Assembly: GCA_902539895.1 (NCBI GenBank)
Contig: CACBMD010000014.1
Span: 1 to 39,313, forward strand
DNA from: an uncultured SAR116 cluster alpha proteobacterium
GTDB lineage: Bacteria > Pseudomonadota > Alphaproteobacteria > Puniceispirillales > Marisalimonadaceae
DNA: 39,313 bases
Direction of reading: 5' to 3'
The translations under genes and the position numbers were made by a program. Below the pieces are notes generated by a model, which saw only the letters and a list, made by a program, of their open reading frames with translations, was not told the DNA's origin and searched no databases. Below, one piece after another: positions 1-39,313 of this stretch (the first letter of the stretch is position 1; each line of letters opens with the position of its first letter).

Positions 1-2
1 AA

Positions 3-827
3 TTCTGTTGGATAATTTTTTATGGATCTATTGTATATTTTTTTGTAAGTAAATTTGTACTTGATTCTACTCTTCATTCTTTATTTGCGTATAGTAGGAA
101 TCATATTTCAGTTTATTTCATAAATGCCGCTGCTCTTCTTTACATTAGCACTTTGACATCAGGTCGGCAAATAAGCCTGCTACCAGTTTTCCTTATTTTT
201 CTTGTTTCAATTGTTTCAATTGGTTTTGGTGGTATAATTTCTTGTTTGATCTTTTTATTTTTACTGGCGTACTACAAGTTTTCCAGATCCTTATGGACAC
301 ATAAAATAATTCTGTTCTTTGCTTTTGTTTATTTAATCCTAGGACTGTGGATAATGTTTGGCGATATAATAGATGTATCCACTTCACTTTACTTTTCAAA
401 CGAGATATTAATTAAATTGAAAAACCTGAGTGAATTAGGTGGGCGCCTTGATGTTTGGATTGAATATTTTGAGAAGTTGGATATTACACGTTTTTTATTC
501 GGCTCAAGTTTAAGCGAGAGCTTTTATGGTTTTAGCAATCTTCACAGTTCTTACTTTTTATTGCATCAACGCATGGGGTTTTTTGGTATTATTTTGATAT
601 GCTTATTTTCGTACTCACTTTTAAAAATGTATTCTGTAAATTTTGTATATTTTTCTTGTTTCTTTGTATTACTTCTAAGAGGCTTGTCAGATACGACATT
701 TTTAGCAGGGAGCTCGTTTGATTTTGTGTTTTTATATTTTTTCTTATTTGCGATTATTTCGTTAAAAAAACAAATCAAACCTGGAATACCATCGGCTAAA
801 AACATCCCCAAACAATCACTGGGTTAA
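3..827 (+). CDS. Wzy-like O-antigen/capsule polymerase, 5' end outside window
   Basis: The reading frame is open to the left edge: about 50 stop-free codons precede the first internal start (TTG at 153), so the gene begins outside the window and 274 residues are visible. The protein is almost entirely hydrophobic membrane helices. A segment reading SRNHISVYF near residue 30 of the visible part, and a loop with GGRLDVWIEYFEKL and NLHSSYFLLHQRMGFFG (about positions 440-590), resemble the periplasmic loop and the H-x-S/N-x-x-L motif of Wzy/WaaL-type proteins. Such proteins polymerise lipid-linked repeat units at the periplasmic face of the inner membrane. Its place at the head of a glycan locus fits. 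Polymerase versus ligase cannot be settled without the N-terminal half. Confidence 0.6.
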   Translation, partial: FCWIIFYGSIVYFFVSKFVLDSTLHSLFAYSRNHISVYFINAAALLYISTLTSGRQISLLPVFLIFLVSIVSIGFGGIISCLIFLFLLAYYKFSRSLWTHKIILFFAFVYLILGLWIMFGDIIDVSTSLYFSNEILIKLKNLSELGGRLDVWIEYFEKLDITRFLFGSSLSESFYGFSNLHSSYFLLHQRMGFFGIILICLFSYSLLKMYSVNFVYFSCFFVLLLRGLSDTTFLAGSSFDFVFLYFFLFAIISLKKQIKPGIPSAKNIPKQSLG

Positions 828-833
828 TTAACA

Positions 834-847
834 CAAAAGCGCTTTTG
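834..847. repeat. 14-bp perfect palindrome after wzy-like gene
   Basis: The sequence CAAAAGCGCTTTTG is self-complementary and lies 7 bases after the stop of the polymerase-like gene. It could form a 5-bp stem with a GCGC loop, but no T-run follows, so it is at best a weak terminator or protein-binding palindrome. The rest of 848-1027 is AT-rich with nothing else recognisable. Confidence 0.3.
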
Positions 848-1027
848 AAAAAGTAATAATATTCTAGTATATTAAGCAAACTCAAATTAATGTAACTAGT
901 CTAAACAGTTGATTTTCTCTTAAGTAATTGTATTCGAGTAAAAAATGGATTGTTGGACTAATTTTATAAAATATTATGATATATATAATCTTATTTATAA
1001 TTATTAAATTATTATGATTGATTCCAA

Positions 1028-1750
1028 GTGTTTAAAAATAATTTTGATAAGAATCTAAAAATTTGTTCTATTAAAAGAAGTTTTGGTTATGGCTTTTACT
1101 TTAGAAATTATATTTTTGAAGGTGTTAATCTAAAAACTAAATCTCTATTAGATTTGGGTGGTGGCAATGGTATAGCATCTTTTTTTGCTGCTCATTCAGA
1201 TAATTCATGTAGATGTACGATAGTTGACCCTTTTGAAGACGGTTCAAATACTCTAATGATAACCCAATATGAAAAATTATCAAAAGTTTACGGTAATGCA
1301 GTTAAGTTACATAAGGGTTATGTTGAAAGTCTGCCAATAGATGAGAAATTTGATATTATCTTAATGCATAATTCAATAAATCATATTGGTGAAGAAATTA
1401 TTGCTGATATTGTAAGTAGTCAAAAATATTGGAAAGAATTCTCCGCTAGGTTAGAGCCAATAATAATGAGAGCAAAAAAGGGAGCAACTATTATTGTTGC
1501 TGACTGCTCTAATAAAAATTTTTGGAATGATCTAGGAATAAAAAATCCCTTAGCCCCAACCATCGAATGGAATTTACACCAACCTCCACGTGTATGGCAA
1601 AAAATGTTAGAAAATTTTAGATGTAAACATTTAAGAACTAATTGGACGTCTAGAAGAGAGTTTTTATTTTTAGGAAAGTTTTTATTGGCTAATAAGTTTC
1701 TAAGTTATTTCACAGATAGTCATTTTGTGTCTACCTATATCAAAAAATAG
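1028..1750 (+). CDS. class I SAM-dependent methyltransferase
   Basis: The 240-residue protein has a Rossmann-type SAM-binding motif I, LLDLGGGNGIASF (about residues 40-52), an acidic post-I strand end (TIVDPF), and a motif IV-like stretch FDIILMHNSINHIG (about 108-121), which together identify a class I methyltransferase. It probably methylates a sugar or lipid-linked intermediate of the neighbouring glycan, but nothing in the sequence fixes the acceptor. The GTG at 1028 is used because an in-frame TGA lies at 1019; no strong ribosome-binding site is visible. It stands alone, with about 200 bases before it and nearly 400 after. It has no signal peptide or membrane segment, so it should be cytoplasmic. 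Confidence 0.65.
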   Translation: MFKNNFDKNLKICSIKRSFGYGFYFRNYIFEGVNLKTKSLLDLGGGNGIASFFAAHSDNSCRCTIVDPFEDGSNTLMITQYEKLSKVYGNAVKLHKGYVESLPIDEKFDIILMHNSINHIGEEIIADIVSSQKYWKEFSARLEPIIMRAKKGATIIVADCSNKNFWNDLGIKNPLAPTIEWNLHQPPRVWQKMLENFRCKHLRTNWTSRREFLFLGKFLLANKFLSYFTDSHFVSTYIKK

Positions 1751-2142
1751 TCTTTATGGCATTGTTTTTCTAAGTTTTAGTGCTGAGATTAAAGCAAGAT
1801 ATCTAATAGAATAGTTGATAAAGAGAAAGGTGTGAATGGAAACTGTTGTTATATAATAACAGTTACTCTTGAATAGGAATGAGCTTAAGATAGCTAGATG
1901 GGTGCAATTGCTGTAATGGTTTAAGTATTTGTGTCGCTGTGTTTACATAGATTATTTAGTATAGCGACACAAGATTTTACTTATTTCGTTCATGTTCAAA
2001 TTATATTATCAGTTAACATACGAGTAAGAATACAGGATTGCCCGTAAGTGTACTTACAATTGAATTTTTCTTTTGGAAACGTTTAGCAAAGTTATTAATT
2101 ATAAGGTAAACACTTGTATTGTCTAAGGACTTCAAAATAGAA
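1751..2142. other. 392-base non-coding stretch between two methyltransferase genes
   Basis: No convincing open frame is present on either strand (the reverse-strand frame at 2013-2363 lies mostly antisense to the next gene). The only structure I see is the 10-bp inverted repeat at 1929-1972, listed separately. Such loose spacing is unusual beside the overlapping genes elsewhere in the window and may mark past gene exchange. Confidence 0.5.
1929..1972. repeat. 10-bp perfect inverted repeat with 24-base spacer
   Basis: The left arm TTGTGTCGCT (1929-1938) and right arm AGCGACACAA (1963-1972) are exact reverse complements. The stem could extend inward through G-T pairs. The right arm is followed by GATTTTA, so a terminator for the upstream methyltransferase is possible although the loop is large. 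An insertion-sequence scar is an alternative. Confidence 0.4.
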
Positions 2143-2907
2143 ATGAAATTATTTAATATACTTAAAGCAGCTTTAGTACAGGGCCAATTTGGTGTCATGG
2201 TTGAAAAAATATGGCTTCGTTTTTTTGATAAGGAAAGCCTTATATCAAACCATGAAAATTTTACTTGGTTAATAGATAATGAGACAAAAATTTCTGATTT
2301 TTGTTGTTGCTTGGATAAAAAATTATGGCTAGAGATACAAGAACATGTAAATATAGTCAGCAAAAGTGCAAAGAAAACACTAGAAAATATACCATATGAT
2401 TTAGGTGGTGGAGGTGCTTATCCATTATTATACTTTATTATTAGGTTATTAAAGCCGAGTATTGTTGTAGAAACTGGAGTTGCTGCAGGATTCTCAACTT
2501 ATGCAATTTTAGATGCTTTAGATAAAAACCAAAAAGGTCATTTATACTCCAGTGATTTTCCTTATTTTAGACTTCCTAATCCTACTCAATATATAGGCAT
2601 TGTCGTTCCTAAGCACTTAAAAAGTAGATGGTCGTTATATACAAAAGGCGATTATTCTAATCTAAAAATAATAAGTAAGAAAGTTGCTGATATAGATGTT
2701 TTTCATTATGATTCGGATAAAAGTTATAATGGAAGATCTTCAGCTTTAACTGCTCTTCGTGACCATTTATCAAGTAAATCTTGGATTATCATAGATGATA
2801 TACAAGATAATAGTTTTTTTTATGACCTTGTAAGCAAAAAGACTTGTGAAAACTGGAGGGTGTTTCATTTTGAAGGCAAATGGGTTGGCCTTATATTTCC
2901 AGATTAA
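2143..2907 (+). CDS. class I SAM methyltransferase, Methyltransf_24-like
   Basis: This 254-residue protein has a SAM-binding motif in IVVETGVAAGFSTYAIL and a second acidic strand in DVFHYDSDKSY, followed by WIIIDDIQDN. This is the pattern of the Methyltransf_24/cephalosporin-hydroxylase-like class I methyltransferases (the E-x-G-x-x-x-G-x-S-T form of motif I is typical). It is probably a sugar O-methyltransferase of the glycan locus; the acceptor is unknown. I start at ATG 2143. A TTG at 2119 would add eight residues, and AAGGA at 2125-2129 is 13 bases from the ATG, so either is possible. The gene is separated from its neighbours by more than 300 bases on both sides and is probably a single transcription unit. 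Confidence 0.65.
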   Translation: MKLFNILKAALVQGQFGVMVEKIWLRFFDKESLISNHENFTWLIDNETKISDFCCCLDKKLWLEIQEHVNIVSKSAKKTLENIPYDLGGGGAYPLLYFIIRLLKPSIVVETGVAAGFSTYAILDALDKNQKGHLYSSDFPYFRLPNPTQYIGIVVPKHLKSRWSLYTKGDYSNLKIISKKVADIDVFHYDSDKSYNGRSSALTALRDHLSSKSWIIIDDIQDNSFFYDLVSKKTCENWRVFHFEGKWVGLIFPD

Positions 2908-3236
2908 ATTATATTTATTTTTCTTTTTTTGGCGTTAAGACAATGGTCTTTGGTTGATTGTTGTTTCTGTCCAGTTTACATTTCAATGTAGTTTACTTTG
3001 ATCTTGTTTACGAGTTTCATCTACAACAAACTATCTCTACCCGGGGAATATGACACCTCTATTTGATTAAATTGAGCTAAAGCATTAAGGCTAAAAAAAT
3101 ATTGGCTTCCTATGTTTAAAGATCGAATCAAAATATCGAAGAAGCAGGGTATTTATTCCAAAAACTATTTTTAATCAACATTGTAAGGGTCTACGTTGTT
3201 TTATAATACTTTACTTCCTTATTTCACTTTTGCTTT
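2908..3236. other. 329-base non-coding stretch
   Basis: All frames are interrupted and I find no complete gene. There is a short 6-bp inverted repeat TACATT/AATGTA near 2977-2990. The patch around 3038-3060 looks less AT-rich than its surroundings, which could be a remnant of a lost gene or mobile element, but no transposase motif survives. The promoter for the downstream glycosyltransferase run presumably lies here. Confidence 0.4.
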
Positions 3237-4361
3237 ATGAAAGTTTTGCATGTCATTACTAGTTTGAATGACGGTGGTGCGGAAGGGGTTTTATACCGTC
3301 TTTGTCATTATGACACTTCCACAAGTCATATTGTTGTCTGTTTGATGGATGAAGGTAAGTATGGCCCTTTACTCAGAAAAGATGGCATTGAATTATTTTG
3401 CTTAAATATGTCAGCAGGTAAGGTTTCTTTTTCTGCTCTTTGGTCATTATATAAATATATTCGCTTAATTAAGCCTGATGTGGTTCAAACCTGGATGTAT
3501 CACGCAGATTTTATTGGTGGCATAATTTCGAGGTTTGCTGGTATTAAATCTGTCTTTTGGAATATTCGTCAATCGGGATTTGATAAGGACAAGTCAAAAA
3601 AATCAACAATAATTTTGGCTAAACTTTGTGCACACCTCAGTGGTATTTTGCCAAAAGGCATTATTTGCTGTGCACATAAAGCTGCCCGTTTGCATTCTGA
3701 TTTGGGTTATAAATCTTCTCAAATGACTGTTATAAGTAACGGCTACGATCTTAATTTTTTCAGTGTCAATGATTTGTTGGCGTGTGAGTTTAGAAGTGAA
3801 TTAATGATTGATCCAAAAACTTTGCTTTTAGGAATGGTGGGTCGTTTTCACCCGCAAAAAGATCATTTTGGGCTCCTCAGGGCATTGAGTATTGTTAAAT
3901 CAAGTATTCAAGATTTTAAGTTTGTGTTGGTCGGACTTGATCTAAATAGAAATAACAGGCGGTTAAATAATGAAATAAATTATTTTGGTTTAGAGCAAAA
4001 TATCCTTCTTCTTGAACAGAGAGTAGATATTCCTCTAGTAATGAATGGAATTGATATTAATGTATTATCGAGCGCGTTTGGCGAAGGATTCCCAAATGTT
4101 ATCGCTGAGGCAATGGCCTGTGGAACACCTTGCGTTGCAACAGATGTTGGCGATTCAGCCTTCATTGTAGGTAATACTGGTTGGATTATACCTCCAAGTA
4201 ATCCACAAGCTCTAGCGAATGCAATTTTGAGAGCAGTCGAGGAAAAGCAAACAAAGAAACAGACTTGGTCTGCCCGTAAAGTGGCTTGCCGTAATCGTAT
4301 TAAAGAACATTTTGGTATCGAAACATTTATAAGAAATTATCATAAGGTTTGGGTTAAATAA
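3237..4361 (+). CDS. GT4-family glycosyltransferase
   Basis: The 374-residue protein begins MKVLHVITSLNDGGAEGVL, the standard N-terminal strand and glycine loop of GT-B fold GT4 enzymes. It has the donor-site E-x7-E region GEGFPNVIAEAMACGTPCV near residues 281-299 and a MVGRFHPQKDHFGLL segment that starts the C-terminal domain. It should transfer a sugar from a nucleotide donor onto the lipid-linked repeat unit at the cytoplasmic face of the membrane. The stop is three bases before the asnB-like start, so the two are almost certainly co-transcribed. Donor and linkage cannot be told from sequence. Confidence 0.88.
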   Translation: MKVLHVITSLNDGGAEGVLYRLCHYDTSTSHIVVCLMDEGKYGPLLRKDGIELFCLNMSAGKVSFSALWSLYKYIRLIKPDVVQTWMYHADFIGGIISRFAGIKSVFWNIRQSGFDKDKSKKSTIILAKLCAHLSGILPKGIICCAHKAARLHSDLGYKSSQMTVISNGYDLNFFSVNDLLACEFRSELMIDPKTLLLGMVGRFHPQKDHFGLLRALSIVKSSIQDFKFVLVGLDLNRNNRRLNNEINYFGLEQNILLLEQRVDIPLVMNGIDINVLSSAFGEGFPNVIAEAMACGTPCVATDVGDSAFIVGNTGWIIPPSNPQALANAILRAVEEKQTKKQTWSARKVACRNRIKEHFGIETFIRNYHKVWVK

Positions 4362-4364
4362 TCT

Positions 4365-6296
4365 ATGTGTGGAATAGTTGGGTTTTTTAATAGCGTAGAC
4401 TTAAACACTGTGTCACCAGTTGAACATGTTTTGCGTTCAATGTTAACAACGATGGGCCATCGTGGTCCTGACTCTTCAGGTTATTGGTGTGATGAACTAA
4501 ATATTGCTTTGGGGCATACTCGTCTTTCCATTTTGGACTTATCTTCTGCAGGAGCTCAACCGATGAAATCTGCATCTGGTCGGTTTGTAATGGCTTTTAA
4601 TGGTGAGATCTATAACCATCATAGTTTGCGTAATGAGTTGAACGCAATTATCTCGATCAAATGGCGAGGTCATTCAGATACTGAAACATTACTAGCTGCA
4701 ATAGAAGCGTGGGGAGTAGAGGAAACAGTTAAAAAATTAAGAGGCATGTTTGCAATTGCTTTATGGGACAAAGAGTTGCAATCTCTATCTCTGTTGCGTG
4801 ATCCTATGGGTGAAAAGCCAATTTATTACGGTTGGGTAAACGGCCAATTCATTTTTGCTTCGGAGCTGAAGGCTATAAAAAAATTTCCGAGTTTTAATAA
4901 TGAAATTGATCGAAACACTCTGGCTTTGTTTTTGCGTTTTAATTCAATTCCAGCCCCATATTCAATATACAAGGATATTTTCAAATTAGAACCGGGCTGC
5001 ATTATTTCAATAAGCAAGGGTTCAAATGATATAAAACAAACGCGTTTCTGGTCAACTGAGGATGTTTATAAAAATGGTATTGCTTTTCGTTTTTCGGGTA
5101 CGACTGGTGAGGCAATCAAAACGTGCGAGGATGTTTTAGCGAATGCGGTTAATCTTCAAATGCAGGCGGATGTTTCTTTGGGTGCATTCTTATCTGGTGG
5201 TATCGATTCAAGTATAATTGTAGCTTTGATGCAAGCGCAATCGTCGAAAAAAATAAATACTTTTTCGATAGGTTTTGATGTAAATCAATATAATGAAGCT
5301 AAGTACGCTAGAGATGTTGCCAAGCATATTGGTACAAACCATTCCGATATGTACGTGACAGAGCGTGATGCCCTAGATGTGATCCCCTTATTACCAGATA
5401 TTTACGATGAGCCCTTTGCAGATTCTTCACAAATACCTACTTATTTACTAGCAAAATTTGTAAAGCAAAAATCTACTGTGGCTTTGACTGGAGATGCCGG
5501 CGATGAGTTATTTGGGGGTTATAATCGTTACCTATTCGCCAATCAATATTTTGGAATAATAAATAATATACCCACATCGCTACGTAAGATGATGGGCTCA
5601 TTTATAATGAGTATACCTGAAGAAAAATGGAACATGCTTTTGAATCGGGTGCTAGGGAAGTATTTTGCTAACATCGGTTCTAAGCTTCATAAAGGTGTTG
5701 CTGGCTTATATTCTAAAAATATCCATGATTTGCATTTTAAGTTAGCTTCTCAGATTCAATCGCCTAAGAATTGGCTTATCAACTCAAATGAATACACTTC
5801 GATTTTTAATGACAGTCTATATCATTTTGAAGGTTTAAATTCTATTGAGCAGATGATGGCATATGATTTGATAACCTATTTACCGACAGATATTTTGACT
5901 AAGGTTGATCGCGCTGCGATGTCTGTTTCTCTAGAAACTCGCATTCCTTTCCTTGATCCTCATGTTATTAAATTTTCTGCTTCATTGCCGTTAGAATACA
6001 AAATTCGCAATGGTATAACTAAATGGGTCTTGCGCGAAGTTCTATATAAATATGTACCTAAAGAATTAATTGATAGACCTAAAATGGGATTTGGTGTTCC
6101 TTTGGCTGAATGGTTGCGTGGCCCACTGCGTGATTGGGCAGAAAACCTTTTGGATGAACACCAATTAAAAGAAGACGGTTTTTTCAATGTATTGTTTGTA
6201 CGCAATAAATGGGACGAACATATTTCTGGTAAACTTAATTGGGATCATCAATTGTGGAATGTCCTAATGTTCCAAGCATGGCTTCAGAATAGTTAG
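4365..6296 (+). CDS. asnB: AsnB-type glutamine-dependent amidotransferase
   Basis: The protein is 643 residues and starts MCGIVGFF, placing the class II glutaminase nucleophile Cys at position 2. The glutaminase domain runs to about residue 210 (GHRGPDSSG at 31-39, FNGEIYNH at 78-85). The synthetase domain carries the ATP-pyrophosphatase loop SGGIDSS at 277-283 and GDAGDELFGGYNR further on. The family uses glutamine, ATP and a carboxylate to make an amide. Inside glycan loci such paralogues (WbpS, WbtH) are linked to amidation of uronic acids. Here the next gene makes a UDP-uronic acid, which supports that role over free asparagine synthesis. All expected catalytic motifs are present. Confidence 0.85.
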   Translation: MCGIVGFFNSVDLNTVSPVEHVLRSMLTTMGHRGPDSSGYWCDELNIALGHTRLSILDLSSAGAQPMKSASGRFVMAFNGEIYNHHSLRNELNAIISIKWRGHSDTETLLAAIEAWGVEETVKKLRGMFAIALWDKELQSLSLLRDPMGEKPIYYGWVNGQFIFASELKAIKKFPSFNNEIDRNTLALFLRFNSIPAPYSIYKDIFKLEPGCIISISKGSNDIKQTRFWSTEDVYKNGIAFRFSGTTGEAIKTCEDVLANAVNLQMQADVSLGAFLSGGIDSSIIVALMQAQSSKKINTFSIGFDVNQYNEAKYARDVAKHIGTNHSDMYVTERDALDVIPLLPDIYDEPFADSSQIPTYLLAKFVKQKSTVALTGDAGDELFGGYNRYLFANQYFGIINNIPTSLRKMMGSFIMSIPEEKWNMLLNRVLGKYFANIGSKLHKGVAGLYSKNIHDLHFKLASQIQSPKNWLINSNEYTSIFNDSLYHFEGLNSIEQMMAYDLITYLPTDILTKVDRAAMSVSLETRIPFLDPHVIKFSASLPLEYKIRNGITKWVLREVLYKYVPKELIDRPKMGFGVPLAEWLRGPLRDWAENLLDEHQLKEDGFFNVLFVRNKWDEHISGKLNWDHQLWNVLMFQAWLQNS

Positions 6297-6366
6297 AAAA
6301 ATTTTTGAAATTACTTAATAATTGTGATGGCTGTGTTCCTTTCAAATTTCTTAAGGTTTTTTAATA

Positions 6367-7635
6367 ATGATAAAATATAGTATTGCAGTTGTTGGATTAG
6401 GATATGTGGGGCTACCCCTAGCAGTTGAGTTTGGTAAAAAGTACCCCACGCTAGGCTTTGATATTAACACAGCCCGCCTGGCTGAGTTACAGCAGGGCTA
6501 CGACAAGACTTTAGAGGTTAATGATCAGGATATAGCAGATGCCAAGCATCTATACTACAGCAGCCTTTTGGATGATCTGAAAGTTTGCAACGTTTTTATT
6601 GTCACTGTTCCAACACCCATTAATGAGCATAAGCAGCCTGATCTTTCATCACTAATTCAAGCCAGTCAAATGATCGGCAAGGTACTCAAGCAAGGCGATA
6701 TCGTAATTTACGAATCCACAGTCTATCCTGGAGCCACCGAGGAAATATGTGTTCCTGAACTGGAAAAGTTATCTAGTCTTAAATTTAACCAAGACTTTTT
6801 CTGTGGTTACAGTCCGGAACGGATTAACCCTGGTGACAAAGAACATAGTGTTACCACCATCCAAAAAGTGACCTCTGGTTCCACACCAGAAGTGGCAGAA
6901 ATTGTTGATCAACTTTACCGTTCCATAATCACTGCTGGCACGCACAAAGCTAGTTCTATTAGAGTGGCTGAAGCCGCAAAGGTAATTGAAAATACACAGC
7001 GCGATGTAAACATTGGCCTGGTTAATGAATTGGCAGTGATCTTCAACAAACTTGGTATAGATACCGAAGAGGTGCTTAAGGCAGCTGGTACTAAGTGGAA
7101 CTTCCTACCTTTCCGTCCTGGTTTAGTTGGCGGGCATTGCATAGGTGTCGACCCTTATTACCTAACCCATAAGGCACAGGCGGTGGGTTACCATCCTGAG
7201 ATTATTCTGGCAGGTCGCCGGCTAAATGATGGCATGGGCGTCTATGTCGCTAGTCAGCTGGTTAAGGCGATGCTTCAAAAACGAATCTATATAGTAGGTG
7301 CCCGCGTACTTTTAATGGGTTTGACCTTCAAAGAAAACTGCAAGGACCTGCGCAACACCAAAGTGGTGGATATCGTCAGGGAGTTACAGAACTACGGTCT
7401 TCAGGTGGATTGCTACGACCCTTGGGTCAACTCTCCTGAAGCCGAGCGTGAGTATGGTCTCACTCCAATTACAGCGCCGGAAGCGGGCGAGTATGACGCG
7501 ATCATAATGGCGGTGGCGCACAAGCAGTTTGCAGAGTTGGGAGTAAAGCATATTCGTACGTTGGGTAAGCCAACGCATGTTTTGTATGACCTAAAATACA
7601 TACTGCCAGCAGATGCTAGTGACTTGCGTCTGTAA
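6367..7635 (+). CDS. tviB: UDP-N-acetylhexosamine 6-dehydrogenase, TviB/WbpO type
   Basis: The 422-residue protein has the full layout of nucleotide-sugar dehydrogenases. The NAD-binding [10 protein letters not shown] is at 10-19 and [10 protein letters not shown] at about 148-157. The catalytic Cys258 lies in [13 protein letters not shown], and a C-terminal UDP-binding domain contains [15 protein letters not shown]. The opening and the YDKTLEV segment match the TviB/WbpO branch, which oxidises UDP-GlcNAc or UDP-GalNAc to the 6-carboxylate with two NAD+. The ATG at 6367 has AAGG ten bases upstream. Base composition is higher in G+C than most of the window (bases 7381-7440 contain 30 G/C of 60), suggesting separate acquisition with the following gene. 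Confidence 0.88.
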
Positions 7636-7675
7636 TACGAACTTTGCCGCGGTAAAATGTCAAGCAAAGAAAAAG

Positions 7676-8803
7676 ATGCCAAAGAAATTCCTCCTAATAG
7701 CAAGTTTGCCAGAATCCTTATTTAACTTCCGAGGCCCGTTAGTGCGCGCACTGCTGGCAGAGAGGCTGCAAGTGCATGTAGTAGCACCTGACTTGCCAGT
7801 TAATAGTGTAATCAGGCAACAGCTTGAGGATCTGGGTGCTCACGTACATGAAATCTACTTAAAACGTACAGGTATGAATCCTTTGACTGATCTAAGGACG
7901 ATTTACCACCTTTGGTACTTAATTCGTCAAATTAAGCCTGATTTCTTACTTAGTTATACGATAAAGCCAGTTATTTACGGCAATATTGCAGCATGGCTCG
8001 CATGTGTACCTAGACGCTTTGCATTGATCACTGGGCTTGGCTATGCATTCACAGGAGATTCTAGGAAGCGCTCTTGGCTAAAGCAAATAGTACAAATTCT
8101 CTATCGCATAGCACTTGGCAAGGCCCACAAGGTGTTCTTTCAAAACCAGGATGATGCGTCACTCTTTCAGTCTTTAAGGATTATTAAATCATCGGATCAT
8201 AAAATATGTGTAGTTAACGGGTCGGGTATTGATGTGAGTAGTTTTACAGTCGCACCTTTGCCTCAAATTAACCAGTTTTTGCTTATAGGTAGACTTCTTG
8301 GTGATAAGGGCGTAAGAGAATATGTCAAAGCTGCCAGCATGGTGCGCAAGCAGCATCCTGATCTCCGTTTTGGGCTGCTGGGGTGGATTGACGAAAATCC
8401 TGATGCAATTAGTGAAGATGAACTGCAGCAATGGATTGAAGCGGGTGATGTACAGTTTTATGGCCGTTTAACAGATGTGAGACCCATAATAGCCGAAAGC
8501 AGTATTTATGTTCTGCCTTCATACCGTGAGGGAACACCGCGTACAATTCTGGAAGCAATGGCAATGGGCCGCCCAATCATAACCACCGATGCACCTGGAT
8601 GTCGTGAAACGGTTATAGATGGTGAAAATGGCTTTCTTGTTCCTGTTAAAGCAATTGATGAATTGGCTGACGCCATGCTAAAGTTTATCGAAAAACCTGA
8701 GTTGATTACCCAAATGGGTAGCCGTTCGCGCCAAATAGCAGAAGAGAAGTATGACGTGAATAAGGTCAATCGTATAATGTTGAAGGAAATGGGAATCAAG
8801 TGA
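7676..8803 (+). CDS. GT4 glycosyltransferase, PglA-like
   Basis: A frame open from 7613 overlaps the previous gene, but the first plausible start is ATG 7676 (MPKKFLLIASLPES) after a purine-rich AAAGAAAAAG, giving 375 residues. The N-terminal FNFRGPLVRALL, the central DFLLSYTIKPVIYGNIAA and ITGLGYAFTG, and the donor-site YREGTPRTILEAMAMGRPI (about 283-301) match the GT4 subgroup of PglA, which adds a HexNAc to an undecaprenyl-diphosphate amino sugar. The next gene is a PglC-like initiator, so this is probably the second sugar-transfer step. It shares the raised G+C of the preceding dehydrogenase gene. Confidence 0.85.
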   Translation: MPKKFLLIASLPESLFNFRGPLVRALLAERLQVHVVAPDLPVNSVIRQQLEDLGAHVHEIYLKRTGMNPLTDLRTIYHLWYLIRQIKPDFLLSYTIKPVIYGNIAAWLACVPRRFALITGLGYAFTGDSRKRSWLKQIVQILYRIALGKAHKVFFQNQDDASLFQSLRIIKSSDHKICVVNGSGIDVSSFTVAPLPQINQFLLIGRLLGDKGVREYVKAASMVRKQHPDLRFGLLGWIDENPDAISEDELQQWIEAGDVQFYGRLTDVRPIIAESSIYVLPSYREGTPRTILEAMAMGRPIITTDAPGCRETVIDGENGFLVPVKAIDELADAMLKFIEKPELITQMGSRSRQIAEEKYDVNKVNRIMLKEMGIK

Positions 8804-8875
8804 TTAAGAGGTTATTGCACGAAAATTACTGCTTAATAATCAGTATTCAGAGTCTTATCTTGGAATTGTTCTGAA

Positions 8876-9496
8876 GTGAAAAAAAGAGTGTTCGACATAA
8901 TCGCGTCCTTGATTAGCATAATTTTTCTATTTCCAATTTTTCTTCTGGTTTTAATGGCAGTGAAACTTTATTTTGGAACTCCTGTTTTTTTTATACAGCC
9001 TAGAGCTGGCAAATTTGGCAAACCTTTTGAGATGTTGAAGTTCAGGAGCATGACAGATGCAATTGACAATAACGGCAACCCTCTTCCGGATGAAAAGAGA
9101 CTCACCCGTTTCGGTAAGTTGTTACGTTCAACTAGTCTTGATGAAATTCCAAGTCTTTGGAATGTGCTTAAAGGTGATATGAGCCTAGTTGGTCCAAGGC
9201 CGCTTTTGTTAGAGTACACACAATACTACTCTGCTGAACAGGCTAGACGACTACAAATTAAACCTGGCATAACCGGGTGGGCACAAGTAAATGGTCGAAA
9301 CGCAATCAGTTGGGAAGAGAAATTTATCTACGATACCTGGTACGTTGACAATCAATCTTTCTGGTTAGATATTAATATAATATTTTTAACGGTAAAAAAA
9401 ATACTGTTGAGAGAAGGTACATCCCCAAAAGATAGTGTCATTATGCCAAGATTTGATAAGATGATGATTAGTAAGCGTCGTTCTAATGAAAAATAA
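8876..9496 (+). CDS. undecaprenyl-phosphate sugar-1-phosphate transferase, PglC-like
   Basis: At 206 residues this is the minimal catalytic form of the polyprenyl-phosphate glycosyl-1-phosphate transferase family. It has KKRVFD at the start, a single re-entrant membrane helix (about 8-30), FKFRSMTDA-like LKFRSMTDA (54-62), the catalytic Asp89-Glu90 pair in TSLDEIPSLWNV, and SLVGPRPLL. It links a sugar phosphate to undecaprenyl phosphate at the cytoplasmic face and so starts repeat-unit assembly. The lack of the N-terminal membrane domain of WbaP/WcaJ places it with PglC. The start codon is GTG at 8876, with GGA eleven bases upstream. Its end overlaps the phosphoesterase gene by 11 bases. Confidence 0.88.
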   Translation: MKKRVFDIIASLISIIFLFPIFLLVLMAVKLYFGTPVFFIQPRAGKFGKPFEMLKFRSMTDAIDNNGNPLPDEKRLTRFGKLLRSTSLDEIPSLWNVLKGDMSLVGPRPLLLEYTQYYSAEQARRLQIKPGITGWAQVNGRNAISWEEKFIYDTWYVDNQSFWLDINIIFLTVKKILLREGTSPKDSVIMPRFDKMMISKRRSNEK

Positions 9497-10259
9497 AGTA
9501 GCAGTTGTTTCAGATATCCATTCCAATGCTGACGCATTAGTTAAAGTTCTAGATAGAATTGATTCCAAGTCATTTGATTTAACTGTTTTTCTTGGTGATA
9601 TACTTACGTATGGGATGCAGCCACTAGAAGTTTTAGATCTGCTTAGAAGTTATAGTAAAAGTAATCGAGCTATTTTTATAAAGGGAAATCACGACCAGTT
9701 TTATTTTGATATCCAAGGTGGTAGAGACGTGACTGATTATAAAATGCCTTCTTTTGTTAAAGAATCCTTTCTTTGGACTCTAAATGAAATAGACGGTGTT
9801 TTATTAGAAGAATTCTTTAATTGGCGTGAACAATATCTTATGGGAGGTGTATGTTTTGCTCATGCTAATCCTTTTAGCTATGGTGACTGGAGATATCTGG
9901 AAGACGAAAAAACTGCAGTTGCCGCATTTGATGCACTTGCCAAAAAAGAATGCCCAATTGGAGTTTTTGGTCATTCGCATCGACAAATGATTTATAGAAA
10001 CAAAAATTGTCATAAAACCTGTATTAATTTTAATAACTTTTTAACAGAGGATGGTTGCTCTTACATCGTTAACGCTGGGTCTGTAGGGCAACCGCGTGGT
10101 AAAGGCTTATGTTATTTAACATTAGAAATTGACGAAGAGCATGTATCTGGCGACTTACATCCATTCCACTGTGACATGCGAAATATGTCGGCCATGACTT
10201 CATCCTCTGATTTGTCAGAAAAGACAAAAAACAAGTTAAGCGCATTTTTACGGAGTTGA
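9486..10259 (+). CDS. calcineurin-like metallophosphoesterase, YfcE-like
   Basis: The 257-residue protein shows the full metallophosphoesterase signature: Asp10 and His12 in VSDIHSN, Asp38 in FLGDIL, GNHD at 67-70, AHANPF, GHSH at about 160, and a terminal NAGSVGQPRG. These residues bind the two-metal centre that hydrolyses phosphomono- or diesters. The overlap with the initiating transferase upstream and the immediately adjoining ATP-grasp gene downstream tie it to the glycan pathway rather than general metabolism. Possible jobs are dephosphorylation of a sugar phosphate or removal of a carrier, but the sequence does not say which. Confidence 0.75.
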   Translation: MKNKVAVVSDIHSNADALVKVLDRIDSKSFDLTVFLGDILTYGMQPLEVLDLLRSYSKSNRAIFIKGNHDQFYFDIQGGRDVTDYKMPSFVKESFLWTLNEIDGVLLEEFFNWREQYLMGGVCFAHANPFSYGDWRYLEDEKTAVAAFDALAKKECPIGVFGHSHRQMIYRNKNCHKTCINFNNFLTEDGCSYIVNAGSVGQPRGKGLCYLTLEIDEEHVSGDLHPFHCDMRNMSAMTSSSDLSEKTKNKLSAFLRS

Positions 10260-10261
10260 AT

Positions 10262-11293
10262 TTGATAACAGTATTGGTTACAGGAGCGGGAGGAGGTATA
10301 GGTCAGGGCATCATTAAGTCTCTAAAAATGATTCGGGATCTGGAAATAAAAGTTATTGCTGCTGACATCAGTGAGTTGGCGGTAGGTCTCTATGCAGGCG
10401 ATATTGCATGCTTGGTTGAGGGCTGTTCATCACCGACTTACATGAATTCACTCGCAAGTATATTTGATAAATATAATGTAGATTTTTATATTCCTGGAAC
10501 AGATGTTGAACTTATGTTTTGTGCAGAAAATAAAAATAGAATGAAGGAAGATTTCAACGTTCAAACTGTGATTTCTTCTGTTGAGACTGTCGATATAGCT
10601 AATGATAAGTTCAAGACGTACGAGTTTTTAAAAAATGAAGGTTTCAATTATCCATATACAAGGAGATTATGTGACTACACTGAGGGCGAATTTGATTTTC
10701 CGGTAATCATCAAGCCAGCAGTTGGCTGCCGATCCATTGGGGTCAAAAAAATTGTAAGCAGAAGGTTTCTTGAACCGTACTTATCAAAGAATGAAGGCCA
10801 TGTTATTCAAGAGTTTGTTGAGGGAGAGGATAGAGAGTATACCTGCACTATAGTTAAAGTCGGTGATCAAATTTCTCCTGTAATGGTACTTAATAGAAAC
10901 CTTAGATCTGGTGACACTTATCGTGCAAATCCCTTGAAATCTGTTTCTATTGAAAATTATGTCCATCAGATTGCCACTAAGCTAGATATTGAAGGCGGCT
11001 GCAATTTCCAGTTGCGTGTTGACTCAAACAGCACCCCTAAATTATTTGAAATTAATAGTCGTTTTTCAGGTACCACTCCTTTTTGCACAGAATTGGGATT
11101 CAACCCAGTAGAGTATTATTTGAAAAAGAAAATTGGGCACCCTATTGAAGTAAATATTAATTATAACGCTTATGTTTTGCGCTATTGGGCAGAGATTGTA
11201 GTATCTAAGGAGCAAATAGCTGAACTTGGAATAAAAAAACAGTTAAGACCCAGCCTGGCTAAGCAATTAAGTTTGTTTGACAAAAATGAATAA
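10262..11293 (+). CDS. ATP-grasp ligase of a glycan locus
   Basis: Start chosen at TTG 10262, which has GGAG six bases upstream (10252-10255); a TTG at 10256 directly abuts that site. The 343-residue protein has an N-terminal Rossmann-like pre-ATP-grasp domain (VLVTGAGGGIGQGI), then ATP-grasp signatures: FPVIIKPAVGCRSIGVKK with the ATP lysine, VIQEFVEGEDREYTC, and the metal-binding FEINSRFSGTTP. This is the carbamoyl-phosphate-synthase-like/PylC-like group, which forms amide or peptide bonds through acyl phosphates. In this setting it probably joins an amino acid or other acid to an amino sugar. It lies two bases after the phosphoesterase stop and overlaps the next gene. Confidence 0.75.
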   Translation: MITVLVTGAGGGIGQGIIKSLKMIRDLEIKVIAADISELAVGLYAGDIACLVEGCSSPTYMNSLASIFDKYNVDFYIPGTDVELMFCAENKNRMKEDFNVQTVISSVETVDIANDKFKTYEFLKNEGFNYPYTRRLCDYTEGEFDFPVIIKPAVGCRSIGVKKIVSRRFLEPYLSKNEGHVIQEFVEGEDREYTCTIVKVGDQISPVMVLNRNLRSGDTYRANPLKSVSIENYVHQIATKLDIEGGCNFQLRVDSNSTPKLFEINSRFSGTTPFCTELGFNPVEYYLKKKIGHPIEVNINYNAYVLRYWAEIVVSKEQIAELGIKKQLRPSLAKQLSLFDKNE

Positions 11294-12149
11294 AATTGCA
11301 ATCACAGGTGCCAACGGGATGACCGGAACTCATATGTTGTCTCTGCTCATGGAAAAAGAAATTTCCTTTGTCGCTTTGTCTCGGCAAGATTGGGACATAC
11401 GCCAGTGGAAGAGCTTCGATGAGTTGGATACTCTCTTTTGTGACTGTGAAACGGTATTTCACTTCGCAGCTCAATTGCCTGATGCAAGTTCCTTTTCTTC
11501 AGATATCTTTAACGCTAATGTAAGATCATGTTTGAATCTAGCTGAGTGGGCTACGCGTCGTTCCATTCCATTGTTGTTCATTTCCAGTGCGACGGTATAC
11601 AAAGATCCACACAAAAACAAAATTTCTGAAATGGATGAAAAAGTTGTTAATGGATTTGGCGGTTTTTATGGCTATTCAAAGTTGCTCGCCGAAAATATCT
11701 TTGAGCATTACCGATGTGAAGGTTTAAAAATTGTTATTTTGCGTCCTTCTTCTATTTATGGCCACGGTCTACCTTCTAAAAAGTTGATTACTAATTATCT
11801 CAATAAAGCTAAAAACGGAGGTGTAATAGATATTCTTCAGCCAGATAATAAGATCAATTTAATTCATGCATATGATGTAGCTAGGGCTGCTCTATTGGCA
11901 TATGAGTCAAAAAGTTGGGGCGTTTTCAATATTGGTGCCACAAGTTACTCCGTAGCTGATGTAGCGAACATGGCGATTAAAATATCTGGCAAGGGTGAAA
12001 TTTCAGTTGCTGAAGCTGACCAAAAATACGAGCCGTTTAATAGATTTGATTTGGATTTTACATTGGCAAATGCTAGATTTGGATATCAACCTACTATAGA
12101 TTTAGAAGAAGGGATGAAATTGATAATGTTAGGTAGGGAACGAGGATGA
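11286..12149 (+). CDS. NAD-dependent epimerase/dehydratase (extended SDR)
   Basis: From ATG 11286 (MNKIAITGANGMTG) the protein is 287 residues, with the NAD-binding G-x-x-G-x-x-G at its start. SSATVYKD supplies the catalytic Ser/Thr, and the Y-x-x-x-K pair lies in GYSKLLAEN. The RPSSIYG and DVARAALLA segments are typical of nucleotide-sugar epimerases, dehydratases and reductases. A TTG at 11277 would add three residues. It overlaps the ATP-grasp gene by 8 bases and the aminotransferase by 4, so the product is probably made in step with them. The exact reaction on the nucleotide sugar is not readable from sequence. Confidence 0.8.
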   Translation: MNKIAITGANGMTGTHMLSLLMEKEISFVALSRQDWDIRQWKSFDELDTLFCDCETVFHFAAQLPDASSFSSDIFNANVRSCLNLAEWATRRSIPLLFISSATVYKDPHKNKISEMDEKVVNGFGGFYGYSKLLAENIFEHYRCEGLKIVILRPSSIYGHGLPSKKLITNYLNKAKNGGVIDILQPDNKINLIHAYDVARAALLAYESKSWGVFNIGATSYSVADVANMAIKISGKGEISVAEADQKYEPFNRFDLDFTLANARFGYQPTIDLEEGMKLIMLGRERG

Positions 12150-13342
12150 TCCAGAGTAATTTCTCTCCTTGGCCTAGCCACACACAAGAAGAGGCCGATG
12201 AGATCCAGCGGGTGTTGCTTTCAAATCGCGTTAATTATTGGACTGGATATGAATGCCGTGAATTTGAGAAAGAATTTGCAAGTTTTTCTGATTCTAAATA
12301 CGCAATTGCTGTTTCTAATGGAACTACAGCCCTTGATCTGGCTTTTATTGCTCTTGGGATAGGTGAAGGTGATGAGGTTATCGTTACGTCCCGTACCTTT
12401 TTGGCTTCTGTTTCTTCAATAGTTAATGCACGCGCAAAGCCAGTTTTTGCAGATGTTTCTCTTAATTCGCAGAACATCACGGCTGAATTAATTTTAAAAG
12501 TATTAACAAATAAAACTAAAGCGATTGTGTGCGTGCATCTTGCGGGTTGGTCATGTGATATGGATCCGATAATGCAACTTGCTAAACAGTATAATCTGGT
12601 TGTAATTGAAGATTGTGCTCAAGCTCATGGCGCAATGTATAAAGGACAATCAGTTGGTTCAATAGGGCACATTGGTGCATGGTCTTTTTGTCAAGACAAG
12701 ATCATAACAACAGGTGGTGAAGGGGGAATGGTTACAACCAATGATCGTGAACTGTGGTCTCGCATGTGGTCATTTAAAGATCATGGTAAAAATTGGGAGG
12801 CGGTATACGAACATAAACATCCCCCTGGTTTCCGCTGGCTTCACTATTCGTTTGGTACTAACTGGCGAATGACTGAAATGCAGGCTGCAATTGGTCGAAT
12901 TCAGTTGAAACGAATGCCTGAGTGGTATAAAACACGCCATAAGAACATTAATGCAATTTGGAATGCAGCTAAACAGTTGAATGGTTTGCGAGTACCTGAT
13001 TTCAGTTGCGGTAGTTGTCAGAATAAATGTGATCAGACCACCTTTTGTACTCACGCCGCATACAAATGCTACGTTTTCGTTGAAGGTACTGAAGCTGATC
13101 GCGATGCTATCATGGCGTCTATTAATGAACAGGGAGTGCCGTGTTTCTCGGGATCATGCTCTGAGGTTTATCTGGAAAGGGCTTTTGATAACACCAGTTT
13201 TAGACCTAAAGAAAGGTTACCTAATGCAAAGCTACTGGGTGAGACGAGTTTAATGTTTCTATGTCATCCGACATTGACTGAGGATGAGATACACAAAACA
13301 TGTGATGTAATTACTTCTGTCGTCACGGATTACTTTTCGTGA
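12146..13342 (+). CDS. DegT/DnrJ/EryC1/StrS sugar aminotransferase
   Basis: This 398-residue PLP enzyme has SNGTTALDLAF (57-67) for phosphate binding, the EDCAQAHGA strand (155-163), and the Schiff-base Lys185 in SFCQDKIITTGGEGG. The family transfers an amino group, usually from glutamate, to a keto nucleotide sugar. The likely substrate is the 4-keto product of the WbpM-type dehydratase encoded next door on the other strand. It starts with an ATGA overlap on the SDR gene. Unusually, a cysteine-rich insertion (Cys288, 291, 295, 301, with His303 and Cys308) sits just before the conserved HAAYKCYVFV strand that normally contributes to the active site. Confidence 0.87.
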   Translation: MIQSNFSPWPSHTQEEADEIQRVLLSNRVNYWTGYECREFEKEFASFSDSKYAIAVSNGTTALDLAFIALGIGEGDEVIVTSRTFLASVSSIVNARAKPVFADVSLNSQNITAELILKVLTNKTKAIVCVHLAGWSCDMDPIMQLAKQYNLVVIEDCAQAHGAMYKGQSVGSIGHIGAWSFCQDKIITTGGEGGMVTTNDRELWSRMWSFKDHGKNWEAVYEHKHPPGFRWLHYSFGTNWRMTEMQAAIGRIQLKRMPEWYKTRHKNINAIWNAAKQLNGLRVPDFSCGSCQNKCDQTTFCTHAAYKCYVFVEGTEADRDAIMASINEQGVPCFSGSCSEVYLERAFDNTSFRPKERLPNAKLLGETSLMFLCHPTLTEDEIHKTCDVITSVVTDYFS

Positions 13343-13632
13343 CTCAGCTTCAGATAGGGTATTAAAACACTGTCGTTCTAGTTTCTTAAATATCTTAACC
13401 CAATCTTCTCTGACTTCCATTCACCAAAAAGCATAATCATTGTAAAAAAGACACTTTACCTCATTCTCCATCTTTGCCATGATAAGTTCAATTTTAATTG
13501 TAAAAGAAAGATATCTTTTAAAAGGCTTTATAATAGATTAAAATATCAGCTGGGAAGCTTTTAAATTTCATCTTAGGGTTACTGCAATAAATTAAACTAG
13601 GCTTTATATGAATAATTTGGGTTTAGTTTGCT
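13343..13632. other. 290-base spacer between convergent genes
   Basis: No gene is visible. A 12-bp palindrome AAAGATATCTTT lies at 13507-13518, and a related imperfect pair TTTAAAAG-GCT/AGCTTTTAAA spans about 13516-13566. One or both could end transcription from the two converging genes, but neither has a clear T-run in the right place. Confidence 0.3.
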
Positions 13633-15588
13633 CTATTTTCTTATCAGGTCAATTAATACCCCTTTGTCTTGTTCAGCATTATTCTTTTTAATGAAGAGAT
13701 CTGTCGATCTTTTAACATCTGAAACGCCGTAACAAACTTTGGTAATATTCTTAAATAGTTTTTTGTGATCATTATTAATTACGGCATTTTTAACATCTCT
13801 CAGTAATGATTGCAACTCCACATATTTCATTGATGTCTCGACGACAGTGTTTATACGAGGGTGGATCGTTCCTACCAAATTTGGGTTATATGTAAGTTCT
13901 TCAAATAATTTTTCACCTGGTCTAAGTCCTATTATATTGATAGCAATCTCATCATCTTTAATGTTTTCGTTTTCATTTAAAATTGGTTTTTTCCCAGATA
14001 GATAAATCATCCGTCTAGCTAAATCTAGAATTTTAATTGACTTTCCCATATCTAATACAAATACATCGCCTCCTTGAGCAATTGAACCTGACTGTATTAC
14101 TAACTGCACCGCTTCAGGAATAGTCATAAAAAACCGTGCTACATCAGGATGGGTTAATGTAATTGGTCCACCACTATCAATCTGCTGTTTAAAAAGTGGT
14201 ACTACTGATCCCGAAGACCCTAAGACATTACCAAAACGCACTATTGAAAAACAGGTATCTTTTTGTTGCTCCGACAGTGCTTGGCATATAATTTCAGCAA
14301 TTCTCTTGGATGCCCCCATGAAATTCGTTGGGTTCACTGCTTTATCAGTTGAAACAAGAATTACGTTTTTAACCTTAGACGCAACGGAAAGCTCAGCAAC
14401 ATTCAATGTACCAAAGACATTATTATTAATACATTGCATTGTATTTTGTTCCATCAAAGGAACATGTTTATATGCAGCAGCATGGTAAATAGTATCAACT
14501 TGAAAGCGATCAAAAATACTTTTAATAAACACTCTATCCTGAACTGAGCCAACTAGCGGAATTAGATCCAATTCATTGACGCATGAATAATTTTTTAGTT
14601 CTTCAAATAATTTGTATATTGCGAACTCTGATATATCCATTAAGATAAGTTTTTGTGGATTTAAAAAAATAATTTGTCTGCACAACTCGCTCCCTATAGA
14701 CCCACCAGCTCCTGTGACTAGAACAGTTTTTTTTGAGACTATTTTTGCCATAATTTTATGATCAGGTTCAGCTGGTTCACGCCCTAGCAAATTCTCTATT
14801 TTAATGTCCTGCAGCTTATCAACTTTAAATTGACTTTCTATAAGTTCTGATATCCTAGGTATGATTTTTACCTTAATTGGATAATCTGATATTAAATCTA
14901 AAATTTGTTGGCGGATGGGACCAGCTTTGATTGATGTCGCCAATAACATGGTTTTTATTTCTTTGCTTAGAAGTTTTTCCTTTGCTTGATTGAAATTAAG
15001 GATATCAGTGCCGCTAAGATTTTTGCCATCAAGATCAGGATTATCGTCAATAAATAGCTTAACTGAATAATTTGGGTTTTGTCTTAATGCATCCATTAAC
15101 TGGATGCCAGCAACACCTGCGCCATAGATCGCTACATTTTCTCGATTTTTTTTAGTCATCGAATTTTGACTAAGATAACGTATAAAAAGGCGCATACCCC
15201 CGAGGAGAATACATAAATTTACTCCAAAGATTAAGGAAACTGATACTGGTATCTTAAGATTAAACAGAAAGATACCAGAAAGCAAAACTGCGCAAGACAA
15301 AGTGCTACCAATCGCTATGCTAATTGCAGTCTCGATTGAAACATACCGTGTAATTTTGTTATAAATTCCCTGCAATATCAAAAGAGAAGTGGTTGATGTA
15401 ATAGCTATAAAGAGCCCAATATAAGTGTCAAAAAGGTAAAAGAAATCGATGGTCTCAAGGCGCAAGGCTAGAGCAAGCAAAAAACCAATTGAGGCAGCAG
15501 TAGTGTCATAAGTGATTAAAAGCAGCCGTTTTTTAGAACGATTGAGGGCAAACAACCACCTAATGAATTTTTGACTAAAGTTAGTCAT
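13633..15588 (-). CDS. UDP-GlcNAc 4,6-dehydratase, WbpM/PglF/FlaA1 membrane type
   Basis: The 651-residue protein has four predicted membrane helices in the first 140 residues and a first Rossmann fold (VAIYGAGVAGIQL, 152-164). A second, catalytic SDR domain follows, with VLVTGAGGSIGSELC at 289-303. In the active site the usual Tyr of Y-x-x-x-K is replaced: STDKAVNPTNFMGASK gives Met424 and Lys428, the Ser-Met-Lys arrangement known for WbpM. The family dehydrates UDP-GlcNAc to the 4-keto-6-deoxy sugar, feeding aminotransferases. Length and order match full WbpM/PglF. It reads against the preceding genes and follows the epimerase gene on the reverse strand with 102 bases between. Confidence 0.88.
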   Translation of the reverse strand: MTNFSQKFIRWLFALNRSKKRLLLITYDTTAASIGFLLALALRLETIDFFYLFDTYIGLFIAITSTTSLLILQGIYNKITRYVSIETAISIAIGSTLSCAVLLSGIFLFNLKIPVSVSLIFGVNLCILLGGMRLFIRYLSQNSMTKKNRENVAIYGAGVAGIQLMDALRQNPNYSVKLFIDDNPDLDGKNLSGTDILNFNQAKEKLLSKEIKTMLLATSIKAGPIRQQILDLISDYPIKVKIIPRISELIESQFKVDKLQDIKIENLLGREPAEPDHKIMAKIVSKKTVLVTGAGGSIGSELCRQIIFLNPQKLILMDISEFAIYKLFEELKNYSCVNELDLIPLVGSVQDRVFIKSIFDRFQVDTIYHAAAYKHVPLMEQNTMQCINNNVFGTLNVAELSVASKVKNVILVSTDKAVNPTNFMGASKRIAEIICQALSEQQKDTCFSIVRFGNVLGSSGSVVPLFKQQIDSGGPITLTHPDVARFFMTIPEAVQLVIQSGSIAQGGDVFVLDMGKSIKILDLARRMIYLSGKKPILNENENIKDDEIAINIIGLRPGEKLFEELTYNPNLVGTIHPRINTVVETSMKYVELQSLLRDVKNAVINNDHKKLFKNITKVCYGVSDVKRSTDLFIKKNNAEQDKGVLIDLIRK

Positions 15589-15690
15589 ATTATTTTCTTT
15601 GTAAGCTTATAAATTTTTACATTTTAACTTATTAACTCAAATATTCAATAAAAGTTTACTTTAACGGAATATAAAAATTAATATTTTAAT

Positions 15691-16713
15691 TTAATAATAA
15701 CTTTTATACCATTTTACAAATTGACGTATTCCCTCATGTATATTTGTTTTTGGCTCAAAACCTGTGAGAGATATTAGCAAATTTATATCACTGTGTGTTT
15801 TTTCTATATCGCCATCCTGCATACTTAAAAAATTTTTCTTAGCCTCTTTTCCCAATATGTTTTCTAACTCTTTTATAAAATCCAACAAATTTATTGGGTT
15901 AGAGTTACCAATATTAACTACCCTAAATGGGGCCACTGCAGAAATGTTATCATTTTTTATAATCTCTTTTCTTTCATTAATTTTTTTTGGTTCTTTTGAA
16001 GTTAAAAGGAAAATAGCTTTTACTAAATCTTCAACATAAGTAAAATCTCTTAGCATATTTCCTCTATTATAAACATCTATAGGCTCACCTAAGAAAATAT
16101 TTTTTGTAAACTTAAATAAAGCCATATCAGGCCTTCCCCAGGGCCCATATACAGTAAAAAACCTAAACATAGTTACAGGAATTTCATATAAATGTGAATA
16201 GGAGTGTGCCATCGCTTCATTTGATAATTTTGTTGCTGCATAAAAGGATATTGGCGTGTCACATTTTTGGTTTTCATGGAGCGGGTAATCTTTGTTGCTT
16301 CCATAAACAGAAGAAGTTGATGCCATAAGCAAGTGTTCAGGTTTATATTTTCTTGCTATTTCAAGAATTTGGAATGTCCCTAATAAATTAGTTTCAACAT
16401 ACGACATAGGATTTTCAATAGAATACCTTACTCCAGCTTGAGCTGCTAAATGGATAACTATATTAGGTTTATGATCTAAAAATATTTTATTTAATATTTT
16501 GGTATCCTGAATAAAACCCTCATAGTTATGAAAATTAGAGTTTTCGCATAAATTTTTTTGCCTAGCCTTTTTCAATTTAACATCATAATAATCAGTTAAT
16601 GCATCAAGACCTACCACTTTCCAATCATTAGATAAGAAAAACATTGCTAAATGGTACCCTATAAACCCAGAAGAACCTGTAATAAATACAATTTTTTTAA
16701 TTTGATTCTCCAT
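15691..16713 (-). CDS. UDP-glucuronate 4-epimerase-type SDR
   Basis: The 340-residue protein has GSSGFIG at 13-19, HLAAQAGVRYSIENP (88-102), the catalytic Ser/Thr in ASTSSVYG, and Tyr158/Lys162 in SFYAATKLSNEAMAHSYSHLY. RFFTVYGPWGRPDMALFKFT is the hallmark of the UDP-glucuronate/UDP-galacturonate epimerases used in capsule synthesis (LpsL/RkpI/GlaE group). It would supply a galacturonate-type sugar, or possibly epimerise the product of the TviB-type dehydrogenase. It reads in the same direction as the WbpM-like gene, so the two may share a promoter in the AT-rich DNA to the right. Confidence 0.85.
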   Translation of the reverse strand: MENQIKKIVFITGSSGFIGYHLAMFFLSNDWKVVGLDALTDYYDVKLKKARQKNLCENSNFHNYEGFIQDTKILNKIFLDHKPNIVIHLAAQAGVRYSIENPMSYVETNLLGTFQILEIARKYKPEHLLMASTSSVYGSNKDYPLHENQKCDTPISFYAATKLSNEAMAHSYSHLYEIPVTMFRFFTVYGPWGRPDMALFKFTKNIFLGEPIDVYNRGNMLRDFTYVEDLVKAIFLLTSKEPKKINERKEIIKNDNISAVAPFRVVNIGNSNPINLLDFIKELENILGKEAKKNFLSMQDGDIEKTHSDINLLISLTGFEPKTNIHEGIRQFVKWYKSYY

Positions 16714-17171
16714 TTTCTCTTTAAACTTATACTTAATGCAAAAACATTAGCTTTATAAATATTTAAGTTATAAACTTCAAAAGGTTGAATGTTTTTTTAA
16801 CGATCTTTCTGTAATTAATGATATGCTATAAATAAACATTAGATACAACATTAAATTATTTAGAATAAAATATTAAATACTTAGATTAAAACCTAAACCA
16901 AATATATAAAAAAATAATAAAAATTGAAAAGCTTAATGATCTAAATTGGTTGTGAGTAAAAAAAACTAGAAACAAACTAAAACCACTAAGATAAAATGCG
17001 CGGTTATATGCTTTTTTGCTGTATAGCTGACATATCCACTGACTAGTAAAATAAGGCATGCTAAAAATACTTTTTCGCAATGCAACACCTTAGAATAGGC
17101 AAAAAAAGTGCTGTTCATTCCCTAAACAAATATATAAAATGAACTTAAAACTTAATCAACGGAGCTGTGAG
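16714..17171. other. AT-rich 458-base divergent intergenic region
   Basis: This region separates the reverse-strand epimerase from the forward H-NS-like cassette and must hold promoters for both. A reverse-strand frame of 64 codons (16886-17080) with a hydrophobic end is present, but it lacks recognisable motifs and I do not call it a gene. It may be the eroded tail of a membrane protein, as expected where a glycan locus has exchanged genes. No strong hairpin or repeat was found. Confidence 0.4.
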
Positions 17172-17360
17172 TTGAAATCTTATGATGCGTTTAATGCTGA
17201 AATGGCATTAATCCAAAAACTCATGGTCGAAGCTAAGAAACACGAAAGTACCAATGTACTGAAGGAAGAAAAACGTATTTGTAAAGAGTTTAGCATTATT
17301 GCTGAGATGCAGAGAAGTTCATTAGCTGAAGGGAGAAAGACAAAAGGTAACTCTAAATGA
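17172..17360 (+). CDS. small H-NS-like protein
   Basis: Start chosen at TTG 17172, which has GGAG at 17161-17164 seven bases upstream; an ATG at 17139 in the same frame has no such site and would add 11 residues. The 62-residue product is basic and helical. Its core, with EMALIQKLMVEAKK, a charged EEKRICKEF segment and a final SLAEGRK, resembles short H-NS-family N-terminal dimerisation segments as I remember them; the DNA-binding loop (T-W-x-G-R-G) of full H-NS is absent. It may modulate a resident H-NS-type silencer of this AT-rich locus. Its stop overlaps the formyltransferase start (ATGA), so it leads a coupled operon. The family call is tentative; an unrelated coiled coil is possible. 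Confidence 0.45.
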   Translation: MKSYDAFNAEMALIQKLMVEAKKHESTNVLKEEKRICKEFSIIAEMQRSSLAEGRKTKGNSK

Positions 17361-18160
17361 AAATTGTGATTCTTACTGGTAGTGAGACAAGACATCTGTA
17401 CTTTCGGAAAAAACTGGCAAGCGACAAACGCATTAAAGTATTAGCAAGTTACTGTGAAAGTGACGAAAAAAGCTTAGCTAACCGGATGAGTCAGAATGCA
17501 CAAACTTCAAGATTAGAAATTCAGCATGTCGAAAGTAGGAAACAATCAGAAATTGACTTTTTTTCAGATTATATTGGAAGTTGTGAAGATGAATCAAATC
17601 CAAAATTGATTAAAAAAGGTGCTATTAATGATAAAGCTTTTGTTAACGAAATCGTAGCAATGAATCCAGACTTGCTAGTCTGCTATGGATCCTCCTTGAT
17701 CAAATCAGATTTGCTTACAAAATTTGAAAAGAAATTTTTAAATGTCCATCTTGGACTTTCACCATACTACAGAGGTAGTGGTACTAATGTGTGGCCACTA
17801 ATTAATCTCGAGCCTGATATGGTTGGTGCGACTTTTATGTACATTGACGCTGGAATAGATACTGGAAAGATCATCCATCAAATTCGTGCTGATGTTTTTT
17901 TAGGTGACAATCCTCATACAATTGGCAATAGACTTATTCGAAAAATGACATCAACTTATGCTGAAATTATATGTAGTTTTGGTAATTTAGAGAGTGAAAA
18001 GCAACCTCTATGTGAAGGAAAAATTTATTACCAAAAAGACTTCACAACTGAAGCTTGTAAGAAACTCTACCTTAATTTTGCACAGGGGATGATAGAGAAC
18101 TACTTAAACTCATCAAAGCAACTGCCATATATTGTAAATAACAAAGGCTTAATATCGTGA
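17357..18160 (+). CDS. sugar N-formyltransferase-like protein
   Basis: The 267-residue protein has the formyltransferase core: LLVCYGSSLI, then Asn129 and His131 in LNVHLGLSPYYRG, and Asp168 in DAGIDTGKII. These three residues form the catalytic set of the folate-dependent formyltransferase fold (Fmt, PurN, sugar formyltransferases). The family passes a formyl group from N10-formyltetrahydrofolate to an amine. The position in a glycan locus points to an amino-sugar acceptor, such as the 4-amino sugar made by the DegT enzyme. It overlaps genes on both sides by 4 bases. The N-terminal half (1-90) is less conserved and contains an unusual charged stretch. Confidence 0.78.
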   Translation: MKIVILTGSETRHLYFRKKLASDKRIKVLASYCESDEKSLANRMSQNAQTSRLEIQHVESRKQSEIDFFSDYIGSCEDESNPKLIKKGAINDKAFVNEIVAMNPDLLVCYGSSLIKSDLLTKFEKKFLNVHLGLSPYYRGSGTNVWPLINLEPDMVGATFMYIDAGIDTGKIIHQIRADVFLGDNPHTIGNRLIRKMTSTYAEIICSFGNLESEKQPLCEGKIYYQKDFTTEACKKLYLNFAQGMIENYLNSSKQLPYIVNNKGLIS

Positions 18161-19083
18161 AAGCTATAATGTATCACTATATAAGAAAGTTCGATTCCAG
18201 TTTGCCAAACTTCCGATTTCTTGATGTTGAAAATTTTAAAAAACAATTGGATTTTTTCCAAGAACAATTTGGATTTTTAACTAAGGATGAATTTCTGAAT
18301 GCTCTAGCAAAAAAAAAACTAGGAAGTGCTAAGGGAAAAGTTTTACTCACATTTGATGATGCCATGTCATGCCACTATGATTATGTATATAAGATTTTAA
18401 GTAAACGGGACTTATGGGGCATTTTTTATGTTCCGACGCAACCTTATCAAAAGGGGAAGGTTCTCGATGTTCACCGCATACATTTGCTGTGCGGAGCTTA
18501 TAGTGGCAACGAACTTCTTTCTACTCTAAACGTATTTCTTAATGAGGAAATGATTCCAGACGAAAAGCGTGAAGAGTTTCGAAAGAAAACCTATACTAGG
18601 CAAAGTAATTATGAAGGAATATCTGAGTTCAAGAGAATTCTGAACTACTTCGTGAGCTATGATTATCGTGAACAATTAATTGATTCAGTGGCACTTGAAC
18701 TGAATTATGTATTCCAAACAGCTAAATTTTATATTCCAGTGGATAAGCTGAATCAAATGCAACTCAAAGGGAATATAATAGGTTCTCATACGGTATCCCA
18801 CCCTGTTATGAGCAAACTTTCTAAAATAGAGCAGAATGAAGAAATTGAACATTCCTTCAGCTTTTTAGGGTCAAACCTTAAGCTTGATTTGAAAACCTAC
18901 TGTCATCCATATGGTGGTTTTCACTCATTCAATGAAGAAACTATAAGAGCTCTATCAGAGAAAGGGGTTGCATTCTCTTTTAATGTTGAGTCTCGAGATA
19001 TCTGTGACGAGGATTTGACTTCATCAATACAGTTTTTACCTCGATATGACTGCAACGAATTTCCTTTTGGAAAAGCGTCTTAA
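18157..19083 (+). CDS. polysaccharide deacetylase (NodB fold)
   Basis: The 308-residue protein starts at a GTG overlapping the formyltransferase stop (GTGA). It shows NodB motif 1 LLTFDDA with Asp67-Asp68, motif 2 GSHTVSHP with the two metal-binding histidines, and a CHPYGG motif 3. This family removes N-acetyl (or other acyl) groups from sugars with a divalent metal. No signal peptide is visible, so it probably acts in the cytoplasm on a nucleotide- or lipid-linked sugar rather than on exported polymer. Paired with a formyltransferase in one coupled operon, it could free an amine that is then formylated. The start MKAIMYHYIR is typical of the family. Confidence 0.8.
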   Translation: MKAIMYHYIRKFDSSLPNFRFLDVENFKKQLDFFQEQFGFLTKDEFLNALAKKKLGSAKGKVLLTFDDAMSCHYDYVYKILSKRDLWGIFYVPTQPYQKGKVLDVHRIHLLCGAYSGNELLSTLNVFLNEEMIPDEKREEFRKKTYTRQSNYEGISEFKRILNYFVSYDYREQLIDSVALELNYVFQTAKFYIPVDKLNQMQLKGNIIGSHTVSHPVMSKLSKIEQNEEIEHSFSFLGSNLKLDLKTYCHPYGGFHSFNEETIRALSEKGVAFSFNVESRDICDEDLTSSIQFLPRYDCNEFPFGKAS

Positions 19084-19295
19084 GAAATTTATGTCTTACA
19101 AAAAGGATTGATAAAACTCTTATATGAATGAGTAGTATGACAGACAGAAAAAGCAAAGCAGCAACTTTCGTAAGTTGCATTAAGAACGATTTGAAAAAGG
19201 CAGTCCATGTAATAAATTACCAAACCTAGACCTGGAACTCTTGTAAACCCAAAATCCATACTTTATAAATGTGCATTATGTTCATTTATTTGAAT

Positions 19296-20723
19296 TCATT
19301 TACGAGAATAAACATCTTCATATCTAATTATGTCATCTTCCCCTAAGTAAGTGCCTATTTGAACCTCAACTATAGTTAACATGTTTTTTTCTTGATTTTC
19401 GAGACGATGTAATGAACCTAATCGCACGTAAGTTGACTGTCCTGGGCCTATTACTTTGACGTTTTCATCAATAGTAACAACCGCTGACCCCTGAACAACA
19501 ACCCAATGCTCAGAACGATGTTTGTGACTTTGTAAACTTAGAGACGCTCCTGGCTTTACATTAATTTTTTTAACTTTAAAACCTTTTCCTTGACACAAAA
19601 TTTCAAATGATCCCCATGGACGATAATCTTTTGTAAATTCCTCAGATTGAGAAATATTCTTGGAATTAAGATATTCTACTACTTTTTTAACATCCTGATT
19701 TTTATTTTTATTAGCAACTAAGACAGCGTCCGGCATAGAAATAGCTACTATATTTTCCAGACCCAAACCTACAATTTCCTGATCTTTACTGTCTGATCGC
19801 AATAGAGTGTTTTTACATTCTATTGCGTGTGCATTTTGAGATAAAGCGACCCCATTATCATCTTTTTTAGATATTTGCCAAACAGAATTCCAATTACCTA
19901 AATCTGACCAACCAGAATAATAAGGAATTGCTACTAAGTTTTTTGTTTTTTCCATTATAGCATAATCTATACTAATTTCTTTTAAATTACTCCAGTAACT
20001 TCCATCTAGCTTTGTAAAAGATAAATCCTCTACGGATTGGTCTACAGATTTAACTACATTAGAGATTATATCTTTTGCATACAATTCAAAGGCACTAATC
20101 ATGTCTTTCGCGCGAAACATGAAAATGCCAGAATTCCAGAAATAATTACCTTCGTCGAGTATTCTTTTTGCAAGCATCTCATCTGGTTTTTCAATAAATT
20201 TTAATACATTGTTTGGGCCTTGCCTGCTAGATTTATCTACTTGAATATACCCATATCCAGTCTCAGGATATGATGGATTTATTCCAAAAGTTACTATTTT
20301 TCCATTTTCTATTTCATTAAGTCCAATTTTAATTACTTTATGAAAGTTTTTAGTATCACTTATAACATGATCAGTTGGAGTTGTGATAATGACTGCATCC
20401 TTATTATCCTTTTGTGCAAAAATTGTTGCCGCAATAATTGCAGGTGCAGTATTTTTGGGTTCCGGCTCGATTATAATTCTTCTAGGTTTTATTCCAATAG
20501 CTTGTAGTTGTTCCACTACAATAAATCTAAACTGTGAATTAGTAATAATTATATGTGGATTAAATTTTAAACCATCACTTCCTAAAACTCGTTGTGCTGA
20601 TTGTTGAAACAATGTTTCATTTGTAGTTAGTTGCATAAATTGTTTTGGGAAATTTTTTCGTGATGATGGCCAAAGACGAGTTCCTGACCCTCCAGCTAAC
20701 AATATTGGTGTTATGGTAAACAT
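19296..20723 (-). CDS. manC: mannose-1-phosphate guanylyltransferase / mannose-6-phosphate isomerase
   Basis: At 475 residues this matches the bifunctional type II enzyme (ManC/AlgA/XanB). The N-terminal nucleotidyltransferase domain has LAGGSGTRLWPSSRKNFPKQF beginning at residue 9, TPTDHVI and FIEKPDEMLAKRIL. The C-terminal cupin isomerase domain has KKINVKPGASLSLQSH and HRSEHWVVVQGSA with metal-binding histidines. It makes GDP-mannose for surface glycans. It reads leftward toward the polysaccharide locus, and its start faces the amidase gene across 234 AT-rich bases. Everything to its right is markedly more AT-rich than the glycan genes to its left. Confidence 0.92.
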   Translation of the reverse strand: MFTITPILLAGGSGTRLWPSSRKNFPKQFMQLTTNETLFQQSAQRVLGSDGLKFNPHIIITNSQFRFIVVEQLQAIGIKPRRIIIEPEPKNTAPAIIAATIFAQKDNKDAVIITTPTDHVISDTKNFHKVIKIGLNEIENGKIVTFGINPSYPETGYGYIQVDKSSRQGPNNVLKFIEKPDEMLAKRILDEGNYFWNSGIFMFRAKDMISAFELYAKDIISNVVKSVDQSVEDLSFTKLDGSYWSNLKEISIDYAIMEKTKNLVAIPYYSGWSDLGNWNSVWQISKKDDNGVALSQNAHAIECKNTLLRSDSKDQEIVGLGLENIVAISMPDAVLVANKNKNQDVKKVVEYLNSKNISQSEEFTKDYRPWGSFEILCQGKGFKVKKINVKPGASLSLQSHKHRSEHWVVVQGSAVVTIDENVKVIGPGQSTYVRLGSLHRLENQEKNMLTIVEVQIGTYLGEDDIIRYEDVYSRK

Positions 20724-20880
20724 ATGAATAATATGCCTTTATGGTTTATAAAAATGTTCTAAGGTACCTAATTTATTAAAAATTCTAGTTTCTATTATCT
20801 AAACTTAAAATAATACAAGCTATTATTTACATTATAAAAAATTAATATGTAAGCAATAAATTATTAAAAAATAGTAAATA

Positions 20881-20910
20881 TTGAATTTATAACTTTAGTG
20901 GTGCTATAAA
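20881..20910 (+). promoter_or_regulatory. candidate sigma-70 promoter for the amidase-peptidase operon
   Basis: TTGAAT at 20881-20886 and TATAAA at 20905-20910 are separated by 18 bases, and the amidase ATG lies 47 bases further on. Matches are four of six and five of six to the consensus. The surrounding DNA is so AT-rich that chance matches are common. Confidence 0.35.
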
Positions 20911-20957
20911 AGTATAAATACTAATTTTAATAAATCTTTACTTAAAATGATCAATAA

Positions 20958-21362
20958 ATGCTTATAAGTGGAAATATTAAATTACTAGTTGTTCACTGCT
21001 CTGATACAGACAATGATGAAGATTTAACCGCCTTAGATATCCATAAAATGCATCTAAATTTTGGTTGGGATGGTATAGGTTACCATAAAGTAATTTGTAG
21101 ATCAGGAAAAGTTGAAAATGGTAGGCCAGAGTATTGGATAGGCGCTCATGTAAAAGGTAAAAATGATGTCAGTTTGGGTGTCTGTCTAATAGGGCGTGAC
21201 GATTTTACTAAACCTCAATTTTCATCTTTAGAAGCGGTGTTAAGGGAATGGAAATCATTATATCCTGATGCAAAAATATTAGGCCATCGTGATACTGGAA
21301 ATACAAGTAAAACATGTCCAAATTTTGATATAGGGCTTTGGTGTAAAGATAAAAACTTATGA
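20958..21362 (+). CDS. N-acetylmuramoyl-L-alanine amidase, T7-lysozyme type
   Basis: The 134-residue protein is a minimal Amidase_2 domain. Zinc ligands are His13 (VVHCSDT), His110 (LGHRDTG) and Cys120, with the catalytic Tyr42 (GIGYHKVI) and Lys118 two residues before the Cys, as in T7 lysozyme. It cleaves the bond between MurNAc and L-Ala. There is no signal peptide, so it should work in the cytoplasm, the AmpD role in recycling anhydro-muropeptides. A captured phage endolysin is the alternative, but the gene shares an ATGA overlap with the downstream peptidase and sits among recycling genes, with no phage genes nearby. Confidence 0.85.
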   Translation: MLISGNIKLLVVHCSDTDNDEDLTALDIHKMHLNFGWDGIGYHKVICRSGKVENGRPEYWIGAHVKGKNDVSLGVCLIGRDDFTKPQFSSLEAVLREWKSLYPDAKILGHRDTGNTSKTCPNFDIGLWCKDKNL

Positions 21363-22114
21363 ACGTTATTAAACCATCTATTCCGATGAGATCTAACCCA
21401 GACCAAACATCAAGTTTAGAAACAGAATGTCTATTTGGAGAAACTATATCTATTTTAGATAATTATCTAGATTGGTATTATTGTAGACTTTTAACTGACA
21501 ACTATTGCGGATGGGTTCAAAAACAATGTTTTGGTGAGGTAATAAAACCTTCACATAGAGTGGTTTCTAACAGATCATATCTATTTAAAGAAAATGACAT
21601 TAAATCAGGTTGTATCAATTACTTACCATTGGGCTCACAAATTTATGTAGACGATTTTGACGATTTCTGGGCCAAAGTTTATCTTGGAAATGATGCAAAT
21701 CAGAAATTTGCTTACATACCAACGAAACATCTAGTTAGAAAAGATAAAAAAATTGATGATTGGGTAATTACAGCTGAAAAATTAATTGGAACCCCCTATG
21801 TTTGGGGAGGAAGAGATTCAATGGGGTTAGATTGTTCTGCTCTTCTTCAGCTATCGTATCAAACTTATGGTGAGAATATCCCCCGAAACTCAACTGATCA
21901 ATCATTACTTAATAAAGAAACAATTAAAAAAGACGAAACACTGAAAAGGGGATTTACTATTTTTTGGAGAGGACATGTTGGTATTATGGTAGATGAAACA
22001 TATTGTATTCATGCAAATGCCTTCCACATGGAGGTATCAAAAGAACCACTAGTAAATATTATAAAACGAGCAGGTAAAAATAATCCAATAATCAAAATTA
22101 TGAATTTCAACTAA
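21359..22114 (+). CDS. NlpC/P60 peptidase with SH3b domains, YkfC-like
   Basis: The 251-residue protein has two SH3b-like segments (about 1-60 and 68-125) followed by an NlpC/P60 domain. The catalytic set is Cys159 (GLDCSALLQ), His206 (RGHVGIM) and a polar third residue, probably His218 (CIHANAF). This layout matches YkfC, a gamma-D-glutamyl-diamino-acid endopeptidase that cuts released murein peptides inside the cell. No leader peptide is present. It follows the amidase with a 4-base overlap, so the pair would remove the stem peptide and then split it between D-Glu and the diamino acid. Its end overlaps the end of murQ by 8 bases on the opposite strand. Confidence 0.83.
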   Translation: MNVIKPSIPMRSNPDQTSSLETECLFGETISILDNYLDWYYCRLLTDNYCGWVQKQCFGEVIKPSHRVVSNRSYLFKENDIKSGCINYLPLGSQIYVDDFDDFWAKVYLGNDANQKFAYIPTKHLVRKDKKIDDWVITAEKLIGTPYVWGGRDSMGLDCSALLQLSYQTYGENIPRNSTDQSLLNKETIKKDETLKRGFTIFWRGHVGIMVDETYCIHANAFHMEVSKEPLVNIIKRAGKNNPIIKIMNFN

Positions 22115-22853
22115 TTAAATTAATTAATTTTTTTTTCCTTAGTCTTAGCTTTTCATTTGTAGGTACCATCTCAGTCATGAGCCCATTTTTCACTCTTCCC
22201 ATTTTAACCATTACCATAGAAGAAATAACATTAAGACATATTTTTTGAGATGTTCCAGCCTTAAGCCTGGTGGAACCTGCTATGACTTCAGCTTTAGTAT
22301 TAAGAATAATTTTATGATCACCACATTTTAAAATTTCACCATTAGGGTTATTACTTATTACAATAGTTAGGGCCTTCTGTGTTTTAGCTTTTTCCAATAC
22401 TCTGCAGGTAAAAGGAGTGTTACCACTAGCGGCAACACCGATCACAACATCTTCATGAGAAATCAATTTATCTTCTACTATTTTTTCAGCCGAATATGTA
22501 TCATCTTCAGCATTTTCTACGGCATTCATTAAGGCATTAATGCCGCCAGCAATTATAAAATCTAAACGTTCCTTTGGCCAATTAAATGTTGGAAATAATT
22601 CAACTCCATCCTGCACACCTATTCTGGCGGAAGTTCCTGCTCCTACATATATTAACCTACCTTTTGAGTTTGAAGTTAAGTGTTTATAAATAGCTTCTAT
22701 GGCACGCTCAATTGAGTTAATTGATCTTTTTACCTCCAAAGTAGCATCTTTATGTTCTTTGATCATTAGGGATAGCCCATCGAAAAGACTTAAATGATCA
22801 ATTGGTTTGCTTTTCTGATATAGAAGTTCAGTTTTAGGTATATTTTTAGACAT
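22107..22853 (-). CDS. murQ: N-acetylmuramic acid 6-phosphate etherase, short form
   Basis: The 248-residue SIS-domain protein has GRLIYVGAGTSARIGVQD, the two catalytic glutamates Glu85 (GVELFPTF) and Glu113 (AVENAEDD), AASGNTPFT and AGSTRLKAGTSQK, all diagnostic of MurQ. It removes D-lactate from MurNAc-6-phosphate to give GlcNAc-6-phosphate. It ends right after NEKLRLRKKKL, whereas the E. coli enzyme is about 298 residues, so the C-terminal helical (UBA-like) domain is missing. No frameshift explains this, because the gene runs straight into the convergent NlpC/P60 gene. It is divergent from anmK with 42 bases between. Confidence 0.9.
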   Translation of the reverse strand: MSKNIPKTELLYQKSKPIDHLSLFDGLSLMIKEHKDATLEVKRSINSIERAIEAIYKHLTSNSKGRLIYVGAGTSARIGVQDGVELFPTFNWPKERLDFIIAGGINALMNAVENAEDDTYSAEKIVEDKLISHEDVVIGVAASGNTPFTCRVLEKAKTQKALTIVISNNPNGEILKCGDHKIILNTKAEVIAGSTRLKAGTSQKICLNVISSMVMVKMGRVKNGLMTEMVPTNEKLRLRKKKLINLIS

Positions 22854-22895
22854 AATTCATATTATATAATTTAATTAAAAAGGTAAAAATTAATT

Positions 22896-23987
22896 TTGCA
22901 ATATCCTTATTTAAACATTATTGGGCTAATGACTGGAACCAGTATGGACGGAATTGACATCAGTTTAGTTGAAACTAATGGCTTGGATTTAAATAGGTTG
23001 AATAAAAATTTTTTTTACGAATACAGTATTGAAACAAAAAAAACATTAACCAGTATTTTAAAACATAGTCTGAGTTTTAATTTAAACAGAAAAAAATTTT
23101 TGGATAATTTTATCACTAATGAACATTATTGTGCTTTAAAAGATTTAGATATTCTAAGTTCTTCTGACTTAATAGGTTTTCATGGCCAAACTTTGTATCA
23201 TGAACCTAATAATAAAATTTCTATTCAACTAGGCAACCCTAAGAAACTTGCAAAGATGTTGAATAAAAACGTAATTTTTGACTTTAGATCAAAAGATCTT
23301 TCTTTAGGCGGGCAGGGAGCACCTATAGCTCCTATATATCACCAATTTATTATGGAAAGATCAAATCTAGAATTACCAAGCTGTTTTTTAAATATTGGCG
23401 GTATTTCTAATTTAACTTTTTGGGATGGAAAATCATTAATTGGTTTTGACACTGGACCAGGTAATGCATTGATGGATGATTTTATGATTAGCAAATTAAA
23501 CAAAAATTATGACGTGAATGGAATTATTGCCTCAAAAGGAATTGTCATTAAAAAAGAAGTAGAAAATTTCCTAAAATTAGAATTTTTTAAAAAAACACCT
23601 CCTAAATCTCTTGATAGAAAGAGTTTTTCAATTTTTTATCATCAGCTAATTCAAAAAAAATACTCTATTAATGACATTATGGCTACATTGGCCGAATTAA
23701 CAGTTGAGACTATTATATATAGTTTAGGACTTTTACCTAAAAAAATTAAAAATATTATAATAACTGGAGGTGGGTACAGAAATACACATCTAATGAACCG
23801 CCTAAAAAATAAATTAAAAATAAAAATTTTTAACGAAAAACAACTTGGAATTAACTTTGACTATATTGAAGCTGAACTGATAGCTTATTTATCTGCAAGA
23901 TCAATCTACAACCTTCCGTATACATTTCCATCTACAACTGGAGTTTCTAAACCATCATCAGGAGGGTGTTTATATCAATATTTATAA
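22896..23987 (+). CDS. anmK: anhydro-N-acetylmuramic acid kinase
   Basis: The 363-residue protein begins QYPYLNIIGLMTGTSMDGID after a TTG start; GLMTGTSMDGID is the ATP-binding signature of AnmK. GFHGQT, the LGGQGAPIAP turn, NIGGISNLT, GFDTGPGNALMD and the C-terminal ITGGGYRN complete the ASKHA-fold pattern. It hydrolyses the 1,6-anhydro ring of anhMurNAc while phosphorylating O6, giving MurNAc-6-P for MurQ, whose gene is divergent and adjacent. AGG in AAAAAGGT lies about a dozen bases before the TTG, and no upstream ATG is in frame. Its last codons overlap the end of the PIG-L gene on the other strand by 6 bases. Confidence 0.92.
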   Translation: MQYPYLNIIGLMTGTSMDGIDISLVETNGLDLNRLNKNFFYEYSIETKKTLTSILKHSLSFNLNRKKFLDNFITNEHYCALKDLDILSSSDLIGFHGQTLYHEPNNKISIQLGNPKKLAKMLNKNVIFDFRSKDLSLGGQGAPIAPIYHQFIMERSNLELPSCFLNIGGISNLTFWDGKSLIGFDTGPGNALMDDFMISKLNKNYDVNGIIASKGIVIKKEVENFLKLEFFKKTPPKSLDRKSFSIFYHQLIQKKYSINDIMATLAELTVETIIYSLGLLPKKIKNIIITGGGYRNTHLMNRLKNKLKIKIFNEKQLGINFDYIEAELIAYLSARSIYNLPYTFPSTTGVSKPSSGGCLYQYL

Positions 23988-24671
23988 AAATCCATACTTA
24001 TTTTCTATGTGAAACGGTCTTAATTTAAGGGGAGCTGGTAAAAATTCTCTTATATCTGAAAAAGGAAATGAAGGTATAAAACTATATGCCTCAGCATAGT
24101 AACCTATTGGAGCATTACATTGAGCTGCTCTGTAAGAATTCATTAACTCAAATAAACTGACAAATCTTTTGGGGTCTTGTGTTTTATGTTTCAAAACAGC
24201 TTCTTTTTTAAATTTATAATGATCCGTAATATCTATATAATAGTTAGGATTAAAATTAATACCCAATAGAGTATCACAATATAAAATTGGAATATAATGA
24301 CTTACTGCTTCTTTAGTTATTAAGGACAATGATTTATGATCTGCATGATAATCATTTTCAGAATGTGTAATAATCAAATCAGGCATGATTTTTAAAATAT
24401 TCTCTTTAATTATTTTTTTATGTCCTAATTCTCCACCCAATTCTCCATCTGGTAAGTTTAAGAAGATTGGTGAAGATAATTTTTCTAAACCACTGATAGC
24501 TTCCTTGGCTCTCTCCTTTGCCAATTTCTTACCTGTAATTTTGCCGCCTTGTGCACCATCTGTAGCAATCATTGTATAAACTTGATGTCCTTCATTTTTA
24601 TAAATAGAAAGCAAACCATACATAAAAATTTCAATATCATCAGGATGAGCACCAATCCCTAAAACTTTCAT
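23982..24671 (-). CDS. PIG-L/LmbE-family N-deacetylase
   Basis: The 229-residue protein has the zinc motif AHPDD (His9, Asp11, Asp12) and the second histidine group HADH (109-112), the hallmark of LmbE/PIG-L deacetylases such as MshB, BshB and diacetylchitobiose deacetylase. Members remove acetyl from GlcNAc units in small conjugates. Here it lies between anmK and a GH84 gene, so a substrate from recycled murein (GlcNAc or its phosphate) is the natural guess. No signal peptide is visible, implying cytoplasmic action. It is divergent from the GH84 gene with 56 bases between. Use on an unrelated amino sugar of the surface glycan cannot be excluded. Confidence 0.82.
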   Translation of the reverse strand: MKVLGIGAHPDDIEIFMYGLLSIYKNEGHQVYTMIATDGAQGGKITGKKLAKERAKEAISGLEKLSSPIFLNLPDGELGGELGHKKIIKENILKIMPDLIITHSENDYHADHKSLSLITKEAVSHYIPILYCDTLLGINFNPNYYIDITDHYKFKKEAVLKHKTQDPKRFVSLFELMNSYRAAQCNAPIGYYAEAYSFIPSFPFSDIREFLPAPLKLRPFHIENKYGFL

Positions 24672-24727
24672 TATATTTTTCTCCGAATTAAGATAATATA
24701 CTATTGCAACTTTAAAAAAGATATCAA

Positions 24728-25882
24728 ATGAAAAATAATGAAAGTAACATCATCGGGTATATAGAGGGCTACTATGGAAGACTACTTTCTTGGGAAAATA
24801 GAAGACTTATAATTAAATCACTCCATAAAAACAAGATGAACACTTATTTCTATGCTCCAAAGGAAGATATTTGTCATAGATTATGCTGGAGAAAAAAATA
24901 TAATAAAAAATGGCGTCTTGATTTCAGAGATTTCATTCAATTTAGCAAAAAAAATAATATTAACATCATAGCTGGAATTGCTCCTGGACTAGATTTTAAT
25001 TTTAAAGAATTGCACAATTTTTCTTCAAATAATGATGACTCAGATTTCGAATTACTCCTAGAAAAAGCTAAACAGTTACTTGAGGATGGAGCAAGTTCTA
25101 TAGCTTTAATGCTTGACGACATTCCCAATGATTTTAAAAAAAAATTTGGTATTGATATTTCTGAAGGAACATATCATTCTATTTTAGCCAACAATCTTGC
25201 AAAAGATTTAGGACAAAACATTTTTTTAGTTCCTAGAATTTATGCTGATGAATTAATAAAAGATGATCCTTGTTACTTAAGAGATTTAAGTAAGACCCTT
25301 AATCCTAATATAAAAATATTTTATTGTGGCAAAAATGTAGTTGCTAGAACTTACAAAAATTTCGTAAAAACTATAAAAAATTTATCAAATGATATAATTA
25401 TATGGGATAATTTTTACGCTAATGATTATTGTCCTAGGCGTTTTTTTATTGGGCCAACTTTAGGTAGAGAAAACTTAAAAAATGTATTGATCAACCCAAC
25501 AGGATTAATAAAAACTGATCTCCTAATATTAGATATATTTGGTAAGAGTATCATTGGGGAAATTTCAAAAAATGAATGGGAAAATATTTTAATTAATCAT
25601 AATGTTCCAAAAAAATTTCTTAAAATAAAAAAATATTTTTTAAAACCAGATTTTGGATTAAATCCATCCACTCAATCAATTAAGATTAAGAAAGGTGATA
25701 TAGAAATATTAGATTTTCTTTTATGGGAATGGAAATGTGAGTTATCAATAGAATGGTACCCTTATTTGTTTGGTTTGAAGCAAGATTTACAAATCAATCA
25801 AAAACTTCTACCTTCAGAGCGGATGATTAAAAGTCAAACTATCCCTTTGTCAAAATTTCTAAATAGAGGAGAAATAAAATGA
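24728..25882 (+). CDS. GH84-family beta-N-acetylglucosaminidase
   Basis: The 384-residue protein follows the GH84 (O-GlcNAcase/NagJ) catalytic-domain pattern: GYIEGYYGRLLSW (10-22), NTYFYAPKEDICHRLCWRKKY (38-58), AGIAPGLDF (82-90), and LMLDDIPNDF with the catalytic Asp130-Asp131 pair. GH84 enzymes cleave terminal beta-GlcNAc by substrate-assisted catalysis. No signal peptide and no extra carbohydrate-binding domain are seen, so it is a cytoplasmic catalytic core. Among anmK, murQ and ampG it is well placed to split GlcNAc-anhMurNAc, the job of NagZ (GH3) elsewhere. Composition is very AT-rich (25321-25380 has 14 G/C of 60). It overlaps the next gene by 4 bases. Confidence 0.82.
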   Translation: MKNNESNIIGYIEGYYGRLLSWENRRLIIKSLHKNKMNTYFYAPKEDICHRLCWRKKYNKKWRLDFRDFIQFSKKNNINIIAGIAPGLDFNFKELHNFSSNNDDSDFELLLEKAKQLLEDGASSIALMLDDIPNDFKKKFGIDISEGTYHSILANNLAKDLGQNIFLVPRIYADELIKDDPCYLRDLSKTLNPNIKIFYCGKNVVARTYKNFVKTIKNLSNDIIIWDNFYANDYCPRRFFIGPTLGRENLKNVLINPTGLIKTDLLILDIFGKSIIGEISKNEWENILINHNVPKKFLKIKKYFLKPDFGLNPSTQSIKIKKGDIEILDFLLWEWKCELSIEWYPYLFGLKQDLQINQKLLPSERMIKSQTIPLSKFLNRGEIK

Positions 25883-26757
25883 AAAAAATCGGTTTTGTTG
25901 GCTTAGGTAATATGGGCGCTAGAATGGTAACAAATCTCTTGAAAGCTAATTATGAAGTTATTGGATATGATATTAATGAAGAATTTGTGGAACAACTTTT
26001 ACCGAAAGGACTTAAAAAAGCCTCTGATTTAAATGATATATCAAGAGACATAGATATAATAATCACAATGTTACCTAATGGTGAAATTGTAGAGGAAGTC
26101 TTAAATAATATAATAGATAACTTGAAGCCTGGTACATTGATAACAGACTGCTCGACTATTGATGTAGATAAAGCAAAAGCTTTACATATAAAATGTGAAG
26201 ATAGGAAACTTTTGTCTCTTGATGCTCCAGTTTCGGGTGGTGTTGGTGGAGCTGAAAATGGCACACTAACTTTTATGGTAGGTGGTAGAGAAAATGCCTA
26301 TCAAATGATGTTACCATTATTTGAAGTAATGGGTAAAAAGTCACTTCTTTGTGGATCATATGGCACTGGACAAGCTACAAAAGCATGTAATAACATGTTA
26401 TTAGCAACAACTATGATTGGAGTAGGAGAAGCTTTTAACCTAGGTAAAAATTTAGATTTAGATCCTCAAAAACTATTTGAAATTTTGTCAACTTCAACTG
26501 GCTCATGTTGGGCAATAAATAATTATTGTCCTATAAAAGGGGTAGGACCAGAGAGTCCCGCAGACAACAACTTTGAACCGGGGTTTTCAGCAAGCCTAAT
26601 GTTTAAAGATTTAAGTATAGCTCTTAAAGCTATTCAAAGTACAAATACATATGCACCTTTTGGAACGAAAGCCCAAGAAAATTTTGGAAATATGGTAAAC
26701 CAAAAACAAGGTAGCTTAGATTTTTCAGCGATAACAAAATTCAATGAACAAAGCTAA
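25879..26757 (+). CDS. mmsB: 3-hydroxyisobutyrate dehydrogenase
   Basis: The 292-residue protein shows the beta-hydroxyacid dehydrogenase pattern: NAD-binding GFVGLGNMGARM (4-15), substrate loop DAPVSGGVGGAENGTLTFMVGG, catalytic lysine in GQATKACNNMLLA, and SGSCWAINNYCP-like STGSCWAINNYCP. The last, with the conserved PADNNFEPGFSASLMFKDL, marks the MmsB branch of valine breakdown (3-hydroxyisobutyrate to methylmalonate semialdehyde). It starts within an ATGA overlap on the GH84 gene, an unexpected pairing. Other valine-degradation genes are not in the window, so a different short hydroxyacid substrate is possible. Its stop lies inside a 12-bp hairpin that probably ends the transcript. Confidence 0.85.
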   Translation: MKKIGFVGLGNMGARMVTNLLKANYEVIGYDINEEFVEQLLPKGLKKASDLNDISRDIDIIITMLPNGEIVEEVLNNIIDNLKPGTLITDCSTIDVDKAKALHIKCEDRKLLSLDAPVSGGVGGAENGTLTFMVGGRENAYQMMLPLFEVMGKKSLLCGSYGTGQATKACNNMLLATTMIGVGEAFNLGKNLDLDPQKLFEILSTSTGSCWAINNYCPIKGVGPESPADNNFEPGFSASLMFKDLSIALKAIQSTNTYAPFGTKAQENFGNMVNQKQGSLDFSAITKFNEQS

Positions 26758-26771
26758 AATAGCTTTGTTCA
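26745..26771. terminator. 12-bp perfect hairpin between convergent mmsB and hppA genes
   Basis: Arms TGAACAAAGCTA (26745-26756) and TAGCTTTGTTCA (26760-26771) are exact reverse complements with a 3-base loop. The mmsB stop codon is inside it and the hppA stop is 11 bases beyond. It works equally on both strands, as expected for a shared terminator, though the flanking bases form only weak T-tracts. Confidence 0.6.
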
Positions 26772-26781
26772 ATAATTCAAA

Positions 26782-28794
26782 TTAGATTAAAAGTGGTGCT
26801 ATAACTAAACTTACTATAGCCATAACATTAATTAAAATGTTCATTGATGGACCAGATGTATCTTTCAAAGGATCGCCAACAGTGTCGCCGACAACAGCAG
26901 CTTTATGAACATCAGAACCTTTACCACCAAAATTACCTTTTTCAACAAATTTCTTTGCATTGTCCCATGCTCCACCTGCATTAGACATCATCAAAGCCAT
27001 CATTACACAACATATGAGAGCACCACCTAACATACCCCCAAGAGCTTTTGGTCCAAGTAAAAAACCTATAATCACAGGTGACAATACAGCTAAGGCTCCT
27101 GGTGCAATCATTTTTCTTAGCGCCGCTCTTGTTGCAATATCTACACATCTTGCTGTGTCTGGTTTTGCTTTCCCTTCCAATAGACCTGGAATTTCTTTGA
27201 ATTGCCTTCTAATTTCTTTTATCATATCAAAAGCAGCATCACCAACTGCAGTCATAGTCATAGAACTAACTAAAAAAGGGAAAATCCCGCCCAAAAACAT
27301 CCCACATAAAACTAATGGATCATTAATAGCCAAGACAAAATTTTCATCTGCGATTGATATTTTTTCAATATAGGCACTTATCAATGCTAATGCAGCCAAT
27401 GCAGCAGCACTTATAGCAAACCCCTTTCCAATAGCAGCTGTCGTATTTCCAACTTCATCTAAAGAATCAGTAATTTGTCTAGTATCTTTTCCCATCTCTG
27501 ACATTTCTGCAATACCACCTGCGTTGTCAGCAACTGGGCCGTATGCATCAATTGCCATCGTAATACCAACTGTACTTAACATTCCAACAGCAGCAATACC
27601 AACACCATAAAGACCTGCATAAATATTTGATATAAAAATTATAGACACAATTGTTAAGACTGGTATTGCTACTGATTGCATGCCAGTTGCCAAACCAGAT
27701 ATTAAAACAGTTGCAGAGCCAGTTTCTCCATCCTTTGCTATTTTTTCTACAGGACTACCACCAGTATAATATTCAGTTATTAATCCCACTACTATCCCTC
27801 CAACTGATCCAACTAAAACTGCTATCCAAACACCAATAGAAACACCCATCAAATCAACTAAAAAATAGGATAATATTACAAAAAGAACTGCAGAACCGAT
27901 TGTACCATATCTAAGAGCCGTTTCTGCACTTTTTGAAGAGAAAAGTTTTACTGTCAAAATACCAAGTAACGAGCATATTATTCCTAAAGAGGCAAGAGCT
28001 AATGGCATAAATTGAAGTAAATATTGGTTACCTCCTAAGGAGTTAATAGTAGCACTTGTCATCGACGCAGCAAGAGCTATACAAGCAATCATAGATCCAC
28101 AATATGATTCAAAAATATCTGAACCCATTCCAGCAACATCCCCAACATTATCTCCAACATTATCTGCAATAACTCCCGGGTTTCTTGGGTCATCTTCAGG
28201 TATCCCAGCTTCTACTTTTCCAACTAGGTCAGCTCCAACGTCAGCGCTTTTAGTAAAAATTCCACCACCTACTCTTGAAAATAAAGCTACTGATGAAGCA
28301 CCCATAGCAAAACCTTCAATTGCATGTATTGTTTTAATGTCACCTGCAAAATAGTGAAATAAAATTCCTACACCAAACAGACCCATAGCTGCAACTGTTA
28401 ACCCCATAATTGAACCACCAAAAAAAGCAATATTCAAAGCCTCAGACGCACCTTGTTCTTTAGCAGCAACAGCAGTCCTTACATTTGCCTTTGTTGCTGA
28501 ATACATACCTATAAAACCTGCTGTACCTGAACATAATGCTCCAAGAAAAAATGATATAGCAGTTTGCCAACCAAGAGAAAAATATAAGGCTGCTATACAT
28601 ACTAAGCAAAAAACAGCTAATCTTTTGTATTCTGCAGACATGAAAACCATTGCACCAAGATGTATCTCATCTCCAATTTCTTTCACTCGACCTTCACCTT
28701 CAGATGAGGATCTTACTTTAACATATACTAAGTAAGCTGATAGTAATCCGAGAAGACCAAGTATAACTGATATTAATGAATATGGCATTTGCAA
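26782..28794 (-). CDS. hppA: membrane-bound pyrophosphatase, K+-dependent type
   Basis: The 670-residue protein is an ion-pumping pyrophosphatase with about 16 membrane helices. Pyrophosphate-binding segments include [11 protein letters not shown] (185-195), the D-N-V-G-D-N-V-G-D run at 211-219 and DNAGGIAEM (423-431), with a C-terminal [14 protein letters not shown]. It couples PPi hydrolysis to cation export across the inner membrane. At the potassium switch it reads [11 protein letters not shown], with Ala453 and Gly456; K+-independent proton pumps have Lys and Thr there. So this is the K+-requiring subfamily. Whether it moves H+ or Na+ is not decided. It lies downstream of the YkuD gene on the same strand. 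Confidence 0.93.
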
Positions 28795-28865
28795 ACCCTA
28801 ATTTTATTTAAAAAAATACTTTTAATTCGATTAGTTAAATCTGTAAAGTTTTATATTTTTTTGAG

Positions 28866-29408
28866 TTAATTTTGGATTTTTATATATGTGTTACGATTAA
28901 TATTTTTTAGCAAAAAAACTAAATCATTTTTTTTCAAAGCGATACAACCTGACGTTTTTCTATTATCTAAAAAACTACAATGAATAAAAATTGCACTACC
29001 CTTATTTTTAATCGTAGGTTCAATATTGTGTGAGGTAACAATTACTATATCATAGGCTTCATCTTCTCTCCACAACTTTTCATAATTAATATTATGCGAT
29101 TGAAAATCACTAATTTTTATATATTGATTATACCTGTAACTTTTAATATCATCGCACCAAGCACAGTTTTTCGTGATTTTATTAACTTTAAAATTATTTT
29201 TTTTCTTAAATTTTGGTTTAAAAACTTTATCGGATCTATAATAAATTGTTTTTAAATACCAATTGCCAATAGGTGTGGTTTTGTCACCTTCAGTTTTTTT
29301 TACAGCCTTCTCAAGACCATTTTCGCCTATTTGACATGGGAAGGCTTTATTACCTACTTTTAGGAAATATTTCTTATTAAGTCTTATTAATAACCAATTT
29401 TTTGTCAT
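28866..29408 (-). CDS. leaderless YkuD-domain protein (L,D-transpeptidase or L,D-carboxypeptidase)
   Basis: From ATG 29408 the protein is 180 residues (a TTG two codons upstream is less likely). The C-terminal YkuD motif has His143 in IFIHCS and the nucleophile Cys155 in TSGCIAL, the expected H-x-n-S/T-x-G-C order. The N-terminus MTKNWLLIRLNKKYFLKV forms a beta strand, not a signal peptide, and the domain lacks LysM or other wall-binding modules. Secreted YkuD enzymes crosslink murein, but a leaderless one beside ampG fits the cytosolic recycling role shown for ElsL in Acinetobacter, where it trims terminal D-Ala. It is divergent from ampG with 84 bases between. Confidence 0.8.
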   Translation of the reverse strand: MTKNWLLIRLNKKYFLKVGNKAFPCQIGENGLEKAVKKTEGDKTTPIGNWYLKTIYYRSDKVFKPKFKKKNNFKVNKITKNCAWCDDIKSYRYNQYIKISDFQSHNINYEKLWREDEAYDIVIVTSHNIEPTIKNKGSAIFIHCSFLDNRKTSGCIALKKNDLVFLLKNINRNTYIKIQN

Positions 29409-29426
29409 AAGCAATTATAAATAAAA

Positions 29427-29454
29427 TTGAAACAAAAAAATATATTTTTATAAG
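29427..29454 (+). promoter_or_regulatory. candidate promoter for ampG
   Basis: TTGAAA at 29427-29432 and TATAAG at 29449-29454 with a 16-base spacer precede the ampG ATG (29493) by about 40 bases. This lies in an 84-base divergent spacer which must carry promoters for both genes. AT-richness makes chance matches likely. Confidence 0.3.
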
Positions 29455-29492
29455 AAATTAGAGTAAATTTTAGACTTTTGAAAGATCATATT

Positions 29493-30872
29493 ATGATAGA
29501 ACAAAAACAAAACTGGCACCAATTAATTTTGGTTTACAAAGACTTAAGAATGCTAAAAATTTTACTACTTGGCGCAATAAGTGGTTTCCCATGGGTACTA
29601 ATAGCTAGCAGTTTAAGCCTTTGGCTAAAAGAAGAGGGATTGAGCAGATCAACTATTGGTTGGGCAGGTTTAATTTTTGGTGTTTACGCGTTTAATTATT
29701 TATGGGCTCCATTAATTGATAGAATTCAAATACCTCTAATAACAAAAAAACTAGGCCACAGACGTGGATGGATAATTTTAATGCAACTAATAATTTTAAT
29801 AAGTTTGATAGTTTGGAGTTTTATAGACCCATCGCAAAACTTAGCTTTATTAATTTCCGTAGGATTAGTCATTGCTATTGCCTCAGCCACACAAGATATA
29901 ACTGTTGATGCTCTAAGAATTGAACAAATAAATGAAAACGAAACAAAAGTCATGGCCGCTGGTGCTGCAATGGCAGTAGTTGGTTGGTGGACAGGATACA
30001 AATTAGGTGGCGCCTTAGCTTTGTTTATAGCAGAAGTTTTTGAGAATATGGGTATTGTTGATTATTGGCAAACAACTTTCCTAGTTTTAGGCTTTGTAAT
30101 AATTGTAATGAATATTTGTTTAATGTGCATTCATGAGCCAATTAAAACTGACAGAGAAACAAAACAAAAAGAAATTGATATAGCACTCGCAAAAAGATTT
30201 AGATCTATCAACTTAATAACTAAATTTGTTGTATATATTACTGGAACTATAGGTGGACCAATTATAAGTTTCTTTAAAAAAAATGGCTTTACTATTGCTG
30301 TAGGAATATTAGGTTTTATTTTCTTTTTCAAGATTGGAGAGGCCTTTCTTGGAAGAATGTCTATAGTTTTTTATAAAGAAATTGGTTTTTCAAAAGGACA
30401 GATTGCTATTTACTCCAAAAGTCTTGGTTGGATCACAACTATTGTTTTTACATTGTTAGGAGGTGTCATGGCAATGAGAACAGGAACAATTAAAACCATG
30501 TTTTTCGCTGGCGGATTGATGGCACTTACTAACCTTTTATTTGCTTTTTTGGCTTGGACTGGAAAATCTGAATTACTATTTGCAGTTGCTGTCATAGCTG
30601 ATGACATTTCAGCAGCATTTGCAACAGTAGCATTTGTTGCGTTTATCTCATTATTAGTTGATAGAAATTATACCGCTACTCAATATGCTTTGCTTGCGTC
30701 TTTAGGAACAGCTGGTAGAACAACCCTAGCATCATCATCAGGAGCTCTTGTTGATTGGCTTAATGGTGATTGGGGAGTGTTTTTTATTTTAACCACCTTA
30801 ATGGTAATTCCTTCTTTAGTTTTTTTATGGTTCATAAGAAATAAAATAAAATTTGGCAAAGATAACTTTTAG
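29493..30872 (+). CDS. ampG: AmpG-type muropeptide permease (MFS)
   Basis: Start chosen at ATG 29493 (MIEQKQNW); a TTG at 29478 would add five residues. The 459-residue protein has about 12 membrane helices. AmpG-type signatures are GFPWVLIASSLSLWLKEEGLS in the first helix (with GLSRSTIGW following), LWAPLIDRI, a GHRRGW cytoplasmic loop and ATQDITVDALRIE in the fourth helix. AmpG imports GlcNAc-anhMurNAc peptides from the periplasm, the entry step for all the recycling enzymes encoded to the left. No fusion or truncation is seen; the length agrees with short alphaproteobacterial forms. An independent promoter is likely because it diverges from the YkuD gene. Confidence 0.85.
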   Translation: MIEQKQNWHQLILVYKDLRMLKILLLGAISGFPWVLIASSLSLWLKEEGLSRSTIGWAGLIFGVYAFNYLWAPLIDRIQIPLITKKLGHRRGWIILMQLIILISLIVWSFIDPSQNLALLISVGLVIAIASATQDITVDALRIEQINENETKVMAAGAAMAVVGWWTGYKLGGALALFIAEVFENMGIVDYWQTTFLVLGFVIIVMNICLMCIHEPIKTDRETKQKEIDIALAKRFRSINLITKFVVYITGTIGGPIISFFKKNGFTIAVGILGFIFFFKIGEAFLGRMSIVFYKEIGFSKGQIAIYSKSLGWITTIVFTLLGGVMAMRTGTIKTMFFAGGLMALTNLLFAFLAWTGKSELLFAVAVIADDISAAFATVAFVAFISLLVDRNYTATQYALLASLGTAGRTTLASSSGALVDWLNGDWGVFFILTTLMVIPSLVFLWFIRNKIKFGKDNF

Positions 30873-30903
30873 GTATTTTTTAAACCTATTCAACCATCAA
30901 TTA

Positions 30904-30924
30904 GTGAAATATTAAATATTTCAC
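30904..30924. repeat. 9-bp perfect hairpin downstream of ampG
   Basis: GTGAAATAT (30904-30912) and ATATTTCAC (30916-30924) pair exactly around a TAA loop, 32 bases past the ampG stop. No T-run follows, so it may be a weak terminator or RNA-stabilising hairpin. The rest of the 156-base gap up to the ligase gene is featureless AT-rich DNA. Confidence 0.4.
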
Positions 30925-31028
30925 AAATTATTATCTTTCAAAGTTTTGAATCTATTGCAATATTATTAATTGTTGCTTTTGTAAATCAAATCTATATCAA
31001 TAGTATAATACAATTATATAAAAGATAA

Positions 31029-32312
31029 ATGTTATTAAAATATATTTCTATTAACGAAATTAACTTCTCCTCTAGCTGGGAAAATGGACTAGTAAAAATC
31101 AAAGCTATGAGTAGTTTTGAAAAATATTTCACCATTTTTTGGCTCTTAGGTCCATTTATTTATTTAATAGAAAGGGACCCTGCTGATTTATGGCTTACCT
31201 CGATTGGTGTAATTTTTTTATTGAGGTGTATTAAAAAAAAAGACTGGGATTGGACGTCCCAAATTTGGTTTAAAAGCGCCCTAGTTCTATGGTTGTTTGG
31301 CTTGTTCTCTGCTTTAACAAGTATGGATCCACTTTTCACATTTCAACAAGGGTTTGTTTGGATCCGCTTTCCAATTTATGTAGCTGCTGCACAAGTGTGG
31401 CTTGGACAAGATAGAGACATAAGAATTTTGATGTTATTAACTATGTTAATAGGAATACTACTAATGTGTGGTATTTTGATTGCTGAGACCCTCATGGAAC
31501 CTAAACCTAGGTTGAGTTGGCCGTATAATGATTTAGTACCTGGGAGTTATATTGCTAAATTTTCTCTTCCTTTGTTTTGTGTTTTGATAGCTATGGCAGT
31601 TAGTAGTAAAAGCAAAGCAGGATTGTTCTGTTATATTGTTGGGTTACTATCTATTGGTGTATGTGCATTAACTGGTGAGCGAACTAATTTTCTTATTCTA
31701 GCATGCGGAAGTGTACTTGCAGGCTTGGTTTGGAAACCCAAATTAAAATTATATCTGGCGTTAATTCTTGTACAACTCTTAACAGTGATATCAGTTTTTC
31801 TAGTTCGCCCTGATTTAGGTTATAATTTTACAAATGCTTTTGTAAAACAAATACCTATCATGAATACAGATACTGGGTACTGGGGTGCTTGGAGAGGAGG
31901 GATCCAACAAGGATTAATGACACCTATCAAGGGAATTGGTCCTTCAGGGACCAGAAACACGTGCTCTTATCTAGATTCCAGTCATACTAGTTGGTTGCCT
32001 GGAGAAAATAATTGTGCGAACCATCCACATAACTTTTATATTCAATTATTTGCTGAAGTTGGAATAATAGGTTTAATCCTAGGATCCATAATGTTTATCT
32101 CAATTGCTGTGTCTTGTTTTAAAATAAGAAAAACTAATTTTAACTGTCCTATGGCTTCTACAGCTTTTATTATTCCCTTTGGATTGTTTTTTCCAATTCA
32201 ACAGTTTGGAAGTTTTTATGGACAATGGGGTAATTTATTTACTTGGTTTGCAATAGCTTTGGCTCTGTCACAGTATCAAGGATGGAGAAAGCCTAAAAAT
32301 ACTTTGAACTAA
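31029..32312 (+). CDS. O-antigen ligase-like membrane protein (Wzy_C/WaaL superfamily)
   Basis: The 427-residue protein has about 10-12 membrane helices. The large periplasmic loop near residues 280-340 ends in NHPHNFYIQLFAEVGIIGL, the H-x-x-x-Y/F-x-x-x-x-x-E-x-G motif of WaaL/Wzy_C proteins. Arg residues in ALTGERTNFLI also fit. It should transfer undecaprenyl-linked glycan to lipid A-core, or polymerise it. ATG 31029 is used, but ATG 31107 (MSSFEKYF) begins closer to the first helix and may be the true start. It is separated from the main locus by the recycling island, which suggests a second glycan site. Its end overlaps the next gene, convergent, by 20 bases. Confidence 0.78.
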   Translation: MLLKYISINEINFSSSWENGLVKIKAMSSFEKYFTIFWLLGPFIYLIERDPADLWLTSIGVIFLLRCIKKKDWDWTSQIWFKSALVLWLFGLFSALTSMDPLFTFQQGFVWIRFPIYVAAAQVWLGQDRDIRILMLLTMLIGILLMCGILIAETLMEPKPRLSWPYNDLVPGSYIAKFSLPLFCVLIAMAVSSKSKAGLFCYIVGLLSIGVCALTGERTNFLILACGSVLAGLVWKPKLKLYLALILVQLLTVISVFLVRPDLGYNFTNAFVKQIPIMNTDTGYWGAWRGGIQQGLMTPIKGIGPSGTRNTCSYLDSSHTSWLPGENNCANHPHNFYIQLFAEVGIIGLILGSIMFISIAVSCFKIRKTNFNCPMASTAFIIPFGLFFPIQQFGSFYGQWGNLFTWFAIALALSQYQGWRKPKNTLN

Positions 32313-33390
32313 TCTGTTCTCTAAAGTGGTCTAGCTTTTCACTTGAAACCTCAGAGGAAAGTCGAAAATTTTTCCATGCTTTTCTTTGATAATTTTCTCT
32401 TACATGATTATTTTTAATTAAAAATTCGATCTTTGATGATAATTTTTTAAGATTTATTTTATCTATCAATATTCCATTGTCTTTAATTATTTCTGGAATA
32501 CCTCCAACTTTTGAAGCTATTATGCACGCACCATTACTCATTGCTTCTGCAGCTACTAGTCCAAAAGGTTCTTCCCATGTTGAAGGTATAACAACAATTG
32601 AGGCATTTTTCATTTTTTCTTCAACAAATTCTTGATTTTTAAATCCATAAAATTGAGCTTGGTGACCAATAGCTTTTGTTTTTTTTATTATATAATCTGA
32701 ATAAAAGTTTCTATGTTTGTTGTCTCCTAATTTAGATGAACCAATGATGCCAAAACTCCATTCTGGGTATTTTTGAGCTATTTCTTTAATAGCATCAACA
32801 TATAAGTGCACACCTTTTTCAATTACTAATCTTCCAACAAACAAAATTTCTTTTTTCTTTATTGGAAATTTTTTTAATTTTTTTTCAACACCATTATACA
32901 ACACATGTACTTTTTGGAAATTTTCGTTAACTCCTTCTAGAAATTTTTTCTTAATAAACTCACTTACACAAAATATACCAGCACATTTTGATAAAATATT
33001 TTCTCGTTCTCTAACTGATTTTGAGCCCCTCATGGTTTGTGGGTCATTGTGAAAAAACAAACTAACAGGAAATTTATTTCCCCTGATTATTTCTTCTACA
33101 AGGTATGGCCTGTTGTGAATTTCTATCAACTGATTTTTGTCTAACTCTTTAGAAATTTTTTTCAACATTTTATGAGCTAAAAATTTATTTTTACTTTTGA
33201 AAGATAAAATGGAATATTTTAATCCTACAAAGTTATTTTTAAAAAGGGGATTTTCTACATTTTGACCAAAAATTTTTATTTGATTTAAATAATTAGTATG
33301 TAGCAGATTGTTTCTTACCGTAATAGAAACTGAAGAAGCTTGGTTTTGATCAAATCTTTCTTTATAAGGTAATAGAATATTTATTTTCAT
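32293..33390 (-). CDS. GT4-family glycosyltransferase
   Basis: The 365-residue protein is a GT-B enzyme. The N-terminal domain has IEIHNRPYLVEEI and FFHNDP, and the C-terminal domain opens with LFVGRLVIEKGVHLYVDAI. The donor-site motif is STWEEPFGLVAAEAMSNGA (about 268-286), with the two glutamates seven residues apart, followed by GGIPEII. It resembles lipopolysaccharide-core and capsule GT4 enzymes; donor and acceptor are unknown. Lysine-rich, very AT-biased codon use matches the neighbouring housekeeping genes, so it looks long resident rather than newly acquired. It is divergent from the GT-A-like gene with 83 bases between. Confidence 0.85.
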   Translation of the reverse strand: MKINILLPYKERFDQNQASSVSITVRNNLLHTNYLNQIKIFGQNVENPLFKNNFVGLKYSILSFKSKNKFLAHKMLKKISKELDKNQLIEIHNRPYLVEEIIRGNKFPVSLFFHNDPQTMRGSKSVRERENILSKCAGIFCVSEFIKKKFLEGVNENFQKVHVLYNGVEKKLKKFPIKKKEILFVGRLVIEKGVHLYVDAIKEIAQKYPEWSFGIIGSSKLGDNKHRNFYSDYIIKKTKAIGHQAQFYGFKNQEFVEEKMKNASIVVIPSTWEEPFGLVAAEAMSNGACIIASKVGGIPEIIKDNGILIDKINLKKLSSKIEFLIKNNHVRENYQRKAWKNFRLSSEVSSEKLDHFREQISSKYF

Positions 33391-33473
33391 GTTATATGCT
33401 GTAAATATGATTATTAATCATGTTATAAACTTTTTTTCCTTATTTTAACATTTTATTATAATAGGATTTTAAA

Positions 33474-34211
33474 TTGCAAACCATCGTATGCATGAAATGG
33501 GGATCGAAATACGGTTCTGAATATGTAAACAGACTACACAAATCGATAAAAAAACATACCAAACGTGCGACCCAACTTTATTGCTTTACTGATAATACTA
33601 CTGATATTAATGAAGATATAACATGTAAACCGTTACCAAAAATCTCTTTGCCAAATACAATTTCTTTTACACCTTGGAGGAAAATGAGTTTATGGCAATA
33701 TCCTCTTTATAATCTAGAGGGTGATATTTTATTCTTAGACCTAGATTTAGTGATCACAGGTGATTTAGATCGCTTTTTCGACTTCAAACCAGGCTTTTAT
33801 TGCGTAATTGAAAATTGGACACAAATAGGAAAAAATATTGGAAACACGAGTTGTTTTAGGTTTCCTGTTGGAAAGTATAATTCAATATTTGAAGAGTTTG
33901 AAAAAAACCCCAAAAAATATTGGAAAAAATACCATATAGAACAAGTTTATTTAAGTGATCAAATTCAAGATCAAGTTTTTTGGCCATCTGAATGGTGCAA
34001 AAGCTTTAAACATGACCTTCTTCCTAGATGGCCACTTAGAATTTGGCAACCAGCAAAACTTCCTCAAGACACGTCGATAGTTGCTTTTACAGGAAAACCA
34101 GATCCTGATGACGTAGTTAATGGTGTATGGCCAGTAAAAAAATCACAAATTTTTAAAAAAGTTTATAAACAATTAAAAACTCCTCAATGGGTTCTTGATA
34201 ATTGGTTATAA
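33474..34211 (+). CDS. GT-A-like glycosyltransferase with DxD motif
   Basis: The 245-residue protein starts at TTG 33474, well supported by AGGA at 33463-33466 seven bases upstream. It carries a D-x-D metal/nucleotide-sugar motif, Asp89 and Asp91 in DILFLDLDLVITGDLD, a feature of GT8-like GT-A enzymes. The opening TIVCMKWGSKYGSEYVNRL and the later ENWTQ and GNTSCFRF belong to a family I recall from marine bacteria near surface-glycan genes but which has no firm substrate assignment. It is probably cytoplasmic, adding one sugar to a core or O-antigen chain. It converges on the hydroxyacid dehydrogenase gene with only two bases between stops. Confidence 0.7.
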   Translation: MQTIVCMKWGSKYGSEYVNRLHKSIKKHTKRATQLYCFTDNTTDINEDITCKPLPKISLPNTISFTPWRKMSLWQYPLYNLEGDILFLDLDLVITGDLDRFFDFKPGFYCVIENWTQIGKNIGNTSCFRFPVGKYNSIFEEFEKNPKKYWKKYHIEQVYLSDQIQDQVFWPSEWCKSFKHDLLPRWPLRIWQPAKLPQDTSIVAFTGKPDPDDVVNGVWPVKKSQIFKKVYKQLKTPQWVLDNWL

Positions 34212-34213
34212 TT

Positions 34214-35170
34214 TTAAGAAATTTGATTGATTGGATTTTTATTTATAAAAGCTTCAACTGCTTTTAAGTAACCATTAAAAAATTTTTCATATGCCTCTTC
34301 CGAGACGTAACCAATATGTGGTGTAAGAATTAAATTTTTTGTATTTCTTAAAATATGATTTTTTGGAAGGGGTTCTTGATCATAAACATCTAAAGCGGCA
34401 AATGATATAACTTCACTATTAAGCGCATCTATTAGATCTTTTTCTTTAATTATTGGTCCTCTACTAGTATTTACAATAACAGAATTTTTTTTCATTAACT
34501 TAAGATTATTTTTATCAATATAACCCCTCGTTCTGTCTGATAATCTTGTATGAATGGTTAAAATATCCGACATTTTAAATAGATCATTACTATTCACATA
34601 TTCAACACCAACTTTATTGCAATCTTCTTTCTTTAAATTATGGCTCCAAGCTATCACCCTCATTCCAAAAGCTTTAGCATAATTAGCTACTTGTAGGCCT
34701 TGTTTACCAAGACCCAAAATACCTAAAGTATTTCCCTTTAGACCTCTTCCAATAGTAGTTTGCCAATTACCATCTTTCATATTTTGAATTTCTGTCTGCA
34801 ATCCTCTCCATGCATTCATTATTAGAGCCCATGCTAATTCTGCAGTAGAGTGAATTTTAGTTTCAGTGCCACAATAAACTATATTTTTTTCTTTTAAAAT
34901 TTCTGCATCAACAGAGGCATTCCACATTCCACTCGTAATGACTAGTTTTAAATTTGGAAGTTTATTTATCAAGGTTCCAGGAAGTGGTGTCCTCTCTCTC
35001 ATTAAACACAAAACATCATAATCAGATAGTTTCTCTGTCAAGTTGGGTGCATCTCCTATATATTCATTGAATATTTGAAGTTCTATTTTTTCACTAAGCT
35101 TTTCCCAATTTGCGAAATGATGTGTAACGTTTTGATAATCGTCCAAAATTGCCACTTTAATTTTTTTCAT
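34214..35170 (-). CDS. D-2-hydroxyacid dehydrogenase (NAD-dependent)
   Basis: The 318-residue protein has the family's NAD-binding GILGLGKQG (about 149-157) and the catalytic trio: Arg in VNTSRGPIIKEKDL-like VNTSRGPII, Glu in DVYDQEPLP and His in LTPHIGYVSEEAY. It interconverts a 2-keto acid and a D-2-hydroxyacid; the substrate (glycerate, 3-phosphoglycerate or another) cannot be read directly. The ACT domain of SerA is absent. It lies two bases downstream of the TcuA-like flavoprotein gene on the same strand, so the two are co-transcribed and probably act on the same organic-acid pathway. Confidence 0.85.
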   Translation of the reverse strand: MKKIKVAILDDYQNVTHHFANWEKLSEKIELQIFNEYIGDAPNLTEKLSDYDVLCLMRERTPLPGTLINKLPNLKLVITSGMWNASVDAEILKEKNIVYCGTETKIHSTAELAWALIMNAWRGLQTEIQNMKDGNWQTTIGRGLKGNTLGILGLGKQGLQVANYAKAFGMRVIAWSHNLKKEDCNKVGVEYVNSNDLFKMSDILTIHTRLSDRTRGYIDKNNLKLMKKNSVIVNTSRGPIIKEKDLIDALNSEVISFAALDVYDQEPLPKNHILRNTKNLILTPHIGYVSEEAYEKFFNGYLKAVEAFINKNPINQIS

Positions 35171-35172
35171 AC

Positions 35173-36645
35173 TTATCCTTCTTTTACTGAACCATAACCA
35201 GCCATTCTTCCAAAGACTGCACCGGACGTTAAGCCTGATCCACCAGGATATCCGTTAAAAAACACACCTCCTACTAATTCCCCACAAGCAAATAAGCCTT
35301 TTATAGGATTATCTTTAATATCCAATACTGATCCATTTTTATCTACTTTTAATCCACCATAAGTAAATGTAATGCCACCAGTAACAGGAAACGCCTTAAA
35401 AGGTCCTTTATCTATTTTCTGTGCCCAATTAGATTTTTTAATTTCGAGACCCTTTGTTGATTTTCCATCAAGAGTAGTCGGATCAAAAATAGTATTAAGA
35501 TCAACTGAATTATTATATTGATCAATAGTTTTCTTAGTTTCAGCTTTATCAACACCGTCCATTTTTTTTATTAACTCGTCAATAGTATCAGCTTCAACAT
35601 AGTGAGCGTCATGGAATGTATATTCTTCATAAAGTAAATCAAAAACCTTACTATCAAAAATCTGCCAAGCAAAATTTCCAGGCTGATCTAAAACTCTTTT
35701 TCCATATTGAGCATATGTATAATTTCTAAAATTTTTACCCTCATCTAAAAATCTTTTGCCATTTGCATTGATCATGATTCCTAAAAAATAGCATATCTTT
35801 CTATAATTTTTTCTTTCGCTTGGTTCTAATTCTAAACCGCCATAATTTTTCATGTGTAAATCCATGGGAGTGGCATGACAGCCATCATATAGACCATGTT
35901 TCGCTGCACCAATTTCTAACGCCATCTTCAGGCCATCTCCTGTATTGTGAGGCGTTCCTCTTACTTTGGCCTTTAGCCAGTTGTTGCCAATATAGGATTT
36001 TCGAAGTTCATCATTAGCCTCGAACCCACCTGATGCTAAAATAACTGCGTCAACAATTACTTTTTCACCATTCACATAAACTCCCTTCACCTGTCCAGCT
36101 TCATAAAATAGGTTTGTAACAGGGCTTTGATAAAAAATTTTTCCACCTAATGTTAAAAATGCTGCTAATTCTTGGTCAAATAAACCAACACCTTCATTTT
36201 GTGATGCAAGTGTTAACCCTCCCCAAAAAATATGCTTGCCATTTTTCAAAAAGCTTTGCCTCGAGTATATAGGTTCAAATTTGACATTATGTGAAGAAAG
36301 CCACTTTATTGTCTCTAATGATTTAGAAACCAAAATTTTTTGCTCATGACTAAGTGATCTACCATCATTGAAGTTTAACAAGTCTTTTTCAAATTTTTCT
36401 TGGGTGTAAGAACCAAAATCTGTATCTTTAAGTCTCTCATCATTAGGATTTTTTAAAAGATCCATTAACTGGTTACTATTATCATAAGCAAATCGCATTG
36501 CACCGGCTGTATACTTGGTGTTTCCACCAGCCATTTTTATGTCTGCTTTTTCATAAATAGTTACATCTGCTCCCTTTTCTAAAGCGGCTATTCCTGCTGA
36601 TAAAGCAGCGTTACCAGAACCAACAATTATAACTGTTTTTGTCAT
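35173..36645 (-). CDS. FAD-dependent dehydrogenase, TcuA-like (fumarate reductase flavoprotein family)
   Basis: The 490-residue protein opens with the FAD-binding VIIVGSGNAALSAGIAALEKGADV, in which G-x-G-x-A-A replaces the usual G-x-G-x-x-G, as in TcuA-type proteins. GGNTKYTAGAMRF follows, then ILASGGFEAN and, at the C-terminus, PVTGGITFTYGGLKVD and GLFACGELVGG with NGYPGGSGL. This is the fumarate reductase/succinate dehydrogenase flavoprotein fold. TcuA oxidises tricarballylate to aconitate in the cytoplasm, and a related di- or tricarboxylate is the likely substrate. No heme or signal sequence is fused, so it is a soluble flavoenzyme. It heads a two-gene operon and is divergent from an EamA transporter. 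Confidence 0.75.
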   Translation of the reverse strand: MTKTVIIVGSGNAALSAGIAALEKGADVTIYEKADIKMAGGNTKYTAGAMRFAYDNSNQLMDLLKNPNDERLKDTDFGSYTQEKFEKDLLNFNDGRSLSHEQKILVSKSLETIKWLSSHNVKFEPIYSRQSFLKNGKHIFWGGLTLASQNEGVGLFDQELAAFLTLGGKIFYQSPVTNLFYEAGQVKGVYVNGEKVIVDAVILASGGFEANDELRKSYIGNNWLKAKVRGTPHNTGDGLKMALEIGAAKHGLYDGCHATPMDLHMKNYGGLELEPSERKNYRKICYFLGIMINANGKRFLDEGKNFRNYTYAQYGKRVLDQPGNFAWQIFDSKVFDLLYEEYTFHDAHYVEADTIDELIKKMDGVDKAETKKTIDQYNNSVDLNTIFDPTTLDGKSTKGLEIKKSNWAQKIDKGPFKAFPVTGGITFTYGGLKVDKNGSVLDIKDNPIKGLFACGELVGGVFFNGYPGGSGLTSGAVFGRMAGYGSVKEG

Positions 36646-36749
36646 TTAATTTTATCCTTTTAGAGCGGATTATTTTTTATTAGATTGTTAAATTTATTGT
36701 TATTATTTAAAGTATTTTTTTTCAAGTTCATTTTATTATTTGGTCAAAT

Positions 36750-37664
36750 ATGTCTTCAAATATTATTGGTTCTCTCATTTGGATTATATTTATATTTTTA
36801 TCACTATTTACTCACATGATAATCAAGTCTTTATCAGGTGAAGTAGATTTTATTATTACTTTATTTTCTAGATTTGCATATTCATTACCTATCTTATTTA
36901 TTTTAGCTTACGTAGCTAGAAAATCTTATTTATTTCAAGTGAATAATTGGAAAAACATTGCTTTAAGATCATTTTTTGGTTTCGTTACTATGATAATGGT
37001 TTTTTCCTCACTACAGTTAATTCCTATTGGACTTACTACAGCTCTTGCTCAGAGTTCTGCTATTTATGTAACTCTCTTATCTCCATTTGTCTTAGGAGAA
37101 AAAATAGGTCTAGTTAGATGGTCAGCAGTTATATTTGGATTAATTGGTGTTTTTTTAATGATAAATCCAATCAGTATTATTAATGAAACATCAGAATTGT
37201 CTGCATTAGGTGTTTATCTTGCATTTGGAAGCGCATTAACACACGCAGCGCTTGCTCTTATATTAAGAAAAATTGGTAAAACAGAACATCCTACGACTAC
37301 AGCTCTAATTCATAATCTATTAACTTCCTTAGTTATCACTTTTACTATTATTTTTTTTGGGACTAAGTTCTATGGAAAAATAGGTGATTATGGAATAGAA
37401 ATTTTAATAACGCCTAACAACATACTCTATACTTTGATCACACTTGGGATGATAGGATCATTTGTTCAATATCTTATGGCCCAGAGTTATAAATATGCAG
37501 AGGCTACAATTTTAGTGACACTGAGATATTTAGCGATTCCATTAGCGACGCTTTTTGGATTTATCATTTGGAATGAAGTACCAACAATAAACCAAGTTAT
37601 TGGTGGCTTAGTCGTAATTGGTTCTTGTCTTTTGATCACATACCGAGAAATTAAGAGTAAATAG
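36750..37664 (+). CDS. EamA/DMT-family transporter
   Basis: The 304-residue protein has about ten membrane helices in two repeated EamA halves; each half contains the helix-end motif seen in VTLLSPFVLGEKIG and, in the second, VTLRYLAIPLATLFGFIIWNE with a conserved glutamate. DMT-family members export or import small metabolites such as amino acids or organic acids. It is divergent from the TcuA-like gene across 104 bases, suggesting shared control and possibly movement of the acid that the flavoenzyme and dehydrogenase process. It converges on the last gene with one base between stops. Substrate and direction are unknown. Confidence 0.85.
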   Translation: MSSNIIGSLIWIIFIFLSLFTHMIIKSLSGEVDFIITLFSRFAYSLPILFILAYVARKSYLFQVNNWKNIALRSFFGFVTMIMVFSSLQLIPIGLTTALAQSSAIYVTLLSPFVLGEKIGLVRWSAVIFGLIGVFLMINPISIINETSELSALGVYLAFGSALTHAALALILRKIGKTEHPTTTALIHNLLTSLVITFTIIFFGTKFYGKIGDYGIEILITPNNILYTLITLGMIGSFVQYLMAQSYKYAEATILVTLRYLAIPLATLFGFIIWNEVPTINQVIGGLVVIGSCLLITYREIKSK

Positions 37665-37665
37665 A

Positions 37666-39276
37666 TTAATATCCTATTGCAAGACCATCCTTACGCCAAT
37701 CACTTGCACCAATTAACACATCCCTTTCTTCATCAATTAAAATCATTTGACCACCACCTATAGGAGGTACTGGATAATTAATTTGATGCCCTTTTAACTT
37801 TAATTCATTTATTAAATTTAAGTCAAAATCATCTTCAATATCTAAAACATTATTATTTGGGAAAATACGGGGATAATTTAGAGCAAGTTGTGGGTTTAAG
37901 CCAAAATCAATAATTTGAGATAAAACATAAGCGTGACCAGCAGCTTGGTATTGACCACCCATAACACCAAATGATCCTATCAATTTATTATTTTTTGAAA
38001 TCATGGCAGGGATTATGGTATGCACTGGCCTTTTATTTGGATTTAACTCATTGGGATGACCCTCAATAGTATTAAATGCTCTTCCTCTACAATGAAAAAG
38101 AACACCACTTTTAGGAGCTGTAATACCACTACCAAAGGCATCAAAGAGAGAATTGATAAATGAAATAGTGATTCCATTTTCATCTCTCACAGTAAGATAA
38201 ATTGTATCAGGATGATCTGGAAAATCACTTAAACTATAAATCTTTACTTTTTTCATATCAATGGTGGACGCATATTGATCTAATAAATTTGAATTTAGAA
38301 AATTATCAACAGATAGTTTGTTTAGTTCTGGATCTGCAAGATACTCATCTCTTAAAAAATAACCTATTTTTGTTGCCTCACAAAATAAATGTGCGTAGTC
38401 AGCTTTGGACATTTTTTTTAAATCAAATTTTTCAAGAATTGATAAAATAATTAATGCAACCAAACCTTGTCCATTTGGAGGGCATTCATGAAGACGAAAG
38501 CCCCTATAATCTGAAGAAATTGGTTTAACCCATTCAGCGGTCGTATTACCAAAATCATTTAAGGTATGATTTCCTCCAATTGATTTAAGTTTTTTCAACA
38601 TGTCATTAGCAACCCACCCATGATAGAAACCATCATAACCTTCTTGGGCAATTGTTTGAAAAGTTTCTGATAAGTTTTCATTTTTAAAATTATCTATGAA
38701 CTCAAATGATTTTCCATTTTTAAGGAAAAGCTTTGATGTATCAGAGTCTAAAGATAATTTTTGTTTATTTTTTGACCAATCTAACGCCACTCTCTCATGA
38801 ACCATAATACCTTGTTGTGCATATTTTATTGCTGGAATGAATAATTCTTTCCAAGGCATGAAACCGTACTCTTTATGAAGTAAAAACCATGCCGCGACAG
38901 CTCCAGGTATTGTTATTGCATCAGGCATTTCTGGAGTGATCACTGATACATTTCTTTTACGAAGGGTGCTTGCTTTAGCATTTGAAGAAGATTTACCTGA
39001 TCCATTAAGAGCTTTAATATTTTTGCTCCCGTCTACTGATATCATCACAAAACAGTCGCCACCAACTCCAGTCATATGTGGCTCAGCAATACAAAGAACA
39101 GTATTCATAGCGATAGCAGCATCGACTGCATTTCCTCCACTTTTTAATACATCTAGTCCTACTGATGAAGCAATTGGATGAGAAGAGGCCAACATGGCAT
39201 TTGAGCAAATTATATTTGATTTTCCAATACTTGAAAAATCTCTTACATAATTTTTTCTAAAAATCTCTTCTATCAT
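37666..39276 (-). CDS. gamma-glutamyltransferase-family amidohydrolase, cytoplasmic
   Basis: The 536-residue protein is an Ntn-hydrolase of the GGT family: MLASSHPIASSVGLDVLKSGGNAVDAAIA (29-57), TGVGGDCFVM, and the autoprocessing site HPDT358-IYLTV, where Thr358 becomes the nucleophile of the small subunit. Conserved PNKRPVHTIIPAM and GVMGGQYQ follow. Classical GGT is periplasmic, but this protein has no signal peptide. The leaderless branch includes oxamate amidohydrolase HpxW, so hydrolysis of a small amide is as likely as glutathione cleavage. The gene begins 37 bases from the right edge. Linkage to the preceding transporter is by position only. Confidence 0.82.
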   Translation of the reverse strand: MIEEIFRKNYVRDFSSIGKSNIICSNAMLASSHPIASSVGLDVLKSGGNAVDAAIAMNTVLCIAEPHMTGVGGDCFVMISVDGSKNIKALNGSGKSSSNAKASTLRKRNVSVITPEMPDAITIPGAVAAWFLLHKEYGFMPWKELFIPAIKYAQQGIMVHERVALDWSKNKQKLSLDSDTSKLFLKNGKSFEFIDNFKNENLSETFQTIAQEGYDGFYHGWVANDMLKKLKSIGGNHTLNDFGNTTAEWVKPISSDYRGFRLHECPPNGQGLVALIILSILEKFDLKKMSKADYAHLFCEATKIGYFLRDEYLADPELNKLSVDNFLNSNLLDQYASTIDMKKVKIYSLSDFPDHPDTIYLTVRDENGITISFINSLFDAFGSGITAPKSGVLFHCRGRAFNTIEGHPNELNPNKRPVHTIIPAMISKNNKLIGSFGVMGGQYQAAGHAYVLSQIIDFGLNPQLALNYPRIFPNNNVLDIEDDFDLNLINELKLKGHQINYPVPPIGGGQMILIDEERDVLIGASDWRKDGLAIGY

Positions 39277-39313
39277 TAAATACCTTTATAAATTTATATA
39301 AATATTTCATGTG

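Follow-up and report, generated by a model that had tools for sequence, protein, structure and literature searches.

Textbook accounts of muropeptide recycling name NagZ as its glucosaminidase, and a locus from an uncultured SAR116 alphaproteobacterium raises the question of whether enzymes of other families can take over its step and several others. The window analyzed here, a DNA stretch of 39,313 nucleotides (contig CACBMD010000014.1), contains at positions 20958-30872 a group of genes that the first-pass annotation interpreted as a peptidoglycan-recycling pathway assembled from substitute enzymes. We assign a probability of about 70% to the reading that this is a dedicated, conserved anhydro-muropeptide recycling locus, in which GH84, YkuD, T7-lysozyme-like amidase, YkfC-like and PIG-L proteins are predicted to act at the steps assigned below.

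Gene content and the proposed pathway

Family-profile searches of the open reading frames in the window found all eight families that had been named, within the same 10 kb, together with two interspersed genes that the first-pass annotation had left out, those for the dehydrogenase and the pyrophosphatase:

20958-21362, plus strand: leaderless Amidase_2 protein, T7-lysozyme/PGRP-like (PF01510, 4.1e-13; Pfam 50 bits)
21359-22114, plus strand: leaderless NlpC/P60 protein with SH3_16, YkfC/dipeptidyl-peptidase VI-like (PF00877 and PF18348)
22107-22853, minus strand: MurQ, N-acetylmuramic acid 6-phosphate etherase, 248 aa (NF003915, 276.7 bits, cut-off 168)
22896-23987, plus strand: AnmK, anhydro-N-acetylmuramic acid kinase (PF03702, 1.5e-75; NF007141, 366 bits, cut-off 352)
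23982-24671, minus strand: PIG-L/LmbE deacetylase (PF02585, 3.2e-22, 80 bits)
24728-25882, plus strand: leaderless GH84 protein of the O-GlcNAcase family (PF07555, 1.1e-45, 157 bits)
25879-26757, plus strand: 3-hydroxyisobutyrate dehydrogenase-like protein (TIGR01692, 333.6 bits, cut-off 291.6)
26782-28794, minus strand: H+-translocating pyrophosphatase (PF03030, 3.8e-255)
28866-29414, minus strand: leaderless YkuD protein (PF03734, 1.1e-11, 46 bits)
29478-30872, plus strand: AmpG muropeptide permease (TIGR00901, 373 bits, cut-off 350)

The genes for the NlpC/P60 protein and the amidase share 4 bp, as do those for the dehydrogenase and GH84. Homologs of the dehydrogenase and the pyrophosphatase occur in 12 and 11 of 45 compared loci, respectively, every one in the clade of the window, and both genes are probably passengers. 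The term leaderless is based on a rough search for hydrophobic stretches within the first 35 residues of homologous open reading frames, same-genome duplicates included. The threshold was exceeded by none of the GH84 (98), YkuD (35), amidase (37) and AnmK (55) sequences, by 1 of 39 NlpC, 1 of 42 MurQ and 4 of 42 PIG-L sequences; it is lax, flagging only two of four lipobox-bearing comparison proteins, and the top GH84 value (1.93) lies below those of all four (2.02-2.42).

AnmK was assigned by NF007141, while MurQ and AmpG were assigned at the subfamily level. MurQ scores 202.9 against the equivalog TIGR00274 (cut-off 302), its 248 residues compare with a 300-position model, and it matches the solved MurQ 4lzj at 1.9e-41; AmpG does not reach the equivalogs NF008867 and NF008238.

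The chemistry of the pathway is established for the canonical enzymes; for the proteins of this locus, we infer every substrate, every activity and the step order. GlcNAc-anhMurNAc-peptides from lytic transglycosylases would be imported by AmpG. In the cytosol, the T7-lysozyme-like amidase would remove the peptide, the YkuD protein would shorten the tetrapeptide to a tripeptide by removing its terminal D-Ala, and cleavage of gamma-D-Glu-mDAP would fall to the YkfC-like NlpC/P60 protein. GH84, in place of NagZ, would use the substrate-assisted mechanism typical of its family to cleave the non-reducing GlcNAc off GlcNAc-anhMurNAc, AnmK would convert anhMurNAc to MurNAc-6-P, and MurQ would convert MurNAc-6-P to GlcNAc-6-P. 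GlcNAc-6-P (or GlcNAc) would then be deacetylated by PIG-L where NagA is missing. We identified no GlcNAc kinase among the genes of the cluster.

The locus might instead scavenge environmental or prey peptidoglycan as food, and the YkfC-like peptidase together with an M19 dipeptidase-family gene (15 of 45 compared loci) does suggest breakdown of the peptide instead of its religation. AmpG, AnmK and the set of cytosolic enzymes, however, point to anhydro-muropeptides, which are products of the cell's own lytic transglycosylases, and none of the scanned window genes was recognized as coding for an exported peptidoglycan hydrolase. Scavenging is unlikely in our view.

GH84 and the NagZ step in SAR116

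The first-pass annotation had proposed a search for canonical nagZ, ldcA and nagA elsewhere in the same genome; none was found, the window's genome, only 69% complete, containing no match to GH3, S66, GH20 or NagA. Among 111 genomes of the order Puniceispirillales, S66/LdcA and GH20 were detected in none, GH3 in one, and NagA above the cut-off in 12. The single GH3 protein is beta-xylosidase/glucosidase-like and was rejected as a NagZ. In the class as a whole, 319 of 385 genomes match the NagZ model (256 above the cut-off), and none of the five SAR116 members does so.

The GH84 protein belongs to glycoside hydrolase family 84 by domain, Asp-Asp pair, GlcNAc pocket and fold. Eight catalytic or pocket residues, positioned by alignment to human OGA (K45, D130, D131, Y172, W226, N228, D233 and N256), are invariant among 29 aligned GH84 sequences, with D130 and D131 predicted by the alignment to be catalytic; the roles of the remaining residues, beyond those described in PMC6333286, are presumed. 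The AlphaFold model (pLDDT 87) matches human OGA and OgOGA in Foldseek with E about 1e-18. Asp174 and Asp175 are described as catalytic, and Asp285 as located at the bound GlcNAc (PMC6333286). The protein lies outside GH3 and is not NagZ itself; it could only act like NagZ.

Conservation of the neighborhood, which the first-pass annotation had also proposed to check, was found in SAR116 loci with at least 7 kb on both sides of GH84: all eight families are present in 18 of 29, with AnmK in 29, AmpG and MurQ in 28 each, PIG-L and YkuD in 26 each, NlpC in 24 and the amidase in 22. YkuD was undetected in loci L096, L129 and L130, and MurQ in L097, L105 and L112. Because one or more partners lie near GH84 in 32 of the 73 GH84 loci found, and the complete set is present in 18 of the 29 full-flank SAR116 loci, the clustering is not due to chance. 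Moreover, GH84 occurs in 77 and AnmK in 75 of the 111 genomes, with both in 73, GH84 only in 4, AnmK only in 2 and neither in 32. The two genes share a contig in 66 of the 73 genomes, with a gap of at most 3431 bp, and of the six discordant genomes, two (G021 and G070) have a contig that breaks off at the expected place of the partner. This pattern suggests that recycling is kept or lost as a set in ocean bacteria of this order.

Such co-occurrence, with AnmK in every full-flank SAR116 locus and neither NagZ-type GH3 nor GH20 anywhere in the 111 genomes, argues against GH84 being a mere neighbor of the recycling genes that hydrolyzes protein O-GlcNAc or GlcNAc glycosides in general, the NagZ step being performed by another enzyme or absent. 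This alternative draws on the nearest solved relatives, which are O-GlcNAcases, on the 41 GH84 loci without any nearby recycling gene, on SAR86 locus L062, where GH84 is surrounded by release-factor, methyltransferase, ThiF, AMP-binding and MaoC genes, and on the functional bacterial O-GlcNAc hydrolase reported from Thermobaculum terrenum (PMC4683255); we consider it quite improbable. The earlier claim that GH84 replaces NagZ, and with it the predicted role of the protein as a GlcNAc-anhMurNAc hydrolase, has good support from genomic context and co-occurrence.

Beyond the order, three of six Granulosicoccaceae MAGs likewise have AmpG, amidase, NlpC/P60, AnmK and MurQ in the vicinity of GH84, and the four GH3 proteins found in these six MAGs have lipoprotein-like N-termini. 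Six Alphaproteobacteria from other orders carry GH84, and every one of them also has a match to the NagZ model (weak in two), so that NagZ replacement does not follow from GH84 alone. None of 14 control genomes gave a match in the search for the GH84 family. If true, an order-wide GH84 replacement would give bacterial cytosolic homologs of human O-GlcNAcase a native role, and GH3-centered inhibitors and annotation rules could miss the NagZ step.

Candidates for the deacetylase and peptide steps

In the 73 genomes with both GH84 and AnmK, counts that include related genomes, cluster PIG-L and NagA never occur together: 59 have cluster PIG-L only, 10 NagA only and 4 neither, so that NagA is found in none of 59 genomes with cluster PIG-L versus 10 of 14 without it. 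In the 30 genomes at least 90% complete, 20 have PIG-L only, 7 NagA only, 3 neither and none both (NagA in 0 of 20 versus 7 of 10). The state changes at least three times on the GH84 tree, where three of five independent pairs are informative (sign test p 0.25). In genus g12, NagA occupies the same cluster. A 407-aa open frame present in many genomes, whose match to the NagA model is split in two and reaches about 30 bits, was not included in the NagA count. Neither cluster PIG-L nor NagA was found in G001 and G009, both single-contig, or in G030, which has a short PIG-L match on a different contig; the deacetylase step is thus unexplained in these three genomes.

The cluster protein belongs to PIG-L and not to the amidohydrolase family of NagA. 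Its family profile comes closest to diacetylchitobiose deacetylase (8bgn, 1.3e-23); within NCBIfam the top match is BshB1, whose 68 bits fall far short of the cut-off of 182.5. The latter match, the three genomes that retain the cluster with neither enzyme and the mere three informative pairs would all fit a PIG-L acting on another substrate, such as a sugar of neighboring polysaccharide genes or a bacillithiol-like thiol precursor, with the NagA exclusion a coincidence of lineage. The exclusion counts, the position of NagA in g12 and the diacetylchitobiose deacetylase-like profile speak against this possibility, which we rate as rather unlikely. The suggestion that PIG-L replaces NagA gains from the mutual exclusion and is weakened by the three genomes with neither; PIG-L is probably a GlcNAc-6-P (or GlcNAc) deacetylase, and the alternation makes a candidate new GlcNAc-6-P deacetylase directly testable. 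More tentatively, at slightly less than even odds, cytosolic GH84 enzymes of the O-GlcNAcase type would provide the NagZ step with an independent second solution in several marine lineages, namely SAR116, Granulosicoccaceae and, judging by genome profile, perhaps SAR86, with SAR116 PIG-L as a new GlcNAc-6-phosphate deacetylase alternating with NagA.

On the peptide side, the amidase was correctly recognized as Amidase_2, but its T7-lysozyme-like rather than AmpD-like character had been missed: it scores 24.7 bits against the AmpD equivalog NF008758 (cut-off 143), and its nearest solved chain is T7 lysozyme (1.2e-20). The histidines of HCS and GHR and the cysteine of TCP align with the His, His and Cys of T7 lysozyme that we take to be its zinc ligands, and an anhydromuramoyl-L-alanine amidase, at the AmpD step, is proposed. 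The NlpC/P60 protein has the YkfC/dipeptidyl-peptidase VI architecture (SH3 followed by NlpC/P60, leaderless); its nearest solved chains are dipeptidyl-peptidase VI 3pvq (2.8e-11) and NLP/P60 protein 3h41 (1.4e-10), the latter presumably a YkfC, and it is a putative gamma-D-Glu-mDAP endopeptidase. In the YkuD protein, the putative catalytic C157 and H145 are invariant in 19 of 19 sequences; the family profile is nearest, weakly, to Pgp2 (E 0.0043), and the best fold matches of the model are L,D-transpeptidases, also weak (E 0.015). Its leaderless domain and conserved Cys, in genomes without LdcA, are the features of an ElsL-type enzyme, and it may be a cytosolic L,D-carboxypeptidase in place of LdcA. 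This part of the earlier proposal agrees with the lack of S66 in the order, but that absence is weak evidence because Caulobacter is also without LdcA: the S66 control search gave no match there, and part of PMC13046382 judges such an enzyme unlikely in it. Taken as a whole, the substitute-enzyme pathway is partly supported.

Comparison with known recycling systems

Canonical E. coli recycling, as outlined in parts of PMC13046382 and PMC9790009, proceeds through AmpG, AmpD, NagZ, LdcA, AnmK, MurQ and NagA. SAR116 shares the AmpG, AnmK and MurQ families, and the same chemical steps can be assigned; unlike E. coli, it shows neither NagZ-type GH3 nor S66 LdcA in the 111 genomes of the order, has NagA above the cut-off in 12 of them, and combines GH84, YkuD, PIG-L and a T7-lysozyme-like amidase in one locus. 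Caulobacter, of the same class, keeps NagZ and NagA and lacks LdcA, Mpl and MurQ, according to part of PMC13046382. ElsL of Acinetobacter baumannii, an organism without LdcA, is described in part of PMC8649774 as a cytosolic YkuD-family L,D-carboxypeptidase; the SAR116 protein resembles this description in its YkuD domain, missing leader, conserved Cys and LdcA-free background, whereas its nearest solved sequence is, weakly, Pgp2.

YkfC is known from Bacillus, and the YkuD-for-LdcA and YkfC-type substitutions are already known in kind, whereas no report of GH84 or PIG-L in these recycling roles was found in the literature searched. With the GH84 O-GlcNAcases (human OGA, OgOGA, BtGH84 and NagJ), SAR116 GH84 shares family, fold and the eight checked residues, but it is compact (384 residues), leaderless and located in a recycling locus, and its proposed substrate is GlcNAc-anhMurNAc instead of glycoproteins. 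The cluster PIG-L likewise resembles diacetylchitobiose deacetylase and BshB1 in family, AHPDD motif and nearest solved chains, and differs in its proposed substrate, GlcNAc-6-P, and in its genomic alternation with NagA. The YejBEF-YepA system of Rhizobiales, as presented in part of PMC9790009, is also alphaproteobacterial and also uses an unrelated protein for one recycling step; Rhizobiales exchange the transporter and keep NagZ, whereas SAR116 keeps AmpG and is missing NagZ.

Gene content and conservation of the cluster

The first-pass annotation had placed eight families (Amidase_2, NlpC/P60, MurQ, AnmK, PIG-L, GH84, YkuD and AmpG) at 20958-30872 of the window, and all eight were located there. 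The genes are tightly packed with alternating strands: the amidase and NlpC/P60 genes overlap by 4 bp, MurQ and AnmK are divergent, as are PIG-L and GH84, AnmK and PIG-L are convergent and overlapping, and GH84 overlaps the following gene by 4 bp. Curated cut-offs were reached by MurQ, AnmK and AmpG, one each, with MurQ and AmpG at the subfamily level only. The amidase, at 24.7 bits on the AmpD model against a cut-off of 143, fails as AmpD; among solved proteins, T7 lysozyme comes closest to it. The NlpC/P60 protein is closest to dipeptidyl-peptidase VI and the PIG-L protein to diacetylchitobiose deacetylase. Two additional genes inside the cluster, encoding a 3-hydroxyisobutyrate dehydrogenase and an H+-pyrophosphatase, were discarded as pathway members because their cluster homologues are confined to the window's clade (12 and 11 of 45 loci, respectively). 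The following features flank the cluster:

3237-20723, surface-polysaccharide gene region immediately upstream, with glycosyltransferases, a sugar dehydrogenase, epimerases, an aminotransferase, a formyltransferase, a polysaccharide deacetylase and ManC
33474-34211, 245-aa ORF without a Pfam match
37666-39276, gamma-glutamyltranspeptidase near the cluster

An ORF of the same length as the 245-aa one lies beyond the GT4 gene in 8 of 45 loci and, judged by length, probably belongs to the same family.

The genome to which the window belongs, as contig C14, measures 1.44 Mb and is 69% complete. The named GH84 relatives nearest to its own come from the SAR116 cluster and Candidatus Puniceispirillum, with identities from 79% downward. 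When the window proteins were used as tblastn queries, at least one partner gene was found near GH84 in 32 of 73 loci and none in the other 41, which are mostly from SAR86. After loci from further genomes were added, a set of 32 non-duplicate loci with at least 7 kb on either side of GH84 was assembled, 29 of them from SAR116. The conservation check suggested in the first-pass annotation was run on this set: all eight families are present in 18 of the 32 loci, all within SAR116 (18/29). Compact versions in other genera hold the eight families within ~7.2-7.4 kb (L114, L104 and L102, among several loci), and in the window's clade two other genes separate AmpG and YkuD from the rest, indicating that the set is kept together though gene order differs.

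Two further genes recur among the 45 loci, their Pfam names resting on few members (loci L095 and L096 for the first, L030 for the second). An M19 peptidase (dipeptidase family) gene occurs in 15 loci, in clusters outside the window's clade, and is absent from the window; it adjoins GH84 in L095 (7207-8226) and L096 (6918-7949). No NCBIfam name was obtained for this candidate, which could cleave the L-Ala-D-Glu dipeptide. A HAD-family phosphatase-like gene, below every NCBIfam equivalog cut-off, occurs in 17 loci and adjoins the amidase gene in L030 (99-800). In three clusters of family f2 (L096, L129 and L130), the YkuD gene was not detected and the other genes are retained.

GH84 and the missing NagZ

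Eight residues (K45, D130, D131, Y172, W226, N228, D233 and N256) are invariant across 29 aligned GH84 proteins and align with the catalytic pair and pocket residues of human OGA. Of the human residues, Asp174, Asp175 and Asp285 are documented in PMC6333286. A structural model of the protein, with a mean pLDDT of 87, resembles those of human OGA, OgOGA and BtGH84 (E ~1e-18, TM-score ~0.7 by query length, rmsd 5.7-7.3). None of 98 homologous GH84 ORFs has a hydrophobic N-terminus over a threshold that flagged only two of four lipobox-bearing proteins; the top GH84 value (1.93) lies under those of all four (2.02-2.42).

Across the 111 genomes of the order, which is probably SAR116/Puniceispirillales, GH84 is present in 77 and AnmK in 75. 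Both occur in 73 genomes, GH84 alone in 4, AnmK alone in 2 and neither in 32 (Fisher 4e-21, uncorrected for kinship), and in 66 of the 73 they share a contig with a gap of at most 3431 bp. When only genomes of 90% completeness or more are considered (n = 43), GH84 and AnmK each occur in 31; the discordant ones are G021 and G070, whose contigs stop where the partner is expected. Neither gene was found in five SAR116 genomes of 90-100% completeness (G012, G026, G031, G042 and G044), in which recycling may have been lost as a set, judged from GH84 and AnmK alone. In G069 (C25:3332-5896), the GH84 and AnmK matches are split over several frames, some with internal stops, and this copy is decaying or misassembled.

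The search for canonical nagZ and ldcA in genomes of the same lineage, a check proposed with the substitution hypothesis, found NagZ-type GH3 in 0/111 genomes and S66, the LdcA family, in 0/111; GH20 was likewise absent from all 111. The same searches matched GH3 in 10, S66 in 6, GH20 in 4 and GH84 in none of 14 control genomes. A single GH3 match in the order (G104) was discarded as NagZ: the matching stretch is beta-xylosidase/glucosidase-like, and its ORF has further matches to a Rossmann-fold family and to an ABC ATPase. Class-wide, the NagZ model matches 319 of 385 Alphaproteobacteria, 256 of them above the cut-off, and none of the five SAR116 members. GH84 is rare in the remainder of the class, with 6 of 380 genomes carrying it, and all six match the NagZ model, two weakly, so the presence of GH84 does not in every case signify a NagZ replacement.

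In other lineages, AmpG lies near GH84 in 6/6 loci of Granulosicoccaceae, and in three of these (L019, L022 and L023) the amidase, NlpC/P60, AnmK and MurQ do also. GH3 is present in 4 of the 6 genomes. Against the NagZ model, whose cut-off is 207 bits, the four proteins reach 146-156; their lipobox-like starts suggest that they are probably exported. Among 22 genomes with a solitary GH84 (22 of 41 such loci, most from SAR86), AnmK occurs in 15 and some GH3 in 19, and two SAR86 GH3 proteins examined are beta-glucosidase-like. SAR86 is thus a possible further, weaker case of GH84 in place of NagZ; examination of its GH84 neighbours gave no lead.

Of the substitute-enzyme pathway put forward in the first-pass annotation, the eight genes are thus real, conserved and clustered, while the roles of GH84, YkuD and PIG-L are predicted ones. 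We consider that the locus is a conserved, nearly complete recycling locus in which GH84 would take the place of NagZ, with a probability of roughly three in four.

PIG-L and NagA as proposed alternative deacetylases

PIG-L was counted when within 3 kb of GH84 or AnmK, and NagA as a genome-wide TIGR00221 match of at least 99 bits. NagA is present in 10 of the 73 genomes carrying GH84 and AnmK, and never together with the cluster PIG-L, which alone occurs in 59, with neither in 4 (Fisher 1.6e-9). The subset at least 90% complete (n = 30) gave 20 with PIG-L only, 7 with NagA only and 3 with neither (Fisher 6e-5). In genus g12, NagA lies within the cluster (L097, L105, L112, L124, L127 and L128); MurQ was not detected in the first three of these clusters and is present in the others. 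NagA is near AnmK and MurQ in G040. Within genus g7, NagA is elsewhere in the genome in G003, G037 and G054, and PIG-L is in the cluster in G022, G090 and G096. The GH84 tree requires at least three changes of PIG-L/NagA state, and of five independent pairs on it, three are informative, all in the predicted direction, too few for significance.

Three genomes with neither cluster PIG-L nor NagA (G001, G009 and G030) count against such a swap, and in two of them (L095 and L096) the gene adjoining GH84 is the M19 peptidase, not a deacetylase; in the fourth (G102) the contig ends at that point. Overall, it is moderately likely that PIG-L acts in NagA's place.

Two other NagA matches were observed. 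A 407-aa open frame in many SAR116 genomes (e.g. G016:C1:71287-72390) gives a weak, two-piece match of ~30 bits to the NagA model. In the GH84-negative G002 (L140:5279-7307), NagA adjoins a NanK-like kinase, which suggests sialic acid use.

The YkuD protein and known systems

C157 and H145 are invariant in 19/19 YkuD sequences. A single-sequence search gave no match at E 1, and a fold search with the predicted model gave nothing at E 0.001, its best matches being weak ones to L,D-transpeptidases (E 0.015). Among solved proteins, the YkuD profile had only weak matches at E 1, two to Pgp2 (E 0.0043) and one to 4xzz (E 0.023). Pgp2 and 4xzz (Csd6) are YkuD-fold L,D-carboxypeptidases. The Caulobacter control gave no S66 match, and PMC13046382 reports Caulobacter to be without LdcA; the absence of S66 is therefore not peculiar to SAR116, and YkuD in place of LdcA is held less firmly for this reason.

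A literature search over titles and abstract openings, with most subscription papers and all bioRxiv preprints outside its scope, gave no description of GH84 or PIG-L in these roles among the papers listed; the one on GH84 and peptidoglycan recycling concerned NagZ inhibitors. The YkuD protein likely acts in LdcA's place, a substitution that is known in kind: ElsL of A. baumannii, described in PMC8649774 as a cytosolic YkuD L,D-carboxypeptidase, provides the precedent.
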